64,000 bases of DNA, taken from assembly GCA_018268195.1 (NCBI GenBank), contig JAFDWZ010000035.1, forward strand, positions 1 through 64,000, given 5' to 3'. Position 1 is the first letter of the stretch. The number at the start of each line of letters is the position of its first letter. The position numbers and the translations under genes are program-made. Positions 1 through 64,000 of this stretch are shown here, in pieces. This DNA comes from Bacteroidota bacterium (GTDB lineage Bacteria; Bacteroidota; Bacteroidia; AKYH767-A; OLB10). Below the pieces are notes generated by a model that searched no databases, was not told the origin of the DNA, and saw only the letters and a list, made by a program, of their open reading frames with translations.

Positions 1-3000
1 CCCTTAGCTACCTTGCTCAGGTCTAATTGCATAGTGTTCTGACCGGCTACTGCTGACTGTGTTTGTGTCATCACCACTCGGCCGCTCAGGTCTAATACTG
101 TTACCTGTGTTGTTGCGCCTTTATCGGTAGTGTATTCCACATTCAGCATTCCTGCTGTCGGATTTGGATATACATTCAGCTTGCTGCTTGACATTTCGCT
201 CTCTCTGCAGCCCAATACTGCATTGTAGGTCTGTGTGGCATTTCCACAGCTGTTTTCTGATGTCACACGTACTACTCCGTTGTTTGCACCCCAGTCTAAG
301 GTCACCGATGCGGTGTTTCCACCACCTGAAACATAATTTACGGTGCTTGGATACGCCCATGACAAGGTGTATGTTCCTGTTACGTTGCTTATATCCGCTG
401 TAAACTCTATTCCTCCATCATATGCACACCAGGTTGATGGATCCGCTGTAATGCTGGCCGGTGTATTTGGTGCACCTTTTACCGAGATACATCTGTCTAA
501 ACTGAAACCGCATGCATTATGCGTTGTTACACATATCTGACCTGTGGTGAAGGATCCGAAGTTCACTTTAATAGTGTTGGTTCCATTGCCACTAACTATC
601 GTTGCGCCTGCAGGTACTGTCCAGCTATAAGTCACTCCGCTTAACGAAGGTGTCGAATAGGTAACATTTGTACTGCCGCACAATCCATTAGTGATACCGC
701 TGATACTTGCCGGTCTGGTTGGTAAACTTGGTGCTACAGTTTTACATTTTGCAGCTGATGATACTCCGCAAATGCTCGTTGCTGTTACACATATATTACC
801 AACTGCATTATAATTCGGCTGATAGAATACGCTGATTGCATTGGTTCCTTGACCGCCACTTATTGATACATTAGCAGGCACTGTCCAGGTATATGTGGCT
901 ACTCCAAATCCGGGACTTACTGAGTAGTTCTCCAAAGAGTTGGCACATGCTGTGAATGATCCGGTGATGATGCCGAAGTTGCCTGATGCTGTACTGATTG
1001 GGAAACATTTATATGCTGATGTATAGCAACTTGTTTGTGCTGCAACACATAAGGTTCCGCCATTCCAACTTGGACCAAAGTTTACTGTTACCGACAACGA
1101 TGTTGTGGTTGCTGTGCTGCCTTGTCCGTTGATGCTTGCATCGCCTGTAATAGTCCACTTATATTGTGTTGCTCCTTCAGGTGCAGTAGCAATACTGTAA
1201 ACCTTTCCTGAGGTGTTGGCACATACCGTTGGATCTCCAATGATAGCTTCAGGTACCGATACGCTGTAACGTATTTTCTGAATCTTACGAATAGAGTTTC
1301 CGCAGCCGTTTCCTGCCTGCACTCCTATCTGATACAGTGATGTACTTGGCGTTCCGAATACGATTGCCACATTGGGTGTGCTGCTGGAGTATGGTGATGG
1401 ATTACCATTAAAAGTAGTTCCCGGAGGACCATCCCATGTGTACATCGTAGCATTAGCTACTGCAGCAACACTCAAATTTGCTGTTGTTCCCGGACATGCA
1501 TTACCAGGCATACCTGATATTGGCACTATCACATTTTGTGTTGGGGCAACTGTGTTTATGTGAGTCAACGATGGTGATATAGTTGACAAACATCCGTTGG
1601 CATCACTTACATATACTGTAGTAGATCCTTCAGGCAGATTGGTAAATGTTGCCTGTGCAGGATCGTTGATGAAATTTGAAAAATCTACAGTGAAATCATA
1701 ATTCGCCAATCCTCCGCTGGCTCCAATAGTTATTGAACCATCGCTGCCACCAATACATCCTACATTCTGATAACTTAATAACGTAAGTGTAGGATTCGGA
1801 TTTACGCTCACATCTGTTGTGCTGCTGGCTGTACATCCATTACTGTTGGTCACTACCAACGTATAGGTTCCAGTATATGCCGGACTTGGGCCGGAGATAA
1901 TCGGATTTTGTTGTGTACTGCTGAATCCGTTAGGGCCTGTCCATGCAAAGGTATTGCCGCTGGTTTGTCCCGGATCTACGTTATCTCCTGTAAGATAAAT
2001 ATCTCCTCCCTGACATACATCACCACCTGATGATGCAATCGGGAATGGAAGATCATTTACTCCTACTGAAACGTTAGCTGATTGTGTACAACCAGAATTT
2101 TGATCAGTTACAACTACGGTATAAGTTTGGCTTCCTGACACATTTTGTGCTATCGGATTATTAATATTTGCATTGTTCAAATCCACTGCCGGTGACCACA
2201 AATAAGTAAATGTGCCTGATGCCGGTGGCGGTGTGAAAGTATAAATCTGACCTGTTGCAGGCTTGCTATTGATGGTTGCAGTTTCTATAGACGATGATGC
2301 GGTTGGAGATGCCGATGCATTATTCAATGACAAGAACTCACCATTTGTCAAACCTGCCAATCCTATAGAAGCGGATGGCGTTCCATTGATTGCTGCTGCA
2401 TCCTGACGATAGATGAATTCTATTGCTCCGGTAGCTTCATACAATTTGGCCTGGAAGGAAATTACAGCAGATGTAGCACCATAGTTCCACTCCCAATTCA
2501 GCCATTCAAAAGTAAATACTCTGCTACCAGGTGATCCGGATGTGAGATATGATGCAGCACTTGTTGTTCCTGCAAGGTCATCCCAAAGTGGTGCAATGAT
2601 TGGTCGTCCTGTACCGCTATTCAAATTATTAGTGAGTGACGAGTTTGCAGCGCCAAATGATAAAATACCATTTGAACTGGCATATACCTGAGTATATGTA
2701 GCTCCGCCATAACTAAAGCTGAAACCTAAAGGTATTGCTGGAGAAGCTGCATCGTCAGTTTGAATGGTAGATACAGCAATACCTCCTGATAATGGAGTAA
2801 AGGTTCCGCTAGAGGCAGTAAACACATAACTACTTACAGATTGAGGATATGCTGGAGTTGCGCCTAACTGAACATTTGACCCCGCACATACCACACCTGG
2901 AGTAGCTGACGTAGATACTGTCATGTTATTTACGGTTGGAGTAATGTTAATTGTATCAACAGCACCACAGCCATTATATGCTCCACCACTGTTATCTGTT

Positions 3001-6000
3001 GCCATTACAATATATCTTGTTGCAACAGTTGGATTCACTGTTAATGGTCCTGCACCAGATCCACTGTATCCGGAAGGTAATGAACTCCAAGAGTAGCTGT
3101 AGCCTGAGTTGCCGCTGCTTACACTTAAATCAGTTGAATTACCGGCACAAGGTGCAAGCATTGTAGCTGATGCTGTTATTGCAGGTGCAGCATTAATGGT
3201 TGCTGTAACAGGCACACGTATTCCCTCACATCCGGTTGTTAATTTCAAGTTGTAAAAATAATATTGATAACTTGGTGTGAGATAATAATCAAGTGAAGCA
3301 TAACCCGGAAGCACCCAAGGGAATGTATGAGTAGCTAATCCCGATCTCCAAGTGTTTGGGTTGGATGTAAAACCAATATAGTAAGTACCCGGAAGTAAAT
3401 TCCAATTAACCGGTACTGTTTGAGCTACTGTTGGAGTAACTGAATTCTGTACAGTTGTTACACCACTATATGTTTCTACTGTGGTTCCACTCGCACTGCC
3501 TGTTCTGGCTTCAATATTAAATGATGTTCCAATTGCTGCACTTGGGTATATATCCATACTGCTCAATGTAAAGGGTTGCAGTACGGTAAGTATCATATAT
3601 GCACCGGTGATTGTAGTCGTTTGAAATGAGCCGGTAGTTGTGAAATGATTCCATCCGCCATCTCCCGGTATTGTGATATTGCTCTGACCTCCATCTGATG
3701 CTCCTACATAATAAGTTGTGGTATTTGAAATATAAGGAGTCGTAAAGCTTCCACCTGTTGCAAGGGATGTACCTCCCGAAGCATTAGCGTACCAATTCAT
3801 AACAGCAGTACCTCCTGCGGTAGCACCCAATGTCAATGTACCGGCTCCGCAACGTGAGGCAGGAGTAGTACTGGTAACCTGAGGATTATTCACTACAACC
3901 TGTCGAACGTTGGAATAAACCTCTGATGACTGACAGGAAACTTTTACTCTATACCATGTAGTTTGAGTAATACTTCCCGGTGCATAAACTGTTGATTGTG
4001 TTCCGACATTATTCCATGGTCCTGAACCACTAACTGTAGATTGCTGCCATTGAATAAATCCACCATCAGCGCCTGCGACTGATAAAGTAGGTGTACCTGA
4101 AGCACAGAACACTGTATCAGAAGAACTAACTGTACCTGCTGACAGAACAGCTCCGGTAAATATCTCTACACTATCCTTCACGGCACAACCTTGATTTGAA
4201 CCACCACTGTTATCTATTGCTGTTGCAACATACCATGTAGATATAGTTGGGCTGACACTATGAGGTCCTGCACCTGAAGCTGTAAATCCTGATGGATTAC
4301 TAGTCCATGAATATGTATAATTTGGGTCATTAAGACTGCTTACTGTTACCGTAGTTGTACCACCGGGACAAAGATTAGGTATAGCTGCACTCACTGAAAG
4401 CGATGGTGCAGGATTTACTGTAGCTGTTACAGCAACACGTGAACTTGAACAACCAAATCCAGTAAATGGAATTGTCATTCCGGGATTTGTAGAATTGATA
4501 GATAAAGGAATAATTGCAAAGTCGCTCAGGTTATTGTTATCTAAATTACCTTGACGAGATACACTCTGTGTGCCGGCTACTGTAGTTATATCCACACCAT
4601 TACCACTCCACTGTGATCCTACTGTATAGTTATTGCCATTAATATTAATGGTTGCTCCCTGAATGTTAGCTGCAGGCCAGTTTAATGGCACAAAATCCAC
4701 CAACACATTATTATTATCCAATATGGCTGCCCATCCTGTAAATGAAGGATATGTCCCGGGATTCCAAAGTATATTACTTCCCCAATAGTTAGGCTGACCG
4801 CTTAAATCTGTCCAAGATTTTGTTTGTCCCGGACTCATTGTTCCGCTCAGAGTCTGAATATTTGCATTTACACTTGTAATATCTGTATAGCTATTACTTA
4901 CTACTACTTTCCATCCTGTAACATCAACCGGCAATCCTGATACATTTTGAATTTCGATTTGATCATTAGTTCCTAAATCCATCTCAGTAATTAATATGGG
5001 TGTTGCACCATATCCTCCGCCTACATTTTCTTCAGCATAATAGGTAGTAGTGTTATTCACAAATGTTGTGAATGAAGAACCTGTTCCAACCAGATTTCCA
5101 GCTACTGATGCATCATACCAATTGATACTACCCTGACCTGTGCCTGTAGCACCTAAAGTAACATTACCAAATCCGCAACGTGAACCCGGAGTAGTAGAAA
5201 CAATTTGAGGAGTTGCAACTGTAATTGTATCAACAGCAGTTGTTACATTGTTTGCATTACAGCTTACTACTGCCTGAATCCAGGTATTCTGAGTTAATGG
5301 CACTGAAGGTGTATAAGTTGAAACTCCTGTTCCTACATTAGTCCATGGGCCTGTTGCGCTCACAGTAGATTGTTGCCATTGAATGTTGCCACTACTGCCA
5401 TTTAAGGTAAGAGTAGGAGTTCCTGAAACGCAAAGTGTCACTGGTGAAGGCGTAATATTTCCAGCAACCACTACAGACGTTCTGGTATCTGCAACCATGG
5501 CATCATTACTGTTGTTACCATCGCTGGCCATTGTTGTAAATGCATTAAAGGTGTAAGTACCAATTGCCGACATATTTAAAGTAGTTGACATGGTTACATT
5601 CATTGATGCTCCTACAGCAAGTGTTCCTGTTGCAGTACCTGTTAGTGTTGCTGTTGCAGCACCGGTAACATTTACTGTTACAGTTAAAGGATCTACTGAA
5701 AAATCCAACGCTGTAGAACCAAAGTTGAAAATAGTTACCGTAACAGCTTCTGCATTGGTAAAACAAGTAGCTACAGCAGGTGCAACCAGTGCCAATACTC
5801 CGGCATCTTTTGGAGATACTGAGAACTCATACGCACCCGGATCTGGAGCCGTAAGACTCCTTGGGGTATTTAAAATATCATCTGTTACACTTGCCAAAGG
5901 CGTTCCAATATCATTTAAGATTATACTGGTGGGTTTGTAATTACCTGCAGCGGAATTAACAAAATCAGGATCTGAACTTACACTGTTCTGATCCCATGAG

Positions 6001-8776
6001 CCTCCATTGGCAGTTTGCCAGTTAGCTAATGTAGCATATGTTCCGCTATAATAACCCACATAGTTTGAACCGGAAGGTGCATTCATATACAAGTTATTAT
6101 TGTTACAGGTTGCGGTATTGGTAGAACTCATGTAAACACAATACTTCGTGCCTGAACCTCCACGGGTTATAGATACGTTATTGTTTTTAATATCGGTAGA
6201 AGTACCATAAGCATAAATACCATAAACCAATCCTAAAGTTGAACCGGCATAGTCAACTACAATGGTATTATGATAGAATTTAACATAACTATAACCGAGG
6301 CTGTAGAAACCGTAGATAGATCCGTTCGACTTAATGTCGCTTACCAGGTTATTAAACCATTTGTTTTCGTTACCTACTACTCCACTGGCTCCGTTGTACA
6401 GCGCATAGGTTGCAGAAGTGCTAGTTATATTTCCATCAAACAACTTACGTACCCTATTCTTTTCTACCAGGCAGTTTAATGAACCTGATCCAAGATAAAT
6501 TCCGTAACCGGCAGTTGGATTGGTACGGTTGGGTCGTTCAACAATGTTTTTACTGATTACTGTATTCTGACAATAATAATTGTAAATACCATACATGTAG
6601 AAATCTCGTACTGTACAGTTCTGAATCGTATTGTTAAGGTTATATGGTGCAACTGAATTACCATAAACTATTGCTCCGTAGTATCCGCCAATCATGGTAC
6701 ATCCGTCTATAGTATTATAATTTCCGGAAATACCTGCCCCTGTTGCTGTCGTAGCAGAGCCGTTTATTGAAAACGGTGCCATAGAAGAACCTACTCCGGA
6801 AATATTACATTCGAAAGTACAATTATTAAATACATTGTTGTCAGCACCACCATACAGGTGGCAGGCAATGGCATAAGTTACATCCGTAGCTTCAATGTGC
6901 AAATTATTGAAAACAAAATAATCTGCTCCATTTAATGCAAGCGTATTAGGTTGTGTTGAAGTGCCTGCATGAGTTAAGGTCCGACCGTTTCCGTTTATAG
7001 TGATAGTATTGACAGCAGAAACTCCTGTAACTTGAGGAATAAGAACTGCTTCATTATAAGGACCGCTTCCTGAGGCAACATTAAATACCACAGGTGAGGC
7101 TATTCCACAAGATAAAGCATTGATAGCATCTGTAAAGGAATGAAAATTGATTCCTCCTGTTGGATATGATGAATTAATGGTATATGTTCCTGCTAATGCT
7201 ATACACAAAGAATAAGTATCGGTATTGTTCCCACTCACCGCATCAACAACTCCATTTACACTATCAACAGATACCGTCATAGTTACACTGTTTATCAGGT
7301 TATACTGTGTCGTAAATGTCAGATTCTGATTATTACCCGCAGTAATATTCAAGCCCGTAAATTTCTGAGCTACCGGTCCACTGCCATCATTATATTTTAA
7401 ATATACACTGGTTATGGTTTGTGCTTGTGTATTGCTTATGTTCACAGTAACAGGATACGTTCCGGCTGTAGCAGGACTTGTTGGGCTTACCCATGTAATT
7501 GAGGCATCCAAACCTGCGAGTGAAAACTCATAAGCACCCGGATCAGGAGTTGTTGCTGATCGCGCTGCATTGTTGATATCTGTGGTTACTCCTAATGGAG
7601 CACCTATATCATTTACCAATCCATTATTAGGAGTATAATCATAAGAAACCGGTGCCAGGTACATAGGATCTACGCTAACGCTGTTTAAATCTTTTCCTGA
7701 ACCGGTCTGCCATGCACTCAGTGTAGCATAACTTGTACCGTTATAACCTATGTATCTGCTACCGGCAACTGCATTCATATAAAGGTCGTTATTATTACTT
7801 GTTGCCGCTAATGGAGTTGAATAATATACACAATATTTAGTACCTGATCCACCTCGCGATATTGAAACAATATTATTCCTTACATCAAATGCTAAAGTTC
7901 CTGTTGCATATATATCATAGGTGGTTGACGAAGACGTTGACGATGTTTGGTCTAATGAAATAGTATTATGATAAGCCTTCCAGTAATCTGCGCCTGACAT
8001 ATACATACCATAAATGGTACCATTAAAATTGATATCAGAAACTACGTTATTATAAAATTTATTTTCATTTCCTAAGGAAGCATCTACCGGGCTGTAAACA
8101 CAATAAATAGTTCCTGTAGAAGTTGGATTATTAGCATAAGGATTTCTGAATCTGTTTTTTTCTACCAGACTGTTGATACATCCGGTACTTATATATATAC
8201 CATAGTATGTAGTTGTGGTAGTGGTACGTGTAGGTCTTTCAAACAAGTTTCCTCTTACAATCACACCATCCTGATAAAGGTTGTAGGATGCATAATAGTA
8301 CGGGTCCAAGATGTTACAATTAATTATCTGATTACCTGTACTTGCAGTTGAACTGTTACCTACCATAGTATAACCATAATAACCGCTGAACATGGTACAG
8401 CCTGTAACCACATTGTTGTTGCCACTAGTACCGGAAGTAGTTGCCGATGTTTTGGAACCTGAAAGAGAAAAAGAAACCATTGTGGATGATATACCGTTAG
8501 CCGGAACATTAAAAGTACAGTTGTTAAACGTATTATTATCTGCCTGATTCCATAAGTGACATGCAAATGCGTAGGTTGCTCCTGTAGCATTTATGGTTAA
8601 ATTATTTATGATCATATAATCCGTACCATTCAACTCAAGTGTTGATGGGGTTGCACTTGCTGATGAGGCATACGTAAGAACGTTGCCATTACCATTAATA
8701 GTGATAGTGTTAACAGCTGAAGCACCCAGAATCTGCCCAAACTCTACCTGCTCATTATAAGGGCCACTGCCTGCTG
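1..8776 (-). CDS. Giant T9SS type A cargo protein, main part (frameshifted, runs off left edge)
   Basis: This frame stays open from about 8776 to the left window edge, about 2,925 codons. It continues the 8744-9841 reading frame after a one-base shift. Reading from the N-terminal side I see a beta-helix module (about 8870-7530), a CARDB-like domain (about 7520-7215), a second beta-helix module (about 7195-5830), a second CARDB-like domain (about 5820-5480), Ig-like units, a lamin-tail-like domain (about 5040-4500), more Ig/PKD-like units and an SprB-like repeat (about 1795-1560). It ends in a type A sorting domain starting near 165 (LNVYPNPTAG, then VLDLSGRVV and LDLSKVAKG). Only about the last 20-25 residues should be missing. 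T9SS cargo of this kind is carried across the outer membrane and anchored or released at the surface. Adhesion is a likely role but is inferred; I see no catalytic domain. The first in-frame ATG after the shift is at 8615. Confidence 0.85.
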
Positions 8777-8895
8777 TACATTCACTACCACAGCACCTGC
8801 AATACCACAACTCATCGCTGCCTTAAAATCATTAAAACTATGGAAGTTACTTCCACCCGTGGGCAATGCAGAATTGATGGTATAATTACCTCCGG
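5830..8895 (-). repeat. Tandem pair of ~1.7-kb beta-helix modules inside the giant gene
   Basis: Two long units lie in tandem, offset by about 1.7 kb. The first begins near 8895 (YTINSALPTGG) and the second near 7195 (YTINSSYPTGG). Both then run through FHSF, SCGIA, INGNG, NNTFNNCTF/NNVFNNCTF, GYGIYLG-like and RGGSGTKYCVYYS/M motifs, and both end PDPGAYEF before a CARDB-like domain. The Asn-rich short repeats are typical of right-handed parallel beta-helices. The copies are diverged at DNA level, so this is an old duplication. Confidence 0.75.
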
Positions 8896-9841
8896 GTAAG
8901 TTAGGATTTAATCCTACATAAACAGGAGTTGAATAAGCACTCAATCCACTATTGGTACAGGTTAACTGGCAGCGATAATATTTGGCTGAAGCCTGATTAG
9001 CCAATTGTGAATAAGAAGTGCCCAGATTATTAACGTTAACGGTAAACGCTGCATCATCAGCACTCTGCCATTGATAAGTTATTCCTGCCTCGAACGATGC
9101 ACCTGATAAAGTTAAATTGAAATTTTCGCCAGGGCACACAGGAGTGTTTGATGTTACGGTGGCACCTGCTGTTGGAGTGCCTGCACATGGTGTATTAGGT
9201 GCTAATTCCAGTTGCATAGTATTAAACACACTCAATACACCACTTGCTATTGGAGGGCTTGCAGGGTCAGGATTTGTACCATCACTATAATAATGTATTG
9301 CTCTACTGCTTCCTGCTGTAGTCTTAAACATATTACTGGTGTACGTGTATGAGGGGTCGTTTTGATCTACAGCGATAACCAAATTTCCATTTGATTGAAC
9401 ATAGTTAAAAGGTGTAGTGAGTATTATCTCACAGGTAAAACCAGGGGTAACAGGTTGAGTAACCGTGCCTGAAAAAACTTGCGTTAAATTCGACAATGGC
9501 ACCCAGTCAGTTGTTCCCGAAAAAATGCCGGTTGCTTTATAACCTAAATATACCGTCCAGTTATTATTATTAACAAAACTGCCTGCATTCCAATAGAACC
9601 TTAACTTGGTTATAGTGCCGTCCATTCCTATTTCTGATGATAATACAATTTGTTGTGTATAACTATAACCATACAAATTGTTAATAGGAATTTGATAAGA
9701 TGTGCCTGTAGAATTCGGATCACCGATAGTAACGGTAGTTTGCGCTTTTGTACCGGTTGTCCACATCAATAATGATAGGAGCCCAATACAAAAATAAACT
9801 GAGCTGCGTAGCAGCCGCCTGATTTTGTTTGTGTTTGTCAT
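8744..9841 (-). CDS. N-terminal part of the giant T9SS cargo protein, truncated by frameshift
   Basis: This is a 365-codon reading frame with a clear signal peptide (residues 1-34, hydrophobic FCIGLLSLLMW, cleavage after KAQ). A beta-sandwich region follows (about 35-210), then one Ig-like unit (about 215-310) and the opening of a beta-helix module (FHSFNDFKAAMSCGIAG). The last ten or so residues are out of register. The second module, further along the same gene, reads NVASGSGPYNEAV where this one reads NVQQAVALIMSR. Moving one base restores AGSGPYNEQV. The true protein therefore almost certainly continues into the frame covering 8776 to 1. The ATG at 9841 is chosen because the signal peptide follows directly. 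It may be a real mutation, a variable site or an assembly error. Confidence 0.85.
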   Translation of the reverse strand: MTNTNKIRRLLRSSVYFCIGLLSLLMWTTGTKAQTTVTIGDPNSTGTSYQIPINNLYGYSYTQQIVLSSEIGMDGTITKLRFYWNAGSFVNNNNWTVYLGYKATGIFSGTTDWVPLSNLTQVFSGTVTQPVTPGFTCEIILTTPFNYVQSNGNLVIAVDQNDPSYTYTSNMFKTTAGSSRAIHYYSDGTNPDPASPPIASGVLSVFNTMQLELAPNTPCAGTPTAGATVTSNTPVCPGENFNLTLSGASFEAGITYQWQSADDAAFTVNVNNLGTSYSQLANQASAKYYRCQLTCTNSGLSAYSTPVYVGLNPNLPGGNYTINSALPTGGSNFHSFNDFKAAMSCGIAGAVVVNVQQAVALIMSR

Positions 9842-10234
9842 TTTATTTGGTTTTAATTTATATACTATTTTAGTTATTTAAATATTTTATACTCTCTGTA
9901 CCTATTCCAATTCTTTCCTTCTTAAATATGCATTATTACAGTCAGGTTCTGACTGATTTTAATATATAAAGAATTCAATTGAATTATCGCTGTGATTATA
10001 ATCATTAATGAATCTGGTTTGGGTACTACTTCAACAATGCTCAAATTTACAATCATTAAATATTTTATAATGTAGAATTGCAACTACGTTGTATTACATC
10101 TTTGATTTCAAGTAACAAAAACTACACTTTCTATTTTTTTCAAAAACTTTAATATCATTAATTTTTAAAATACATTTAAAATAATTAATATCTTTATCCA
10201 TTCAATATTTTATTAGTTGGAATAAAGAAACTCA
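9842..10234. promoter_or_regulatory. Divergent intergenic region with palindrome cluster
   Basis: This is a 393-bp AT-rich spacer between the giant cargo gene (-) and the response regulator (+). Four inverted repeats fall within about 75 bp: CAGTCAG-GTT-CTGACTG (9939-9955), AATTCAATTGAATT (9972-9985), TGATTATAATCA (9993-10004) and TCATTAATGA (10002-10011). A minus-strand -7-like box, TAAATTTG, lies at 10049-10042 without a well-spaced -33 TTG. I see no gene here. The cluster is a candidate operator region, although AT-rich DNA gives some short palindromes by chance. Confidence 0.4.
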
Positions 10235-10879
10235 ATGATATTATCAAAAATTACATTACTTATTGCTGACGATCATGTCATCATCAGACGTGGGCTAAAA
10301 TTTCTTTTAGAATCACATTTCGGAAAAATAAATATTCATGAAACCGATTCAAACAAAGGAATCTTATCAGCACTTATTCAAAATAATTTTACCCACTTGG
10401 TACTTGATATGCAGCTTACCGATGGAAATGTTATTGAAATATTCAATGAAGTACACCGGCAGTATCCTGAATTACCAATTTTGATTTATTCAATGAGCCC
10501 GGAAGAAATTTTCGGCAAAAGAATGATGCAATTAGGTGCAGCAGGATACCTGAACAAACAAAGCAGTGAAGACGAAGTCATCCGTGCTATGGATTCATTT
10601 TTCAAGGAAAAAAAATATATGAGTCAGAAACTTTCTCAACTCATCAGTAGTGAAAACAAAAAAAAGAAAGAAAACCCCTTTGAAATTTTATCTGAAAGAG
10701 AAATGGAAGTGTTGCTGATGTTACTCAAAGGCAAGGGAGTAAAGGAAATAGCTTCTCATCTTGATTTAAAATCCAATACCGTTGCCACTTTTAAAGCACG
10801 AATTTTTGATAAACTAGGAGTCAACAATATCATAGATCTTCAGCAAACTGCGAAACTCTATAATTTGCCTACCGGATAA
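10235..10879 (+). CDS. NarL/FixJ-type response regulator
   Basis: This is a 214-residue DNA-binding response regulator. The receiver domain spans about residues 4-122, with the acidic pair D12/D13, phospho-acceptor D58 (LVLDMQ), S86 and K108 (YLNKQ). A Lys-rich linker (about 140-148) leads to a LuxR-type helix-turn-helix (about 152-207; SEREMEVL, then KEIASHL and NTVATFKARIFDKLGV). Every residue needed for phosphorylation is present. Its stop overlaps the start of the kinase gene (TAATG), so the pair is translationally coupled and the kinase is its presumed partner. Targets are unknown. The divergent giant cargo gene and its palindrome-rich upstream region are the nearest candidates, by position only. 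Confidence 0.93.
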   Translation: MILSKITLLIADDHVIIRRGLKFLLESHFGKINIHETDSNKGILSALIQNNFTHLVLDMQLTDGNVIEIFNEVHRQYPELPILIYSMSPEEIFGKRMMQLGAAGYLNKQSSEDEVIRAMDSFFKEKKYMSQKLSQLISSENKKKKENPFEILSEREMEVLLMLLKGKGVKEIASHLDLKSNTVATFKARIFDKLGVNNIIDLQQTAKLYNLPTG

Positions 10880-13800
10880 TGTTTTTAAGAAAAATAATTT
10901 CTATTGCTTTTGTTATTATTATACCTTGCATAAATCTGTTTGCACAGAGTGATTATGTGATTTATAATTATACTACAAAAAACGGATTGCCAGAAAATAA
11001 TATACTGAAGCTTTATATGGCTCAGGATGAATATTTATGGATAGCCTACACCAATGGCCTGATTCGTTTTGACGGAAATAATTTCAAAAAGATTTACACC
11101 TCTAAAACACCTCTTCCAAATGTGTTTATCAACAAAACACTTTCAGGAAAACAATACATGATGGATGCCAGCGGCTACATCCTTGAGTTCAACAACAATT
11201 CCATTGACACGTTGCGCGAAGGGAAAGACAATGTGCTTAATTATCTTAATATTAAAGGTGCGTTGCCGGATATCAGCACCTATTTTGAGCTAACTACACC
11301 ACATGTAAACAAAACTGTTGACAAAAGTTGGGACACCAATCCACTCATAATGTTTCCTCTTAACACCAAAGAATACATTGTGAGAACTCATTCGGGCATT
11401 GCTTGGTTTAATGGTACATCTAAAATTAAAGAATTAAATCTTCAATCATATAAAGATTTAAAATTTTTCAGCGCTTCAGACAATATTTATTTTTTTCATG
11501 ATAAAAATAATCTGAGTCGAATAAATCTAAAAACCTGGCAGGTAGAACCCTGTACGCTAAGTGGTAGATTAAACACTACCAATATTTCCATTAACAATAT
11601 CATACGCCTCTATTGGAATTCTAATAACTCCGATCCTTGTTTTCAGTATGAATATAGTTTATATCAGATAGAAGCCGACACTCTGAATCCAAACCATTTA
11701 ATTACAGATTTAATTATTAAAACACTCCCTCAAAACACTTTGATTTCTTCTGTTATTTATTCCAAAAAACAACAAATGGTTTTTATTGCTACAGATATTA
11801 AAGGCCTTTATGTTTACAAAAAAAATTATTTCAAAACACTTTCTTATAATAAACTTGAACCGGGAACTAACAACACTTATTTCTGCATGGTAGCTCTTGA
11901 CAGCAATACTATTTACACCGACTGGAACAGGGAGTTTACCATCCAAGGAGCTAAAAAAAGCCGATTTAATCTTATCCGAAACTACTCTGAAAATATTCTT
12001 AAAGACAAAAGGAATAATTTATGGTATGCCGAGAATAATAACCTTGTATGTTTTAACCCTACTACCGGCACTAAGAAAACCATTTATAATCCAACGGGAG
12101 AACTGCCTTTATGTTATTACGAAGAAGGTGACTCTATATGGGTTGGTATGATAAAAAGTTTTGGTTGCATTATCAATGACTCTATAAAACATATTTATAC
12201 ATTCGATAATAATCAGTCGAATTTTAATATACTCCAGATAACACGTTTTGAAAACAAACTTTGGATTTGTAGTTATACGGGCATATATCGTTTCGATTCA
12301 TCAACTAGAACTATTGATACTCTTCACGCCTTGTCATCCAAATACCCTTACAACATCACTATTATGGATGACTATGTTCTAATGGGAACATTTGGCAGAG
12401 GCTATTTCATGTATCATAACAATCAGGTAAAACTAATGTCATCCGGAGGTAATGATGCACTCAAACAGATTCATACTTTTATACGTGATAAAAATAATTA
12501 CGTATGGTTGGTTGCCAACACAGGGATATTCAAAACCAAATTCAGTGATTTAGTAAAACATTTTAATGATAGCAGCTATAACATATCCTACATTCAATAC
12601 AATGAAGAAAACGGAATTACAAACCCTGAATTTAATGGTGGTGGCGAACCTGCTTATATCCGTCTCAAAAACGGATATGTTTCACTTCCAAATGTTGAAG
12701 GATTAGTTTGGTTTATTCCTGAACAAATTACAGATGCGCCTTTCAATCAGCCGTTAAAAATTGAAAAGTTTCTTGTTGATGATGTCATTTATAACGACAC
12801 GGTAGCTCCACTTCTTTCCTCTGCTACTGAAAACATTCGCATTGAATTTTCAAGCCCATTTTGGGGTAATGCAGATAACCTTAAAATTGAATACATGCTG
12901 AAAGGTTATAACAAACAGTGGATCACATTGGCTCCGACTCATACAGTATTGGAATTTACAGGTTTAAAATCAGGCAACTATACGCTCCTTATTCGTAAGC
13001 TGAATGGCCTGAGTGATTCTGATAAATATATTACCGCATCATTCAGCTTTAGCATTAAAAAGAAGTATTATGAAATGCTTTGGTTCTGGCCGTTGATGCT
13101 GATATTAGCCATATTAATAATTATAATAGCAGCTAGATTATATGCACGTAATATCACAAGAAAAAATATCTTATTGGAAGAAAATGTACGATTACGAACA
13201 GCCGAACTCACCAAAGCAAACAATGAACTTATACAATCTGTTGGTATCAAAGATAAATTGATTTCCATTATTTCGCATGACATCGTAACACCTTTGAGAT
13301 TTATCAGTATAGTGGCACGAAAAAGTTCCGGTGAGAAAAACAAATTAGACTCTAATCAATTACATACTTTATTAGGTGAAATACGTAACACCACCGAAAA
13401 GCTGCACGACAATGCTCAAAATATTCTCCTTTGGATTAAGCAACAGAATAAACGTATTGCCGTAATAAAATCGAACATTGCCATAGGTGCTCTTACAGAG
13501 GAAATCACTGAGCAGTTACAGGATATTGCTGCAAGTAACAACAGTGTTATTATCAACAAAGTATCACACGATGATATCATACATTCTGATGAGAATATAC
13601 TTTCCATCATCATACACAACATTGTGTCCAATGCCATAAAGTTTACCAACAATGGAAAAATAGAATTTTCTTCAGATTATTTTCCGTCTTATTATGAAAT
13701 CAGAATTGAAGATAATGGCAGTGGCATGACTTCGGAACAACTTGACCGAATTCATAAAATATTAAATAAAGACATCACCGCTCAGCCGGAACAATCAATG

Positions 13801-13929
13801 AATAAGCATGGCTTTGGACTTGGTTATATAATTATTTCAGAACTTGCTGCACTAGTGAACATTTCGGTTACGGTTAACAGTCAACCGGAAAAAGGAACTA
13901 CCGTGGTTCTTAAAATTCCACATGTGTAA
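10879..13929 (+). CDS. Two-component sensor histidine kinase with beta-propeller sensor
   Basis: This is a 1,016-residue membrane kinase. A signal peptide (1-22, ending LFAQ) precedes a large periplasmic sensor of propeller-type repeats (for example YLWIAYTNGLIRFDG) and a Y_Y_Y-like domain (about 640-725). One membrane helix lies at about 732-755. A coiled linker then leads to a HisKA domain with H800 (ISHDIVTPL) and an HATPase_c domain (N box HNIVSNAIKF near 912, G1 DNGSGM near 944, G2 GFGLGY near 977). No receiver domain is attached; the response regulator is the separate upstream gene, overlapping by one base. The family usually senses periplasmic ligands, often carbohydrates, but the ligand here is unknown. 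Its stop lies only four bases from that of the convergent phosphatase gene, with no terminator between. Confidence 0.93.
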   Translation: MFLRKIISIAFVIIIPCINLFAQSDYVIYNYTTKNGLPENNILKLYMAQDEYLWIAYTNGLIRFDGNNFKKIYTSKTPLPNVFINKTLSGKQYMMDASGYILEFNNNSIDTLREGKDNVLNYLNIKGALPDISTYFELTTPHVNKTVDKSWDTNPLIMFPLNTKEYIVRTHSGIAWFNGTSKIKELNLQSYKDLKFFSASDNIYFFHDKNNLSRINLKTWQVEPCTLSGRLNTTNISINNIIRLYWNSNNSDPCFQYEYSLYQIEADTLNPNHLITDLIIKTLPQNTLISSVIYSKKQQMVFIATDIKGLYVYKKNYFKTLSYNKLEPGTNNTYFCMVALDSNTIYTDWNREFTIQGAKKSRFNLIRNYSENILKDKRNNLWYAENNNLVCFNPTTGTKKTIYNPTGELPLCYYEEGDSIWVGMIKSFGCIINDSIKHIYTFDNNQSNFNILQITRFENKLWICSYTGIYRFDSSTRTIDTLHALSSKYPYNITIMDDYVLMGTFGRGYFMYHNNQVKLMSSGGNDALKQIHTFIRDKNNYVWLVANTGIFKTKFSDLVKHFNDSSYNISYIQYNEENGITNPEFNGGGEPAYIRLKNGYVSLPNVEGLVWFIPEQITDAPFNQPLKIEKFLVDDVIYNDTVAPLLSSATENIRIEFSSPFWGNADNLKIEYMLKGYNKQWITLAPTHTVLEFTGLKSGNYTLLIRKLNGLSDSDKYITASFSFSIKKKYYEMLWFWPLMLILAILIIIIAARLYARNITRKNILLEENVRLRTAELTKANNELIQSVGIKDKLISIISHDIVTPLRFISIVARKSSGEKNKLDSNQLHTLLGEIRNTTEKLHDNAQNILLWIKQQNKRIAVIKSNIAIGALTEEITEQLQDIAASNNSVIINKVSHDDIIHSDENILSIIIHNIVSNAIKFTNNGKIEFSSDYFPSYYEIRIEDNGSGMTSEQLDRIHKILNKDITAQPEQSMNKHGFGLGYIIISELAALVNISVTVNSQPEKGTTVVLKIPHV

Positions 13930-13933
13930 AAAA

Positions 13934-16900
13934 TTAATCTTTTATAAACCCTGCTCGTACAAGTTGATTGTTTGTTTTTACTATCAGAAAATAATAACCT
14001 CCACTAAGTTTAGAAACATCTGTCTGCACAACACCTTGTTCATTTATTTCAGGAAAGGCTTCAGTAAAAATCACTTTTCCGCTAATATCTTTCACCCATA
14101 TCTGAACTGATTGAGTATTCTTGATGTCCTGCAGAGTAATTTGCAACTTATCTTTTACCGGATTCGGATAAACAAACATTGAAGGCAATTCACCGGCTTG
14201 AGTTTCACTAGTCTTTGCAGGTGACAAAGTTGTTGTAGAAAACGGCAGAGAATAAGATCTGATCAGCTTTAAAGATGCTTCACTTTCATCACAGTTACTC
14301 AAGCTTTTTACACTGATAATCCCGCCTGAAAAACCATTCAGAAAATTCACGGTAATACTCGGTGTGTTTTGACCCGCTACAATTATAGCATTTGATGGCA
14401 CTTCCCAAAGATAGCCTGTTGCACCGGCAACGGGATTTACGTAGTAAACTAATCCTGAATTCCCACCTATTGCAGCTCCTGGCCCTAAAATCACAGATGG
14501 AATTGCAGGCTTAGATGATACTGCAATGCAGCTTGCTTTTATATTCCGCAAACATGATTCCTTATTGGCAACACAGATAATTCCATCCGTAAATACAGAA
14601 TCGAATTCAGCCATCACTGAAAGTTGGTTTAAAACAGAAACGGGTGTCACCGAGCCATTAATTTTTATTCCGGCTGTTGCACTCCACCATGATGATGCCA
14701 GGGAAGTGAAGGAATTTACGAAATAGGCTGATGAGTCACCACCACAAGCAATCAATGACCCTGTCACATAGAGAGGTATGTTTTTTTGAGATGTGAGTAC
14801 AATTGTGTCGGCAGCACTACTTCCGCAAATATTATTTGCCGATACCCATATTTTATACGAAGGAAGAATGGATGTAAGCTCAAATTTTACAAGTGTATCA
14901 TTTACCGGTGATTTAAAATTAATACTTGCAACACCTGACCAATGGTAACCATCAGCATCCGTAACAGAATTAATCCAAACCGATTCACCTGATGATGGTG
15001 GACAAACAAACTGATTACCTGATTGAATGGTTGGCATTGCCGGTACACTGTCAACAACCTTTATTGCAACTGAATCAGACACATTACATCCTTGTGTATC
15101 ATGATAAGTGTAGGAGACAGTGTGTAATCCGCCACCTGCAGAAGAAGGATTAAAAGTAGAATCGGTAACACCAGCACCATTGAAAAAACCACCTGCAGGT
15201 GTCCCTTGTAGCGATATTGGTGAATGGCTGACACATAATTTCGTGAGCGGAGAGGAAATAACAGGAGTAACATCACATTGTTTAACAATACTGAATTCAT
15301 CAAGTACATGAGGATTCATCACCGTGTTATCTACAAATTTTACTGTGAGCGTATCGGCATTCACATCCAACAACAACGAACCGAGGTTTGCATTCAAATA
15401 GGAGCGCATAGCAGGATGTGGCCAGCTTGATTGCACACCTTCAACAACTCCTGAACATCCTGCCTGAACCATCACAATACCTTTGTAATTTTTTGCAGTT
15501 TGCTTTTTATAGGGAAAAGGAAGTGCTCCATAAGTACTATCTTCAATCATACTCGAATTAAGTGTAGAAGAGAATCCGTAATGTCCATCCAGAAAATAAG
15601 TACGTTCATATACGTGGCTATGCCCACTGAGAACAAGATCCGTTTTATACTGTTCCAAAATCGGCATAATGTTTTGTCTGATTTTTATCAAATCGTTTTC
15701 TGTATCTGAATCGTGCCCGCCTTTGGTATAGGGCGGATTATGAATCATTACGACTTTCCATTTTTGAGTTGTAGCAGCAAGGTCGTTTTGCAGCCATGTG
15801 AGCATGGTACTACCCGGGAGCAACAAACTTGGAGTGTTTGCTTCTAATGCAATTACATGTATTTTTCCGTAATCAAATGAGTAGTATGCTTCACTTCCCG
15901 AAGGCAATCCTCCACACTCTCCATTAGCGGGAAGTGAAAAAATATCGTAGTAAGGGCCCGTTTGTGTAATTGCATTGGCTGTATAATTTTCATGATTACC
16001 GGCAATGGTAAACAATGGAATGTTTTTAAGAATATCCTCGTAATGATTCTGGAAAAAAGCATCCTGATACTCCTGATCGGTTCCGGCCATATAAGCATTA
16101 TCACCAAGCATCCAAAGCATGTCAATTGGTGCATTTGCATTGTAATTTAAAAAAGCATCACGTACAGTATTCTGATCAACAGTATTGACACCTGTGTCTG
16201 CCATTATCCAGATACGCGAATGTTTGTTCTGCCCTGCTACAGGTGATGTTGAAAAATAATTAGATGAATCGCCTTGAAGTAGGGTAGTTAAATCTGTCAC
16301 AGCATAAAAATACTTTTGTTCCGGCTGTAAACCGGTGATTCTTATTTCATGGTCCGTTACCAAAACCGAATCCACAATATGCAGATTTAAAGAATCGGGA
16401 TGTGTACCATATTTAACTTCAGAAAAACAAGGAACATTGGTTCGCCATCTTACTGAAATTGCATCAGAAGATACCATTTGAAGATAGGGTTGTCTTATAA
16501 GTTGCGGAACATAATAGTCATAACCTACCAGTTCCATATCAAAACATAAATCGGAACTTGCAGGGTCATATTGATGCACTTCCACTGCAATCACATTCAC
16601 CCCTGACTGAAATGATGTTGGCAACAGAACAATAGTCTGAGGCACGGCACCATCATCTACAGCATCAGTAAATGCAAGTGTGGAATAACTGACAGCACTT
16701 GCCGGCATATTGGAGCGGAAAACTTCATTGCCGTTGATATATACTATTGCTCCATCATCACGAAGTAAGTTCAGATGATAAGAAGCATAAGCTGAGGGAT
16801 CCGGAATATTTATGGTTTTTCTGAAATAAGTGGTAATGTATTTATTGGAAGCATCAGGTCCATAACTGACAACTGTATTTTCATTGCCATCGCCATATCC

Positions 16901-17083
16901 TAATTTTCCATATCCTGATGCCCAGGCCGTATCACTGTAGCCATTACTTTTCCAAGCTGATGAAGGTATGTAACCACCATCAAAATATTTCCATTCATCA
17001 TGATACTGTACAAAAGTACTGTCAGCTATTATCGCTTTTGAAAAAGATAAACCAACAAGTAGCAATAGTAATTTAATCTTCAT
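13934..17083 (-). CDS. Secreted purple acid phosphatase-like metallophosphoesterase, T9SS cargo
   Basis: This is a 1,049-residue secreted protein: signal peptide (1-20), jelly-roll domain (about 21-190; WASGYGKLGYGDGNENT), an FN3-like purple-acid-phosphatase N domain (about 192-280; QPYLQM) and a metallophosphoesterase domain (about 285-590). The metal-site motifs present are MADTG (about 294), GDNAY (about 331), GNHENY (about 364), a VVMIHNPPY segment and GHSHVYER (about 487). PKD/Ig-like units follow, then a type A T9SS domain (about 968-1049; VYPNPVKDKL, KDISGKV, GGYYFLIV). The family hydrolyses phosphate monoesters with a two-metal centre. Release of phosphate at the cell surface is the likely role, but the substrate is not shown. 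It is a paralogue of the gene at 17209-22155, lying 125 bp downstream of it. Confidence 0.92.
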   Translation of the reverse strand: MKIKLLLLLVGLSFSKAIIADSTFVQYHDEWKYFDGGYIPSSAWKSNGYSDTAWASGYGKLGYGDGNENTVVSYGPDASNKYITTYFRKTINIPDPSAYASYHLNLLRDDGAIVYINGNEVFRSNMPASAVSYSTLAFTDAVDDGAVPQTIVLLPTSFQSGVNVIAVEVHQYDPASSDLCFDMELVGYDYYVPQLIRQPYLQMVSSDAISVRWRTNVPCFSEVKYGTHPDSLNLHIVDSVLVTDHEIRITGLQPEQKYFYAVTDLTTLLQGDSSNYFSTSPVAGQNKHSRIWIMADTGVNTVDQNTVRDAFLNYNANAPIDMLWMLGDNAYMAGTDQEYQDAFFQNHYEDILKNIPLFTIAGNHENYTANAITQTGPYYDIFSLPANGECGGLPSGSEAYYSFDYGKIHVIALEANTPSLLLPGSTMLTWLQNDLAATTQKWKVVMIHNPPYTKGGHDSDTENDLIKIRQNIMPILEQYKTDLVLSGHSHVYERTYFLDGHYGFSSTLNSSMIEDSTYGALPFPYKKQTAKNYKGIVMVQAGCSGVVEGVQSSWPHPAMRSYLNANLGSLLLDVNADTLTVKFVDNTVMNPHVLDEFSIVKQCDVTPVISSPLTKLCVSHSPISLQGTPAGGFFNGAGVTDSTFNPSSAGGGLHTVSYTYHDTQGCNVSDSVAIKVVDSVPAMPTIQSGNQFVCPPSSGESVWINSVTDADGYHWSGVASINFKSPVNDTLVKFELTSILPSYKIWVSANNICGSSAADTIVLTSQKNIPLYVTGSLIACGGDSSAYFVNSFTSLASSWWSATAGIKINGSVTPVSVLNQLSVMAEFDSVFTDGIICVANKESCLRNIKASCIAVSSKPAIPSVILGPGAAIGGNSGLVYYVNPVAGATGYLWEVPSNAIIVAGQNTPSITVNFLNGFSGGIISVKSLSNCDESEASLKLIRSYSLPFSTTTLSPAKTSETQAGELPSMFVYPNPVKDKLQITLQDIKNTQSVQIWVKDISGKVIFTEAFPEINEQGVVQTDVSKLSGGYYFLIVKTNNQLVRAGFIKD

Positions 17084-17156
17084 AACATATTATACGTTTT
17101 CATAGTAAGAAAGTTTATGACTTTTTACTGAAAAAACCATTGTGCTAATAAACAGA

Positions 17157-17184
17157 AATCCGGCCAGTATACCAAGCCGGACTT
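17157..17184 (-). terminator. Hairpin after the larger phosphatase gene
   Basis: TCCGGC (17159-17164) and GCCGGA (17176-17181) form a GC-rich stem about 25-50 bp beyond the stop of the 17209-22155 gene. On the minus strand a short, imperfect T-rich stretch follows. It separates the two phosphatase genes, so the smaller one may have its own promoter. Confidence 0.5.
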
Positions 17185-17208
17185 CATATTAAGTTTTACA
17201 CAATTTGT

Positions 17209-20200
17209 TTATTCCACAATCAGTCGTTTTGCAACTGTATGTCCATCAGCATCTGTGATTTTAAGAATATAAATTCCCGTGTGCAGGTCATTTCTGTCTA
17301 TACGTGCCTGACCATTGACAGATGTTAAGCGTATTGTTTCCTTACCTAAAATATCATACAATACCATGATTGCCTCCGGTGCATATCCTTTTAACTCTAC
17401 TATCGTAAAAGTATTGAAAGGGTTAGGAGATATGCTTACAGACTGATACTCTGAATCTGAATTCTCTTGCCCTGCAATTCTACAACTAATGAATGTAAGT
17501 TTGGACTTTGCAGAGAATCGTGAACAGCCGTTAAATGTTTGCATAACACGATAAGTGCCTGCCAAAGTAGCCACATAGGTTTGAGCATTTGCTCCCGGAA
17601 TATCAATATTATTAAGCTGCCACTGATAAGTTACACCGGAATAAGTATTTGATGTAAGTGTGGTTGAGGAACCGGTACAAATGGTGGTTCCTGCTGATGA
17701 AGTGAAAGTTGGCGTTGGATTGGTTTGCATGTTGAGTACTGCTGTATTGGATGTGACTTCAGGGCATCCGCCTACATTAATTTTTACATAATAACTCCCT
17801 GAACTAATTGCATTAAGGCTACTACCTGTGGCTCCTGCAACTAATGCATTATTTCTGTACCACTGATACACCGCACCACCTGTAGCATTCACTGAATATA
17901 ATTGTGAATTGCCACTACATATTGAAGTTATTCCTGATGGTGCAACAATACTATCGGCAGTGATAATATTTACAGCAATTATATTCGATTCCAATGACCC
18001 GCAATTTGCTGTCACTATAACTGAATAATTACCTGCCGCTGTTGCAGTAAACATTGATTGTGTTGCTCCCAAGAGAATATTACCATTAAGTTTCCACTGA
18101 TAAACAAGACCTGATCCTGTATTAGCCTGTAAAGTAACATTCCCTCCCGGGCAAAAACTTGTAGGACCATTTGCATTTATCTGTGCTTCCAATGAAATAA
18201 CATTTACTGTTACACCTGCCGATGTTGCACTTCCACAGGTTGTTGTTACCGTTACTGCGTAATTGCCCGCTACGGTGGCCATATAACTCTGTGCCGTTGC
18301 TCCTGCTATCGCTTGTCCGTTCAGCATCCACTGATAACCGCTACCCGCATTTGCACTCAGCAGCACACTGCCGCCCTGACATATCTCCTGAACTCCCGAT
18401 GGTGTTATGGTAGCCTGTTGGTTGCCGCCCGTGCTTACCGTAATGGTATTGCTTATAGAGGTACAACCTTTGGCTACACTGCACTGATATGCTCCTGCCT
18501 GTGTTACTGTATAACTCGTTGATGTAGCTCCTGCTATTGCATTGCCGTCTTTTATCCATTGATATACGGCTCCACTTACAGTATTTACTGTTAATGTTAC
18601 CGTTGATCCATTGCATAGTGACGTGCTGCCGCTCGCTGTTATGGTTGCCAATGGGCCTGCTGTTGCTGTTACTGTTATACTTGGCGATTTCTTCGAACAT
18701 CCATTCGCTGTTTGTTTTACACGGTACGATCCCGCTGTTGTTGCCGTATATATCTGTCCGGTTGCTCCTGATACCACAACTCCATTCTTCTCCCATTCAT
18801 ACGTTACGCCTGCATAAAAATTGGTCGTAAGGTCAACCGTACTGCCTACGCAGATATTCGTTGAGCCATTCGCACCTATCGTTGGTGTCGGATTATTGAT
18901 TACCGTTACTACCATACTGTTCGATTCTCCCGAACAGCCACTGCCTTGTGGTACTGTTATATAACAATAATATGTCCCTTGTTGTAAAGTAGTATAACTT
19001 GAACTCGTTGCTCCACTGATTGCACTATTATTCCTGTACCACTGATAGGTTATTCCTGCTCCTGTGGGTGCTGTCAATGTTACCGAACTTGCTGCACATA
19101 TCTCTGTCGAACCATTTGCCATAATCGTGGTGGACGATCCCATGGTTGCATTTACTGCATTCGAAACTGCCGTACACCCTGATGCATTAGTAATAACTAC
19201 TGCATAGCTTCCTGCTGTTGATACCTGTATTGTTGAACTTGTAGCTCCTGCAATGTTCGCTCCATCTTTCTGCCACTGATAGGCATATCCTGCACCACTG
19301 TTGGCTGCAAGCACAACCGGACCCGAACATACATCTACCGTTCCACTCGGACTCACTGTTGCTGTCAGCGATGTTACATTTACTGTTACACCTGCCGATG
19401 TTGCACTTCCACAGGTTGTTGTTACTGTTACTGCGTAATTGCCAGCTACGGTGGCCGTATAACTCTGTGCCGTTGCTCCTGCTATCGATTGTCCGTTCAG
19501 CATCCACTGATAACTGTTGCCTGCATTTGCACTCAGCAGCACACTGCCGCCCTGACATATCTCCTGAATTCCCGATGGTGTTATGGTAGCCTGTTGGTCG
19601 GTAACTGTAATTGTTGCAGTAGCTGCGTTAGTACAGAAACCATTTGTATAAGTATAAGTAATAACATGTGTTCCAACTCCTGCAACAGCCGGATTAAAAA
19701 TTCCGTTACTCACACCCACACCACTGTAAACACCTCCTGCCGGAGAACCACCGTTAAGTGTAAATGGGCTATTACCCACACATACAGGATTAAAAGTATT
19801 CAGAGCTACTGTTGCATTACATTGCTTTACAATTTCAAACTGATCATATACAACAGGATTTGGCAAAGTATTATCAATAAATTTCGCTTTTAAAGTATCG
19901 CCATCAACATCAATAACCATGCTACCATATTTCGAATCCGAATAACTGTACATTGCAGGATGTGGCCAGCCGGCAGAAACTGATTCAACAATACCACCCG
20001 TTCCTGCAACAGCATAAACAGTACCATCAAAGTTATTGGATGCTGATTTTATATATGGCGTAGCAGTACCACCGCTACCTCCATCTACTTTGTATGAACT
20101 GTTAAAGGTATTGGAATACCCATAATGTCCTTTTAGCATAAAGCTTCTTTCATAATTATGACTGTGTCCGCTTAAAACTAAATCCACTTTATATTGCTCA

Positions 20201-22155
20201 AGAATCGGAATAAAATTTTGTCGCATCTCAATCATTCCTGATTCTGCATCTGAGTCGTGACTGCCTTTGGAATATGGTGGATGATGAAAATAAACAACTG
20301 TCCATTTTTGTGTGTTAGCCGCCAAATCACTTTGAAGCCAGGTCATCATAGCTCCCCCATTCACTCTGAAAGAAGCAGTTGTTGACTCTAAAACTATAAA
20401 GTGAATATTTGCATAGTCATAAGAATAATAAGCTTTATGTCCTGAAGGAACACCTCCTGCTTCACCGTTAGTCGCGAAACTAAACATTTCATAGTAAGGT
20501 CCTGTTTCATTTGTTGCATCTGAAGCATACATCTCATGATTACCTGCTGAAGGCCATACTGCGGTTTGTCTCAGCATTCTTTCATAACGATTGACAAATA
20601 CATAATTCTGATATTCTGCATCAGTACCTGAATTATAGGCATTATCACCAAGCCACAACCATAAATCAGTGTATGTGTTTCCGGTGTAATTATAATAAGC
20701 ATCTCTCACCTGATTTTGCTCAACGCTGCCAAATCCCATATCACCTAATACCCAAATACGAGTAGGTTTAACAGTTCCGGCTACGGGTGGAGTAATAAAG
20801 AAATTTTCTGTCGAATCCCTTTGTAAAAAACTGTTGCCTGACTTAATTGCATAATAATACTTGGTATTCGGAAGAAGGTTGGATAACTGTACAACATGTT
20901 CTGTTGTTCCTTGTTGATTTGTTACACTATCAGTAAAATTCAAAGGCGAAGTTCCATAAACAATCTTCGATGCTGTGCTTAAATCGGTGCGATATCTGAC
21001 AATTATACTTGTAGGAGTAGCTACATTCAAATATGCACCACGAGTAATAACAGGCACGGTAGGTGGTGTATTTCCCATTCCTGTAAGTGACATATCAAAA
21101 CTGAGATCCGAACTGTTAATAACAAACTGATGTACTTCTGCAGCAATTACATTGTTGCCATTAACAAAATAAGATGTCGGTATGGTTGCAGTAAGTACAC
21201 TGTTACCATCATCAGCAGCATCCATATCAGCTAATGTATTATAAGAAACCGTTCCGGTTAAATTATCTCTCCATACCTCCACACCATTGACATAAATCAC
21301 AACGCCATCATCGCGTTTAACTCCTAATTGAAAAGAAGTAAAGGCATTCACATCAGGAATAGTAACTGACTTTCTGAAATAGGTAGTGATGTATTTGTTA
21401 TTCGGGTCCGGACCATACGATACGATTGTTGACTCATCACCATCGCCATAACCCAATTCGCCTGTACCTGATGCCCAGCCTGAATCATTAAAAGACAAAT
21501 CTCTCCACGTTGTACCCTGATTGGTACCGTTATCGAGATACTTCCAATTGGAATGTAAAGAGAATATACTTTGATTGGCAGGAGGCAAACCTTCCATTCC
21601 TGTTAATGACATGCTGAAGCTCAAATCTGAACTATTCGCTACAAACTGATGCATTTCAACCGCTACCACATTATCGCCATTCACAAAATATGAAGCTGGA
21701 ATGATTGCTGTAAGGACAGTGTTGCCATCATCAGATGCATCCGCATCAGCTAGTGTAGTATAATTAACAACTCCACTGATATTATCGCGCCAAACTTCCA
21801 CTCCATTTACATAAACCACAACACCATCATCACGTTTAACTCCTATCTGAAAACCGGTGAAATTACTTACGTTAACAATGGTAAAAGTTTTTCTGAAATA
21901 GGTTGTCACATATTTGTTTGCCGCATCAGGGCCATAAGAAACCGTTGTAGTTTCATCTCCATCGCCATAGCCTAATTCTGCATTTCCGCTAGCCCAGGCA
22001 GCATCGTTAAATGATGGTTGCTGCCATGCAGTTCCCTGGTTGCTTCCATTATCGAGGTATTTCCATGAAGTATTTAAACCAAAAATTGTTTGATCGGCCT
22101 TGGCCAGAAAAGAAAATAAAATCAATAGAACTGTAATCCATTTATTCATTTGCAA
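17209..22155 (-). CDS. Large purple acid phosphatase-like T9SS cargo with nine Ig-like repeats
   Basis: This is a 1,648-residue paralogue of the 13934-17083 product. After the signal peptide (about 1-21) it carries two copies of the jelly-roll domain (each with WKYLDNG and ELGYGDGDE). An FN3-like domain and a metallophosphoesterase domain follow, with motifs GDMG (about 470), GDNAY, GNHEMY (about 538), HHPPY and GHSHNYER (about 665). About nine Ig-like units of 75-80 residues (about 852-1560) come next, most with a YQW core. The protein ends in a type A T9SS domain (SISPNPFNTF, YDILGKE, TGIYILKI). The catalytic role is inferred from the family; the Ig units probably hold the enzyme away from the cell or bind a surface. 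The ATG at 22155 or 22149 could be the start. Two Ig units are nearly identical at DNA level. Confidence 0.92.
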   Translation of the reverse strand: MQMNKWITVLLILFSFLAKADQTIFGLNTSWKYLDNGSNQGTAWQQPSFNDAAWASGNAELGYGDGDETTTVSYGPDAANKYVTTYFRKTFTIVNVSNFTGFQIGVKRDDGVVVYVNGVEVWRDNISGVVNYTTLADADASDDGNTVLTAIIPASYFVNGDNVVAVEMHQFVANSSDLSFSMSLTGMEGLPPANQSIFSLHSNWKYLDNGTNQGTTWRDLSFNDSGWASGTGELGYGDGDESTIVSYGPDPNNKYITTYFRKSVTIPDVNAFTSFQLGVKRDDGVVIYVNGVEVWRDNLTGTVSYNTLADMDAADDGNSVLTATIPTSYFVNGNNVIAAEVHQFVINSSDLSFDMSLTGMGNTPPTVPVITRGAYLNVATPTSIIVRYRTDLSTASKIVYGTSPLNFTDSVTNQQGTTEHVVQLSNLLPNTKYYYAIKSGNSFLQRDSTENFFITPPVAGTVKPTRIWVLGDMGFGSVEQNQVRDAYYNYTGNTYTDLWLWLGDNAYNSGTDAEYQNYVFVNRYERMLRQTAVWPSAGNHEMYASDATNETGPYYEMFSFATNGEAGGVPSGHKAYYSYDYANIHFIVLESTTASFRVNGGAMMTWLQSDLAANTQKWTVVYFHHPPYSKGSHDSDAESGMIEMRQNFIPILEQYKVDLVLSGHSHNYERSFMLKGHYGYSNTFNSSYKVDGGSGGTATPYIKSASNNFDGTVYAVAGTGGIVESVSAGWPHPAMYSYSDSKYGSMVIDVDGDTLKAKFIDNTLPNPVVYDQFEIVKQCNATVALNTFNPVCVGNSPFTLNGGSPAGGVYSGVGVSNGIFNPAVAGVGTHVITYTYTNGFCTNAATATITVTDQQATITPSGIQEICQGGSVLLSANAGNSYQWMLNGQSIAGATAQSYTATVAGNYAVTVTTTCGSATSAGVTVNVTSLTATVSPSGTVDVCSGPVVLAANSGAGYAYQWQKDGANIAGATSSTIQVSTAGSYAVVITNASGCTAVSNAVNATMGSSTTIMANGSTEICAASSVTLTAPTGAGITYQWYRNNSAISGATSSSYTTLQQGTYYCYITVPQGSGCSGESNSMVVTVINNPTPTIGANGSTNICVGSTVDLTTNFYAGVTYEWEKNGVVVSGATGQIYTATTAGSYRVKQTANGCSKKSPSITVTATAGPLATITASGSTSLCNGSTVTLTVNTVSGAVYQWIKDGNAIAGATSTSYTVTQAGAYQCSVAKGCTSISNTITVSTGGNQQATITPSGVQEICQGGSVLLSANAGSGYQWMLNGQAIAGATAQSYMATVAGNYAVTVTTTCGSATSAGVTVNVISLEAQINANGPTSFCPGGNVTLQANTGSGLVYQWKLNGNILLGATQSMFTATAAGNYSVIVTANCGSLESNIIAVNIITADSIVAPSGITSICSGNSQLYSVNATGGAVYQWYRNNALVAGATGSSLNAISSGSYYVKINVGGCPEVTSNTAVLNMQTNPTPTFTSSAGTTICTGSSTTLTSNTYSGVTYQWQLNNIDIPGANAQTYVATLAGTYRVMQTFNGCSRFSAKSKLTFISCRIAGQENSDSEYQSVSISPNPFNTFTIVELKGYAPEAIMVLYDILGKETIRLTSVNGQARIDRNDLHTGIYILKITDADGHTVAKRLIVE
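18201..18422 (-). repeat. 222-bp direct repeat, copy 1 (Ig unit)
   Basis: This copy matches 19377-19598 at a constant offset of 1,176 bp with about nine mismatches by eye and no gaps. It encodes an Ig-like unit beginning near ICQGGSVLLSANAG. The other Ig units in the same gene are far more diverged, so this pair results from recent duplication or gene conversion. Confidence 0.9.
19377..19598 (-). repeat. 222-bp direct repeat, copy 2 (Ig unit)
   Basis: This is the partner of 18201-18422. It is in the same frame, so recombination between the copies would remove or add 392 codons (about five Ig units) without a frameshift. Confidence 0.9.
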
Positions 22156-22176
22156 AACTTTAAAAATTAGAAGTCA

Positions 22177-22184
22177 CAAAAATA
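22177..22184 (-). promoter_or_regulatory. Candidate -7 promoter element for the large phosphatase gene
   Basis: On the minus strand this reads TATTTTTG, matching the Bacteroidota -7 consensus TAnnTTTG. A CTG (near the -33 TTG) lies 19 bp upstream. It sits about 20 bp before the ATG at 22155, implying a very short leader. Confidence 0.4.
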
Positions 22185-22235
22185 GTCCTGCCTGAATGGA
22201 AAACAGGCTGATATTGGGTAAAAGATTACAGAAAA

Positions 22236-23519
22236 TCAGATAATTTCAGCTACGGTAAATGTGCTCCCTCCAATAAAAATCATGTCTTTATTTGAGGCAT
22301 TTTTCTTTGCCGCATTTAAAGCTTTTCGCACTGATGCAAACTCTTCGCCTTGAAGATTATACCCCACGGCCTTGTTTTTCAAATCTTTAGCAGGCATGGC
22401 CCTGGGTATTTTAGCGTTGCAGAAATAGTAGGTTGCTTTCTTAGGAAATTGTCCAAGTATCGCTTCAATATCCTTATCCGAAACCATTCCCAACACAATA
22501 TGCAGGTGAAGAAACTTCAACGACCTAATTTGGCGAATGACGTATTTAATTCCGTCAATGTTATGCGCGGTATCTGCTATGATTAACGGTTTCTTACTTA
22601 ACATTTGCCAGCGACCTGAAAAGCCTGTAATAATTTGCACCTTTTTCAATGCTTTTCTTACATGGCTGTCGGATATTTTTATTCCGAGTAAATTTAATTT
22701 TTCAATAGCGGCAATTACCGTGGCGCAATTATGCAACTGATAGTTGCCGGTGAGGCTCAGCTCAAAGGTTTTTTTATAACCGTTGCCCTTTGTACTGACC
22801 TCTACCTTCATCATTTCCTTTGATGCTATCTTCCGGCAACGATATTTTTTATCAGCAAAAATTATTTCAGACTTTTTTGCTGCTGCAAAAGAGGAAAAAA
22901 CTTTACCTGTTTCAGGGTTGTATTCGCCAATTATTATCGGAGTTTGCGGTTTTATGATTCCAGCTTTTTCAATAGCAATTTTTCTCAGTGTATTTCCAAG
23001 CAACTGTGTATGATCCCAACCTATATTGGTAATGACAGAAAGTACAGGTTGTATGATATTGGTTGAATCCAATCTACCTCCCAAACCTGTTTCAATTACA
23101 GCTATATCTACTTTTTTATGACGGAAGTAATCAAATGCCAAAGCAGTGGTCCACTCAAAAAAAGAAGGTTGAATTTTATCAAACTGATGTTGGTATTTAG
23201 CAACGAAGTGAACTACATACTCTCTTGAAATTTTTTTTCCGTTTACACGTATGCGCTCACGAAAATCTTTCAGATGTGGCGAAGTAAACAATCCTGTTTT
23301 ATAGCCTGCGGTCTGCAATGTTGCAGCAAGCATATTGGAAACTGAGCCTTTGCCGTTGGTACCCGCAATGTGAATTGTTTTAAATTTTTCATGCGGATGT
23401 CCGAGCAACTTATCAAGAGCAATGGTGTTGTCTAAATTGTTTTTATAGGCAGCCGGTCCAATGCGATGAAACATCGGCAGCAAGGAGTATAGATAATTTA
23501 GTGTTTCTTTATAGGTCAT
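22236..23519 (-). CDS. folC: Bifunctional folylpolyglutamate synthase/dihydrofolate synthase
   Basis: This 427-residue protein has the typical FolC length. It shows the ATP-binding loop GTNGKGS (residues 53-59), TSPHLKDFRERI, FFEWTTALAFDYF, ETGLGGRLDSTNI and ITNIGWDHTQLLG, and DTAHNIDG in the C-terminal domain. FolC adds glutamate to dihydropteroate and then to reduced folates, using ATP, in the cytoplasm. Its ATG overlaps the stop of the TonB-like gene by four bases (ATGA), so it is the last gene of the exbB-exbD-tonB-folC set. The link to energy transduction looks positional, not functional. A short weak hairpin (22190-22208) follows the stop. Confidence 0.96.
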   Translation of the reverse strand: MTYKETLNYLYSLLPMFHRIGPAAYKNNLDNTIALDKLLGHPHEKFKTIHIAGTNGKGSVSNMLAATLQTAGYKTGLFTSPHLKDFRERIRVNGKKISREYVVHFVAKYQHQFDKIQPSFFEWTTALAFDYFRHKKVDIAVIETGLGGRLDSTNIIQPVLSVITNIGWDHTQLLGNTLRKIAIEKAGIIKPQTPIIIGEYNPETGKVFSSFAAAKKSEIIFADKKYRCRKIASKEMMKVEVSTKGNGYKKTFELSLTGNYQLHNCATVIAAIEKLNLLGIKISDSHVRKALKKVQIITGFSGRWQMLSKKPLIIADTAHNIDGIKYVIRQIRSLKFLHLHIVLGMVSDKDIEAILGQFPKKATYYFCNAKIPRAMPAKDLKNKAVGYNLQGEEFASVRKALNAAKKNASNKDMIFIGGSTFTVAEII

Positions 23520-24379
23520 TGAACAACAAACACAAAGGTAATAGTACCTCTTTGCTCTTCAACACCGGCAGGGCTCTGGCTGAACTTGGCTTTCATGGCA
23601 GCATCTTTTGCCTTACGGTAAAGATTACTGCTTGTTGTGGTAGAACCTCTTGCACCGGGAACAGCATCAATAACATTTCCGAATTTATCTACTTTAATAT
23701 CCACCACTACTTTGCCTGTTTCCTGACTGTTATCGTAGATGGATGGACGTGTACGAACTGCTCTTCCCGCTAAATCAAAAGAGAACCCCGGACCTGAGCC
23801 GCTTCCTATGCCGGGACCTGACCCATCACCCTGGCCACCACCACTGCCATTACCTCCTTGACCTTGTCCTTTGCCCTGATATAATGATGCAGGATCGCCA
23901 TCACGTACCCCTTGATCACCCGCAGCTACATTTCCTGTACCCTGCGAAGTGGAATTATTTTTCTTGCCCGGATATAGTGCCGCTGCATTCACTTTTGGAA
24001 CTACAGGTTCTACTTTTTTAACTTCGGTTTTTACGGGTGTGTTAACCGATTTTACCTCTTTTTTTACTTCCTTTTTCTCCTTATTTTCCAAGGCAGTTGA
24101 TTCTTCTGTTTCCTGAGTAGCAAAGTTTTGTTCTTTCACTTCTGCAGCAGGCTGTGGTTGCGGTTGTACTTGCGGATTTTCTGAAACATTTTCCGAAAGT
24201 GGCTGAACATCACCTGATGAAATTTCAACAAAACCTATATTGGCCGACTCAGCACCACCGCCACCTCCAAAAGGTGGTATCTTGGTATGCATCGCAAAAT
24301 ACCACAACAGAAAAATTATTATCCCATGAAACAGAATGGAAATAATGAGTGAATTCCGTCTGATAGCTGGTGCTTCCAT
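23516..24379 (-). CDS. TonB-family energy transducer
   Basis: This is a 287-residue inner-membrane protein. It has a short cytoplasmic start, one membrane helix (about 12-29, SIIS/FHGIIIFLLWYF-like), a Gly patch, then a long Pro/Glu/Lys- and Gly-rich periplasmic spacer (about 60-200). The TonB-like C-terminal domain (about 212-287) contains GKVVVDIKVDKFGNV and ITFVFVV. TonB proteins pass proton-motive energy from ExbB/ExbD to outer-membrane transporters. The upstream exbB and exbD genes make this assignment firm, although the C-terminal domain is diverged, and a TolA-like role cannot be excluded. Confidence 0.88.
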   Translation of the reverse strand: MEAPAIRRNSLIISILFHGIIIFLLWYFAMHTKIPPFGGGGGAESANIGFVEISSGDVQPLSENVSENPQVQPQPQPAAEVKEQNFATQETEESTALENKEKKEVKKEVKSVNTPVKTEVKKVEPVVPKVNAAALYPGKKNNSTSQGTGNVAAGDQGVRDGDPASLYQGKGQGQGGNGSGGGQGDGSGPGIGSGSGPGFSFDLAGRAVRTRPSIYDNSQETGKVVVDIKVDKFGNVIDAVPGARGSTTTSSNLYRKAKDAAMKAKFSQSPAGVEEQRGTITFVFVVQ

Positions 24380-24381
24380 AA

Positions 24382-24786
24382 TTACTTTATCGTATTGGTT
24401 GCAAGCACCATTTTTATCTTATTCCGCGCTCCAATATCAAGTAAGTCAACCAAACTTTGCACCTGAATGGATTTATCAACCTTAAGTATTGCTGTTGGGT
24501 CTTCCTGCCCTTGCAATTGAGCTAACATAACAGGTTCAAGCTGATCGAATGCTACTATCTGATTATTTACGGCATACTGCAAATCAGCAGTCACGGTGAT
24601 AGTTATCGGGTGTTTCACTGCCGGCTTACTGGTCTTGGCATTGGGCAGTAACAATTTCAAAACATTCGGTGTGGCCATTGTCGAAGTGATAAGAAAAAAC
24701 AGCAGCAGAAAGAACATGATATCGTTAAGTGATCCTACGAACACCTCTCCCGTCATTTTATTTCTTCTTCTTAAATTCAATGCCAT
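24382..24786 (-). CDS. ExbD/TolR-family biopolymer transport protein
   Basis: This 134-residue protein has one N-terminal membrane helix containing the proton-path aspartate (SLNDIMFFLLLFFLI, D near residue 22) and a small periplasmic domain. Length and layout match ExbD. It lies two bases before the TonB-like gene and 28 bases after exbB. It acts with ExbB as the proton-driven motor for the TonB-like protein. Only one exbD is present here, whereas many Bacteroidota operons carry two. Confidence 0.92.
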   Translation of the reverse strand: MALNLRRRNKMTGEVFVGSLNDIMFFLLLFFLITSTMATPNVLKLLLPNAKTSKPAVKHPITITVTADLQYAVNNQIVAFDQLEPVMLAQLQGQEDPTAILKVDKSIQVQSLVDLLDIGARNKIKMVLATNTIK

Positions 24787-24814
24787 AATGATGCTGATTT
24801 AAATAAATTCCACA

Positions 24815-25513
24815 TTACTTACTTGCCGGTTCTTCCAGCAGATCAATAAACTCCACTGCATTTATTTCCATTTTATTTACTGCCCTGTCCACTAATGAAA
24901 TCAGGTAATGATATCCGATATATGCAGCCACACCCACTAATAATCCAGCGGCACTGGTAATCATTTTCACATAAAGTCCTCCTGAAATGGTATCTATCTG
25001 TAAGCTGTTTTCGAGTGAAATCTGATAGAAAATTTTTATCACCCCAAAAATAGTACCGAGGAAACCAAACATAGGAGCTATACCTGCAATGGTTCCTAAA
25101 AAACTTAGATTCTTTTCCATTTTGTATATCTCCAGTTTACCTACGTTTTCTATTGCCGATTCAATATCGCGAATAGGTTTGCCCAGACGCATCAAGCCTT
25201 TTTCAATCATTCGTGCTACAGGATGGTTGGTGTTTTTGCACAGTGCTTTTGCTGCATCCACATTTCCGCTATGAACAAAATCTTTTATCTGATTAATAAA
25301 ATTTTTATCAATATTGGATGATTTACGAATGGTAAAATAACGTTCAAAGAAAATGTACACAGCTGCTACCGATAGCAATGCCAGTGGAATCATAATGGGT
25401 CCACCTTTAACTACCATATCCAGTAACGAGATAGATTCCTCCGTTTTTACGGCAGGTTGCAAAGCTGCCGCTGTATCAGCAGCACCCAGCATTGTTTGAA
25501 GCAATATGCTCAT
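24815..25513 (-). CDS. MotA/TolQ/ExbB proton channel family protein
   Basis: This 232-residue protein has three membrane segments: about 34-54, 135-165 and 180-205. The helix pair shows the family pattern (LGTIAGIAPMFGFLGTIFG). The N-terminal extension looks periplasmic or signal-like. With the ExbD gene 28 bp downstream it forms the membrane motor for the TonB-like protein. It is probably the first gene of a unit with exbD, tonB and folC, since a 137-bp gap precedes it. Confidence 0.94.
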   Translation of the reverse strand: MSILLQTMLGAADTAAALQPAVKTEESISLLDMVVKGGPIMIPLALLSVAAVYIFFERYFTIRKSSNIDKNFINQIKDFVHSGNVDAAKALCKNTNHPVARMIEKGLMRLGKPIRDIESAIENVGKLEIYKMEKNLSFLGTIAGIAPMFGFLGTIFGVIKIFYQISLENSLQIDTISGGLYVKMITSAAGLLVGVAAYIGYHYLISLVDRAVNKMEINAVEFIDLLEEPASK

Positions 25514-25650
25514 ATTTTAGTCTGAAATTTAAAAAAGTAAAAGTATATGCCTCTTTGTTTTGATTTATGCGGAAATGCTGCTCTTATACACATTTTCGTG
25601 TTGATAAAGAGAACGTAATTCGTTAAAGAAAAGTATGTGACGATATTCGA

Positions 25651-26751
25651 TTACTGGGGCTCTTTCTCAAGATAAACGGACGTACTTGGAAAAGCAAAAT
25701 CACTTCCGTTGGCTGAAACAATTTCCATGATTTTGAAATTAATATCTTGTTTTGTGGATGCATAGGTATCATAATCCGATGTACTTACCAGATAAATAAT
25801 GGTAATCACAAGCGCACTATTTCCAAATTCACTGAAGAAAACAGTTGGGTTTTCAACTACCAATGGGTTTTCGTCCAGCACATCCCTGATTTCTCCCATA
25901 ATTTTTCGGAGTTGTTCTGCGGTAGTTGAATATATCAGCCCGATGTTGAATTTATAACGATAAAAAGTTCTTACTGTTTGATTTTCCAATTCGGCATCTA
26001 TCATCTTTTTATTAGGGACAGTGATAAGGGTTTTCTCAAGCGTCCTGACCTTGGTTGAACGAAACCCTACTTCTTCAATGTGTCCGTACAAACCGTCAGA
26101 CTTAATTAAATCGCCTACGGCAAATGGTTTATCCGCAAAAATGAGGAACGAACCGAGTAAATTTTCTAAAGTTTCCTTTGAGGCAAGTGCAATTGCCAAA
26201 CCTCCTATTCCCAAACCTGCTATGATGCTGGCTACATTTAATTTGAATATGCCTCCCAGCATAACAAACAAACTGAAAATAATAATCATCGCCTTGATTG
26301 CAGATACCAGAAACGGTACAAAAAGGTCATCCATTTTTGATACTGTGTGTTTGGCTCGTTCTTTCATTACTAACCCAATATAGTCCATGATGCGCAACAC
26401 CGTCCATGTTACACAAAAAAGCAGAGCAACGGCAAACAATTTGTCGAGAAACATTCGTACTCCGAACTCCTTTCCTGATGCAAGGTGCCATTCTTCAGGA
26501 AAATGCAAAAACTGACAAGCAATGAAAATAACCAACAGAAATATGGTTATGGAAAAAGGGCGTGTTGTAAGATCCACAAATTTCTGAACCCCTATTGACT
26601 TAAAATATTTTCGCAATACATTGAACAAAAGGTAGGAAATAAGTTTTGAGATAAGATTTTTAAAAAATAATCCTACCAGAAAAATACCTGTAAACCACAA
26701 GTAGTTTTCTACTGTATTTCCCAAAAATGTCCATTGCAAAGGGTCCATCAT
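25651..26751 (-). CDS. MscS-family mechanosensitive ion channel
   Basis: This 366-residue protein has about four membrane helices in the first 190 residues. The pore helix is Gly/Ala-rich (GLGIGGLAIALASKETLENL) and is followed by the MscS beta domain (FADKPFAVGDLI, HIEEVGFRSTKVRT, VPNKKMI) and a C-terminal alpha/beta domain. It opens under membrane tension to release small solutes after hypo-osmotic shock. Its ATG follows directly on the TAA of the glutamate dehydrogenase gene, with no spacer. That points to shared transcription with the enzyme for glutamate, a common compatible solute. Confidence 0.94.
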   Translation of the reverse strand: MMDPLQWTFLGNTVENYLWFTGIFLVGLFFKNLISKLISYLLFNVLRKYFKSIGVQKFVDLTTRPFSITIFLLVIFIACQFLHFPEEWHLASGKEFGVRMFLDKLFAVALLFCVTWTVLRIMDYIGLVMKERAKHTVSKMDDLFVPFLVSAIKAMIIIFSLFVMLGGIFKLNVASIIAGLGIGGLAIALASKETLENLLGSFLIFADKPFAVGDLIKSDGLYGHIEEVGFRSTKVRTLEKTLITVPNKKMIDAELENQTVRTFYRYKFNIGLIYSTTAEQLRKIMGEIRDVLDENPLVVENPTVFFSEFGNSALVITIIYLVSTSDYDTYASTKQDINFKIMEIVSANGSDFAFPSTSVYLEKEPQ

Positions 26752-27978
26752 TTACAACAATTTTTTAAGTGCAATTTCAAATGCCGATGCTGCAATTTTT
26801 GTACGTGCCGAATTCAGTTTATGTACATCTGCCAGCGCATCATATATTGTTTTTGCAGTATCATCAAAAATCATTTTATCATTGATAACTGCATTGGCAT
26901 TATGCAAGTACGCAAATACTCTTGCCATACCGCAGTTGGCGATAAAATCAGGAAGCACACTTACTTTCTCATCACAAAACATTCCAATCGGGCCAAAGAA
27001 AATTTCTTTATCCGCAAATGGCACATTGGCACCACATGAAATCACTTCAAGTTTATGTTGCATCAGTGTAGCCATCTGCTCTTTTGTTACCAATCGCGAT
27101 GCTGCTCCGGGAACAAAAATTTCGGCATCGGTGCTCCATATTTTATCATTCATTTCTTCACGGCTCAGCATACCTGATGTATGCAACTGATTACCTTTAC
27201 GGCTATTGAATAATTCTTTTACTTCATCCAATGTAAAACCCTTTTCATTGATAACACCACCTTCACGGTCAATAATTCCTACAATCTTCACTCCCATTTG
27301 TGCCAGATAAAATCCTGCTGCCGCAGCCACATTACCCCATCCCTGAATAATGGCTCTCTTACCTGAAATTTCACCTCCCCATATCTGATAATAATTTCTA
27401 ACCGCATTGGCAACTCCAAAACCGGTAATCATATCGGCCACTTTATATTTTCTGTTCAAATCGGGCGATAAAGAATCATCGGTTAATTCCAGTGATACTC
27501 CTTCCTGAAGATTCTTGATACGTTTACGTATATTTTCTTCGCCATCATTAAAATGACCTACTGCTGTTCCTTCCTGCGGATGAAGAATACCCAATTTATT
27601 ACATATAGGAATTACATCATGTATTTCATCTACATTCAAATCTCCTCCCGTTCCATAATACGATTTAAGAAGTGGCTTTACTGCTTTAAACCATCTCTCA
27701 AGCACTTGTGACTTACGCGGGTCCGAAGGGTCGAAATTAATACCTGACTTAGCTCCTCCAATGGATGGGCCGGACACCGTAAATTTTACTTCCATGGTTT
27801 TTGCCAGCGATTCAACTTCACGTTTATCACAACCTTTGCGCATACGTGTGCCGCCACCTGCCGAACCATTGCGGATACTGTTGATAACCAACCAGCCTTC
27901 TGCCTCAGTTTCAGCATCTTTCCATTCAAAAACTATTTCAGGTCGTTTTTCTTCAAATTTCTTCAGTAAATCAAGCAT
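26752..27978 (-). CDS. Glu/Leu/Phe/Val family dehydrogenase, probably glutamate dehydrogenase
   Basis: This 408-residue enzyme shows the substrate-site loop GGAKSGI (74-80, K77), GTGGDLNVDE, and a Rossmann motif GWGNVAAAAG (about 211-220). The family interconverts an amino acid and its 2-oxo acid with NAD(P). Glutamate is the most likely substrate, but a branched-chain or phenylalanine dehydrogenase cannot be excluded. The loop reads GAKSG where many glutamate dehydrogenases have GGKGG-like forms. It abuts the MscS gene downstream. A 7/8 match to a -7 box (TACTTTCG, 28007-28000) lies just upstream. Confidence 0.9.
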   Translation of the reverse strand: MLDLLKKFEEKRPEIVFEWKDAETEAEGWLVINSIRNGSAGGGTRMRKGCDKREVESLAKTMEVKFTVSGPSIGGAKSGINFDPSDPRKSQVLERWFKAVKPLLKSYYGTGGDLNVDEIHDVIPICNKLGILHPQEGTAVGHFNDGEENIRKRIKNLQEGVSLELTDDSLSPDLNRKYKVADMITGFGVANAVRNYYQIWGGEISGKRAIIQGWGNVAAAAGFYLAQMGVKIVGIIDREGGVINEKGFTLDEVKELFNSRKGNQLHTSGMLSREEMNDKIWSTDAEIFVPGAASRLVTKEQMATLMQHKLEVISCGANVPFADKEIFFGPIGMFCDEKVSVLPDFIANCGMARVFAYLHNANAVINDKMIFDDTAKTIYDALADVHKLNSARTKIAASAFEIALKKLL

Positions 27979-28111
27979 ATTCTTTATCTAAATTTTTCGC
28001 GAAAGTATTAAAATTATCCAGTTTTTTGCTCTACTTTTAGGTCAGAAAACCGAAACCTTTAAATATCTTTTGTAGTATAACTTGTAGTATTTCATTATTA
28101 ACTTCACTGAC

Positions 28112-28297
28112 ATGAGAAATCAGCGATACGAGAACAAAAAACAGGAGCGCAATTCCTGGGAAAATTACAATGATGACTTTGGCAAAAAACACAAAATGAC
28201 AAGTCATAAAAATGAGCGCAACTGGAAAAACAAACTACTTAAAGATGATGACGATAAAATTGACGAAATTTTTTTTCGTTTTGATGACGAAAACTAA
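28112..28297 (+). CDS. Small highly charged hypothetical protein
   Basis: This 61-codon ORF is rich in Lys, Asn, Asp and Glu and ends in an acidic tail (DEIFFRFDDEN). It shows no signal peptide, membrane helix or known motif. It sits alone between the divergent glutamate dehydrogenase gene and the convergent anmK, 12 bp from the anmK stop. A TATCTTTTG box near 28070 resembles a -7 element with one extra base. It could be a real small gene; its charge bias and lack of overlap favour that, but I do not recognise it. Confidence 0.5.
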   Translation: MRNQRYENKKQERNSWENYNDDFGKKHKMTSHKNERNWKNKLLKDDDDKIDEIFFRFDDEN

Positions 28298-28309
28298 CAG
28301 TCCGCAATT

Positions 28310-29371
28310 TTATTTCATCAGATAAACAGCTCCTCCTGCTGAATTTTCTTTAGCTCCCGTTACGGAACTAAGTGTGTTATCCTTTTCTTTAATCCTAAGG
28401 TAACCCAGCAAGGCAAATATCAGCGCTTCTTTAAAGTCAATAATAATCTCTTCCGGAATTACTATCTGCACTTTGCAATATTGCCGTATTAAGTCTGCTA
28501 AGAAACTATTCTTGGCTCCTCCTCCCGTTACAAGCATTTTTGAATTATGAGAAACAGAAGTCATCAGGCAATTGCCAATCTGATAAGCAATATGATGACA
28601 CACCGTATGCAATTTATCTTCCGTAGCAATTGAATACTGCTCAACTACAGGCAAAAATTCTGATGAAAACCATTCAGCTCCAAGTGACTTTGGGTATGAA
28701 TGATGATAATATCCAAGTTTGTTGAGCCGGTTTAACAACTCTTGATGAAGATTTCCTTTGGCAGCAAGCAAACCGTCTTTATCATAATCCAATTGTTTTT
28801 CATTAGCCAGCTTATTCAGAATCATGTTCACTGGGCAACAGTCAAAGGCTATTCTCTTTTGGTCTTTCTCAAAGGAAATATTTGCAATTCCTCCAAGATT
28901 AAGACAGTAATCATACTCTGAAAACAACAAACGATCACCAATAGGTACCAAGGGTGCGCCCTGCCCTCCGCAAGCTACATCCAAACTGCGAAAGTCGCAC
29001 ACTGTAGTAATGCCACTGATGGCTGCAATGGATGCCCCGTTTCCGAGTTGGAAAGTAAATCTGCTGCCGGGCTGATGAAAAACGGTATGACCATGAGAGG
29101 CTATAAGCTCTGTTTGCTGATTGCACTTTTTCAGAAAATCCTTACACAACCTTCCAAGATACTCTCCGTATTCATTGTGCAATTTCAAAAACTGCTCAGC
29201 ATTCATAAAAAATGCATTCTTCAGTTTTGTTTTCCAAATGTTGGAATAAGGTATGGTTTCTGCTCCCAGAATTTGAAAGGACAATGATCCCTTTTCTTCA
29301 AAATTCACCAATGCCAAATCCACACCATCCAAAGATGTTCCTGACATTATTCCAACAACTTTCATGCGCAC
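28310..29371 (-). CDS. anmK: Anhydro-N-acetylmuramic acid kinase
   Basis: This 353-residue protein begins with the family hallmark GIMSGTSLDGVD (residues 7-18). It also has ASHGHTVFHQPG, the sugar-kinase phosphate motif LNLGGIANISF and the late motif LVTGGGAKNSFL. AnmK opens and phosphorylates anhydro-MurNAc to MurNAc-6-phosphate during cell-wall recycling in the cytoplasm. No other recycling gene (murQ, nagZ) lies nearby. It is transcribed alone. Confidence 0.96.
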   Translation of the reverse strand: MRMKVVGIMSGTSLDGVDLALVNFEEKGSLSFQILGAETIPYSNIWKTKLKNAFFMNAEQFLKLHNEYGEYLGRLCKDFLKKCNQQTELIASHGHTVFHQPGSRFTFQLGNGASIAAISGITTVCDFRSLDVACGGQGAPLVPIGDRLLFSEYDYCLNLGGIANISFEKDQKRIAFDCCPVNMILNKLANEKQLDYDKDGLLAAKGNLHQELLNRLNKLGYYHHSYPKSLGAEWFSSEFLPVVEQYSIATEDKLHTVCHHIAYQIGNCLMTSVSHNSKMLVTGGGAKNSFLADLIRQYCKVQIVIPEEIIIDFKEALIFALLGYLRIKEKDNTLSSVTGAKENSAGGAVYLMK

Positions 29372-29505
29372 AAATATTCAAAAATTTAAACAAAGTTACC
29401 CTTCGGCAAAACAAAATCACTGTTTCCTTTCATCGGCTGAAAAAGTTTCAGGAAATTCATCTGAAAAAAGCTTAAAAATCATTCTGAAACCGATAACCAA
29501 AGCTG

Positions 29506-29513
29506 TACTTTTG
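29506..29513 (+). promoter_or_regulatory. Candidate -7 promoter element for the hybrid kinase gene
   Basis: TACTTTTG matches TAnnTTTG exactly. A CTG at 29484-29486 (near the -33 TTG) lies 19 bp upstream. The ATG is 14 bp downstream, so the leader would be only a few bases long. Confidence 0.5.
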
Positions 29514-29527
29514 CGTATCATATAAAA

Positions 29528-32500
29528 ATGGCATCCACAAGATTTAATCTCTCCACACAAATGGGTAAAAGTTCCACTCAGGAGCTTACCTATTTCCGTA
29601 TTTTGTTTGGATTGCTTGGAGTGGTTTATGTTTTTGTCGGAATGTTTCTTACCGGAAACTCCGTTACGGTGTGGTTGCCGTTTTCATGGTTAGCATTTAT
29701 TCCTTTTGCATTACTTGCCATCTCTTTTTTCCTGCCACTATCCTCCAAATATTTATCAGAAATGGCTGCAGGTATGTTTCTGGTGCTCACTATTCATCTG
29801 CTGTTTTACCTTTTTAAAAATCAACCCGGTATTCATATCGGTTTTATTCTTATTGCCGTAATTCTGTTCTCCAATCTGCATATCACCAATGTAATTTATC
29901 TGTTGTTGTACAATGTCCTTGTTCTTGGAGCGCTCGAATACATCCTTATTGCAGGTAATGCCGGTGTGACTCAACCGGTAATCATGTTTTTCAGTGTGGT
30001 ATTTGGCATGCTGTTTAGTTTCCTGATGCAATGGTTTCGAATTAAAAACAATGAAGCACAGGAGAAAAAAGAAAAACAGTTACAGAGAATATTTCAGAAT
30101 TCACCTGTAGCACTGGCAACTTTCAACAAAAGTGATTTCTCACTTATTGATTACAACATAGTTGCTGAAGATTTATTAAGTTTAAAAAATCAAAAAGGTG
30201 CTACACTTCGTTCTTTGTTTGCACTCGAAAATTATAACGACAATGAACTGTTGCGACTGGCTACAGCAGGAAGTTTTAATGCCATAGCTACAACATCTCA
30301 TCAGCAGTCTAACCTCTCACTCACCCTCACCGCACCGGCTGATGAAAAAGTAATAATTGCCAGTTTCAGTGCGTCTGAATTACTTCAGCCAAAGCCAGAA
30401 AAATCTTTTATCCCCGGAAATTATTTTATCACCGACCTCAAAGGTCAGATTCTTGCTTCCAGTCATGATGCGGAAGACTTTATCACCATAGAGATTGAGT
30501 CGCTTAAAGATTATTTTAAAAAATTCATTCGTGATAATGCAACTATTCACAACTACACTCAATTTAAAATAAATGAGACCGACCCCTTTGTTTTTGAAAT
30601 ATTCAATGGAGAATATGAAGGTGAGAAAGCATACTACTGGATGCTGGTAAAAAACATTTCTGTTCATCATACAGAAACTATTGAAAATAATTTGCCTGCA
30701 GAAAACTGGAGTCAGTTGATTTTAGATGAGGAGGATGAGCTGGTGTCTTTCAGTCCGTCCTTTCTGAACCTTATCGGTTACACCGATTCAGAACTTGCAC
30801 AAATTGATATCCAACAGTTAGTCCATCCTGCCGATAGTGTTAAATGGAAAAACTTATTGCAGCAAAGCCGCAGAGATAAAAAAGCTGATGACACGGTACG
30901 TTTCATTCATAAAAATGGTGAAATTCATTTTCTGAAATCATTATTCAGCACCAATGGATCACAGTCTGTTAAAATTTTTGCAGAAGATATTTCCGATTCT
31001 GTTCGATTGCAAAAAGAACTTTCGCTTGCAAGAGCCAACGTTTCATCTGTAATTGAAAATACCAACGACCTGATTCTTTCTCTCGATATGAATCATGTTA
31101 TTACAGTGATAAATTCTGCAGGAATAAATTTCTACAAACAACTGATCGGAAAAACACTTAAACCCGGAGACAATTACCGGACAGTTATTCCTCAGGACGA
31201 AATTGCTGAATGGAATGATTATCATCAGCAGGCTATGCGAGGCAAAAAACCTGTTTACGTCAGAGAGTTCCATATTGCAGACCGGAACAGAACTTTTGAG
31301 TTTTCATTAAACCCCGTATTTACCGACAATCAAATTATCACAGGCATATCTTTATTCGGAAGAGATATTACACAACGGGCTGCTTACGAAAAAGAGTTGA
31401 TGCAGGCACGCGAAATTGCTGAAAACGCCACCGCAGCCAAATCGCAGTTTCTTGCTACCATGAGTCATGAAATCCGTACGCCTCTCAACGGTATTGTAGG
31501 TATGCTTGAATTGCTCCGAATGACATCGTTGCAGGACAAGCAACGTGAATATGTAAGCACCCTGCAACTCAGCAGTGAAAATATGCTCAACATTATTAAT
31601 GATGTGCTCGATTTCTCCAAAATAGAGTCTGATAAAATGGAACTGGAGAATGAGCCTTTTGAGTTGCGAAGAGTCATTGAGGAAACTTTTGATTTGTTAT
31701 ATTATCGTGCCTTAGGCAAAAAGCTGGAGTTGTTTTATAATATTGACGAAACCATTCCTGCATACATCATGGGTGACAGTATGCGACTGAAGCAGGTGCT
31801 AGTAAATCTTGTTGGAAATGCCATAAAATTTACCGCGCATGGTCACATTCTCATCAACACGCAGTTGGTGCCCTCTGCAGGCGACACTCTCGAAATACGG
31901 TTTTCTGTTAAAGACACCGGTGCCGGCATTAGCGAAGAACAAAGACAACGACTGTTTAAATCATTCCAGCAAGCTGATGTATCCACCTACAGAAAGTATG
32001 GAGGCACAGGCTTAGGGTTAACCATCAGTGCCAAATTGGTTTCGCTCATGGGAGGAATTATTGATGTGGAAAGCACTCCGGGTAGTGGTTCAGAATTTTA
32101 CTTCACTATTAAAACAAAGGCTGCACCGGTTGCGGCATCGCGAAACCTCAAAACCAATCTGCGTATATTAAGAGGAAAGAAGGTATTGATATTTTCTGTT
32201 AACACTGATTTTGATTTACATCTCAGCGACTTGTTTAATGACTGGAATATGGTTCATCATACCGTAACCACACTGGAAGATGCACGAACCGAACTTGCCG
32301 ACTCCTCAGTTTATGATGCACTTATTATGGATGCGCAAATGCCGGATTATTTGCTTTTTGCAGAAGACCTGAAAGAGCATACACGTCAGTCAGGAATACC
32401 GATGTTTGTGTTTAATGCAAGTGTATCAGGCGATGTAATTTATGGCAACAAATTATTTGAAGCAGTACTACCTGCAGGTGTTGATGCCATAAAAATTTCT

Positions 32501-33343
32501 ACTGTGCTTATTAAATCATTTGTCGAAACTTCACAGAGATATAATATTGCAACTACTGAAGAGCCTACTTATGATACTACTCTTGCAAATCGTTTCCCTC
32601 TTCAGATTCTTATTGCCGAAGATAATCCGGTAAACCAGATGCTCACCGTTACCGTTTTAGAAAAATTAGGATACAAACCTGATGTTGCCGAAAACGGAAA
32701 CAAAGTGTTATCACAAGTTGCTGCCAAAACTTACGACCTGATTTTTATGGATGTGCAGATGCCGGAAAAAGATGGTCTTGAAACTACCATTGAACTGCGC
32801 AAATCTCCTGCACATACAAACACGCTTATAATTGCCATGACTGCATTTGCACTGGATGACGATAAGAAAAAATGTATGGATGCCGGCATGAATGATTACA
32901 CCACCAAACCCATACGTATTGAAACCGTGCAGGCACTGATTGAAAAATGGGGTATTGAAATAAACAACAGAAAGTCAATGAACAAAACCGAACCTGCTGT
33001 TGACAGAATAGTCATCAACAGGTTGAAAGATCTTTCGCCCGAAAATGACAATGAGTTTCTGAAAAATATTCTCGATTTATACATCAAGCAATTGGATCGG
33101 CTTACGCAGGATATTTCGGCATATAATACTGCCAAAGATTTAGACAATCTTTATAAGGCTGCTCATAAACTCAAAGGTAGTTCAGCAAACATAGGTGCTA
33201 AAATTCTTGAAGCAGCTTGTCGTATTGTGGAAGAAAAAGGCAAAAACGGAGACGAAAATCTGTTGAACGAAGAAGTTGCCAATCTTATGGAAGCTGCCCA
33301 AGCAACCAGAAAGGAAGTGCTCGACATTCTCAGTAAATACTAA
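29528..33343 (+). CDS. Hybrid sensor histidine kinase with PAS, two REC and Hpt domains
   Basis: This is a 1,271-residue membrane phosphorelay protein. Its N-terminal region (about 20-180) has six or so membrane helices. Three PAS-like regions follow (about 190-300, 395-500 and 505-620). Then come HisKA with H647 ([10 protein letters not shown]), HATPase_c (about 745-865; [22 protein letters not shown]), a degenerate receiver REC1 (about 885-1000), a good receiver REC2 (about 1020-1140; D1075) and a C-terminal Hpt domain with H1213 (AAHKLKGSS). REC1 keeps D935 but lacks the usual acidic pair and the conserved Lys. The full His-Asp-His relay is thus inside one protein; the final response regulator is not encoded nearby. 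The signal is unknown. Confidence 0.94.
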
Positions 33344-33719
33344 CTTCATACACTTCTTTTCTCAGAGCATCATTGCAAAGTGTATCCTCTTGAAAAATTC
33401 CACATGCCTTTAAATCATTAATTCTTTATCCATAGCTCTTTTTGTATAGCTGATAATGGAGCAAACTAAATTTATCAATCTCAAAACCACTACCTGCATT
33501 TTGTTCATACACGATGAATAGGAATATTTGGATTTGATAAATCCCTTACCGGAGAAAATATTTTTATTAACTATTGATGAATTTATTAGAATTTCATATT
33601 AATTTAGGCGTCACTAAATAACCAAATTATGAATGCACATCTCCCCCCCTCCCGCAAAAAGAAGATATTTCTTGCTTAGAAATCAGGAATTTTAAGAATA
33701 AAATAACCGTTCCATTGCC
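33344..33719. other. Intergenic region with direct repeat, small inverted repeat and C7 tract
   Basis: This 376-bp spacer has no convincing gene. It holds the left 83-bp direct repeat (33375-33457), an inverted repeat GGATTT-GAT-AAATCC (33530-33544) and a run of seven C (33653-33659) about 60 bp before the GTG start of the next gene. The C7 tract also lies inside a 16-codon ATG ORF (33629-33679). Confidence 0.6.
33375..33457. repeat. 83-bp direct repeat, left copy
   Basis: This copy matches 40025-40107 at 81 of 83 positions in the same orientation; the differences are T/C at 33422 and T/C about 23 bp later. Weaker similarity extends about 20 bp upstream. It lies downstream of the hybrid kinase gene and before the two-gene T9SS cassette. 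It has no obvious hairpin and no ORF. Confidence 0.95.
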
Positions 33720-36700
33720 GTGAAAAAGCTGCTCTTAATTTTATCTTTTTTGTTTCCTGCCTTCATTCAGGCAAATTACTTACCATACGGCAGTTCCATT
33801 CAGGTAGTATGGAACGGAAAAAACGGCAACGGCATATTGTGCCTCGACAATTCGGCAGGTGATTGTGGAAATTACTGCCCTAGTGTAACCTGTGCTGAAA
33901 TACCTGTTATAACTCCTATTTCAGCCATTAACGGGCCCGCCATAGTGTGTGCAGGCTCACAAACAAAATACAACGTGCCTGATATGACAGGTAGTGTTTA
34001 CAACTGGAACGTCACAGGTGCCGGAGGCACAATTATTTCAGGACAAGGAACCCATGAAATATTGGTAGAATGGGGTAGCTCAGGTACGGCACTTATTCAT
34101 GTGGACTATGAAAACAGGTTGCTTGACTGTGGTGGAACAGGCGACATTACTGTAGAAATAATGGAAGACTTTACTATTTCCGGTCCTGACAAAAGTTGCC
34201 CGAATGCTGATATCGTATTTTCAGCAGTAAACCCTGCCAACGTATCCTTTGACTGGACAGCAACCGATAATCAAAACCAGGTTCATTTTCTGGGAAGCGG
34301 TAGCGGCACCCCTGATTTTACTGTGAACTCATGGAACCTCGGTAGTGGCACATTTATTATAACAGCCACTGATAATTCCGGAAACTATTGCAACACCACT
34401 GCAAGCCTAACCTTGGAAATAAAAGATGCCCCACCTCCACCTGCCATGCCTACGGGCGATGACTGGGTGTGCGCAGGAACACCACACCTTTATTCCGGCA
34501 CACCTTCAAATGCAGTTTATTACCTGCAATGGTCTGTTACAAATGGAAGCCCTGCTTCGGCAACGGGTAATGATGTTTCCATTGCCTGGAATGCTAATTT
34601 ACCTCACAATTACTCCATAAGTTTGGTGCAGGTGGAAACCGTTTCAGGATGCGTCTCCGACCCTACACTGATGCCTATACAAGAGAAACTTTACACACCT
34701 CCCTTACTTGCCGGTGATTTTGCCCCTTGTATGGGCTCTGTCCAACCTTATATTATCTCCAATGTGAGCACCCCTCAACCTCAGACCGGAGATTATATAT
34801 ATGACCAAATCCAGTGGATTATTATTCCTTCAACTGCCGGAAGTGTGATTAGCGGACAGGGAACACTGAATGCCAACATTCAATGGAACAATGGCGTTGC
34901 TTCTGCCTCTATTCAGATTAAAACCACACTTTGCGGTTATGATAACTACCTCGCTTCTTTTTCTGTTAACTTAAGAGGTGTTCCTGCCTTAACCATAACT
35001 TCAACAGGGACAGTGTGCGAAAATACTCCCTTAAATTTTTCTTTTTCACCTCCTATTACAGGTTCAGGTGTTACCTATCTTTGGAGTTTTGGAGACGGAT
35101 CTAACTCTTCTCTTCAAAATCCTACTCCCCATGCTTACGACCTGTCCCCCGGTGCTCCGGTTACTACTTTTTACGTAACTCTTGTGGTTGACAACAACGG
35201 TTGTACCTCTTATGCCAGCTCCAATATATCGGTAAACCCTGAGCCCTTGGTTGAACATTGGTTATCCCATGACAAATTCTGCCCTCCACTAGTTTCAACT
35301 ATTTCAGCTTCCTTAACCCTGCAATCCGGAAGTTTTAATTATTTATGGAGTAACGGCTCCGCTACCTCTGCAACCTCTTTGTTTTATACCGACCCTCAAC
35401 CTTTTACAGTTACGGTTACCAATGCCGTTACAGGTTGTTCCGCTTCTGAATCTTTTTCCATTCCTTTCTGTCAGGCACCTTCCACTTGCAATAACGACCC
35501 TACCGTAGATGTTGCTTTCAGCTATTCTGCTGGTTCCGACTGTCTGACTAAAAATTTTCTCGCCAATATCAGCGGTGGCAATCCACCCCCCGCTTCTTTA
35601 GCATGGGATTTTGGAGATCAAACTTCTGATTTCACTTCATCTCCATCACATACCTATTCTTCCGCAGGGCATTTTAAGGTTTGTCTGTATGCTTTTGATA
35701 ATCTCGGAGTTCCGTATTGCGATTTTGACTGTCAAATTATTGACATCCCGCTTTATCCTGATTTTACTACGGCATTCCACTGCAGCTCTACTCCAGGAAG
35801 CTATGATGTGGAATTTATTGACCTTTCTACTTACCTTTATCCTATTAGTAATTGGGATTGGTATGAAGGATCTACACTGCTTGGCTCCGGTGTTAATCCT
35901 GTTTTTACCTTATCTCCGGGTGTTCATAATATTACTTTGAAACTCAAAAATGCTAATAATGATGTGTGCGAGCGCACCATTGCAATTCCTGTACCCCTGC
36001 CTCCGTCTGCTGCTTTCACCGTTAGCGGTGCTCCCTTTTGCGAAAAACAAACTATCGTTCATCTGACAGCAAGTAATACCAACGTTCACCATGCCTTGTG
36101 GGACTTTGGCGATGGTTCCTTATATATGCCATTAGACCCCTCTGCAGGTATTAATACTGACAGGGTGTTTAATGGATCTGGGTACTACAGTATAAACCTT
36201 ACCGTTACGGATAAATACGGCTGCAACTACAGCAGCACTCAGCAGGTAACGGTTAATGAAAATAAGTTGGGCGGATCAGTTATGCCCCTAAATACTCATT
36301 TTTGTCCGGGAGCAAATGAAACCTTTTGGCTGAATTTGCTCAACACATATTCTCCACCCACAGCGTGGCTGTGGACAACGGGTGCAACCACTCCCACCAT
36401 TACGGTAACGCAAACCGGCAGTTATAATGTGACCGTGAGCGATAACAAAGGCTGTAGTTTCAGCCCTGCCGTTGCCGGCATGGCTTCTGTTTTCAATGTG
36501 CCGCAGCCTGTCATCAGGGGCAACCTTGAACTTTGCTTTGGTGAAGATATTTCTCTCAACGGGAATCAAGGGCCGGCAGTGCAATACCTATGGACAGTGA
36601 CTGACCCGAACAGTACAACCACAACCTACAGCCAGCCCGACATAGTAATAGCAAACGCCCAAACTGGCATTTATTCCGTTACCCTTGAAATTACTGCCAA

Positions 36701-37427
36701 TGGCTGCTCCCGAAGCACTCAAGTAAGCGTTACGGTTCATCCACCCCCTGCCCTGCCTGACATACAAAGCAATCCAAACCCACCTTGCGAAGAACAGGCA
36801 ATAGACCTGAGTGTTACCAATGCCGGCAGCAACTGGATTAACTGGAGCAACGGTGCCAGCGGAACACCCATAACCGTTTACAATGCCGGAGTTTATCGTG
36901 CCACTGTAACGGATGCTTATGGATGCACGGCATTTAATGATTTTCAAGTTTATGAAAACCCCTATTCAGGCTTTTTTAACAATGGATGCATGGACTTTTG
37001 CGATACAGTGCCCATAACCATTCCCGGTAGCACGTGGGCAGGCATTGCCATTAATTATGCAAAATGGGAATGGTTTGTGGACGGGCAGTCGTACAGTGCC
37101 GGGGCAAACTCGCCTGTGGCTGACCTTATACTTGGCACAATGAATCCGGGTGTGTATGTCATAACGCTTCATTTAGTTGCTCACTATCCTGACGGTGACT
37201 GCGATTTCTGGACCAAACCTCTTGAAATTACCATCAGGCGTTGTCCGTGCCGCATTAACCCTAAAGGCTCTATTTATTGTATGGAATATGCTGACGGTGA
37301 CATCAACCTGCCTCACAACTACCATTTTGAAATAAATACCAATTACGATTGCTCTGTAAGTCCAAATCTGACAGTAACCTCTCCTGATGGCGGGGTAACA
37401 CTATTGTCTTCATCCATACTCCCATAA
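33720..37427 (+). CDS. PKD-repeat T9SS cargo protein, N-terminal 1,235 residues (ends at in-frame stop)
   Basis: This frame starts at GTG with a clear signal peptide (KKLLLILSFLFPAFIQA). It then holds a long array of PKD/Ig-like units, several with the PKD core motif (YLWSFGDGS, LAWDFGDQT, ALWDFGDGS) and others of the type AWLWTTGATTPTITV. It ends at TAA (37425-37427) without a sorting domain. The same frame reopens immediately and carries a T9SS domain (37458-38228), so the original gene was almost certainly 33720-38228 (about 1,502 residues). Such repeats serve as stalks or adhesins on the cell surface; no enzyme domain is seen. By eye the third codon positions are richer in C than in neighbouring genes, which hints at a separate origin. 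Confidence 0.85.
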   Translation: MKKLLLILSFLFPAFIQANYLPYGSSIQVVWNGKNGNGILCLDNSAGDCGNYCPSVTCAEIPVITPISAINGPAIVCAGSQTKYNVPDMTGSVYNWNVTGAGGTIISGQGTHEILVEWGSSGTALIHVDYENRLLDCGGTGDITVEIMEDFTISGPDKSCPNADIVFSAVNPANVSFDWTATDNQNQVHFLGSGSGTPDFTVNSWNLGSGTFIITATDNSGNYCNTTASLTLEIKDAPPPPAMPTGDDWVCAGTPHLYSGTPSNAVYYLQWSVTNGSPASATGNDVSIAWNANLPHNYSISLVQVETVSGCVSDPTLMPIQEKLYTPPLLAGDFAPCMGSVQPYIISNVSTPQPQTGDYIYDQIQWIIIPSTAGSVISGQGTLNANIQWNNGVASASIQIKTTLCGYDNYLASFSVNLRGVPALTITSTGTVCENTPLNFSFSPPITGSGVTYLWSFGDGSNSSLQNPTPHAYDLSPGAPVTTFYVTLVVDNNGCTSYASSNISVNPEPLVEHWLSHDKFCPPLVSTISASLTLQSGSFNYLWSNGSATSATSLFYTDPQPFTVTVTNAVTGCSASESFSIPFCQAPSTCNNDPTVDVAFSYSAGSDCLTKNFLANISGGNPPPASLAWDFGDQTSDFTSSPSHTYSSAGHFKVCLYAFDNLGVPYCDFDCQIIDIPLYPDFTTAFHCSSTPGSYDVEFIDLSTYLYPISNWDWYEGSTLLGSGVNPVFTLSPGVHNITLKLKNANNDVCERTIAIPVPLPPSAAFTVSGAPFCEKQTIVHLTASNTNVHHALWDFGDGSLYMPLDPSAGINTDRVFNGSGYYSINLTVTDKYGCNYSSTQQVTVNENKLGGSVMPLNTHFCPGANETFWLNLLNTYSPPTAWLWTTGATTPTITVTQTGSYNVTVSDNKGCSFSPAVAGMASVFNVPQPVIRGNLELCFGEDISLNGNQGPAVQYLWTVTDPNSTTTTYSQPDIVIANAQTGIYSVTLEITANGCSRSTQVSVTVHPPPALPDIQSNPNPPCEEQAIDLSVTNAGSNWINWSNGASGTPITVYNAGVYRATVTDAYGCTAFNDFQVYENPYSGFFNNGCMDFCDTVPITIPGSTWAGIAINYAKWEWFVDGQSYSAGANSPVADLILGTMNPGVYVITLHLVAHYPDGDCDFWTKPLEITIRRCPCRINPKGSIYCMEYADGDINLPHNYHFEINTNYDCSVSPNLTVTSPDGGVTLLSSSILP

Positions 37428-37457
37428 TACCTTTCCGGCATTCTTGCCACCACTGCT

Positions 37458-38228
37458 TTGTATCCTCAAACCGTGTGTTTTGATTTGAATTTTACCGATG
37501 TAAACAGCCCTGAATGTAACTGCAATTACCGATACTGCATGAAACTGCCCAAATGCGGAATCCCGGGCGATTGCAATTTTGAGATGCCTATTACCGGTTT
37601 GGATTGTATTGGGCATGATGCACAAGGACATCCTGTTTATACTCTTACCATTATGGCAAACCCCTTTAATTACTCTGCTCTTTCCTACTCGGTGCAGGGA
37701 GGTATCCTTGCCGGAATACCTGCTACTATTGGTCCGGGCATTTCGCTCATTAACGCTACCTTCACCGACCTTACTCCTTTTGATGGATTTTGTATCGCTT
37801 TTCAGGTTTATGATTTTACTACTCACATAGTATGTGAACATTTAATTTGTATAAATAATCCACCAGGCTGCGGTGGAACACCTCCCACTCGATTGACTAT
37901 GCCTGAAAAAACCGACTCTCTGTTTGGGTTAACTCAACTGCTTATGGATCCCAATCCCGCAGACAATATGGTTTACCTTCATTATTCTACTATGGTCAAT
38001 GAACTCTCTTCACCCACTAACAAAACACAAACAAAGCCTGTCGGTGAATTAGAAATAAAAGATATGCATGGGAAAACACTCTTTTCTCAGCAACTGACTC
38101 AGACAAATGCTGCGACTGCAGTCAACACCTCCCAATGGAGTGAGGGTGTGTATGTCGTTTCTCTCAGAACTTCTGCTGGAAGTTTAATAGTTAAAAAATT
38201 AGTCATCATAAAATCATTCACACGATGA
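37458..38228 (+). CDS. C-terminal part of the PKD-repeat T9SS cargo protein, after in-frame TAA
   Basis: This frame is the same as 33720-37427, separated by one TAA codon. The nominal TTG start at 37458 is only the first usable codon and has no signal peptide, so it is unlikely to be exported alone. The sequence has Cys-rich segments (NCNYRYCMKLPKCG) and ends in a type A T9SS domain (LMDPNPADNM, IKDMHGKTL, EGVYVVSLRTS). Its stop overlaps the ATG of the next gene (ATGA), so coupling with 38225-39961 depends on translation reaching this part. It may be a real nonsense mutation, stop readthrough or a base error. Confidence 0.75.
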   Translation: MYPQTVCFDLNFTDVNSPECNCNYRYCMKLPKCGIPGDCNFEMPITGLDCIGHDAQGHPVYTLTIMANPFNYSALSYSVQGGILAGIPATIGPGISLINATFTDLTPFDGFCIAFQVYDFTTHIVCEHLICINNPPGCGGTPPTRLTMPEKTDSLFGLTQLLMDPNPADNMVYLHYSTMVNELSSPTNKTQTKPVGELEIKDMHGKTLFSQQLTQTNAATAVNTSQWSEGVYVVSLRTSAGSLIVKKLVIIKSFTR

Positions 38229-39961
38229 AAACTGTTGTAAAAATTATCTGTATCCTCACTGCCCTGTCTTTGGCTGACGGCTTGGGGATAAAATCCTTTG
38301 CCCAAAGCTGGCAATGGGCTGCACGCATTGGCAGTGCTGCTGGCACTACTGATATTCCCGATGAAATGGTGAACGACATTAAAACCGATGCGCAGGGGAA
38401 TGTGTATTTGTGCGGAAGATTGTGTAAAAATGCCGACTTTAACGGTTTGCCCCTGAATAATTTATTCCCTTCAACAGGTTACTGCTCTTTTCTTGCCAAA
38501 ACAGACTGTGCCGGTAACCTCTTATGGATTAAAATCATGGGAGGATTATATGGTTACAACATGGCCAATGCCCTTGCTCTGGATAACAACGGCAATATTT
38601 ACCTGACCGGGCAATTAGGAGCTATAACCCCCATGCCCTGCACTTTTATGGATTCTGTCATTACCGAAGAGGCAGTAGATTTATTCCTTGCCAAATTTGA
38701 CACCGCTGGTAATTTTAAATGGGTGAACTGGGCTGCTAAAGGACCTGATTATCTTTTTACACAAGGTTCTAAAATTGAAATGGATTCTCAAAATCAGATT
38801 TATGTGATGGGATTGGGTATAACTACCGGAGGCGGTGTTCTTTTTCCGGGATACACTGTACCTCCAACATGGGCTTATGTAGCACGTTTTGATACGTCAG
38901 GGAATATAAATAAATTAATGAATATAGGTAATAACATTCAGGGACCTTTTGTTAAAGACTATAAGCTAAACCCTGTTACAGGCGATCAGTACATAACGGG
39001 AAGTTTTAGCAATGATTCAGTGGTAATCGGTGATACAACATTATTTAGACTTGCTATTTCAAGCGGAAGCGATTTATTTCTCGCCAAATTTGATTCGGCA
39101 GGATTGTTTCAATGGGTACGACAAATAGGCGACACAATACTTAATTTCAGCAAGGGTTACGGAATCAGTATTGATTCTTCTGATATTGTTGTTGTAGGTG
39201 GTACCGCCCCAACAACAACCATTGACGGATTTGGTTTTTCTAATCCATTAAGCACAAATTTTAATATGGATGTTCCTTTTGTAGCAAAATTTAATTCTAA
39301 CGGAACATGCTTATGGACAGCAAATTCCTTTCATAAATATCAAAGTAGAGCTACCGGAGGAATTACAACCTCCGGTAATGGAGATAGCTATTTTGCAGGA
39401 TGGTATGCAGGGCAGGCTATTTTTGGAAGTACTACATTCAGCGGTGCTAATGGGGTAAGAGATATATTTTTGGCAAAGATTTCTCCCTCAGGTGTGATTT
39501 TATCTGCTGACAGTATCAGCGGAACCGGCACGGAGGAAGTGCCTAAGTGCATAACAAGTGATGTAAATAATAATGTTTACATAGGTGGATCCTTTGACGG
39601 CACTATGACGGTGAACGGGGTAAACTACACACAGGCAGGAGGCAATTCCGATGGGTTTATTGCTAAATGGGGATATTCGACAGGATGCACCGTGGGCTTA
39701 AACGAAAATAACCTTGCTCCAGATGAGCATTTATTTTTATTTCCTAATCCGGTCAACAAAGAATTAAATATTCAACCTTCGAATTTTAAAATTCAAAAAC
39801 TGGAAGTGTATGATTTGATTGGAAATAAAATAACGGAAACTAATGCCAACAACAGAGAAGGTGTTATTAAATTAAATGTAAGTTCCTTTGCAAGTGGATT
39901 GTACATTATTAGAGCATTTGATGAAAATAGAAGTGTAGTTAAAAAGTTTGTGAAAGAGTAA
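38225..39961 (+). CDS. SBBP-type beta-propeller protein, T9SS type A cargo
   Basis: This 578-residue secreted protein has a signal peptide (1-27, ending SFAQ). Repeats follow of the form D-x-x-G/N-N-V/I-Y-x-x-G (DAQGNVYLCG, DNNGNIYLTG, DSQNQIYVMG, DVNNNVYIGG) alternating with FLAKFDTAG-like strands, which is the seven-bladed SBBP propeller pattern. It ends in a type A sorting domain (about 500-578; LFPNPVNKEL, YDLIGNKI, SGLYIIRAF). It overlaps the preceding gene by four bases, forming a coupled pair inside the direct-repeat-flanked cassette. Function is unknown; binding or scaffolding is a reasonable guess. Confidence 0.9.
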   Translation: MKTVVKIICILTALSLADGLGIKSFAQSWQWAARIGSAAGTTDIPDEMVNDIKTDAQGNVYLCGRLCKNADFNGLPLNNLFPSTGYCSFLAKTDCAGNLLWIKIMGGLYGYNMANALALDNNGNIYLTGQLGAITPMPCTFMDSVITEEAVDLFLAKFDTAGNFKWVNWAAKGPDYLFTQGSKIEMDSQNQIYVMGLGITTGGGVLFPGYTVPPTWAYVARFDTSGNINKLMNIGNNIQGPFVKDYKLNPVTGDQYITGSFSNDSVVIGDTTLFRLAISSGSDLFLAKFDSAGLFQWVRQIGDTILNFSKGYGISIDSSDIVVVGGTAPTTTIDGFGFSNPLSTNFNMDVPFVAKFNSNGTCLWTANSFHKYQSRATGGITTSGNGDSYFAGWYAGQAIFGSTTFSGANGVRDIFLAKISPSGVILSADSISGTGTEEVPKCITSDVNNNVYIGGSFDGTMTVNGVNYTQAGGNSDGFIAKWGYSTGCTVGLNENNLAPDEHLFLFPNPVNKELNIQPSNFKIQKLEVYDLIGNKITETNANNREGVIKLNVSSFASGLYIIRAFDENRSVVKKFVKE

Positions 39962-39988
39962 AAGGAGGTTATCTCTGCATCCTCCTTT
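39961..39988 (+). terminator. Hairpin after the cassette genes
   Basis: AAAGGAGG (39961-39968) and CCTCCTTT (39981-39988) form a perfect 8-bp stem with a 12-base loop, starting at the last base of the stop codon. A strong T run is lacking, so it may be a weak terminator or an RNA-end-protecting hairpin. Confidence 0.6.
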
Positions 39989-40024
39989 GCTTACTGATTC
40001 TTCTCTTTAGCATTGCATAGTATG

Positions 40025-40107
40025 GCAAAGTGTATCCTCTTGAAAAATTCCACATGCCTTTAAATCATTAACTCTTTATCCATAGCTCTTTTTGCATAGC
40101 TGATAAT
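40025..40107. repeat. 83-bp direct repeat, right copy
   Basis: This is the same-orientation partner of 33375-33457 (81/83). The two copies bracket 6.65 kb holding exactly the two coupled cargo genes. Recombination between them would delete or duplicate the cassette cleanly. Confidence 0.95.
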
Positions 40108-40245
40108 TGCTAAAACACATAAAATACAAGTTATTACTTTAAGAAATCCCTCTATTGCACCAAGAAAAAACAATATCACCTTAACATCTGTTATTATCGC
40201 ACAACTATTGTGACTCCTATTACTTTCAGTCATGGTTATAATAGT

Positions 40246-40253
40246 TATTTTTG
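40246..40253 (+). promoter_or_regulatory. Candidate -7 promoter element for pruA
   Basis: TATTTTTG matches TAnnTTTG. A TTT at 40224-40226 takes the -33 place with a 19-bp spacer. It lies 20 bp before the ATG. Confidence 0.5.
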
Positions 40254-40273
40254 CCTAATAATTCTGATTAATT

Positions 40274-41908
40274 ATGTCAAACGCAATATTCAATATTCCT
40301 CCGGCAACTAATGAGCCGGTACTTAACTATGCCCCCGGCAGTGCAGAACGCAAAGCTTTAAAAGCTGCATTAACTCATGCACGCTCGTATCAGGCAGACA
40401 TACCAATGTATATTAACGGAAAAGAAGTACGTACAGGAAAAACAGCTCCTCTGAATCCTCCGCACGATCATAAACATACATTGGGAGTATATCACAAAGG
40501 AACTAAAGAACACATTAAACAAGCTATAGATGCTGCACTGGCAGCACGCCACAAATGGGCTGCAATGGATTGGGAACAACGTGCTTCCATATTTTTAAAA
40601 GCGGCTGATTTATTAGCAGGTCCATATCGCTACAAAATGAATGCTGCAACCATGCTCGGCCAGTCTAAAAATGCTTATCAGGCTGAGATAGATTCAGCAT
40701 GTGAGCTCATAGACTTTCTTCGTTTTAACGTGCAGTACATGCGTGAAATATATACTCAGCAACCACCTGTAACCGGCAAAGGTGTATGGAACCGTATTGA
40801 GCAACGTCCTTTAGAAGGATTTGTTTTTGCACTTACACCATTCAACTTTACAGCCATATCAGGCAATTTGCCTACCGCTCCCGCCATGATGGGAAATACC
40901 ATTGTGTGGAAACCTTCCAACACTCAGATTTATGCAGCACATGTAATCATGGAGTTGCTCGCAGAAGCAGGACTACCTGACGGAGTTATTAACCTGGTTT
41001 ATGTTTCAGGTCCCGAAGCCGGAGATGTAATTTTCAGCCATCCTGATTTTGCAGGTATTCACTTTACAGGTTCTACTGAAGTATTTAAAGGAATATGGAA
41101 AACCATTGGTGAAAACATGCCAAAGTATAAGTCATATCCGCGCATTGTTGGCGAAACAGGCGGTAAAGATTATATCATTGCTCACCCCAGTGCCGATGTA
41201 GATGTATTGGTAACAGCATTAGCTCGCGGTGCATTTGAATATCAGGGTCAAAAATGCAGTGCTGCATCACGTACCTATATCCCGAAATCTTTATTTCCGC
41301 AGGTTAAAGAAAAATTGGTTGCCGAAGTTAACAGCATGAAAATAGGACCTGTGGAAGACTTCAGAAATTTTATCAATGCAGTTATTGATGAAAAATCATT
41401 TGATAAGATTGCAGGATATATTGAAAATGCCAGAAAAAGTGCTGAAGTGGAAATTATTGCTGGTGGCAAGTACGATAAGAGCAAAGGATATTTTATAGAG
41501 CCTACCATTTTGGTTACTTCCAACCCGGCTTACACTACCATGTGCGAAGAAATTTTCGGTCCGGTACTAACCATGTACGTTTATGATGATGAGCGTTTCG
41601 AAGAAACATTAAAATTAGTTGACTCTACCAGTGAGTACGCTTTAACAGGTGCTGTGATTGCCCGCGACCGTTATGCAATAGACATGGCAACCAAAGCGCT
41701 GACACATTCTGCAGGTAATTTTTATATCAATGATAAGTGTACGGGTGCTGTAGTAGGTCAACAACCATTTGGTGGAGCCAGAGGCTCAGGCACCAATGAT
41801 AAAGCAGGTGCAATGATTAACCTGCTGCGTTGGGTTTCACCTCGTACCATAAAAGAAACGTTTGTGCCCGCTACGGATTACAGATATCCTTTTATGGAAG
41901 CTGAATAA
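40274..41908 (+). CDS. pruA: L-glutamate gamma-semialdehyde dehydrogenase
   Basis: This 544-residue aldehyde dehydrogenase is of the single-function PruA type. The catalytic Cys is C328 (GQKCSAASR) and the general base E294 (GETGGKDY). The cofactor-site segment GNTIVWKPSN and IHFTGSTEVFKG are also present. It oxidises glutamate semialdehyde/pyrroline-5-carboxylate to glutamate with NAD in the cytoplasm, the second step of proline breakdown. No proline dehydrogenase gene is adjacent. It is a single-gene unit, convergent with the NlpC/P60 gene 14 bp away. Confidence 0.96.
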   Translation: MSNAIFNIPPATNEPVLNYAPGSAERKALKAALTHARSYQADIPMYINGKEVRTGKTAPLNPPHDHKHTLGVYHKGTKEHIKQAIDAALAARHKWAAMDWEQRASIFLKAADLLAGPYRYKMNAATMLGQSKNAYQAEIDSACELIDFLRFNVQYMREIYTQQPPVTGKGVWNRIEQRPLEGFVFALTPFNFTAISGNLPTAPAMMGNTIVWKPSNTQIYAAHVIMELLAEAGLPDGVINLVYVSGPEAGDVIFSHPDFAGIHFTGSTEVFKGIWKTIGENMPKYKSYPRIVGETGGKDYIIAHPSADVDVLVTALARGAFEYQGQKCSAASRTYIPKSLFPQVKEKLVAEVNSMKIGPVEDFRNFINAVIDEKSFDKIAGYIENARKSAEVEIIAGGKYDKSKGYFIEPTILVTSNPAYTTMCEEIFGPVLTMYVYDDERFEETLKLVDSTSEYALTGAVIARDRYAIDMATKALTHSAGNFYINDKCTGAVVGQQPFGGARGSGTNDKAGAMINLLRWVSPRTIKETFVPATDYRYPFMEAE

Positions 41909-41922
41909 TAAATTTTTGATTT

Positions 41923-42462
41923 TTAGTGGTTGGCTGTATCCTCAACATTATTGAGATTCAGCCGGCCACCTTTCACAAACCTTTTCTTGTAATAGGCTTC
42001 ATTGAGGTCGCTGATGATTACACCATTCGAGGTACTTGCGTGTACAAATTTATCTTGCCCAATGTACATCCCTACATGTGAAACACGTTTGCCTCTGGTT
42101 TTGAAAAACACCAAGTCTCCGGGCCTCAAACCAGAAAAACTTATATGTGGCAGTTTGTTAAACATTTCAAATGAACTATTGCCGAGGTTATGACCCGTAA
42201 CGGAATTGATAATCATATTTACAAAGCCTGAACAATCTATTCCTGATTCACTCTTACCACCATATCTATAAGGAGTATTCAGCCAATTATCAATTAAATT
42301 AAAAACTTTAAAATTGAAAATGTTTTGCACTTCATAACCCAAAATCTGGCTGTAATAACATTTATTATTTTGCTCAACAACCGATTCCTGAGCTTTGGAG
42401 CTAAATGAAAAACCAAGGCAGAATAAAAATATGATGAAAGCGACTCTTTTCATTGCTTGCAA
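41923..42462 (-). CDS. NlpC/P60-family cell-wall peptidase
   Basis: This 179-residue secreted protein has a signal peptide (about 1-24, ending SSKAQ). Its NlpC/P60 domain (about 55-165) contains catalytic C77 (GIDCSGF), H129 (SHVGMYIG) and H141 (KFVHAS). The family cuts peptide bonds in peptidoglycan stems, commonly gamma-D-Glu to diamino acid. No SH3 or LysM targeting domain is present. The ATG at 42462 or at codon 4 (MKRVAF) could be the start. It is probably transcribed alone. Confidence 0.92.
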   Translation of the reverse strand: MQAMKRVAFIIFLFCLGFSFSSKAQESVVEQNNKCYYSQILGYEVQNIFNFKVFNLIDNWLNTPYRYGGKSESGIDCSGFVNMIINSVTGHNLGNSSFEMFNKLPHISFSGLRPGDLVFFKTRGKRVSHVGMYIGQDKFVHASTSNGVIISDLNEAYYKKRFVKGGRLNLNNVEDTANH

Positions 42463-42508
42463 ATATAGGGAATTAAACGTTTAAAATTGTATTAACAATA
42501 CATGAAAT

Positions 42509-42542
42509 AAAAAAATCCGCTACACATGAAGTGTAGCGGATT
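42509..42542 (-). terminator. Strong intrinsic terminator after the LamG/Ig cargo gene
   Basis: AATCCGCTACAC (42514-42525) and GTGTAGCGGATT (42531-42542) form a perfect 12-bp stem with a 5-base loop. On the minus strand seven T follow directly. It ends transcription of the 42566-47503 gene. Confidence 0.9.
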
Positions 42543-42565
42543 ACAAACTTATGCGACAAATTTAA

Positions 42566-45500
42566 TTATTGAATAATAATCTTGCTCATGTGTACCATTC
42601 CATCTGTTTCGATACGTAAGAGATAAGTACCTCTTGCATATTTTTCTACCGAAATGGTATTGGTATTCAAACCTTCGCCTAATGAGAAAGTTTGCTTGTA
42701 AACTTCACGTCCTGTTAAATCAAACAATGATGCAACAGCTGTTGATTGTTGAGGTGCATTCAGTGAAAACTCAACATACGTAGAAGCAGGATTTGGGAAC
42801 ACCGAAATTTCTGTTGAAACTTTCACCTGTGAATTGTCCTCACCAAACCTTGTTGACGGTGTAGTAAACTGAACGTAGCTGGTCCAAGCAGAATATGTAC
42901 TTCCTCCACATCCTGATCTTACATACCAGCGATAGGTGGTATTTGGCGAAGTTCCTACTGTTATTGAAGTAACACCATTGCTCAGTGCATTTGACAAATA
43001 CACACTGCCATTACTCATATTTTCTACTTTGAAATAATAATTCTGAGCTGCAACACTGCCCCATGTAAGTTCTGCTGAATATCCTGATACATTAATTGTT
43101 TTCGGATTTGTAGGAACAGGGCAACTGGAACCACCGCCACAATTATTTACCGTAACCGCAGTAGCAGCTGAAGTAGCAGTACATCCATTGCTTCCGGTTA
43201 CTGTTACTGAATAATTACCTGTTGACCCAACACTGATGGTACCTGAAGTAGCACCTGTATTCCATAAATACGCACTACCCGAACTTGATGTAAGGTTGAT
43301 AGTTGAACCCTGACAGAAAGTTGTGGAACCACTTGCTGTAACCGTGGCAGTAGGAGCCGGCAGTACTGTAACAACTACATTTGCTGAAGTACCGTAAACA
43401 CCTGTATTCAATTGCTTAACAGTAACTGAATATGTTCCTGCAGTGGATACGGTTATTTTACGTGTTTTTGCTCCGTTACTCCATAAATAGGATGACCCTT
43501 TTGAGGCTGTAAGTACCACACTTCCTCCGCTACAGAATGACAAACTTCCACTCACTGTAATGGTAGGGACAAAAGAACTACTGCTCACTGTAACAACTGT
43601 TGGTGCTGAAGTAGCGCTGCAACCATTGCTATTAGTAACTCTTACTGTATAGCTTCCTGCAGTATTCACAGTGATTGATTTTGTGGTTGCACCTGTTGAC
43701 CATAAATATGATGAGCCTGTGCTTGATGTAAGAGTAACACTTCCGCCTTGTGTTAACGAAGTTGAACCACTGGTAGTGATAGTTGCTGTAGGCAATGCAT
43801 TCACTGTAACACTCTGTGAAGTTGAGGCACTGCATCCACTATTGGTAACTGTAACCGTATAATTTCCACCTGTGCTTACATTAATAGCTTGCGTTGTTGC
43901 ACCTGTTGACCATAAATAAGATGAACCGGAACTTGCTGTAAGATTTACACTTCCTCCCTGGCAAAATGTGGTGCTGCCTGAAGCTGTAATTGAAGCTGGT
44001 GTACTCGTTGTTACAATAACATTTACCGTAGGCGATGTTGCTGAACCTGATGATGTGGTAATCGTACAACTATACACACCTGCAGTTGTAACAGTGATAG
44101 ATTGTGTTGTAGCACCTGTGTTCCACAAATAGGCATTTGCTGCACTGCAAGTAAGCGTAACACTTCCTCCCTGACAGAATGTAGTTGGGCCACTGGCAGT
44201 AATTTTTGGAGTTGGTACTGTTGTTGTAACGGTTACTGTTGTAACTGCTGATGTTGCTGAACATCCTGATGAGTTGGTAACTGTTACTGAATAACTGCCG
44301 GCCGTTGTAACTGTAATTGACTGTGTAGTGGCGCCTGTTGACCACAAATAGGATGAACCGGTGCTTGATGTAAGAGTTACACTTCCTCCCTGTGCAAATG
44401 TTGTTGATCCGCTTGCTGAAATTGTTGCCGTTGGCAAAGAATTTACAGTAACCGTTACAGGTGCTGATGTTCCTGAACCTGCTGAAGAATTTACTGTTAC
44501 AGAATAAGAACCTGAAGTTGAAACTGTGATAGCCTGAGTTGTCGCACCATTACTCCACAAATATGATGTACCGGAACTTGCCGTTAATTTAACATTACCT
44601 CCTGCACAAAATGCCAAAGGTCCGTTTGCACTGATAGTTGGTACTATTACTCCTGATGTACAAGGAGCAGGAGTTGAATAGATAGCACTTGAACTTGTTG
44701 TAAGATGTATCTGATCTATTTCAAGATTGGTGTTTGTTGGAGTAATTGTTAGTGTATGATCAGTCAAAGAACTAACATTTGCAAATTTAATAGCTTGGCC
44801 GCTTGACACATTATAACAATACCAAACCCAATTGGTATCAGCAATACAGCCTATCTGATTACTGTTGGCACCATCCAATGTAACAGTCATTCCTGTGGTA
44901 TTTGCATTTTTAGAGCGAGCTCTCACCCACAGATAGTAAGTATAATTGGATGTTGACCTTGGTTGAAATACATAAGTAAGATCACTTACTGAATTAAAAC
45001 CTACCGCTGTGGTGAAATCGGTGAAATCGCCTGCTGCAGCATTTGAAGGCCTGGTAGTTTTCAGATAAACACTGGTATTGGTATTATCGAACAATTCAGC
45101 TTCAGTTTTAAAATCTTTGCTCCAGTAATATGGATAAGTATTTTCATGCCATCCGTCAAGTTGGTAGAATACCGGTGCCGAAGGATTTGTGTTGTCGTAA
45201 ATGTAAGTGCTACCCTGACGTCTTACTTTAAATTTCACCCATTGGCCATCGAGTTTAATCATGGTATTACTTTCATCTTCCACTGCACCTGCCATATTCG
45301 ACAGCGGCTGAACACTTCCGGTAATTGCATATTTATTCAACGAATTGTGTTTACGTACAACCACCAATTTTCTAGGGTCGCCAGTACGGAATGAGTAAGC
45401 GTTAAAAGTAGGATTAGTAGGGTCATTCGGTACATCGCCTTCCATTAAATAACCATTGCGGAATAAATCTTCATATCTTGAAGTGATAGCCTGAGCATAA

Positions 45501-47503
45501 GGAGGAATTACCATTTGCCAGATATAATTTTTAGGATTCTGATATGGTACTGAAGTAACAAAGTATCCTGTAGTAAAGAACTCTGCACCCGTCATAGATA
45601 AGGCTTTTAAGAACCCTAACCATTGTGCAGGACGCACATTTTGTGTTTCATCATTATCCCATCCCGGTGATACTGCAGGTGAAAAATATTTGTCTCCAGA
45701 TAACAATTGTTCTCTTCTGGATTCAACAACCCATTGCCATCCTTTCCATGCACCTGACCAGTAACGCCAGTTACTTGGCCAACGCATATAAATATCTCCT
45801 GTTGCATAGTTGGAGCCATTCATTGGCGTATTCACACTTCTTACTTCTGACCATTTCAAATTCCAGGTCGGTTGTCCGTCCAACTGATAATAAGCAAACT
45901 TGGTATTTGATAATCCGCTTAAACCCATGAACTGATCGCGGTAAGCCTTAATTTTTGTTGCAGCCCTGCGGCCTTCGTAAGTGAACCAATCCAATCCACT
46001 TGAGTTCTTATCAGATACTACAGACGGATCATTCGTCATTACATTGGAGTAGTACAAATAGGGAATAACTTCACCGTTATCAAAAACATAGTCAAGAGGG
46101 CGGCTCAACTTTGCCAGAAGTTTTTGCAAATAAAATTTTTGTGTCTGTCCATCATTAACGAGAGAGTCAGGTGCGCCAGCAGGACTTAAATATTTTGTTG
46201 ACCCTGTTCCTCCATTCGGATCGAGATATTGCCCTGAACTGTTGCGTAAGTAATATTTATCAGGCAAACAGTTACAGGTGGCATAAGACGTGCTGCTTTT
46301 GAAACCCGCATTTGAGGGGCGCAATTGTGGCCAATACGATAATGCCGAAGTTTTATACTGAGGATATTGGTTTGCCAGATTAATCCATGCATAAGAAAAA
46401 GTAGTACTGATGTTATAGTCATCGTAAGCTCCGGTATTTTCAGAAGCCATAATGGTATAATTAAAGTTCTTAGCGAAATCCGTTTGTAATGTCACACTGT
46501 TTGCAACTGCTGCCGACATGGTTGATTCGTAAGTATTATATCCCGATAGATAATAATACCCAACAAAGGGATTGTTTGCAAACAGTGTATGCCCCGGTTT
46601 ATAACGTGGAACCGGAAAGTTTTTCAATTGCTCAATGGGAGTAAGAGATGGCGAAGGGTGACCTGGAGCATAGTCATTAATATTGATTCCTGCCGTAACC
46701 GGTGAAGGAGTAGGTGCAGTTACAGTAGGATTTGCAAATGAGTAATGCTTACCTGCTATAAAATTAAGATAATGAGAATAAATAGAATTACCTCCTAATG
46801 AGTTATAATACACCGCAAACTCGTCAATGGCACCCTGATATTTATAATATGCCGACTGAGAATCTATCATATACTCTCTGTTGCCACTTTGGGCAAAACT
46901 TCCACCGGCAATTGTCTTGGAAAATCCGGCAGGTAACTGTCCGTCTATCCAAACTTCTTTTATTCCTGCTTTAGCATTATACTTAAACACGATATGATGC
47001 CAGTTGCCATCCATATAGTAACCATAAGATTTACGACCAATGCCGGTAAGGTCTATTTGAAAATCATCACTAATGCCTGAACCGGTGTTTGAAGTAACAA
47101 AGGTCATAAAGTTGATGGCCGGGTAGCTCATTCGTAATTCAATTGCACCATCCATTCTTTTAGCAAACACTGTTGTTCCAAAATAAAATCCCGGTTTAAA
47201 CAGGAATTCAAAAGTTACGGCTGAATCAATTGCCAATGTACCACCTCTGATGATGGTTGAATTGGAATCCAAAGTCATATACTTACCAACACCTACACCC
47301 GCTGGGTTGCTGTTGATGGTATATCCCGATCGGTAATAACTTGGATCAAGATCAAAATAGTTCATTGAGTCAGTCATGGGTTTCGAATTTTCAAACGTAT
47401 AATAGGATTTTGGTAAATAATTCTGTGCTGATAATACAGCAGGAACTAATACCAACAAGGCCATTATTGCTTGTCGAATTGATTTGATTGATGTTTTAAC
47501 CAT
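42566..47503 (-). CDS. T9SS cargo with LamG, glycosidase-like barrel, seven Ig repeats and FN3
   Basis: This is a 1,645-residue secreted protein. I start it at the ATG at 47503 (MVKTSIKS, signal peptide ending VLSAQ), not the in-frame ATG at 47554, which would put 17 extra residues before the signal peptide. Domains in order: LamG/concanavalin-like (about 94-254); a 400-residue Trp/Tyr-rich region (about 300-715; DYVFDNGEVIPYLYY, FAYYQLDGQPTWNLKW, VSPGWDNDETQN) that looks like a glycosidase TIM barrel but fits no family I can name; a CBM-like beta-sandwich (about 790-940); seven Ig-like units (about 953-1454; SYLWSTGATTQSITV); FN3 (about 1460-1555); and a type A sorting domain (SVFPNPASTY). 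A role in surface glycan binding or hydrolysis is inferred. Confidence 0.88.
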   Translation of the reverse strand: MVKTSIKSIRQAIMALLVLVPAVLSAQNYLPKSYYTFENSKPMTDSMNYFDLDPSYYRSGYTINSNPAGVGVGKYMTLDSNSTIIRGGTLAIDSAVTFEFLFKPGFYFGTTVFAKRMDGAIELRMSYPAINFMTFVTSNTGSGISDDFQIDLTGIGRKSYGYYMDGNWHHIVFKYNAKAGIKEVWIDGQLPAGFSKTIAGGSFAQSGNREYMIDSQSAYYKYQGAIDEFAVYYNSLGGNSIYSHYLNFIAGKHYSFANPTVTAPTPSPVTAGININDYAPGHPSPSLTPIEQLKNFPVPRYKPGHTLFANNPFVGYYYLSGYNTYESTMSAAVANSVTLQTDFAKNFNYTIMASENTGAYDDYNISTTFSYAWINLANQYPQYKTSALSYWPQLRPSNAGFKSSTSYATCNCLPDKYYLRNSSGQYLDPNGGTGSTKYLSPAGAPDSLVNDGQTQKFYLQKLLAKLSRPLDYVFDNGEVIPYLYYSNVMTNDPSVVSDKNSSGLDWFTYEGRRAATKIKAYRDQFMGLSGLSNTKFAYYQLDGQPTWNLKWSEVRSVNTPMNGSNYATGDIYMRWPSNWRYWSGAWKGWQWVVESRREQLLSGDKYFSPAVSPGWDNDETQNVRPAQWLGFLKALSMTGAEFFTTGYFVTSVPYQNPKNYIWQMVIPPYAQAITSRYEDLFRNGYLMEGDVPNDPTNPTFNAYSFRTGDPRKLVVVRKHNSLNKYAITGSVQPLSNMAGAVEDESNTMIKLDGQWVKFKVRRQGSTYIYDNTNPSAPVFYQLDGWHENTYPYYWSKDFKTEAELFDNTNTSVYLKTTRPSNAAAGDFTDFTTAVGFNSVSDLTYVFQPRSTSNYTYYLWVRARSKNANTTGMTVTLDGANSNQIGCIADTNWVWYCYNVSSGQAIKFANVSSLTDHTLTITPTNTNLEIDQIHLTTSSSAIYSTPAPCTSGVIVPTISANGPLAFCAGGNVKLTASSGTSYLWSNGATTQAITVSTSGSYSVTVNSSAGSGTSAPVTVTVNSLPTATISASGSTTFAQGGSVTLTSSTGSSYLWSTGATTQSITVTTAGSYSVTVTNSSGCSATSAVTTVTVTTTVPTPKITASGPTTFCQGGSVTLTCSAANAYLWNTGATTQSITVTTAGVYSCTITTSSGSATSPTVNVIVTTSTPASITASGSTTFCQGGSVNLTASSGSSYLWSTGATTQAINVSTGGNYTVTVTNSGCSASTSQSVTVNALPTATITTSGSTSLTQGGSVTLTSSTGSSYLWSTGATTKSITVNTAGSYTVRVTNSNGCSATSAPTVVTVSSSSFVPTITVSGSLSFCSGGSVVLTASKGSSYLWSNGAKTRKITVSTAGTYSVTVKQLNTGVYGTSANVVVTVLPAPTATVTASGSTTFCQGSTINLTSSSGSAYLWNTGATSGTISVGSTGNYSVTVTGSNGCTATSAATAVTVNNCGGGSSCPVPTNPKTINVSGYSAELTWGSVAAQNYYFKVENMSNGSVYLSNALSNGVTSITVGTSPNTTYRWYVRSGCGGSTYSAWTSYVQFTTPSTRFGEDNSQVKVSTEISVFPNPASTYVEFSLNAPQQSTAVASLFDLTGREVYKQTFSLGEGLNTNTISVEKYARGTYLLRIETDGMVHMSKIIIQ
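43140..44642 (-). repeat. Seven tandem Ig-like repeats (~215-230 bp each)
   Basis: Each unit carries a TxSGSTTFCQGGS-like start, a YLWSTGATTQ core and a GSYSVTVTNSxGC end. The units are similar at DNA as well as protein level, so they could recombine in frame. Units two and five lack the first Cys (FAQGGS, LTQGGS). Confidence 0.85.
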
Positions 47504-47613
47504 GATAATTAATATATTAGTGTTATACAAGACATTCCCACGCACGATTAACATTACGTTTTTTCGTGATATTTCTTTCTTAATAAAATCTTCGGTTGAC
47601 TGCTTTACGTGGC

Positions 47614-47642
47614 CAAATATAGAACGAATTTTTACCCAACAA
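47614..47642 (-). promoter_or_regulatory. Promoter for the LamG/Ig cargo gene
   Basis: On the minus strand there is TTG (47642-47640), an 18-bp spacer and TATATTTG (47621-47614), a full match to the Bacteroidota -33/-7 pattern. The leader to the ATG at 47503 would be about 105 bases. Confidence 0.6.
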
Positions 47643-47691
47643 GAGGGTAATTTAACTTCATGCTACATGTGATTAATTATCAATGCTTTAT

Positions 47692-47713
47692 GTTATTAAC
47701 ACCTGTTAATAAC
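47692..47713. promoter_or_regulatory. Perfect inverted repeat upstream of the LamG/Ig gene promoter
   Basis: GTTATTAAC-ACCT-GTTAATAAC: 9-bp arms with a 4-base spacer, centred about 60 bp upstream of the -33 box. It is a candidate regulator-binding site. It could also be a weak hairpin after the upstream beta-barrel gene (stop at 47770), but there is no T run. Confidence 0.5.
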
Positions 47714-47769
47714 TCAACTTTCGCCATCGTTTTTTAGCCTTTCACCCAAAAATTAAGCTATTTCACCCA

Positions 47770-48525
47770 CTAAAATTTGGTGAAAATTCCTAATGAAAAT
47801 TGAAAAACTGATAATGGCTGTGTATATGCTCCAATATCTTTCTTCGTATTATTGGAACGGGTTAATGTTACATTGTTATACTTTAATTCGGTATTAAAAT
47901 AATCACCACTGAACGATACGCCAAAACGTTCAACAATTGAATACTGTAATTCAAATCCAAGGTTCAGAGCAACACTGTAAGCGGTTTCTGCATTTTCAGT
48001 AATGCTTTGTGTGTTGCTTCCATCAAAACTCTGGTAAATGGTTTTGGAATATTTACCTCCTACAATACCTAACATTCCTTTGAGTTGGAATAAAACCTTT
48101 TCATTTAAATCAAAGGAGGTTCCTATTCCTGCAGTAACTCCTGTTACTTGCCATGGGTAGGTGATTACTTTATATCGCGGCCCGGGTGAATTTAAATCGG
48201 TTAAATCATTCAATAAACCATCAGCAGCACATGGATTATAAAACCATAAAATATTTGCCTCGGTAAAAAATCCACGGTTTATTCTAAAGTTTGCTTTCAG
48301 ACGCGCACCTGCTCCTGTCATTGCCAATCCGGATTTATAACTATCCGTGTTTTTGTCGGCAAAATCACCAAGTGGTAAACTGGCTCCTCCTGCCAGTGTT
48401 ATTGTCCATTTTCTTTCAGGCATGATTCTATCACCAACTGATTCTTCCTGACTGAATGAAGGTAATGAGTTAAATAACACTATTAAAATGCAACCTGTAA
48501 TGGTAAAAATTGTCCGGGCTTTCAT
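47770..48525 (-). CDS. Outer-membrane beta-barrel protein
   Basis: This 251-residue protein has a signal peptide (about 1-25, ending SFSQ). Alternating amphipathic strands follow (WTITLAGGASLPLGDF, ARLKANFRINRGFFTEANI), ending in the aromatic C-terminus QFSLGIFTKF typical of outer-membrane barrels. It matches the general PorT/OmpW-like eight-to-ten-strand class, but I cannot name a family. It is transcribed towards the LamG/Ig gene but separated from it by 266 bp containing a promoter. Confidence 0.8.
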   Translation of the reverse strand: MKARTIFTITGCILIVLFNSLPSFSQEESVGDRIMPERKWTITLAGGASLPLGDFADKNTDSYKSGLAMTGAGARLKANFRINRGFFTEANILWFYNPCAADGLLNDLTDLNSPGPRYKVITYPWQVTGVTAGIGTSFDLNEKVLFQLKGMLGIVGGKYSKTIYQSFDGSNTQSITENAETAYSVALNLGFELQYSIVERFGVSFSGDYFNTELKYNNVTLTRSNNTKKDIGAYTQPLSVFQFSLGIFTKF

Positions 48526-48718
48526 ACGTTGATATAATGCCCTAAAGTAGCAATTATTTACGTACTAAAAATTGAGCATGGCAATTTTTGTTTTTAGCCT
48601 GTTTATTCTGGCTTTCACAACATTCTTTTTATCGAACCGTTGCACCAGATATGAAATTATCATTATCGTCATGATATTTCCCTTTGCTGTTTGAGTTAAG
48701 TTGATGCTATGATTAGAA

Positions 48719-49165
48719 TTACATTACCAGGTTAACAGTACCTTTCTTGGTGATGATTCTTCCGTTGATGGCTTTAGCCTGAATTTTATAAACATAGCTT
48801 CCCTGAGGAGCCATTTCGCCTCTGTATTTACCATCCCATTGTGTATTGATATCTGATGATTCAAAAATCAATTGACCCCAACGATTATATACCTGCATAG
48901 TGAACTCTTTTACGCCTTCACTGTAAGCGCCAAAGGTTTCATTCATGCCATCACCATTAGGTGTAAATGAGTTAGGCACATAAATAGCCATGTTAGGCGT
49001 AACGGAGGTTTCATTACTCGTGCTGGTTATTTCATTAGCTCCTTGCTTATATGCAATAACTCTGTATTTGCGTTCCGCAAGATTGCTTTGAGCATCAGCA
49101 CTGGTAGCTTTGAATATTCCAAGCACACATAAGGCCATTAAACTAATTTCTGCAAATCTTTTCAT
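48719..49165 (-). CDS. Minimal T9SS type B (gliding motility-associated C-terminal domain) protein
   Basis: This 148-residue protein starts at the ATG at 49165 (MKRFAEISLMALCVLG, signal peptide ending ADAQ); the ATG at 49198 would add 11 residues of non-signal sequence. About 40 residues resembling the last strands of an Ig unit (YRVIAYKQGANEI) lead straight into a full type B sorting domain (about 58-148; VPNSFTPNGDGMNETF, VYNRWGQLIFES, QWDGKYRG, GSYVYKIQAK). The domain normally ends very long surface proteins; here there is almost no passenger. It may be a remnant of a larger gene or a small surface-attached factor. Confidence 0.88.
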   Translation of the reverse strand: MKRFAEISLMALCVLGIFKATSADAQSNLAERKYRVIAYKQGANEITSTSNETSVTPNMAIYVPNSFTPNGDGMNETFGAYSEGVKEFTMQVYNRWGQLIFESSDINTQWDGKYRGEMAPQGSYVYKIQAKAINGRIITKKGTVNLVM

Positions 49166-49758
49166 ACTGTTTAAATTATTTTTACAGTTGATTTGCAAAA
49201 TGCCCTCCGAAACGACATGATTTTTTCGGAAAAAGAAACTTTAGTGACGCATGTAAGAAATTAATAGCATGTGATGTTTTTTTTTAAGTCTCCTCCTCTG
49301 AGAAATAAAATTCTTTTCGATTTAATCCTTTGGTCTTGTTGTCAGATTATTGATGCTTGTTCTATATTTTGTTGGCTCAGGACTATAAAACATCAAATGC
49401 CGGTGCTAATACTGACAGACATTCACAGTGCAGTAAAACAATAAATCACCGATCGAGCTTCCATAAAACAATAATAAGGAGTGAAAAAGTTGGACTGATG
49501 CCAGTGATTTTGGAGGTTTATTCACTAAAAGAACGTGATTTTTTTCTTAATTTATCAACAACTATTCTATCATTCATAAAAACTGCCTATCTTTCGGATT
49601 CAAGATAAAAAGCATAGCCGGATGCAAAAATTAAATGCCCTGTTATATGCCTTAAAATTAAAACAAGAGTTAAAAACTCTTGCTGAAATTAAAGTAGTGG
49701 TATTACCTGCTTCTTTTCTCAACCACCATTCAAATATTCACATCAAATTCTTAATACC
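49166..49758. other. Long non-coding stretch
   Basis: This is 593 bp between the divergent type B cargo and coiled-coil genes. Two short plus-strand ORFs (49357-49608 and 49622-49843) have no credible protein features. A TATCTTTC (about 49588-49595) is one base off the -7 consensus and might serve the downstream gene. I see no RNA gene. Confidence 0.4.
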
Positions 49759-50136
49759 ATGCATACAATTGAGCAATTGCAGGACATGCTTGCCGAGCAT
49801 AAAGAGTGGCAGGCTAAGATTAACTTCTACCGTTCGGAGATAGAACAAATGAAGCAGACACTCTCAAGCACCCTTAATGCTGAGAGTAATCAGTACAATA
49901 TGCCACATGTGGAGCATTTCCAGAATCAGTTTATTTTACAAAAAGATGTGTTGGATAATATGCGGCATGATTTTAAGCAACACGAAAATAAAATTGAATC
50001 CCATTCCAGCAAACCGGTTCTGAACCTTGCCGGTATGCATCTTAATGAAAGGGAAAAACTTGTTTCTTACGAAAAGATTTTCAAGGATTTAAGAGAAGAA
50101 TTTCAATCATTTATCCACAAAGATGCTTTTAGCTGA
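49759..50136 (+). CDS. Coiled-coil hypothetical protein
   Basis: This 125-residue, mostly helical, charged protein lacks a signal peptide or membrane helix. Heptad-like stretches occur (EQLQDMLAEHKEWQAKI, FKDLREEFQSFIHKD). It has no domain I recognise. The composition is that of a real cytoplasmic protein: high Glu/Lys/Gln and no Cys. It is a lone gene facing the 58-residue membrane protein gene. Function unknown. Confidence 0.7.
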   Translation: MHTIEQLQDMLAEHKEWQAKINFYRSEIEQMKQTLSSTLNAESNQYNMPHVEHFQNQFILQKDVLDNMRHDFKQHENKIESHSSKPVLNLAGMHLNEREKLVSYEKIFKDLREEFQSFIHKDAFS

Positions 50137-50262
50137 TAAATAGCTAAGTGCTGCAGTGTGATAAAAAACCTTCTTTCCGTTTAATAATCCTATAGTAGCT
50201 ATTACCGGAAGGAAAGTTTGTTTTATTGTTTTCAAAATTGGAGTTGTTACTAAAACAAAAAA

Positions 50263-50285
50263 AAGGTGAATGAAACATTCACCTT
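50263..50285 (-). terminator. Intrinsic terminator
   Basis: AAGGTGAATG-AAA-CATTCACCTT is a perfect 10-bp stem. On the minus strand it is followed by a T-rich tract, so it would end transcription from the 58-residue membrane protein gene. On the plus strand a weaker T run (about 50294-50300) could also serve the coiled-coil gene. Confidence 0.85.
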
Positions 50286-50392
50286 GCAAGCTTATTTTTT
50301 TGAAACTATTGATTAAGCCAATCTAATCGGACTTTTTGAAAAGCCCGATACTATAAGGTCTAATTAGCATAAGACCTACATACAAGAGTAGC

Positions 50393-50569
50393 TTATACAA
50401 ATACCAAATAAACCAGATAAGCCATAAAACCCAGTATCAGTAATTCTTCTGCGAAAAACATAAGCATGGGTTGATATTTGCCAAATAATGACTTTCTGAA
50501 ATATTTAGCTTTTAATGACCTCTCCTCCTGAGTGTGGTCGTAAGTAATAATTGGGTCGTTGTTCATCAT
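50393..50569 (-). CDS. Small membrane protein, 58 residues
   Basis: This short ORF begins MMNNDPIITYDHTQEERSLK, with a charged head, and ends in one hydrophobic helix (about 34-58; AEELLILGFMAYLVYLVFV). AAGGAAG, a good ribosome-binding site, lies just before the ATG pair at 50569/50566, unusual for this genome. A strong terminator follows about 110 bp after the stop. These three signs support a real gene. It resembles the many single-helix proteins of unknown role; no family is recognised. Confidence 0.65.
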   Translation of the reverse strand: MMNNDPIITYDHTQEERSLKAKYFRKSLFGKYQPMLMFFAEELLILGFMAYLVYLVFV

Positions 50570-50784
50570 AATCTTCCTTGTTTTAATGAGTGCAAATTAT
50601 GATACACCAAAAGCAAAATTCATTCAAAACGTGGTAAGTGTTGTACTTGTAAGATTTTTCAAAAAGTTCTAGATTATCAAAGGCGAATAAGCTGATGTTT
50701 TCAGAGTGAAAACCGCCATAAAAACATCATTTATAACAGGAAAAAAATTATGAAAGAAAATAGCTTCAGGAGAGATTTATTATC

Positions 50785-51411
50785 CTATTTTTTAAAATCT
50801 TCAATGGAAATAAACTTATTACACAAAAAAAGTTCTTCCTTCACCTGATTAGAACAAACAACAATTAACCTGTCAGCTGAGAATTTCTGAAGATATTGCT
50901 GATACCATTCTACTACATGCTTATCCAGATTGGTACAAGGTTCATCTAAAAGTAATAACGGAGTATCGGATGTGATAGCAAGAAGCAATTTTACTTTTTG
51001 CTTCATTCCCGATGAAAAATCTTTTAACTGCTTTCCGGCATGATGCGCCAATCCTGACTCTTCTATTAAACTTGATACGCTAAACTCAGGTCGGATTTTC
51101 TTAAACTTAAAATACAGATGCATCATTTCGGTTAACGTATAATCTTCAACCAGCATCATATATGGCGATGCCAACGAAATGTATTCATATACCGAGTCGT
51201 GATGAATGCTTTTCCGGTTATAAGTATAAGTAACAGCCCCTGCACTTACCGACATAAAACCTGACAACACCTGAAGCAATGTGGACTTTCCGGAGCCATT
51301 GCTGCCGGTTACTCCCAAAATATCACCTGTTTGAAGTTGTAATGAGAGGTTCTTAAAAATCCACTCACTTCTGAATTTTTTTCCTGCGTTATTTATGTCA
51401 ATGGTAAACAC
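50785..51411 (-). CDS. ABC transporter ATP-binding protein with altered switch residue
   Basis: This 208-residue ATPase domain shows Walker A GSNGSGKST (36-44), signature FSSGMKQK, Walker B LLLLDEP and D-loop NLDKH. Where the switch His is expected (usually a TH pair) it reads VVCSNQ, with Asn/Gln and no His. No permease gene is adjacent. It follows lpxA by 27 bp and is probably the last gene of the lpx operon, so a role in envelope transport is plausible but not shown. Hydrolysis may be slow, or the family may use another residue. Confidence 0.88.
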   Translation of the reverse strand: MFTIDINNAGKKFRSEWIFKNLSLQLQTGDILGVTGSNGSGKSTLLQVLSGFMSVSAGAVTYTYNRKSIHHDSVYEYISLASPYMMLVEDYTLTEMMHLYFKFKKIRPEFSVSSLIEESGLAHHAGKQLKDFSSGMKQKVKLLLAITSDTPLLLLDEPCTNLDKHVVEWYQQYLQKFSADRLIVVCSNQVKEELFLCNKFISIEDFKK

Positions 51412-51438
51412 TTTCCGGACAATCCTCCTGAATCCGAT

Positions 51439-52236
51439 TTATTCGTCATCACCCTCTGAGGGAGTAAATCCTCTCATCAATCCTTTGGGCGACTGTTCGA
51501 TAAATTGAAGTATCTCAGTTTTATATTTGCCTTCCTGAATTTCAGATTCAATTTCAGCAATGGCTTTTTTCATATTGGTGTTTTGCACAAAAAGAATACG
51601 ATAAATATCCTGAATGGTATTTATGTCGTCATTACTGAAACCTCTGCGCTTAAGTCCAACACTGTTCACACCAATATAAGATAATGGTTCGCGTGCAGCC
51701 TTTGCATAAGGCGGCACATTTTTTCGTACCAGTGAGCTTCCTGCAATAAAACTATGTGCACCTATATGAACAAATTGTTGCACTGCCACCAATCCTTCAA
51801 GTATTGCATAGTCATCAATTTGAACATGCCCTGCAAGTGTAGCATTGTTGGCCATAATGATATTGTTACCGAGAATACAATCGTGAGCAATATGTGCATA
51901 AGCCATCACCAGACAGTTGCTTCCGATAACTGTTTTCAATTTGTCTGATGTTCCTCTATTCATGGTAACAAACTCGCGTATGGTGGTGTTGTCACCTATC
52001 TCGGCAGTGGTTTGTTCGCCTTTATATTTTAAATCCTGAGGGATTGCAGAAATTACTGCTCCGGGAAAAATGCGACAGTTTTTTCCAATGCGTGCACCAT
52101 CATAGATGGTAACACTGGAGGCTATCCATGTATCGTCACCTATCTCTACATCGCCATAAATCATGGTGAAAGGTTCAATGGTTACATTTTTGCCAATGCG
52201 AGCCTTGGGGTCAACAACTGCCAGCGGTGATATCAT
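51439..52236 (-). CDS. lpxA: Acyl-ACP--UDP-N-acetylglucosamine O-acyltransferase
   Basis: This 265-residue left-handed beta-helix protein has hexapeptide repeats through about residue 190. The catalytic His lies in AYAHIAHDCILG, with NNATLAGHV, QQFVHIGAHSF and a C-terminal helical domain also present. It catalyses the first step of lipid A synthesis, moving a 3-hydroxyacyl chain to UDP-GlcNAc in the cytoplasm. It overlaps lpxC/fabZ by four bases (ATGA), giving translational coupling of the first steps. Length is normal. Confidence 0.97.
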   Translation of the reverse strand: MISPLAVVDPKARIGKNVTIEPFTMIYGDVEIGDDTWIASSVTIYDGARIGKNCRIFPGAVISAIPQDLKYKGEQTTAEIGDNTTIREFVTMNRGTSDKLKTVIGSNCLVMAYAHIAHDCILGNNIIMANNATLAGHVQIDDYAILEGLVAVQQFVHIGAHSFIAGSSLVRKNVPPYAKAAREPLSYIGVNSVGLKRRGFSNDDINTIQDIYRILFVQNTNMKKAIAEIESEIQEGKYKTEILQFIEQSPKGLMRGFTPSEGDDE

Positions 52237-53639
52237 CCTTTTTTTACAATTTGAGCCATCATTTCAGCTTCCATAACTACTTTGTCGCCCACAAAAGCCT
52301 GACCTCCCATGTGGCATAAGCCTCGTCTGATAGGAGAAATCAACTCTAACTTGAAAACAACAGTATCGCCCGGTTTAACCATTTGTTTGAATCGTGCAGA
52401 TTCAATTTTAAGAAAATAAGTCCAGTAATTACTTGGGTCGGGAACGGTGTTTAACACCAGAATACCTCCTGCTTGTGCCATAGCTTCAATCAGCAACACT
52501 CCCGGCATTACCGGATTACCGGGGAAATGTCCCTGAAAATACCATTCGCTTGCCGTAACATTTTTCACTCCTACTACTCCTGTCTCCGTCAACTCCGTTA
52601 TTTTATCAATCATCAAAAAAGGAAACCTGTGAGGGAGGAACGATTCTATTCTATTGATATCGAACAAGGGTGGTTTGTTGGGATCTATCAGTGGCGCACG
52701 TACTCTGGATTTATCCTTTCGGATAACATCTTTAAATTGTTTTGCAAAGGCTACGTTAGCTGCATGTCCGGGGCGCGCTGCAAGAATGTGGCCTTTAAGG
52801 TGAACTCCCAGCAAGGCAAAATCACCAATAATATCGAGCAACTTGTGACGTGCTGGTTCGTTCTGATAGTGTAATTCCACATTATTCAAAAAACCTAAAT
52901 TCTTTACTTCAACTTTAGGCTTGTGAAATAAAGTTGCCAGTTCATCTAATTTACTTTGCGAAATTTCTCTGTCAACAAAAACGATGGCATTGTTAAGGTC
53001 GCCACCTTTAATCAAATCATGTTTTAAGAGCATTTCAAGTTCATGCAGGAATACAAATGTTCTGCATTTTGAAATTTCGTCTTTAAACTCTGTGATTTTG
53101 TGCATTTGTGCATGTTGCGTTCCCAGCACAGGAGAGTTATAGTCCACCATTACGGTGATACGATAATCAGGACTTGGAACTGCAAGCATTTCTACATTAC
53201 GTGCAGGCTCTTCGTAGGTAAGGTTTTCCTTTATCTCAAAATAGGTGCGTGTGGCTTCCTGCTCACGCAATCCTGCCTTGGAAATGGCTTCTACAAACTG
53301 AAAAGAACTACCATCTAAAATAGGAACTTCAGGGCCGTCAATTTCAATCAATGCATTATCAATTTCCATTCCCGCCAGTGCCGCAAGCACATGTTCGGTA
53401 GTACTTACCTTGACACCATTGGCACTTAAAGTGGTGCCGCGTGATGTATCCACCACATTATCCACATCAGCATCAATTAACGGTTGCCCTTTAGCATCAG
53501 TACGTTTGAATTTATAACCATGATTTTCAGGAGCAGGCTTCAGGGTAAGACGGGCGTTTATGCCGGTGTGTAATCCCGGGCCTTCTACTGTAATTTCTTG
53601 TTTTAATGTAACTTGTTTTACACTCATATTTTTCTTCAA
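52233..53639 (-). CDS. lpxC/fabZ: Fused LpxC deacetylase / FabZ dehydratase
   Basis: This 468-residue fusion is typical of Bacteroidota. The LpxC part (about 1-310) carries the zinc-site histidines in TTEHVLAAL and GVHLKGH with IIGDFALLG, and the late PGHAANV motif. The FabZ part (about 325-468) carries PHRFPFLMID, GHFPGNPVMPG and IEAMAQAGG with the active His/Glu. LpxC removes acetate from the LpxA product, the committed step of lipid A synthesis. FabZ dehydrates 3-hydroxyacyl-ACP and so competes for the same acyl pool. The fusion fixes their ratio. It lies nine bases after lpxD. Confidence 0.97.
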   Translation of the reverse strand: MKKNMSVKQVTLKQEITVEGPGLHTGINARLTLKPAPENHGYKFKRTDAKGQPLIDADVDNVVDTSRGTTLSANGVKVSTTEHVLAALAGMEIDNALIEIDGPEVPILDGSSFQFVEAISKAGLREQEATRTYFEIKENLTYEEPARNVEMLAVPSPDYRITVMVDYNSPVLGTQHAQMHKITEFKDEISKCRTFVFLHELEMLLKHDLIKGGDLNNAIVFVDREISQSKLDELATLFHKPKVEVKNLGFLNNVELHYQNEPARHKLLDIIGDFALLGVHLKGHILAARPGHAANVAFAKQFKDVIRKDKSRVRAPLIDPNKPPLFDINRIESFLPHRFPFLMIDKITELTETGVVGVKNVTASEWYFQGHFPGNPVMPGVLLIEAMAQAGGILVLNTVPDPSNYWTYFLKIESARFKQMVKPGDTVVFKLELISPIRRGLCHMGGQAFVGDKVVMEAEMMAQIVKKG

Positions 53640-53648
53640 CAGATATGG

Positions 53649-54671
53649 TTAACCTGCATTTTTTTCCAGTTCATTAACTTTTCTTTCCAATTGAGGAAGT
53701 TTTTTAAACACCACATAGGTGCGTTTGTAATCGCTGATATTGAATGCTGGTGATCCCTGAACAATTTCACCGGGTGTGGTAATGCTGGTACCTATGCCTG
53801 ACTGTGCTGCTATTTTAACACCATCAGCAATATTCAGGTGACCGACTATTCCTACCTGCCCTCCTATCATACAGTTTTTACCTATTTTGGTTGAACCTGC
53901 AACTCCAGTCTGAGCAGCAATTACGGTATTCTCTCCAATCTCTACATTGTGGGCTATCTGAATTAAATTATCCAACTTAACCCCCTTGCGAATGATGGTA
54001 GAACCCAGCGTTGCTCGGTCAATGGTAGTGCCTGCACCAACTTCCACATGATCTTCAATTATTACATTTCCTATCTGCGGTACTTTTTTATAATTATTCT
54101 GCTCATTAGGGGCAAAACCAAAACCATCGGCACCAATAATCACTCCTGCATGGATGTTACACTCTTCTCCAATCTGACAGAAAGAATAAATACGGCATCC
54201 TGCAAAAAGAGTGGTATTGTCTTTTATTACAACATTATCGCCCACATAACAATGAGGATAAATTTTCACTCCATTACCAATCACTGAATTCTTACCAATA
54301 TAAGCAAATGCTCCTATATACACATCCTTACCAACGGTTGCCGAAGGGTCAATATATGATGGTTGTTCTATACCCTTCTTGTCATTTACTATCTGATTAT
54401 AAATTTCAAGCAGCGAAGCAAAACTTTTGTAAGCATCTTCAACCTTTACAAGGGTTGCTGCAACAGCCTTTTCGGCTTCGAAACTTTTATTGACTATAAC
54501 TATGGATGCCTGAGTAGTGTAGATATATGGTTCATACTTAGGATTAGCCAGAAAAGATAAGGTTCCCGGTTTGCCTTCTTCAATTTTGGAAAGCCCACTG
54601 ACTTCTATTTGCGGATTGCCTTCCACAGTACCTTTCAGAAGGTCTGCAATTTGTTGCGCTGTAAACTTCAT
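53649..54671 (-). CDS. lpxD: UDP-3-O-(3-hydroxyacyl)glucosamine N-acyltransferase
   Basis: This 340-residue protein has an N-terminal uridine-binding domain (about 1-100; LSFLANPKY) and a left-handed beta-helix with hexapeptide repeats. The catalytic His is in [12 protein letters not shown], and a C-terminal helix follows. It adds the second 3-hydroxyacyl chain in lipid A synthesis. It is first in the lpxD-lpxC/fabZ-lpxA-ABC order and has the promoter directly upstream. Confidence 0.97.
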
Positions 54672-54705
54672 CCCAGGAAAATTCCGTTAATTTTTACAAT
54701 GTGTG

Positions 54706-54735
54706 CAAATGTACGAAGCCAAAGGGTTTATGCAA
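54706..54735 (-). promoter_or_regulatory. Promoter of the lpx operon
   Basis: On the minus strand there is TTG (54735-54733), a 19-bp spacer and TACATTTG (54713-54706), an exact Bacteroidota -33/-7 promoter. The leader to the lpxD ATG (54671) would be about 30 bases. Confidence 0.75.
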
Positions 54736-54808
54736 ATGACTTTAGCAACGTTTTTCAGTATGCAGATGTTAGAATCCTGACCGGATGGCGATAGCCTTTA
54801 ATAAAGCA

Positions 54809-54836
54809 AAAAAGGCTGCCCGAAAACAGACAGCCC
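54809..54836 (-). terminator. Intrinsic terminator after the beta-barrel gene
   Basis: On the minus strand GGCTG and CAGCC arms enclose a loop and are followed by six T. It ends the 54859-55446 gene and separates it from the lpx promoter. Confidence 0.8.
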
Positions 54837-54858
54837 CTTATTTAATATCAATAGTATC

Positions 54859-55446
54859 TTAAAAATTAAGATTTATTCCGATTTTGAAGAATGATACATC
54901 ATAACCTAATTCGGCAAAGGCTCCAAAATTGGGAACAAAGTTGTACTTAGCACCCACAAACAAACCGGATGTTGGATTAACGTATGAGTGTGTTTCATCC
55001 CAATAACGGTCATTTGTATTCCTTATGCGTACTCCAAAAAATACACCACCATAAGGATCGAATTTATTGTTTTTATCTGCCAATAAAGTTAAGTGGTAAG
55101 TACCACGAACACCTACAATTACGCTATTATCGGTATATTTATCACCATTACCATATTTATAATAACGGTTTTTAATTGCTACTATTCCACCGATACCGAT
55201 AGTTCCCGGCCCTACGTTTTCAAAAAAGCCGTGATCGTAATTCAAGTTGATAGAAGGCAATACAGTCCAACTAGAACCGTAATAGTTACTTGCATAACTG
55301 TAATAATCACCAAAACCAACGGAAAGACCTATGGTATTAGAACCTTTTACAAAAGGAGGATCGCCACCTTGCGCCTTAGCTGTATAGCTGAACCCTGAAA
55401 TTAAAAGAGCTGCAACAGCACTTTTAAGATAAACTGATTTTTTCAT
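54859..55446 (-). CDS. Outer-membrane beta-barrel protein
   Basis: This 195-residue protein starts at the ATG at 55446 (MKKSVYLKSAVAALL, signal peptide ending AKAQ); the ATG at 55479 would add 11 residues before it. Gly- and Tyr-rich amphipathic strands follow (TIGLSVGFGDYYSYA, GTIGIGGIVAIKNRYY, GVFFGVRIRN), ending FFKIGINLNF with a terminal Phe as in outer-membrane barrels. It is a small porin-like or opacity-like fold; substrate and role are unknown. It is a single-gene unit with its own promoter-like box and terminator. Confidence 0.85.
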   Translation of the reverse strand: MKKSVYLKSAVAALLISGFSYTAKAQGGDPPFVKGSNTIGLSVGFGDYYSYASNYYGSSWTVLPSINLNYDHGFFENVGPGTIGIGGIVAIKNRYYKYGNGDKYTDNSVIVGVRGTYHLTLLADKNNKFDPYGGVFFGVRIRNTNDRYWDETHSYVNPTSGLFVGAKYNFVPNFGAFAELGYDVSFFKIGINLNF

Positions 55447-55476
55447 TTTTTTCTGTTTAATAATATTTAGTGGATG

Positions 55477-55484
55477 CAAAATTA
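55477..55484 (-). promoter_or_regulatory. Candidate -7 element for the beta-barrel gene
   Basis: On the minus strand TAATTTTG matches TAnnTTTG, 31 bp before the ATG at 55446. No good -33 TTG is seen. Confidence 0.4.
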
Positions 55485-55555
55485 ATTTAAAAGTAACACC
55501 CCGAAATAGGAATTAATGAATCCTTCAGTTATTTTTTTCAACCGCTGAAAACTTA

Positions 55556-55582
55556 TAAAAAAAGCCGGCTACTACCGGCTTT
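55556..55582 (-). terminator. Intrinsic terminator after the BNR-associated protein gene
   Basis: AAAGCCGG (55561-55568) and CCGGCTTT (55575-55582) form a perfect 8-bp stem with a 6-base loop. On the minus strand a T run follows. Confidence 0.85.
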
Positions 55583-55610
55583 GAAAATATTTCTATGAAA
55601 ATTAATAGAC

Positions 55611-57566
55611 TCATTTATTTTTTTCACTCACATCAGAAAGTAAGAGCTTAAAATTACCTTTATCTAATTCGCCCATGCTGATTTTCACCTGATCCGTGAC
55701 AAAGAAGTCAGATGACAAAATTACAGACTGCGTAGAGTTTTCCTTTTTTATCGTCAGATTACGAATGGTGCCATCTTTTGGGAATGTATTGAAACGACCA
55801 GTTTCCTGCGGTGTGGTGCTCATATAATAAATATAGTTGGCTCCTGAACTGAATTGACGTTCTGCCGTACGGATATTTCCTTCATTTGCTTCAGAAGTAA
55901 TTCCCTTAGGATCGCCAATGCACAAAGTTGCATATTCCGATAATTGAAACTTTCCCTTTCCGGTTACAGGAAATACAGCGCACCAAACTTTACCATTTCT
56001 TTCAACGGTCATCATTCTTCCTTCGGAAATATCACCAAGTTTATTCCCTTTCAGAAAAACTTCTTTTTCGGGTTTAACAGAAATGTTGCAGAGTTCTACC
56101 TGAGCATTTTCACTTTGTGTCCAGCGTATTCTTGGGTTTTCAAGCCCCATCAGGTTGATAAAAGAGCCGTCATCACCGGCATTATTCAATAATACTTTTC
56201 CACCTGTAAAAGAAACATCTCCAAAAAGATTTAATGTGGTACGTGCACTTGCTGTAGTATTGTTCTGAACATCTTTAAATACGCCTCCATTTATCATAAA
56301 AGAGCCTCCAACATTCATTACCAGTTTGCTGTTAACTTCTCTAACACCCTCAAAGCTGCCGCCAGTCATTACAAAATTTCCTTTTACAGACATGATGTGT
56401 ACTCCTTCGGTATAGAGTGAGCCGGCTCCTGTATTTCGAATTTCAAAATTTCCTTTAACGTTTTTAAATGCTTCACCTATTTCAGCGTCTGATGATTCGC
56501 GCGCATCAAATGAAACATTGCCCCATGTAAATGATTTGTGAAATGTAGCTGCACTGTAGTTCATGAAAGTAACAGTAGATGATGGAGAAATAGTGGCTCC
56601 CTGAGCAGCAAACTCACCGGAAGATGAATGAATATAATCAGAACCGTCATTCAGATTTAATAAATTAATTACTGCATGTCCATCAGCAGCTTCAGCCGCC
56701 TGCATAATTCCTCCATTGTTTACACACAATTCGTTTAAATGATATTCCTTTTCAGCAATAAGTTTTCCGCCTTGCTCAATAGAAACAAATGGAATTTCAG
56801 AATCACTGTTCAACCTTAACTCATTCCCCTTTTGAATAAAATAACATGTATTTGAAGCAGGAAATGCAACTGCGGCCTGTCCTTTTCCGTCACGAGATGA
56901 GTTCCATGCAGCAACATCGGTAAAATTTCCCGACCGCTGCGAATACATGACTTTATTATTGCGGATAGTTTTATTACCCGGGAATGCAGATATTAACGTT
57001 AATAAGTTTTTACCATCAACCGTTATGGACGAAATTTCAGCATCCACCACATTGCCCCCTATGGCATCAGGTTTTACATCGGCAGTAATCCAGAAATAAC
57101 TTATACCCTGAGGGATTGAACGATTTACATCCACTCGCATCTGATTATCACCGGGAGAAATATTCCCATAAACCAAAGTTGTTGTTGAAAAACTTTTAGT
57201 ACTTCCGGTGTACCAGATTTTTATGTTTTCAATATTTTTAAAGTAAGGTTTTGAGCTACCGTTGAGCGAAAAAGTCAATGAATTGAGTTTAACGGCAGAA
57301 TTTCCACCCATTACATTTACCATTAAGCCGGCAATAGGCATATTAGTACTTCCTCTGAAAACTGAATCGGCAGACTGAAAAGCCTCCGCATTGATGGTTT
57401 GGATTCCACTAAATGCGGCTTTGGATATTTCGCGTTTGGAAATATTAAACACTATGAGCAACAACACCAACAGACCTGAAACTGAAGCTGCGCCAACATA
57501 TAAAGCAACTTTTAACTTTGCCCTTACGGCAGGCGCCTGACTTAAAATCTTCTTGCGTCTTAACAT
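55611..57566 (-). CDS. Membrane-anchored protein with BNR-associated N-terminal-like domain
   Basis: This 651-residue protein has a basic head (MLRRKKIL), an uncleaved-looking membrane helix (about 24-43) and a long exported part. Residues about 60-205 match the beta-sandwich found at the start of BNR-repeat sialidases (VKLNSLTFSLNGSS, IWYTGSTKSFSTTTLVYG, GISYFWITADVK). Repeated beta-helix-like strands follow (GNFEIRNTGAGSLYTEG, GGSFMINGGVF). There is no BNR catalytic domain and no T9SS sorting domain. It probably faces the periplasm, tethered to the inner membrane. Function unknown. It is divergent from the DUF5606 gene. Confidence 0.8.
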   Translation of the reverse strand: MLRRKKILSQAPAVRAKLKVALYVGAASVSGLLVLLLIVFNISKREISKAAFSGIQTINAEAFQSADSVFRGSTNMPIAGLMVNVMGGNSAVKLNSLTFSLNGSSKPYFKNIENIKIWYTGSTKSFSTTTLVYGNISPGDNQMRVDVNRSIPQGISYFWITADVKPDAIGGNVVDAEISSITVDGKNLLTLISAFPGNKTIRNNKVMYSQRSGNFTDVAAWNSSRDGKGQAAVAFPASNTCYFIQKGNELRLNSDSEIPFVSIEQGGKLIAEKEYHLNELCVNNGGIMQAAEAADGHAVINLLNLNDGSDYIHSSSGEFAAQGATISPSSTVTFMNYSAATFHKSFTWGNVSFDARESSDAEIGEAFKNVKGNFEIRNTGAGSLYTEGVHIMSVKGNFVMTGGSFEGVREVNSKLVMNVGGSFMINGGVFKDVQNNTTASARTTLNLFGDVSFTGGKVLLNNAGDDGSFINLMGLENPRIRWTQSENAQVELCNISVKPEKEVFLKGNKLGDISEGRMMTVERNGKVWCAVFPVTGKGKFQLSEYATLCIGDPKGITSEANEGNIRTAERQFSSGANYIYYMSTTPQETGRFNTFPKDGTIRNLTIKKENSTQSVILSSDFFVTDQVKISMGELDKGNFKLLLSDVSEKNK

Positions 57567-57700
57567 AACTGATTTTCTTTATTAACATCCTTTATACTTT
57601 CTGTTATGCAATTGGTTTCACTGTTGTAAGATTCCTGCTTTCTTCATCTAAAAACTGACGACTGTGGAAAAACCAAATTTCTTAACGAACAATATTCTCT

Positions 57701-57708
57701 TATTTTTG
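57701..57708 (+). promoter_or_regulatory. Candidate -7 promoter element for the DUF5606 gene
   Basis: TATTTTTG matches TAnnTTTG, with TTC near the -33 position at a 19-bp spacer. The ATG is 23 bp downstream. Confidence 0.5.
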
Positions 57709-57731
57709 CCGCCTTTATAAGTTACATTCAA

Positions 57732-58256
57732 ATGAGTTTAAAGAAAATTATGTCTATTTCCGGAATGCCGGGATTGTATAAAGTGGTAGCTCAAACCAAA
57801 AATGGTTTCATTGCTGAATCGTTGGTTGACAAGAAACGTTTTCCGGTGCATAGCAATCAGCAAGTAAGCATGTTATCTGACATCAGTATTTTCACCGTAT
57901 CCGAAGATATTAAATTATCAGAGGTGTTTAAGCGTATGAAATCTATGCCTGAAAATGAAACTGACATTGACATGAAAGCTGACGGTGCAACTTTGTACAG
58001 TGCATTCGGAAAGGTTTTGCCGGAATTTGACAAAGACAGGGTCTATCCGTCTGATATTAAAAAGGTGTTTAAGTGGTTCAATGTGTTAAAAAACGAAGTA
58101 GATTTTACAGAAGATGAAACATCTGTTGCTACTGAAGAACCAAAGCAAGAGGCCGCTATAGAAGCAAAACAGGAAATTGCTGAAGAATCAAAGCCTGCAA
58201 AGAAACCTGCTGCAAAAAGAAAATCAAAAAAATCTGCTACCGACAAGGAAGAGTAA
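57732..58256 (+). CDS. DUF5606 family protein
   Basis: This 174-residue cytoplasmic protein has a conserved first 125 residues (SLKKIMSISGMPGLYKV, FPVHSNQQVSMLSDISIF, YPSDIKKVFKWFN) matching a Bacteroidota-only family of unknown function. The tail (about 130-174) is low-complexity, rich in Ala, Lys and Glu (KPAKKPAAKRKSKKSA), like a nucleic-acid-binding or disordered tail. It ends five bases before the M3 peptidase start, so the two are co-transcribed. Confidence 0.85.
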   Translation: MSLKKIMSISGMPGLYKVVAQTKNGFIAESLVDKKRFPVHSNQQVSMLSDISIFTVSEDIKLSEVFKRMKSMPENETDIDMKADGATLYSAFGKVLPEFDKDRVYPSDIKKVFKWFNVLKNEVDFTEDETSVATEEPKQEAAIEAKQEIAEESKPAKKPAAKRKSKKSATDKEE

Positions 58257-58261
58257 TTTTT

Positions 58262-59986
58262 ATGACTATCGCCTTAGAAAATATTGGTAAGGTATATCAT
58301 AAATACCTGAAGCCTGAATTTTCAATCACCTGTTGGGATGATTTAAAGCCTTATTATGATGATTTGAATAACAGGCCTCTGTTATCAGAGCAAGAAATGA
58401 TGCAATGGCTTCAGGATCGCAGTGAGTTGGAATCGGCATTGCAGGAAGATTTTGCATGGCGTTATATCAGAATGAGCTGTGATAACACCAATAAAACACT
58501 TCAGCAGGAATACACAAACTTCGTTCGTGACATTGAGCCTTTGATTGCGCCTGAGGAAAACAAACTCAACCAAAAACTTCTCGACTGTCCGTTTCACGAA
58601 AAACTGGCGAACACAGAATACAAGAATTATATACGCAGTATTAAACAACGTGTTGAAATTTTCAGAGAAGAAAATATTCATCTACAATCTGAACTCTCTG
58701 ATAAGCAACAATTATTTGGTCAGATTTCGGGAACACAAACTATTGAGAATAACGGACATGAACTTACTTTGCCACAGGCATCAGCATTGCTAAAAAGTAC
58801 AGACCGTAATCTGCGCGAAAACATTTATAGGAAAATCACCGAGCGCAGACTGAAAGATAAAGCCACACTCGATCAACTTTATACAGAACTTATAGCATTA
58901 CGAAATCAGATTGCATTGAATGCAGGTTTTAAGAATTATCGTGACTATTCGTTCGTTGCCATGAACCGTTTTGATTATACGCCTGCAGATTGTTTTCGTT
59001 TTCATGATTCTATTGAGTCGGCAATTCTGCCATTGGTAAATGATTTAGAAAAAAATCGTAAAAAAACCTTGGGCTATGATGAGTTGAGACCCTGGGATTT
59101 GGCTGTTGACCCTACCGGCAAAACTCCATTGAAACCTTTTGAAAACTCGAAGCAAATGGTTGAAAAAACCATTTGCTGTATGGATGAAATAGATTCAGAA
59201 CTTGCACAATGCATATCCTTATTGGATAAAATGAATCGTTTTGACCTCGACTCCAGAAAAGGTAAATCGCCCGGTGGATATAACTATCCGCTCTATGAAA
59301 GTGGTGTGCCTTTTATTTTCATGAACAGCACAGGACAACTGCGCGACTTAGTAACTATGGTGCATGAAAGTGGCCATGCCGTTCATGCAATTCTTGCACA
59401 CAAGTTGCCTTTTCACGAATTAAAATCGTGCCCTTCAGAAGTTGCAGAGCTGGCATCAATGTCAATGGAACTTATCACCATGGAACACTGGCATCTCTTC
59501 TTTAGTGATGCTGAAGAATTAAGACGAGCAAAATTAGAACACCTCAGCAGCCTTATTGATATACTTCCATGGATAGCAGTTATTGACGCATTTCAGCATT
59601 GGGTTTACGAAAATCCAACACATACTGTTGCCGAACGCGAATCAGCATTCAACAAAATTTACACGCGCTATTCAGGAAAAGAAATAAACTGGACAGGATT
59701 AGAAAACGTCAAGGCCAACCTTTGGCAAAAGCAGATTCATGTTTTTGATTCACCATTTTATTACATAGAATACGGTATGGCACAGTTAGGCGCTATTGCC
59801 ATTTGGAAAAACTACCGCGAAAATCCTGAAAAAACTATCCGACAGTATAAAGAAGCATTAACTCTGGGCTACACGCAAACTATTGGAGAAATTTATAACA
59901 CAGCAGGCATTCGTTTCGATTTCTCAGCAAAATACATTTCAGAACTGGCACAGTTTATCAGTGAAGAAATAAAAAAACTTAACTAA
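58262..59986 (+). CDS. M3-family oligoendopeptidase
   Basis: This 574-residue zinc peptidase has the active site HESGH at 368-372 (MVHESGHAVHA) and the third zinc ligand Glu in the following CPSEVAELASMSMEL. It lacks a signal peptide, so it acts in the cytoplasm on short peptides. Length and the absence of an N-terminal extension fit the PepF/oligopeptidase F branch of family M3. It follows the DUF5606 gene by five bases. Confidence 0.95.
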   Translation: MTIALENIGKVYHKYLKPEFSITCWDDLKPYYDDLNNRPLLSEQEMMQWLQDRSELESALQEDFAWRYIRMSCDNTNKTLQQEYTNFVRDIEPLIAPEENKLNQKLLDCPFHEKLANTEYKNYIRSIKQRVEIFREENIHLQSELSDKQQLFGQISGTQTIENNGHELTLPQASALLKSTDRNLRENIYRKITERRLKDKATLDQLYTELIALRNQIALNAGFKNYRDYSFVAMNRFDYTPADCFRFHDSIESAILPLVNDLEKNRKKTLGYDELRPWDLAVDPTGKTPLKPFENSKQMVEKTICCMDEIDSELAQCISLLDKMNRFDLDSRKGKSPGGYNYPLYESGVPFIFMNSTGQLRDLVTMVHESGHAVHAILAHKLPFHELKSCPSEVAELASMSMELITMEHWHLFFSDAEELRRAKLEHLSSLIDILPWIAVIDAFQHWVYENPTHTVAERESAFNKIYTRYSGKEINWTGLENVKANLWQKQIHVFDSPFYYIEYGMAQLGAIAIWKNYRENPEKTIRQYKEALTLGYTQTIGEIYNTAGIRFDFSAKYISELAQFISEEIKKLN

Positions 59987-60010
59987 AATATTTACTTCAA
60001 CACTTCAAAA

Positions 60011-60029
60011 TAGTTGCTTGAAGCAACTA
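60011..60029 (+). terminator. Palindrome between M3 peptidase and MATE genes
   Basis: TAGTTGCTT-G-AAGCAACTA is a 19-bp near-perfect palindrome (folds as TAGTTGC/GCAACTA), followed by an AT-rich stretch. It could be a weak terminator or a binding site in the 60-bp gap. Confidence 0.4.
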
Positions 60030-60046
60030 ATGAAAATATTTTTTGA

Positions 60047-61393
60047 ATGCAGGTAAAAGCTACTTATCATGACATTTGGCATTTAGCATATCCCATCATG
60101 CTGGGAGCAATTGCTCAGACCATTCTGGGGCTTACCGATACTGCTTTTCTTGCACGTGTTGGCGAAGTAGAATTGGGCGCTTCAGCAATTGCAGGCGTTT
60201 ACTATTTTGTGTTGGTGATGTTGGGTATGGCATTGTCAATCGGCAGTCAGATACTAATGTCACGCAAAGCCGGTGAAGGAAATCGTGCTGCAATCGGAAA
60301 TATTTTTGACCACAGCATCATTATTCTGCTTTCAATGTCAGTAATACTCTTTGCCATCATGCATTATGTCACACCTTTGCTTTTTGGCAGAATATTACAC
60401 TCACCTGAAATAGCAGAAGCAAGCAACACTTTTATACGTTACAGAAGTTTTGGCATATTCTTTATTCTTCCTGTAAACTGTTTCCGTGCATTTTATACCA
60501 GCATCAGCACAACACGGTATATTACTTATTCATCTCTCGTACTTACCGTTTCAAATATTATACTTGATTACGTTTTAATCTTCAGCAAACTGGGATTCGA
60601 AGCTCAGGGAATAGCAGGTGCAGCCAAAGCATCTTCTCTTGCAGAAGCTATTGCCTGTATATTTTTATTTCTCTTAACTGCGTTTAAAAAAGATATTAAA
60701 TCATTCCGGCTATTCCGTTTCCAATCCATTTCTTTTTCCACAATCAAACAGGTTCTTATCATATCAGCTCCAATACTTTTTCAAAATCTATTATCCATGG
60801 GAGCGTGGTTTTTATTCTTTGTATTTATTGAGCAGCTTGGCGAACATGAGTTGGCCATCTCAAATATTGTGAGGAGTGCTTACATGGTGTTGATGACGCC
60901 TGTTTGGGGATTTTCGTCTGCTGCCAACAGTATGGTGAGCAATCTGATCGGACAAAATAAACCGGACGAAATTTTCAAGCTGATAAAAAAAATCATAACT
61001 CTGAGTTTGTTAACCGTGGCAGGTGTCTTCCTGCTGAATTTAATAGATATACGGTTTTTGCTGAGGATTATGACTTCAGATCAAAAATTAATTGAAGATT
61101 GCATGCAACCATATTATGTCATCTGGTGTGGTATGCTATTTTTCAGTGTAAGCATGATATTGTTGAATTCCATCAGCGGAACCGGTAAAACTCAGGTAGC
61201 ACTGATGATTGAAATATTGAATATTTTTATTTATTTGTCCTATGCATATTTAGCAGCCATCGTATTTAAAACAAAACTGGAAGTGGTATGGTATGTAGAA
61301 GTTCTTTACTGGATAACAATGGGCTTGTGTGCATGGTTATATTTACGAAGCAATAAATGGAGAAATACAAAATCGCTTTATACTCAGGACTGA
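60047..61393 (+). CDS. MATE-family efflux transporter
   Basis: This 448-residue membrane protein has about 12 helices in two related halves. The typical opening is present (IWHLAYPIMLGAIAQTILGLTDTAF), as are GASAIAGVYYF, and NIILDYVLIFS ahead of a GAAKAS segment. MATE proteins export organic cations or drugs in exchange for sodium or protons across the inner membrane. Length is normal. Its 3' end overlaps the start of the next gene by 37 bases. Confidence 0.94.
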   Translation: MQVKATYHDIWHLAYPIMLGAIAQTILGLTDTAFLARVGEVELGASAIAGVYYFVLVMLGMALSIGSQILMSRKAGEGNRAAIGNIFDHSIIILLSMSVILFAIMHYVTPLLFGRILHSPEIAEASNTFIRYRSFGIFFILPVNCFRAFYTSISTTRYITYSSLVLTVSNIILDYVLIFSKLGFEAQGIAGAAKASSLAEAIACIFLFLLTAFKKDIKSFRLFRFQSISFSTIKQVLIISAPILFQNLLSMGAWFLFFVFIEQLGEHELAISNIVRSAYMVLMTPVWGFSSAANSMVSNLIGQNKPDEIFKLIKKIITLSLLTVAGVFLLNLIDIRFLLRIMTSDQKLIEDCMQPYYVIWCGMLFFSVSMILLNSISGTGKTQVALMIEILNIFIYLSYAYLAAIVFKTKLEVVWYVEVLYWITMGLCAWLYLRSNKWRNTKSLYTQD

Positions 61394-61653
61394 TAATTTT
61401 ATTATCGTGCAAGCCTGCAGCCAAAACAACATCCTCATGTATGGAAGTAACCGTTGTGAATAAAACGGGGCTTGACGGGTGCGGATATTTGCTTGAAACT
61501 GCGAACAACTCTTTTCTTGAACCTGATAATCTGCAACAGAAATATCATAAGGATGGCTTGAAACTTTGTATCACCTTCAAGAAAACTAACAAGTTTTCCA
61601 TTTGTATGGCTGGCGAAATGATTACATTAACTTCTGTTAAAGAATTAAAATAA
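61357..61653 (+). CDS. Small predicted lipoprotein
   Basis: This 98-residue protein has a lipoprotein signal (KIALYSGLIILLSC, lipobox Cys at residue 18). The mature part of about 80 residues includes Cys residues and short strands (CMEVTVVNKTGLDGCGYLLE, LKLCITF). It starts inside the MATE gene in another frame and ends six bases before fmt, so it is likely co-expressed with both. No known domain. A later ATG would lose the lipobox, so the overlapping start is preferred. Confidence 0.8.
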   Translation: MEKYKIALYSGLIILLSCKPAAKTTSSCMEVTVVNKTGLDGCGYLLETANNSFLEPDNLQQKYHKDGLKLCITFKKTNKFSICMAGEMITLTSVKELK

Positions 61654-61659
61654 GAAGTA

Positions 61660-62613
61660 ATGAGTAAGTTAAGAATCATTTACTCCGGCACTCCCGAATT
61701 TGCTGTTGAGCCTTTGAAAAAATTGACCGATAACGGTTATCACATTGTCGCAGTCATAACAGCTCCCGACAAACCTGCGGGCAGAGGAATGCAATTGCGC
61801 CAGTCTGCCGTTAAAGAATTTGCATTAAAAAAAGGTATTCCGGTATTGCAGCCCTCAAAACTTAAAGACCCTGAATTTCTTGAAACCGTTCGCAGCCTGC
61901 ATGCCGATTTGCATATAGTAGTTGCCTTTAGAATGATGCCGGAAGAATTGTGCAGTATGACACCTGAAGGAACTTTTAACCTACATGCATCGCTGTTGCC
62001 GCAATACCGGGGTGCAGCACCTATTAACAGAGCTATTATGAATGGCGAAAAAGAAACCGGAGTAACAACATTTTTTCTACGTCACGAAATAGATACCGGA
62101 GATATTATTTTATCTGAGAAAGTAACCATCGGCAATGATGAAACTGCCGGAGAGTTACATGACAAACTGATGCATTCCGGTGCTGAACTTGTTTTGAAAA
62201 CCGTACAACTGATAGAGGCCGGAAAAGCCGTTACACATCCTCAGTTGAGTGATAACCCTCTGAAAACTGCACCTAAAATTTACAAAGACGATTGCCGTAT
62301 AGATTGGAATAAATCGGTTAACAATATATATAACCAAATCAGAGGGCTCTCCCCCTACCCCGGAGCATTCACGGTTTTGGCTTCGGCTGAAGGCAAGGAA
62401 ATCTCCTTGAAGATATTTAACGCTCTGAAAACTGATTCCATGTCGGATGCCAACGCAGGAAGTATAGAAACTGACGGCAAAACTTTTTTGCGAATAAGCG
62501 GTAATGACGGATGGCTGGAGCTTACTGATGTTCAACTGGAAGGTAAACGCAGGATGAACGTTAGGGAATTTCTTCGGGGGTTCAGCTTTAAAGATTACTT
62601 TGTTAAAAAATAA
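61660..62613 (+). CDS. fmt: Methionyl-tRNA formyltransferase
   Basis: This 317-residue protein has the formyltransferase N-terminal domain (IIYSGTPEFAV) with catalytic N107, H109 (FNLHASLLPQYRGAAPIN) and D145 (HEIDTGD). An OB-like C-terminal domain follows with IRGLSPYPGAF. It formylates Met-tRNA for translation initiation. The usual partner gene def is not adjacent here. Confidence 0.97.
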   Translation: MSKLRIIYSGTPEFAVEPLKKLTDNGYHIVAVITAPDKPAGRGMQLRQSAVKEFALKKGIPVLQPSKLKDPEFLETVRSLHADLHIVVAFRMMPEELCSMTPEGTFNLHASLLPQYRGAAPINRAIMNGEKETGVTTFFLRHEIDTGDIILSEKVTIGNDETAGELHDKLMHSGAELVLKTVQLIEAGKAVTHPQLSDNPLKTAPKIYKDDCRIDWNKSVNNIYNQIRGLSPYPGAFTVLASAEGKEISLKIFNALKTDSMSDANAGSIETDGKTFLRISGNDGWLELTDVQLEGKRRMNVREFLRGFSFKDYFVKK

Positions 62614-62667
62614 TTACGGTTTCATCGTACACCGAAACATTCCCTTCTGACCTTTGCAGAAACAGAA

Positions 62668-63360
62668 ATGAAGCACGTAGTAGTTTTTACGGGAGCAGGC
62701 ATAAGTGCCGAGAGTGGAATACGCACATTCCGCGACAGCAATGGTTTGTGGGAAGAATACAGAATTGAAGATGTAGCCACTCCCGAAGCTTGGCAGAGAA
62801 ATCCGGCAATGGTAACTACCTTTTACAACGAAAGAAGAAAGCAAGTGATGGAAGCAAAACCCAATGAAGCACATTTGGCAATTTCCAGTCTTGAAGAATT
62901 TTTTAATGTTACTGTCATCACTCAGAATGTTGATGACTTGCATGAGCGTGCAGGATCATCAAAAGTTTTGCATCTGCATGGCGAAATTATGAAGCTAAGA
63001 AGTATTCAGGATCCATCACTTATTTATAAAGTAAAAAACTGGCAGGTAGCACATGATGCACAAAATGAATCAGGTCATCAGCTACGGCCACACATAGTAT
63101 GGTTTGGTGAAATGGTACCCAAAATGGATGAGGCAATTTACATTACTAAAGCTGCTGATATTTTTATCATCATTGGCTCTTCGCTGGAAGTGTATCCGGC
63201 AGCAAGCCTTGTTGAATTTGCTCCTACAAATGCTCAGAAATTTCTGGTTGACCCTCATGCCAACGACCTCCAAAAAACAGAAGATATTACAGTAATTAAT
63301 AAAACAGCCGTACAGGCTGTTCCTGCCTTAGTAAAAAATTTAATCACCTCTCATGTTTAG
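62668..63360 (+). CDS. cobB: Sir2-family NAD-dependent deacylase lacking zinc cysteines
   Basis: This 230-residue sirtuin has the NAD site GAGISAESGI (9-18), TQNVDDLHERAG, catalytic H104 (LHLHGE), and the pair Y53/R56 (FYNERR) that in CobB/SIRT5-type enzymes binds succinyl or malonyl groups. PHIVWFGEMVP and GSSLEVYPAA are also present. It contains no Cys at all, so the usual four-Cys zinc site is absent. The 54-bp gap before it suggests it shares transcripts with fmt. Removal of acyl groups from lysines in the cytoplasm is expected. Confidence 0.93.
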   Translation: MKHVVVFTGAGISAESGIRTFRDSNGLWEEYRIEDVATPEAWQRNPAMVTTFYNERRKQVMEAKPNEAHLAISSLEEFFNVTVITQNVDDLHERAGSSKVLHLHGEIMKLRSIQDPSLIYKVKNWQVAHDAQNESGHQLRPHIVWFGEMVPKMDEAIYITKAADIFIIIGSSLEVYPAASLVEFAPTNAQKFLVDPHANDLQKTEDITVINKTAVQAVPALVKNLITSHV

Positions 63361-63958
63361 TGCTGAATTTATGCAAACCGACTGGTACAACTGGGTTGTA
63401 CTGCCATTGCTCATTTATGTTGGAAGAATGAGCGATGTAACTTTAGCTACCTTACGCAATATTTTTATTGCCAGAGGAATTCGCAAAATTGTTCCGGTAA
63501 TTGGATTTTTTGAAGTACTCATTTGGCTACTTGCTGTTAGCTCTATCATTAAAAACCTGAACAATTTTATGTGCTATATTGCCTTTGCCGGGGGCTACTC
63601 AACAGGAATTTTACTGGGAGTGAACATTGAAAAGCGATTAGCCCTTGGCAAACAAATGATCAGAATAATTACCAACAAGCAAAGCCAGAAGTTGATTGAA
63701 GCCTTACGTGCGTCAAATCTCGGAGTAACCGAGCTGGATGCCATAGGGTCGCAAGGGCCGGTAAAAATATTATTGGTAGTTGCCAAACGTAAAGATGTCG
63801 CAAAAGTTATTTCATTAGTTAATGAACTGCATGGTAGTTCATTTTTCACCATTGAGGACATTCTTACGGCCGAACAAGGGATTTTTCCAATGAAAGCAGG
63901 TGAGTCGAGAATACAATATTTCAGAAGAATATTTCCGCCATTCAAAGCTGCCCGATAA
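63353..63958 (+). CDS. UPF0316/DUF2179 membrane protein
   Basis: This 201-residue protein has three membrane helices in the first 90 residues (LPLLIYVGRMSDVTLATLR, VIGFFEVLIWLLAVSSII, CYIAFAGGYSTGILLGV), a DUF5698-type region. A cytoplasmic DUF2179 domain follows (about 100-195; VLGVTELDAIGSQGPVKILL-like, ending FFTIEDI). The family's function is unknown; DUF2179 domains are thought to bind small ligands. It overlaps the sirtuin gene by eight bases. Confidence 0.92.
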   Translation: MFSAEFMQTDWYNWVVLPLLIYVGRMSDVTLATLRNIFIARGIRKIVPVIGFFEVLIWLLAVSSIIKNLNNFMCYIAFAGGYSTGILLGVNIEKRLALGKQMIRIITNKQSQKLIEALRASNLGVTELDAIGSQGPVKILLVVAKRKDVAKVISLVNELHGSSFFTIEDILTAEQGIFPMKAGESRIQYFRRIFPPFKAAR

Positions 63959-64000
63959 ACCATAAAACTTCAGATAACTGAAATACAGTCCGAAAAAAAG

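Follow-up and report, generated by a model that had tools for sequence, protein, structure and literature searches.

A T9SS cargo gene pair bracketed by a locus-specific direct repeat between a histidine kinase gene and pruA in a Bacteroidota genome

Introduction

Two nearly identical non-coding sequences in a 64,000-nucleotide stretch of a Bacteroidota genome (contig JAFDWZ010000035.1 of assembly GCA_018268195.1; hereafter the window) enclose two genes associated with T9SS sorting domains, raising the question of whether the enclosed block is a mobile unit and what part the repeats played in its arrival. The initial annotation of the window saw in this arrangement a cargo cassette that can be lost, duplicated or swapped by homologous recombination. 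The genome contains 137 matches to the sorting domain (Por_Secre_tail), or ~1 per 22 kb, and therefore the finding of cargo between two repeats is not telling in itself. We compared the locus with the three other genomes of the genus (G001, G002 and G003) and traced both the repeat and the gene pair more widely.

Results

The repeat pair and the genes between its copies

The repeat, R, is an 86-bp direct repeat, the two copies of which (R1 and R2) are identical at 83/86 positions (96.5%), lie in the same orientation (blastn E = 7.6e-34 in the 64-kb window) and are spaced 6,650 bp start-to-start. It was first found as a 95-bp family at 33372 and 40022, which blastn trims to 86 bp; the 83-bp repeats (81/83 identical, same orientation) described in the initial annotation were found again over 33375-33457 and 40025-40107, as part of the full R. 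The copies differ at three sites (T-G at 33374/40024, T-C at 33422/40072 and T-C at 33445/40095), and the longest perfect stretch is 47 bp. The locus comprises the following features.

29528..33343, + strand: hybrid histidine kinase gene (PAS, HisKA, HATPase, receiver and Hpt domains; Pfam), lying outside the insertion on its left; in G001, G002 (frameshifted) and G003 a syntenic orthologue immediately precedes pruA
33344..33371, no strand: 28-bp spacer from the kinase stop to R1; an ancestral intergenic origin is probable, but divergence from the sister genomes prevents proof by alignment
33372..33457, + strand: R1, left copy, non-coding, 29% GC, no significant fold (repeat finding, blastn)
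33458..33719, + strand: 262-bp leader of the PKD gene, with no exact TAnnTTTG promoter box (sequence inspection)
33720..38228, + strand: PKD-repeat T9SS cargo gene in two pieces, 33720-37427 and 37458-38228 (ORFs; Pfam PKD and Por_Secre_tail)
37425..37427, + strand: in-frame TAA between the PKD part and the T9SS sorting domain (ORFs; alignment to G003)
38225..39961, + strand: SBBP beta-propeller T9SS cargo gene, its start overlapping the preceding stop (ATGA) (Pfam, NCBIfam)
39955..39995, + strand: terminator-like hairpin (AAAGGAGG...CCTCCTTT) downstream of the SBBP stop and ahead of R2 (z = -3.0, 0/200 shuffles as stable)
40022..40107, + strand: R2, right copy, non-coding (repeat finding, blastn)
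40108..40165, no strand: ~58 bp adjoining R2 on its right that the sister species do not share; homology to them resumes at ~40166
40166..40273, + strand: conserved upstream region of pruA with a TAnnTTTG box at 40246, intact after the insertion (sister comparison)
40274..41908, + strand: pruA-type aldehyde dehydrogenase gene, right neighbour, outside the insertion (Pfam; orthologues)

Pfam returns the same flanking genes that the initial annotation had named, a hybrid kinase and pruA, and its statement that no transposase is present extends to integrases, neither being encoded between the repeats or among the window ORFs scanned against Pfam. It had further stated that the repeats enclose exactly a PKD-repeat gene and a coupled SBBP gene ending in a hairpin; this holds for the content and the hairpin, but the PKD gene consists of two ORFs, the second of which makes the ATGA overlap with the SBBP gene. 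A single TAA splits what is otherwise one PKD reading frame of about 1,500 codons; the G003 homologue of the gene, an uninterrupted 1820-aa ORF, aligns across this stop with 36.6% identity over 1,421 aligned residues.

The Por_Secre_tail domain scores 53 bits in the SBBP protein and 41 bits in the distal PKD piece (Pfam, cut-off 27). The SBBP gene encodes a signal peptide (N-terminus judged by inspection) and the Pfam tail in one continuous protein, which, by its sorting domain above the curated cut-off, is predicted to be type A T9SS cargo. The PKD gene as assembled yields no continuous protein with both signal peptide and tail, owing to the TAA at 37425; in this form its product would be without a T9SS signal, and the TAA may be either a mutation or an assembly error. 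The pair shares with type A T9SS cargo containing PKD and SBBP domains (PF18962, PF18911, PF06739) the succession of signal peptide, repeat body and Por_Secre_tail, the SBBP gene being an ordinary representative among about 130 such tails here, whereas in the PKD gene an in-frame stop precedes the tail.

R is confined to the two edges of the block

A genome-wide search of the 3.0-Mb, 71-contig draft recovered only two copies of R, one per block edge, and none of the other sorting-domain genes is marked by it, so that the search suggested by the initial annotation, for copies beside other T9SS cargo genes, returned nothing beyond the original pair. No copy was found in the 40 nearest relatives or, using a 377-bp query including R, in a class sample of 395 genomes; plasmids and viral contigs gave no match either, nor did they yield a donor molecule for the insertion. 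Weak matches of 24-27 bp were judged to be due to chance. In a scan of 455 kb of the same genome, made up of blocks of up to 20 kb, many of them cargo-rich, and the window, all treated alike, R was the sole non-coding repeat pair with at least 80% identity. With two copies in the genome and none in the relatives or the class sample, a dispersed element or cargo tag is ruled out, and because of the same distribution R is best regarded as a locus-specific junction duplication.

Other identities considered for R were also rejected. A structured RNA or terminator is inconsistent with the lack of an Rfam match and with a predicted RNA fold no better than that of shuffled sequences, and the terminator-like hairpin stands before R2. 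An attC site would form a DNA hairpin, and the DNA fold of R is likewise no better than shuffles (z -0.1 and -0.3). As for a small coding sequence, minus-strand frames of ~29 and ~40 codons share ~15 C-terminal codons, but their bodies differ and chance is the likelier explanation. Target-site duplications of the usual transposons are far shorter than 86 bp, and no inverted repeats of at least 20 bp were found in 32500-41000; R is thus too long for such a duplication.

The kinase-pruA site is empty in the three other genomes of the genus

In all three genus-mates, the kinase gene and pruA adjoin, with neither the cassette nor R between them. In G001, the kinase gene ends at 31562 and pruA starts at 31700, 134 bp after the stop, and G002 and G003 are arranged similarly. 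DNA homology to G001 and G002 stops at ~33297, still within the 3' end of the kinase gene, and picks up again at ~40166, and the 108 bp conserved upstream of pruA, with its TAnnTTTG box, survived the insertion. The two copies of R flank the block, and the empty sites of the sister genomes carry no R, though divergence of those intergenic regions may obscure the comparison. A scan of genome contigs for pruA gave only more distant relatives (71-75%), which were left out of the comparison.

Because the kinase gene and pruA are adjacent without cassette or R in all three genus-mates, this comparison of sequences shows the block to be a gain in its own lineage, a fairly recent, lineage-specific insertion of the PKD-SBBP block between kinase and pruA. 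A single gain is simpler than repeated losses, given that G003 is the more distant genome (pruA identity 84% versus 94%) and that deletions between two copies of R would leave one R behind, none of which was seen. Of the cassette proposal, the discrete unit gained at one site thus stands (three of three genus-mates are empty), but a recurrent cassette system does not, R being present in just two copies and the other cargo genes being unmarked. The locus therefore offers a clear contrast of filled and empty sites for a T9SS cargo pair, with junctions still readable, and shows that Bacteroidota can acquire large surface-protein genes between core genes with no mobile element visible.

Relatives of the pair occupy other loci

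Within the order, relatives of the SBBP gene at E <= 1e-50 were found in this genus alone; 3/4 genomes carry them, each at its own locus. They show 36% identity in G003 and 34% in G002, where the frame is disrupted; no close copy was found in G001. In G003 a PKD-SBBP pair (about 36% identity) adjoins a gene for a PLP-dependent decarboxylase of the ornithine/arginine type, whereas in G002 the SBBP gene stands alone, between genes for a pyridine-nucleotide-disulphide oxidoreductase and a LigB-type dioxygenase; neither locus is the kinase-pruA site. Since relatives occupy different loci across the genus, the PKD-SBBP pair is an accessory, relocating unit of the genus. A chromosomal origin at the G003 locus was considered and set aside: no trace of the pair was found beside the decarboxylase gene in the genome under study, G001 or G002, and the neighbours of the decarboxylase gene differ too, so that this locus provides no clean second empty site.

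The GC content of the PKD gene (0.446) exceeds that of the genome (~0.38), which the SBBP gene matches. This is no proof of foreign origin for the PKD gene, because the G003 copy is GC-rich too (0.464).

Age of the duplication

R1 and R2 diverge by 3.5% (3/86 sites), whereas the four-fold sites of pruA differ by 61% between this genome and G001 and by 32% between G001 and G002. Because of the gap between 3.5% and 61%, the duplication of R appears to post-date the species split, unless the copies were kept alike; if R is neutral and has not undergone conversion, the duplication would be much younger than the split. Gene conversion could have kept the copies similar, in which case the event would be older than it appears. 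The suggestion of the initial annotation that the repeat reflects recent duplication or selection thus fits if recency is taken relative to the species split; the copies may instead have been kept alike.

Discussion

A possible route of insertion

Our preferred reading, which we hold to be somewhat more likely than not, is that an accessory cargo pair was inserted here, probably through recombination with duplication of R, and that excision between the two copies is rare at most. The insertion itself, its absence from the sister species, the uniqueness of R, the coincidence of R with both ends of the block and the low divergence of the copies are observed; the crossover, a circular intermediate and any present-day excision are inferred. 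A two-gene unit for large surface or secreted proteins (PKD-repeat and SBBP, both genes ending in a T9SS sorting domain) entered the kinase-pruA interval in the lineage of this genome, with R1 and R2 marking the junctions and most likely made in the same event. In the Campbell model, a single homologous crossover duplicates the homology as direct repeats around the insert, and RecA recombination can reverse the process. The simplest route would be such a single RecA crossover, for which the recipient intergenic region and an incoming DNA with the pair, circular or duplicated, would each supply one R; the pair would end up with R on both sides. A crossover in reverse, pairing R1 with R2, would cleanly excise the two genes and yield a kinase-R-pruA arrangement, although it should be rare because the longest identical stretch is just 47 bp. 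The T9SS would export the cargo only where the sorting domain is translated.

As in Campbell integration of plasmids, direct repeats of one homologous stretch bracket the inserted DNA, but here no circular donor was found. The recipient state that this route requires was not seen either, since no kinase-pruA site with a single R exists among the genomes examined, and R together with the ~58 further bases to its right is absent from all sister intergenic regions.

Alternative explanations

The repeats might owe nothing to the arrival of the cassette and instead result from an unrelated local duplication, by slippage or ectopic gene conversion between intergenic regions. G001 also has locus-specific non-coding direct repeats around a block that is not cargo (227 bp, 93% identity, 9.3 kb apart), but the copies of R coincide with both ends of a block independently recognized as an insertion by the sister comparison, and the pair has no equal in the 455 kb scanned, so that we regard coincidence as unlikely. 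Each copy precedes a gene in the same orientation, R1 by 262 bp for the PKD start and R2 by 166 bp for pruA, as would fit a regulatory role in which R is a promoter, operator or leader of the PKD operon and of pruA, its copies held similar by selection or gene conversion. However, pruA has its own conserved TAnnTTTG upstream region, which starts ~58 bp downstream of R2 and is shared by the sisters that have no R, and the unequal distances to the two genes, the occurrence of R at no other gene and the lack of an Rfam match or stable fold make this role rather improbable.

Direct repeats of tens of base pairs at the ends of gained blocks are typical of integrase-made islands, and this genome encodes tyrosine recombinases partly similar to integron integrases (e.g. 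C7:470-1285), so that R1 and R2 could be attL and attR of a small island, with a tyrosine recombinase from another locus of the genome acting on it in trans. We deem this distinctly unlikely: the block contains no integrase, the window has no tRNA gene, R has no significant RNA or DNA fold, and the repeats, besides being imperfect, exceed the usual att cores in length and were not found elsewhere. The placement of the cassette could, finally, be a chimeric join, the assembly being a MAG-like draft of 71 contigs and repeats at block ends being where assemblers misjoin. Such an artefact is highly improbable, given that three differences resolve R1 and R2 as two sequences, that there is no other locus with R to misjoin to, and that the SBBP gene matches the genome in GC and the pair has relatives in the same genus.

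Comparison with known systems and generality

The locus can be set beside several known systems. Integron cassettes with attC sites likewise consist of genes separated by repeated non-coding DNA, but R has no hairpin, only two copies and no adjacent integrase, and the hallmarks of transposons and IS elements, a transposase and inverted repeats, are both absent. An island of 10 kb in Riemerella anatipestifer is flanked by 53-bp direct repeats (PMC6764341), and with direct-repeat islands of this type the locus has in common a block gained between core genes, repeats at both ends and a predicted clean excision to one repeat. It differs from them in having neither an integrase nor a tRNA or att-like target, in its imperfect 86-bp repeats and in a block of just two genes. 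As expected of an integrase-type island or IME, the corresponding site in G001, G002 and G003 lacks the block; the integrase that such an element would carry is not there, the PKD and SBBP genes standing alone between the repeats. We found no description of repeat-bracketed T9SS cargo in the open-licence literature. The interpretation given in the initial annotation is partly supported, in that the cargo pair was inserted and may be excisable; with one case and a repeat found only here, the locus is evidence neither of a cassette system nor of a new class of element. It makes the turnover of the numerous cargo genes testable at one defined locus.

The genus might routinely gain and lose accessory blocks, including T9SS cargo, with locus-specific long non-coding direct repeats serving as recombination handles and neither transposase nor integrase taking part; we assign this a low probability, and the findings lend no strong support to such gains between repeats as a habit of the genus. 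The scan for further cases covered 545 kb, mostly of sister genomes. In G001, the 227-bp repeat surrounds an AcrB-type efflux operon with its regulators, and the other three genomes lack the left neighbour of this block, so that no empty site can be read there. The R-bracketed cargo pair and this efflux operon are the two would-be examples of exchange through repeat handles. G001 also has a four-copy repeat array, which, like the 227-bp repeat, differs from R in sequence.

Repeat-bounded gene blocks in a related genome

On contig C11 of G001, another genome of the genus, a non-coding repeat of ~220 bp occurs in four copies (positions in locus L218), with blocks made up of small accessory genes between them, all on a single strand:

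9203-9419, non-coding repeat copy
12845-13060, non-coding repeat copy
~15025-15252, non-coding repeat copy
~18129-18251, non-coding repeat copy

The arrangement resembles an integron cassette array. The repeats lack the fold of classical attC sites. Further copies of the element lie in G001 at C4:1323 and C23:2521 (L231) and, once, in G002. The L231 copy adjoins a tyrosine recombinase that scores slightly below the cut-off for NCBIfam NF040815 (212 versus 220 bits) and below that for TIGR02249 (195 versus 265 bits).

Contig C11 also carries a non-coding direct repeat of 227 bp (positions in locus L216; 93% identity, copies 9.3 kb apart). Between the copies lies an efflux operon (AcrB/HlyD/OEP) that includes MarR- and AraC-type regulators:

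3488-3712, non-coding repeat copy
12772-12998, non-coding repeat copy

The window's own genome (G000) encodes a tyrosine recombinase at C7:470-1285 (open frame of 399 aa) with split, below-cut-off similarity to the integron integrase model TIGR02249; no repeat array was found in the adjoining 20 kb.

Variation within and among cargo genes

In the PKD cargo gene a single in-frame TAA (window 37425-37427) stands between the body of the gene and the T9SS sorting domain, whereas the homologue in the more distant genome G003 is uninterrupted; the stop is either a recent nonsense mutation or an assembly error.

Downstream of the SBBP gene on G003 contig C35, fragments at L172 9657-12632 match the start and end of that gene and are a decayed second tandem copy. 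SBBP cargo genes also stand in tandem at G000 C46:8000-18176 (L174), where shared blocks of 82-96% DNA identity suggest duplication or gene conversion among them.

Another cargo gene of the window (17209-22155, minus strand, 1648 aa) contains an internal 223-bp repeat with 96% identity between its copies:

18200-18422, copy within the minus-strand gene
19376-19598, copy within the minus-strand gene
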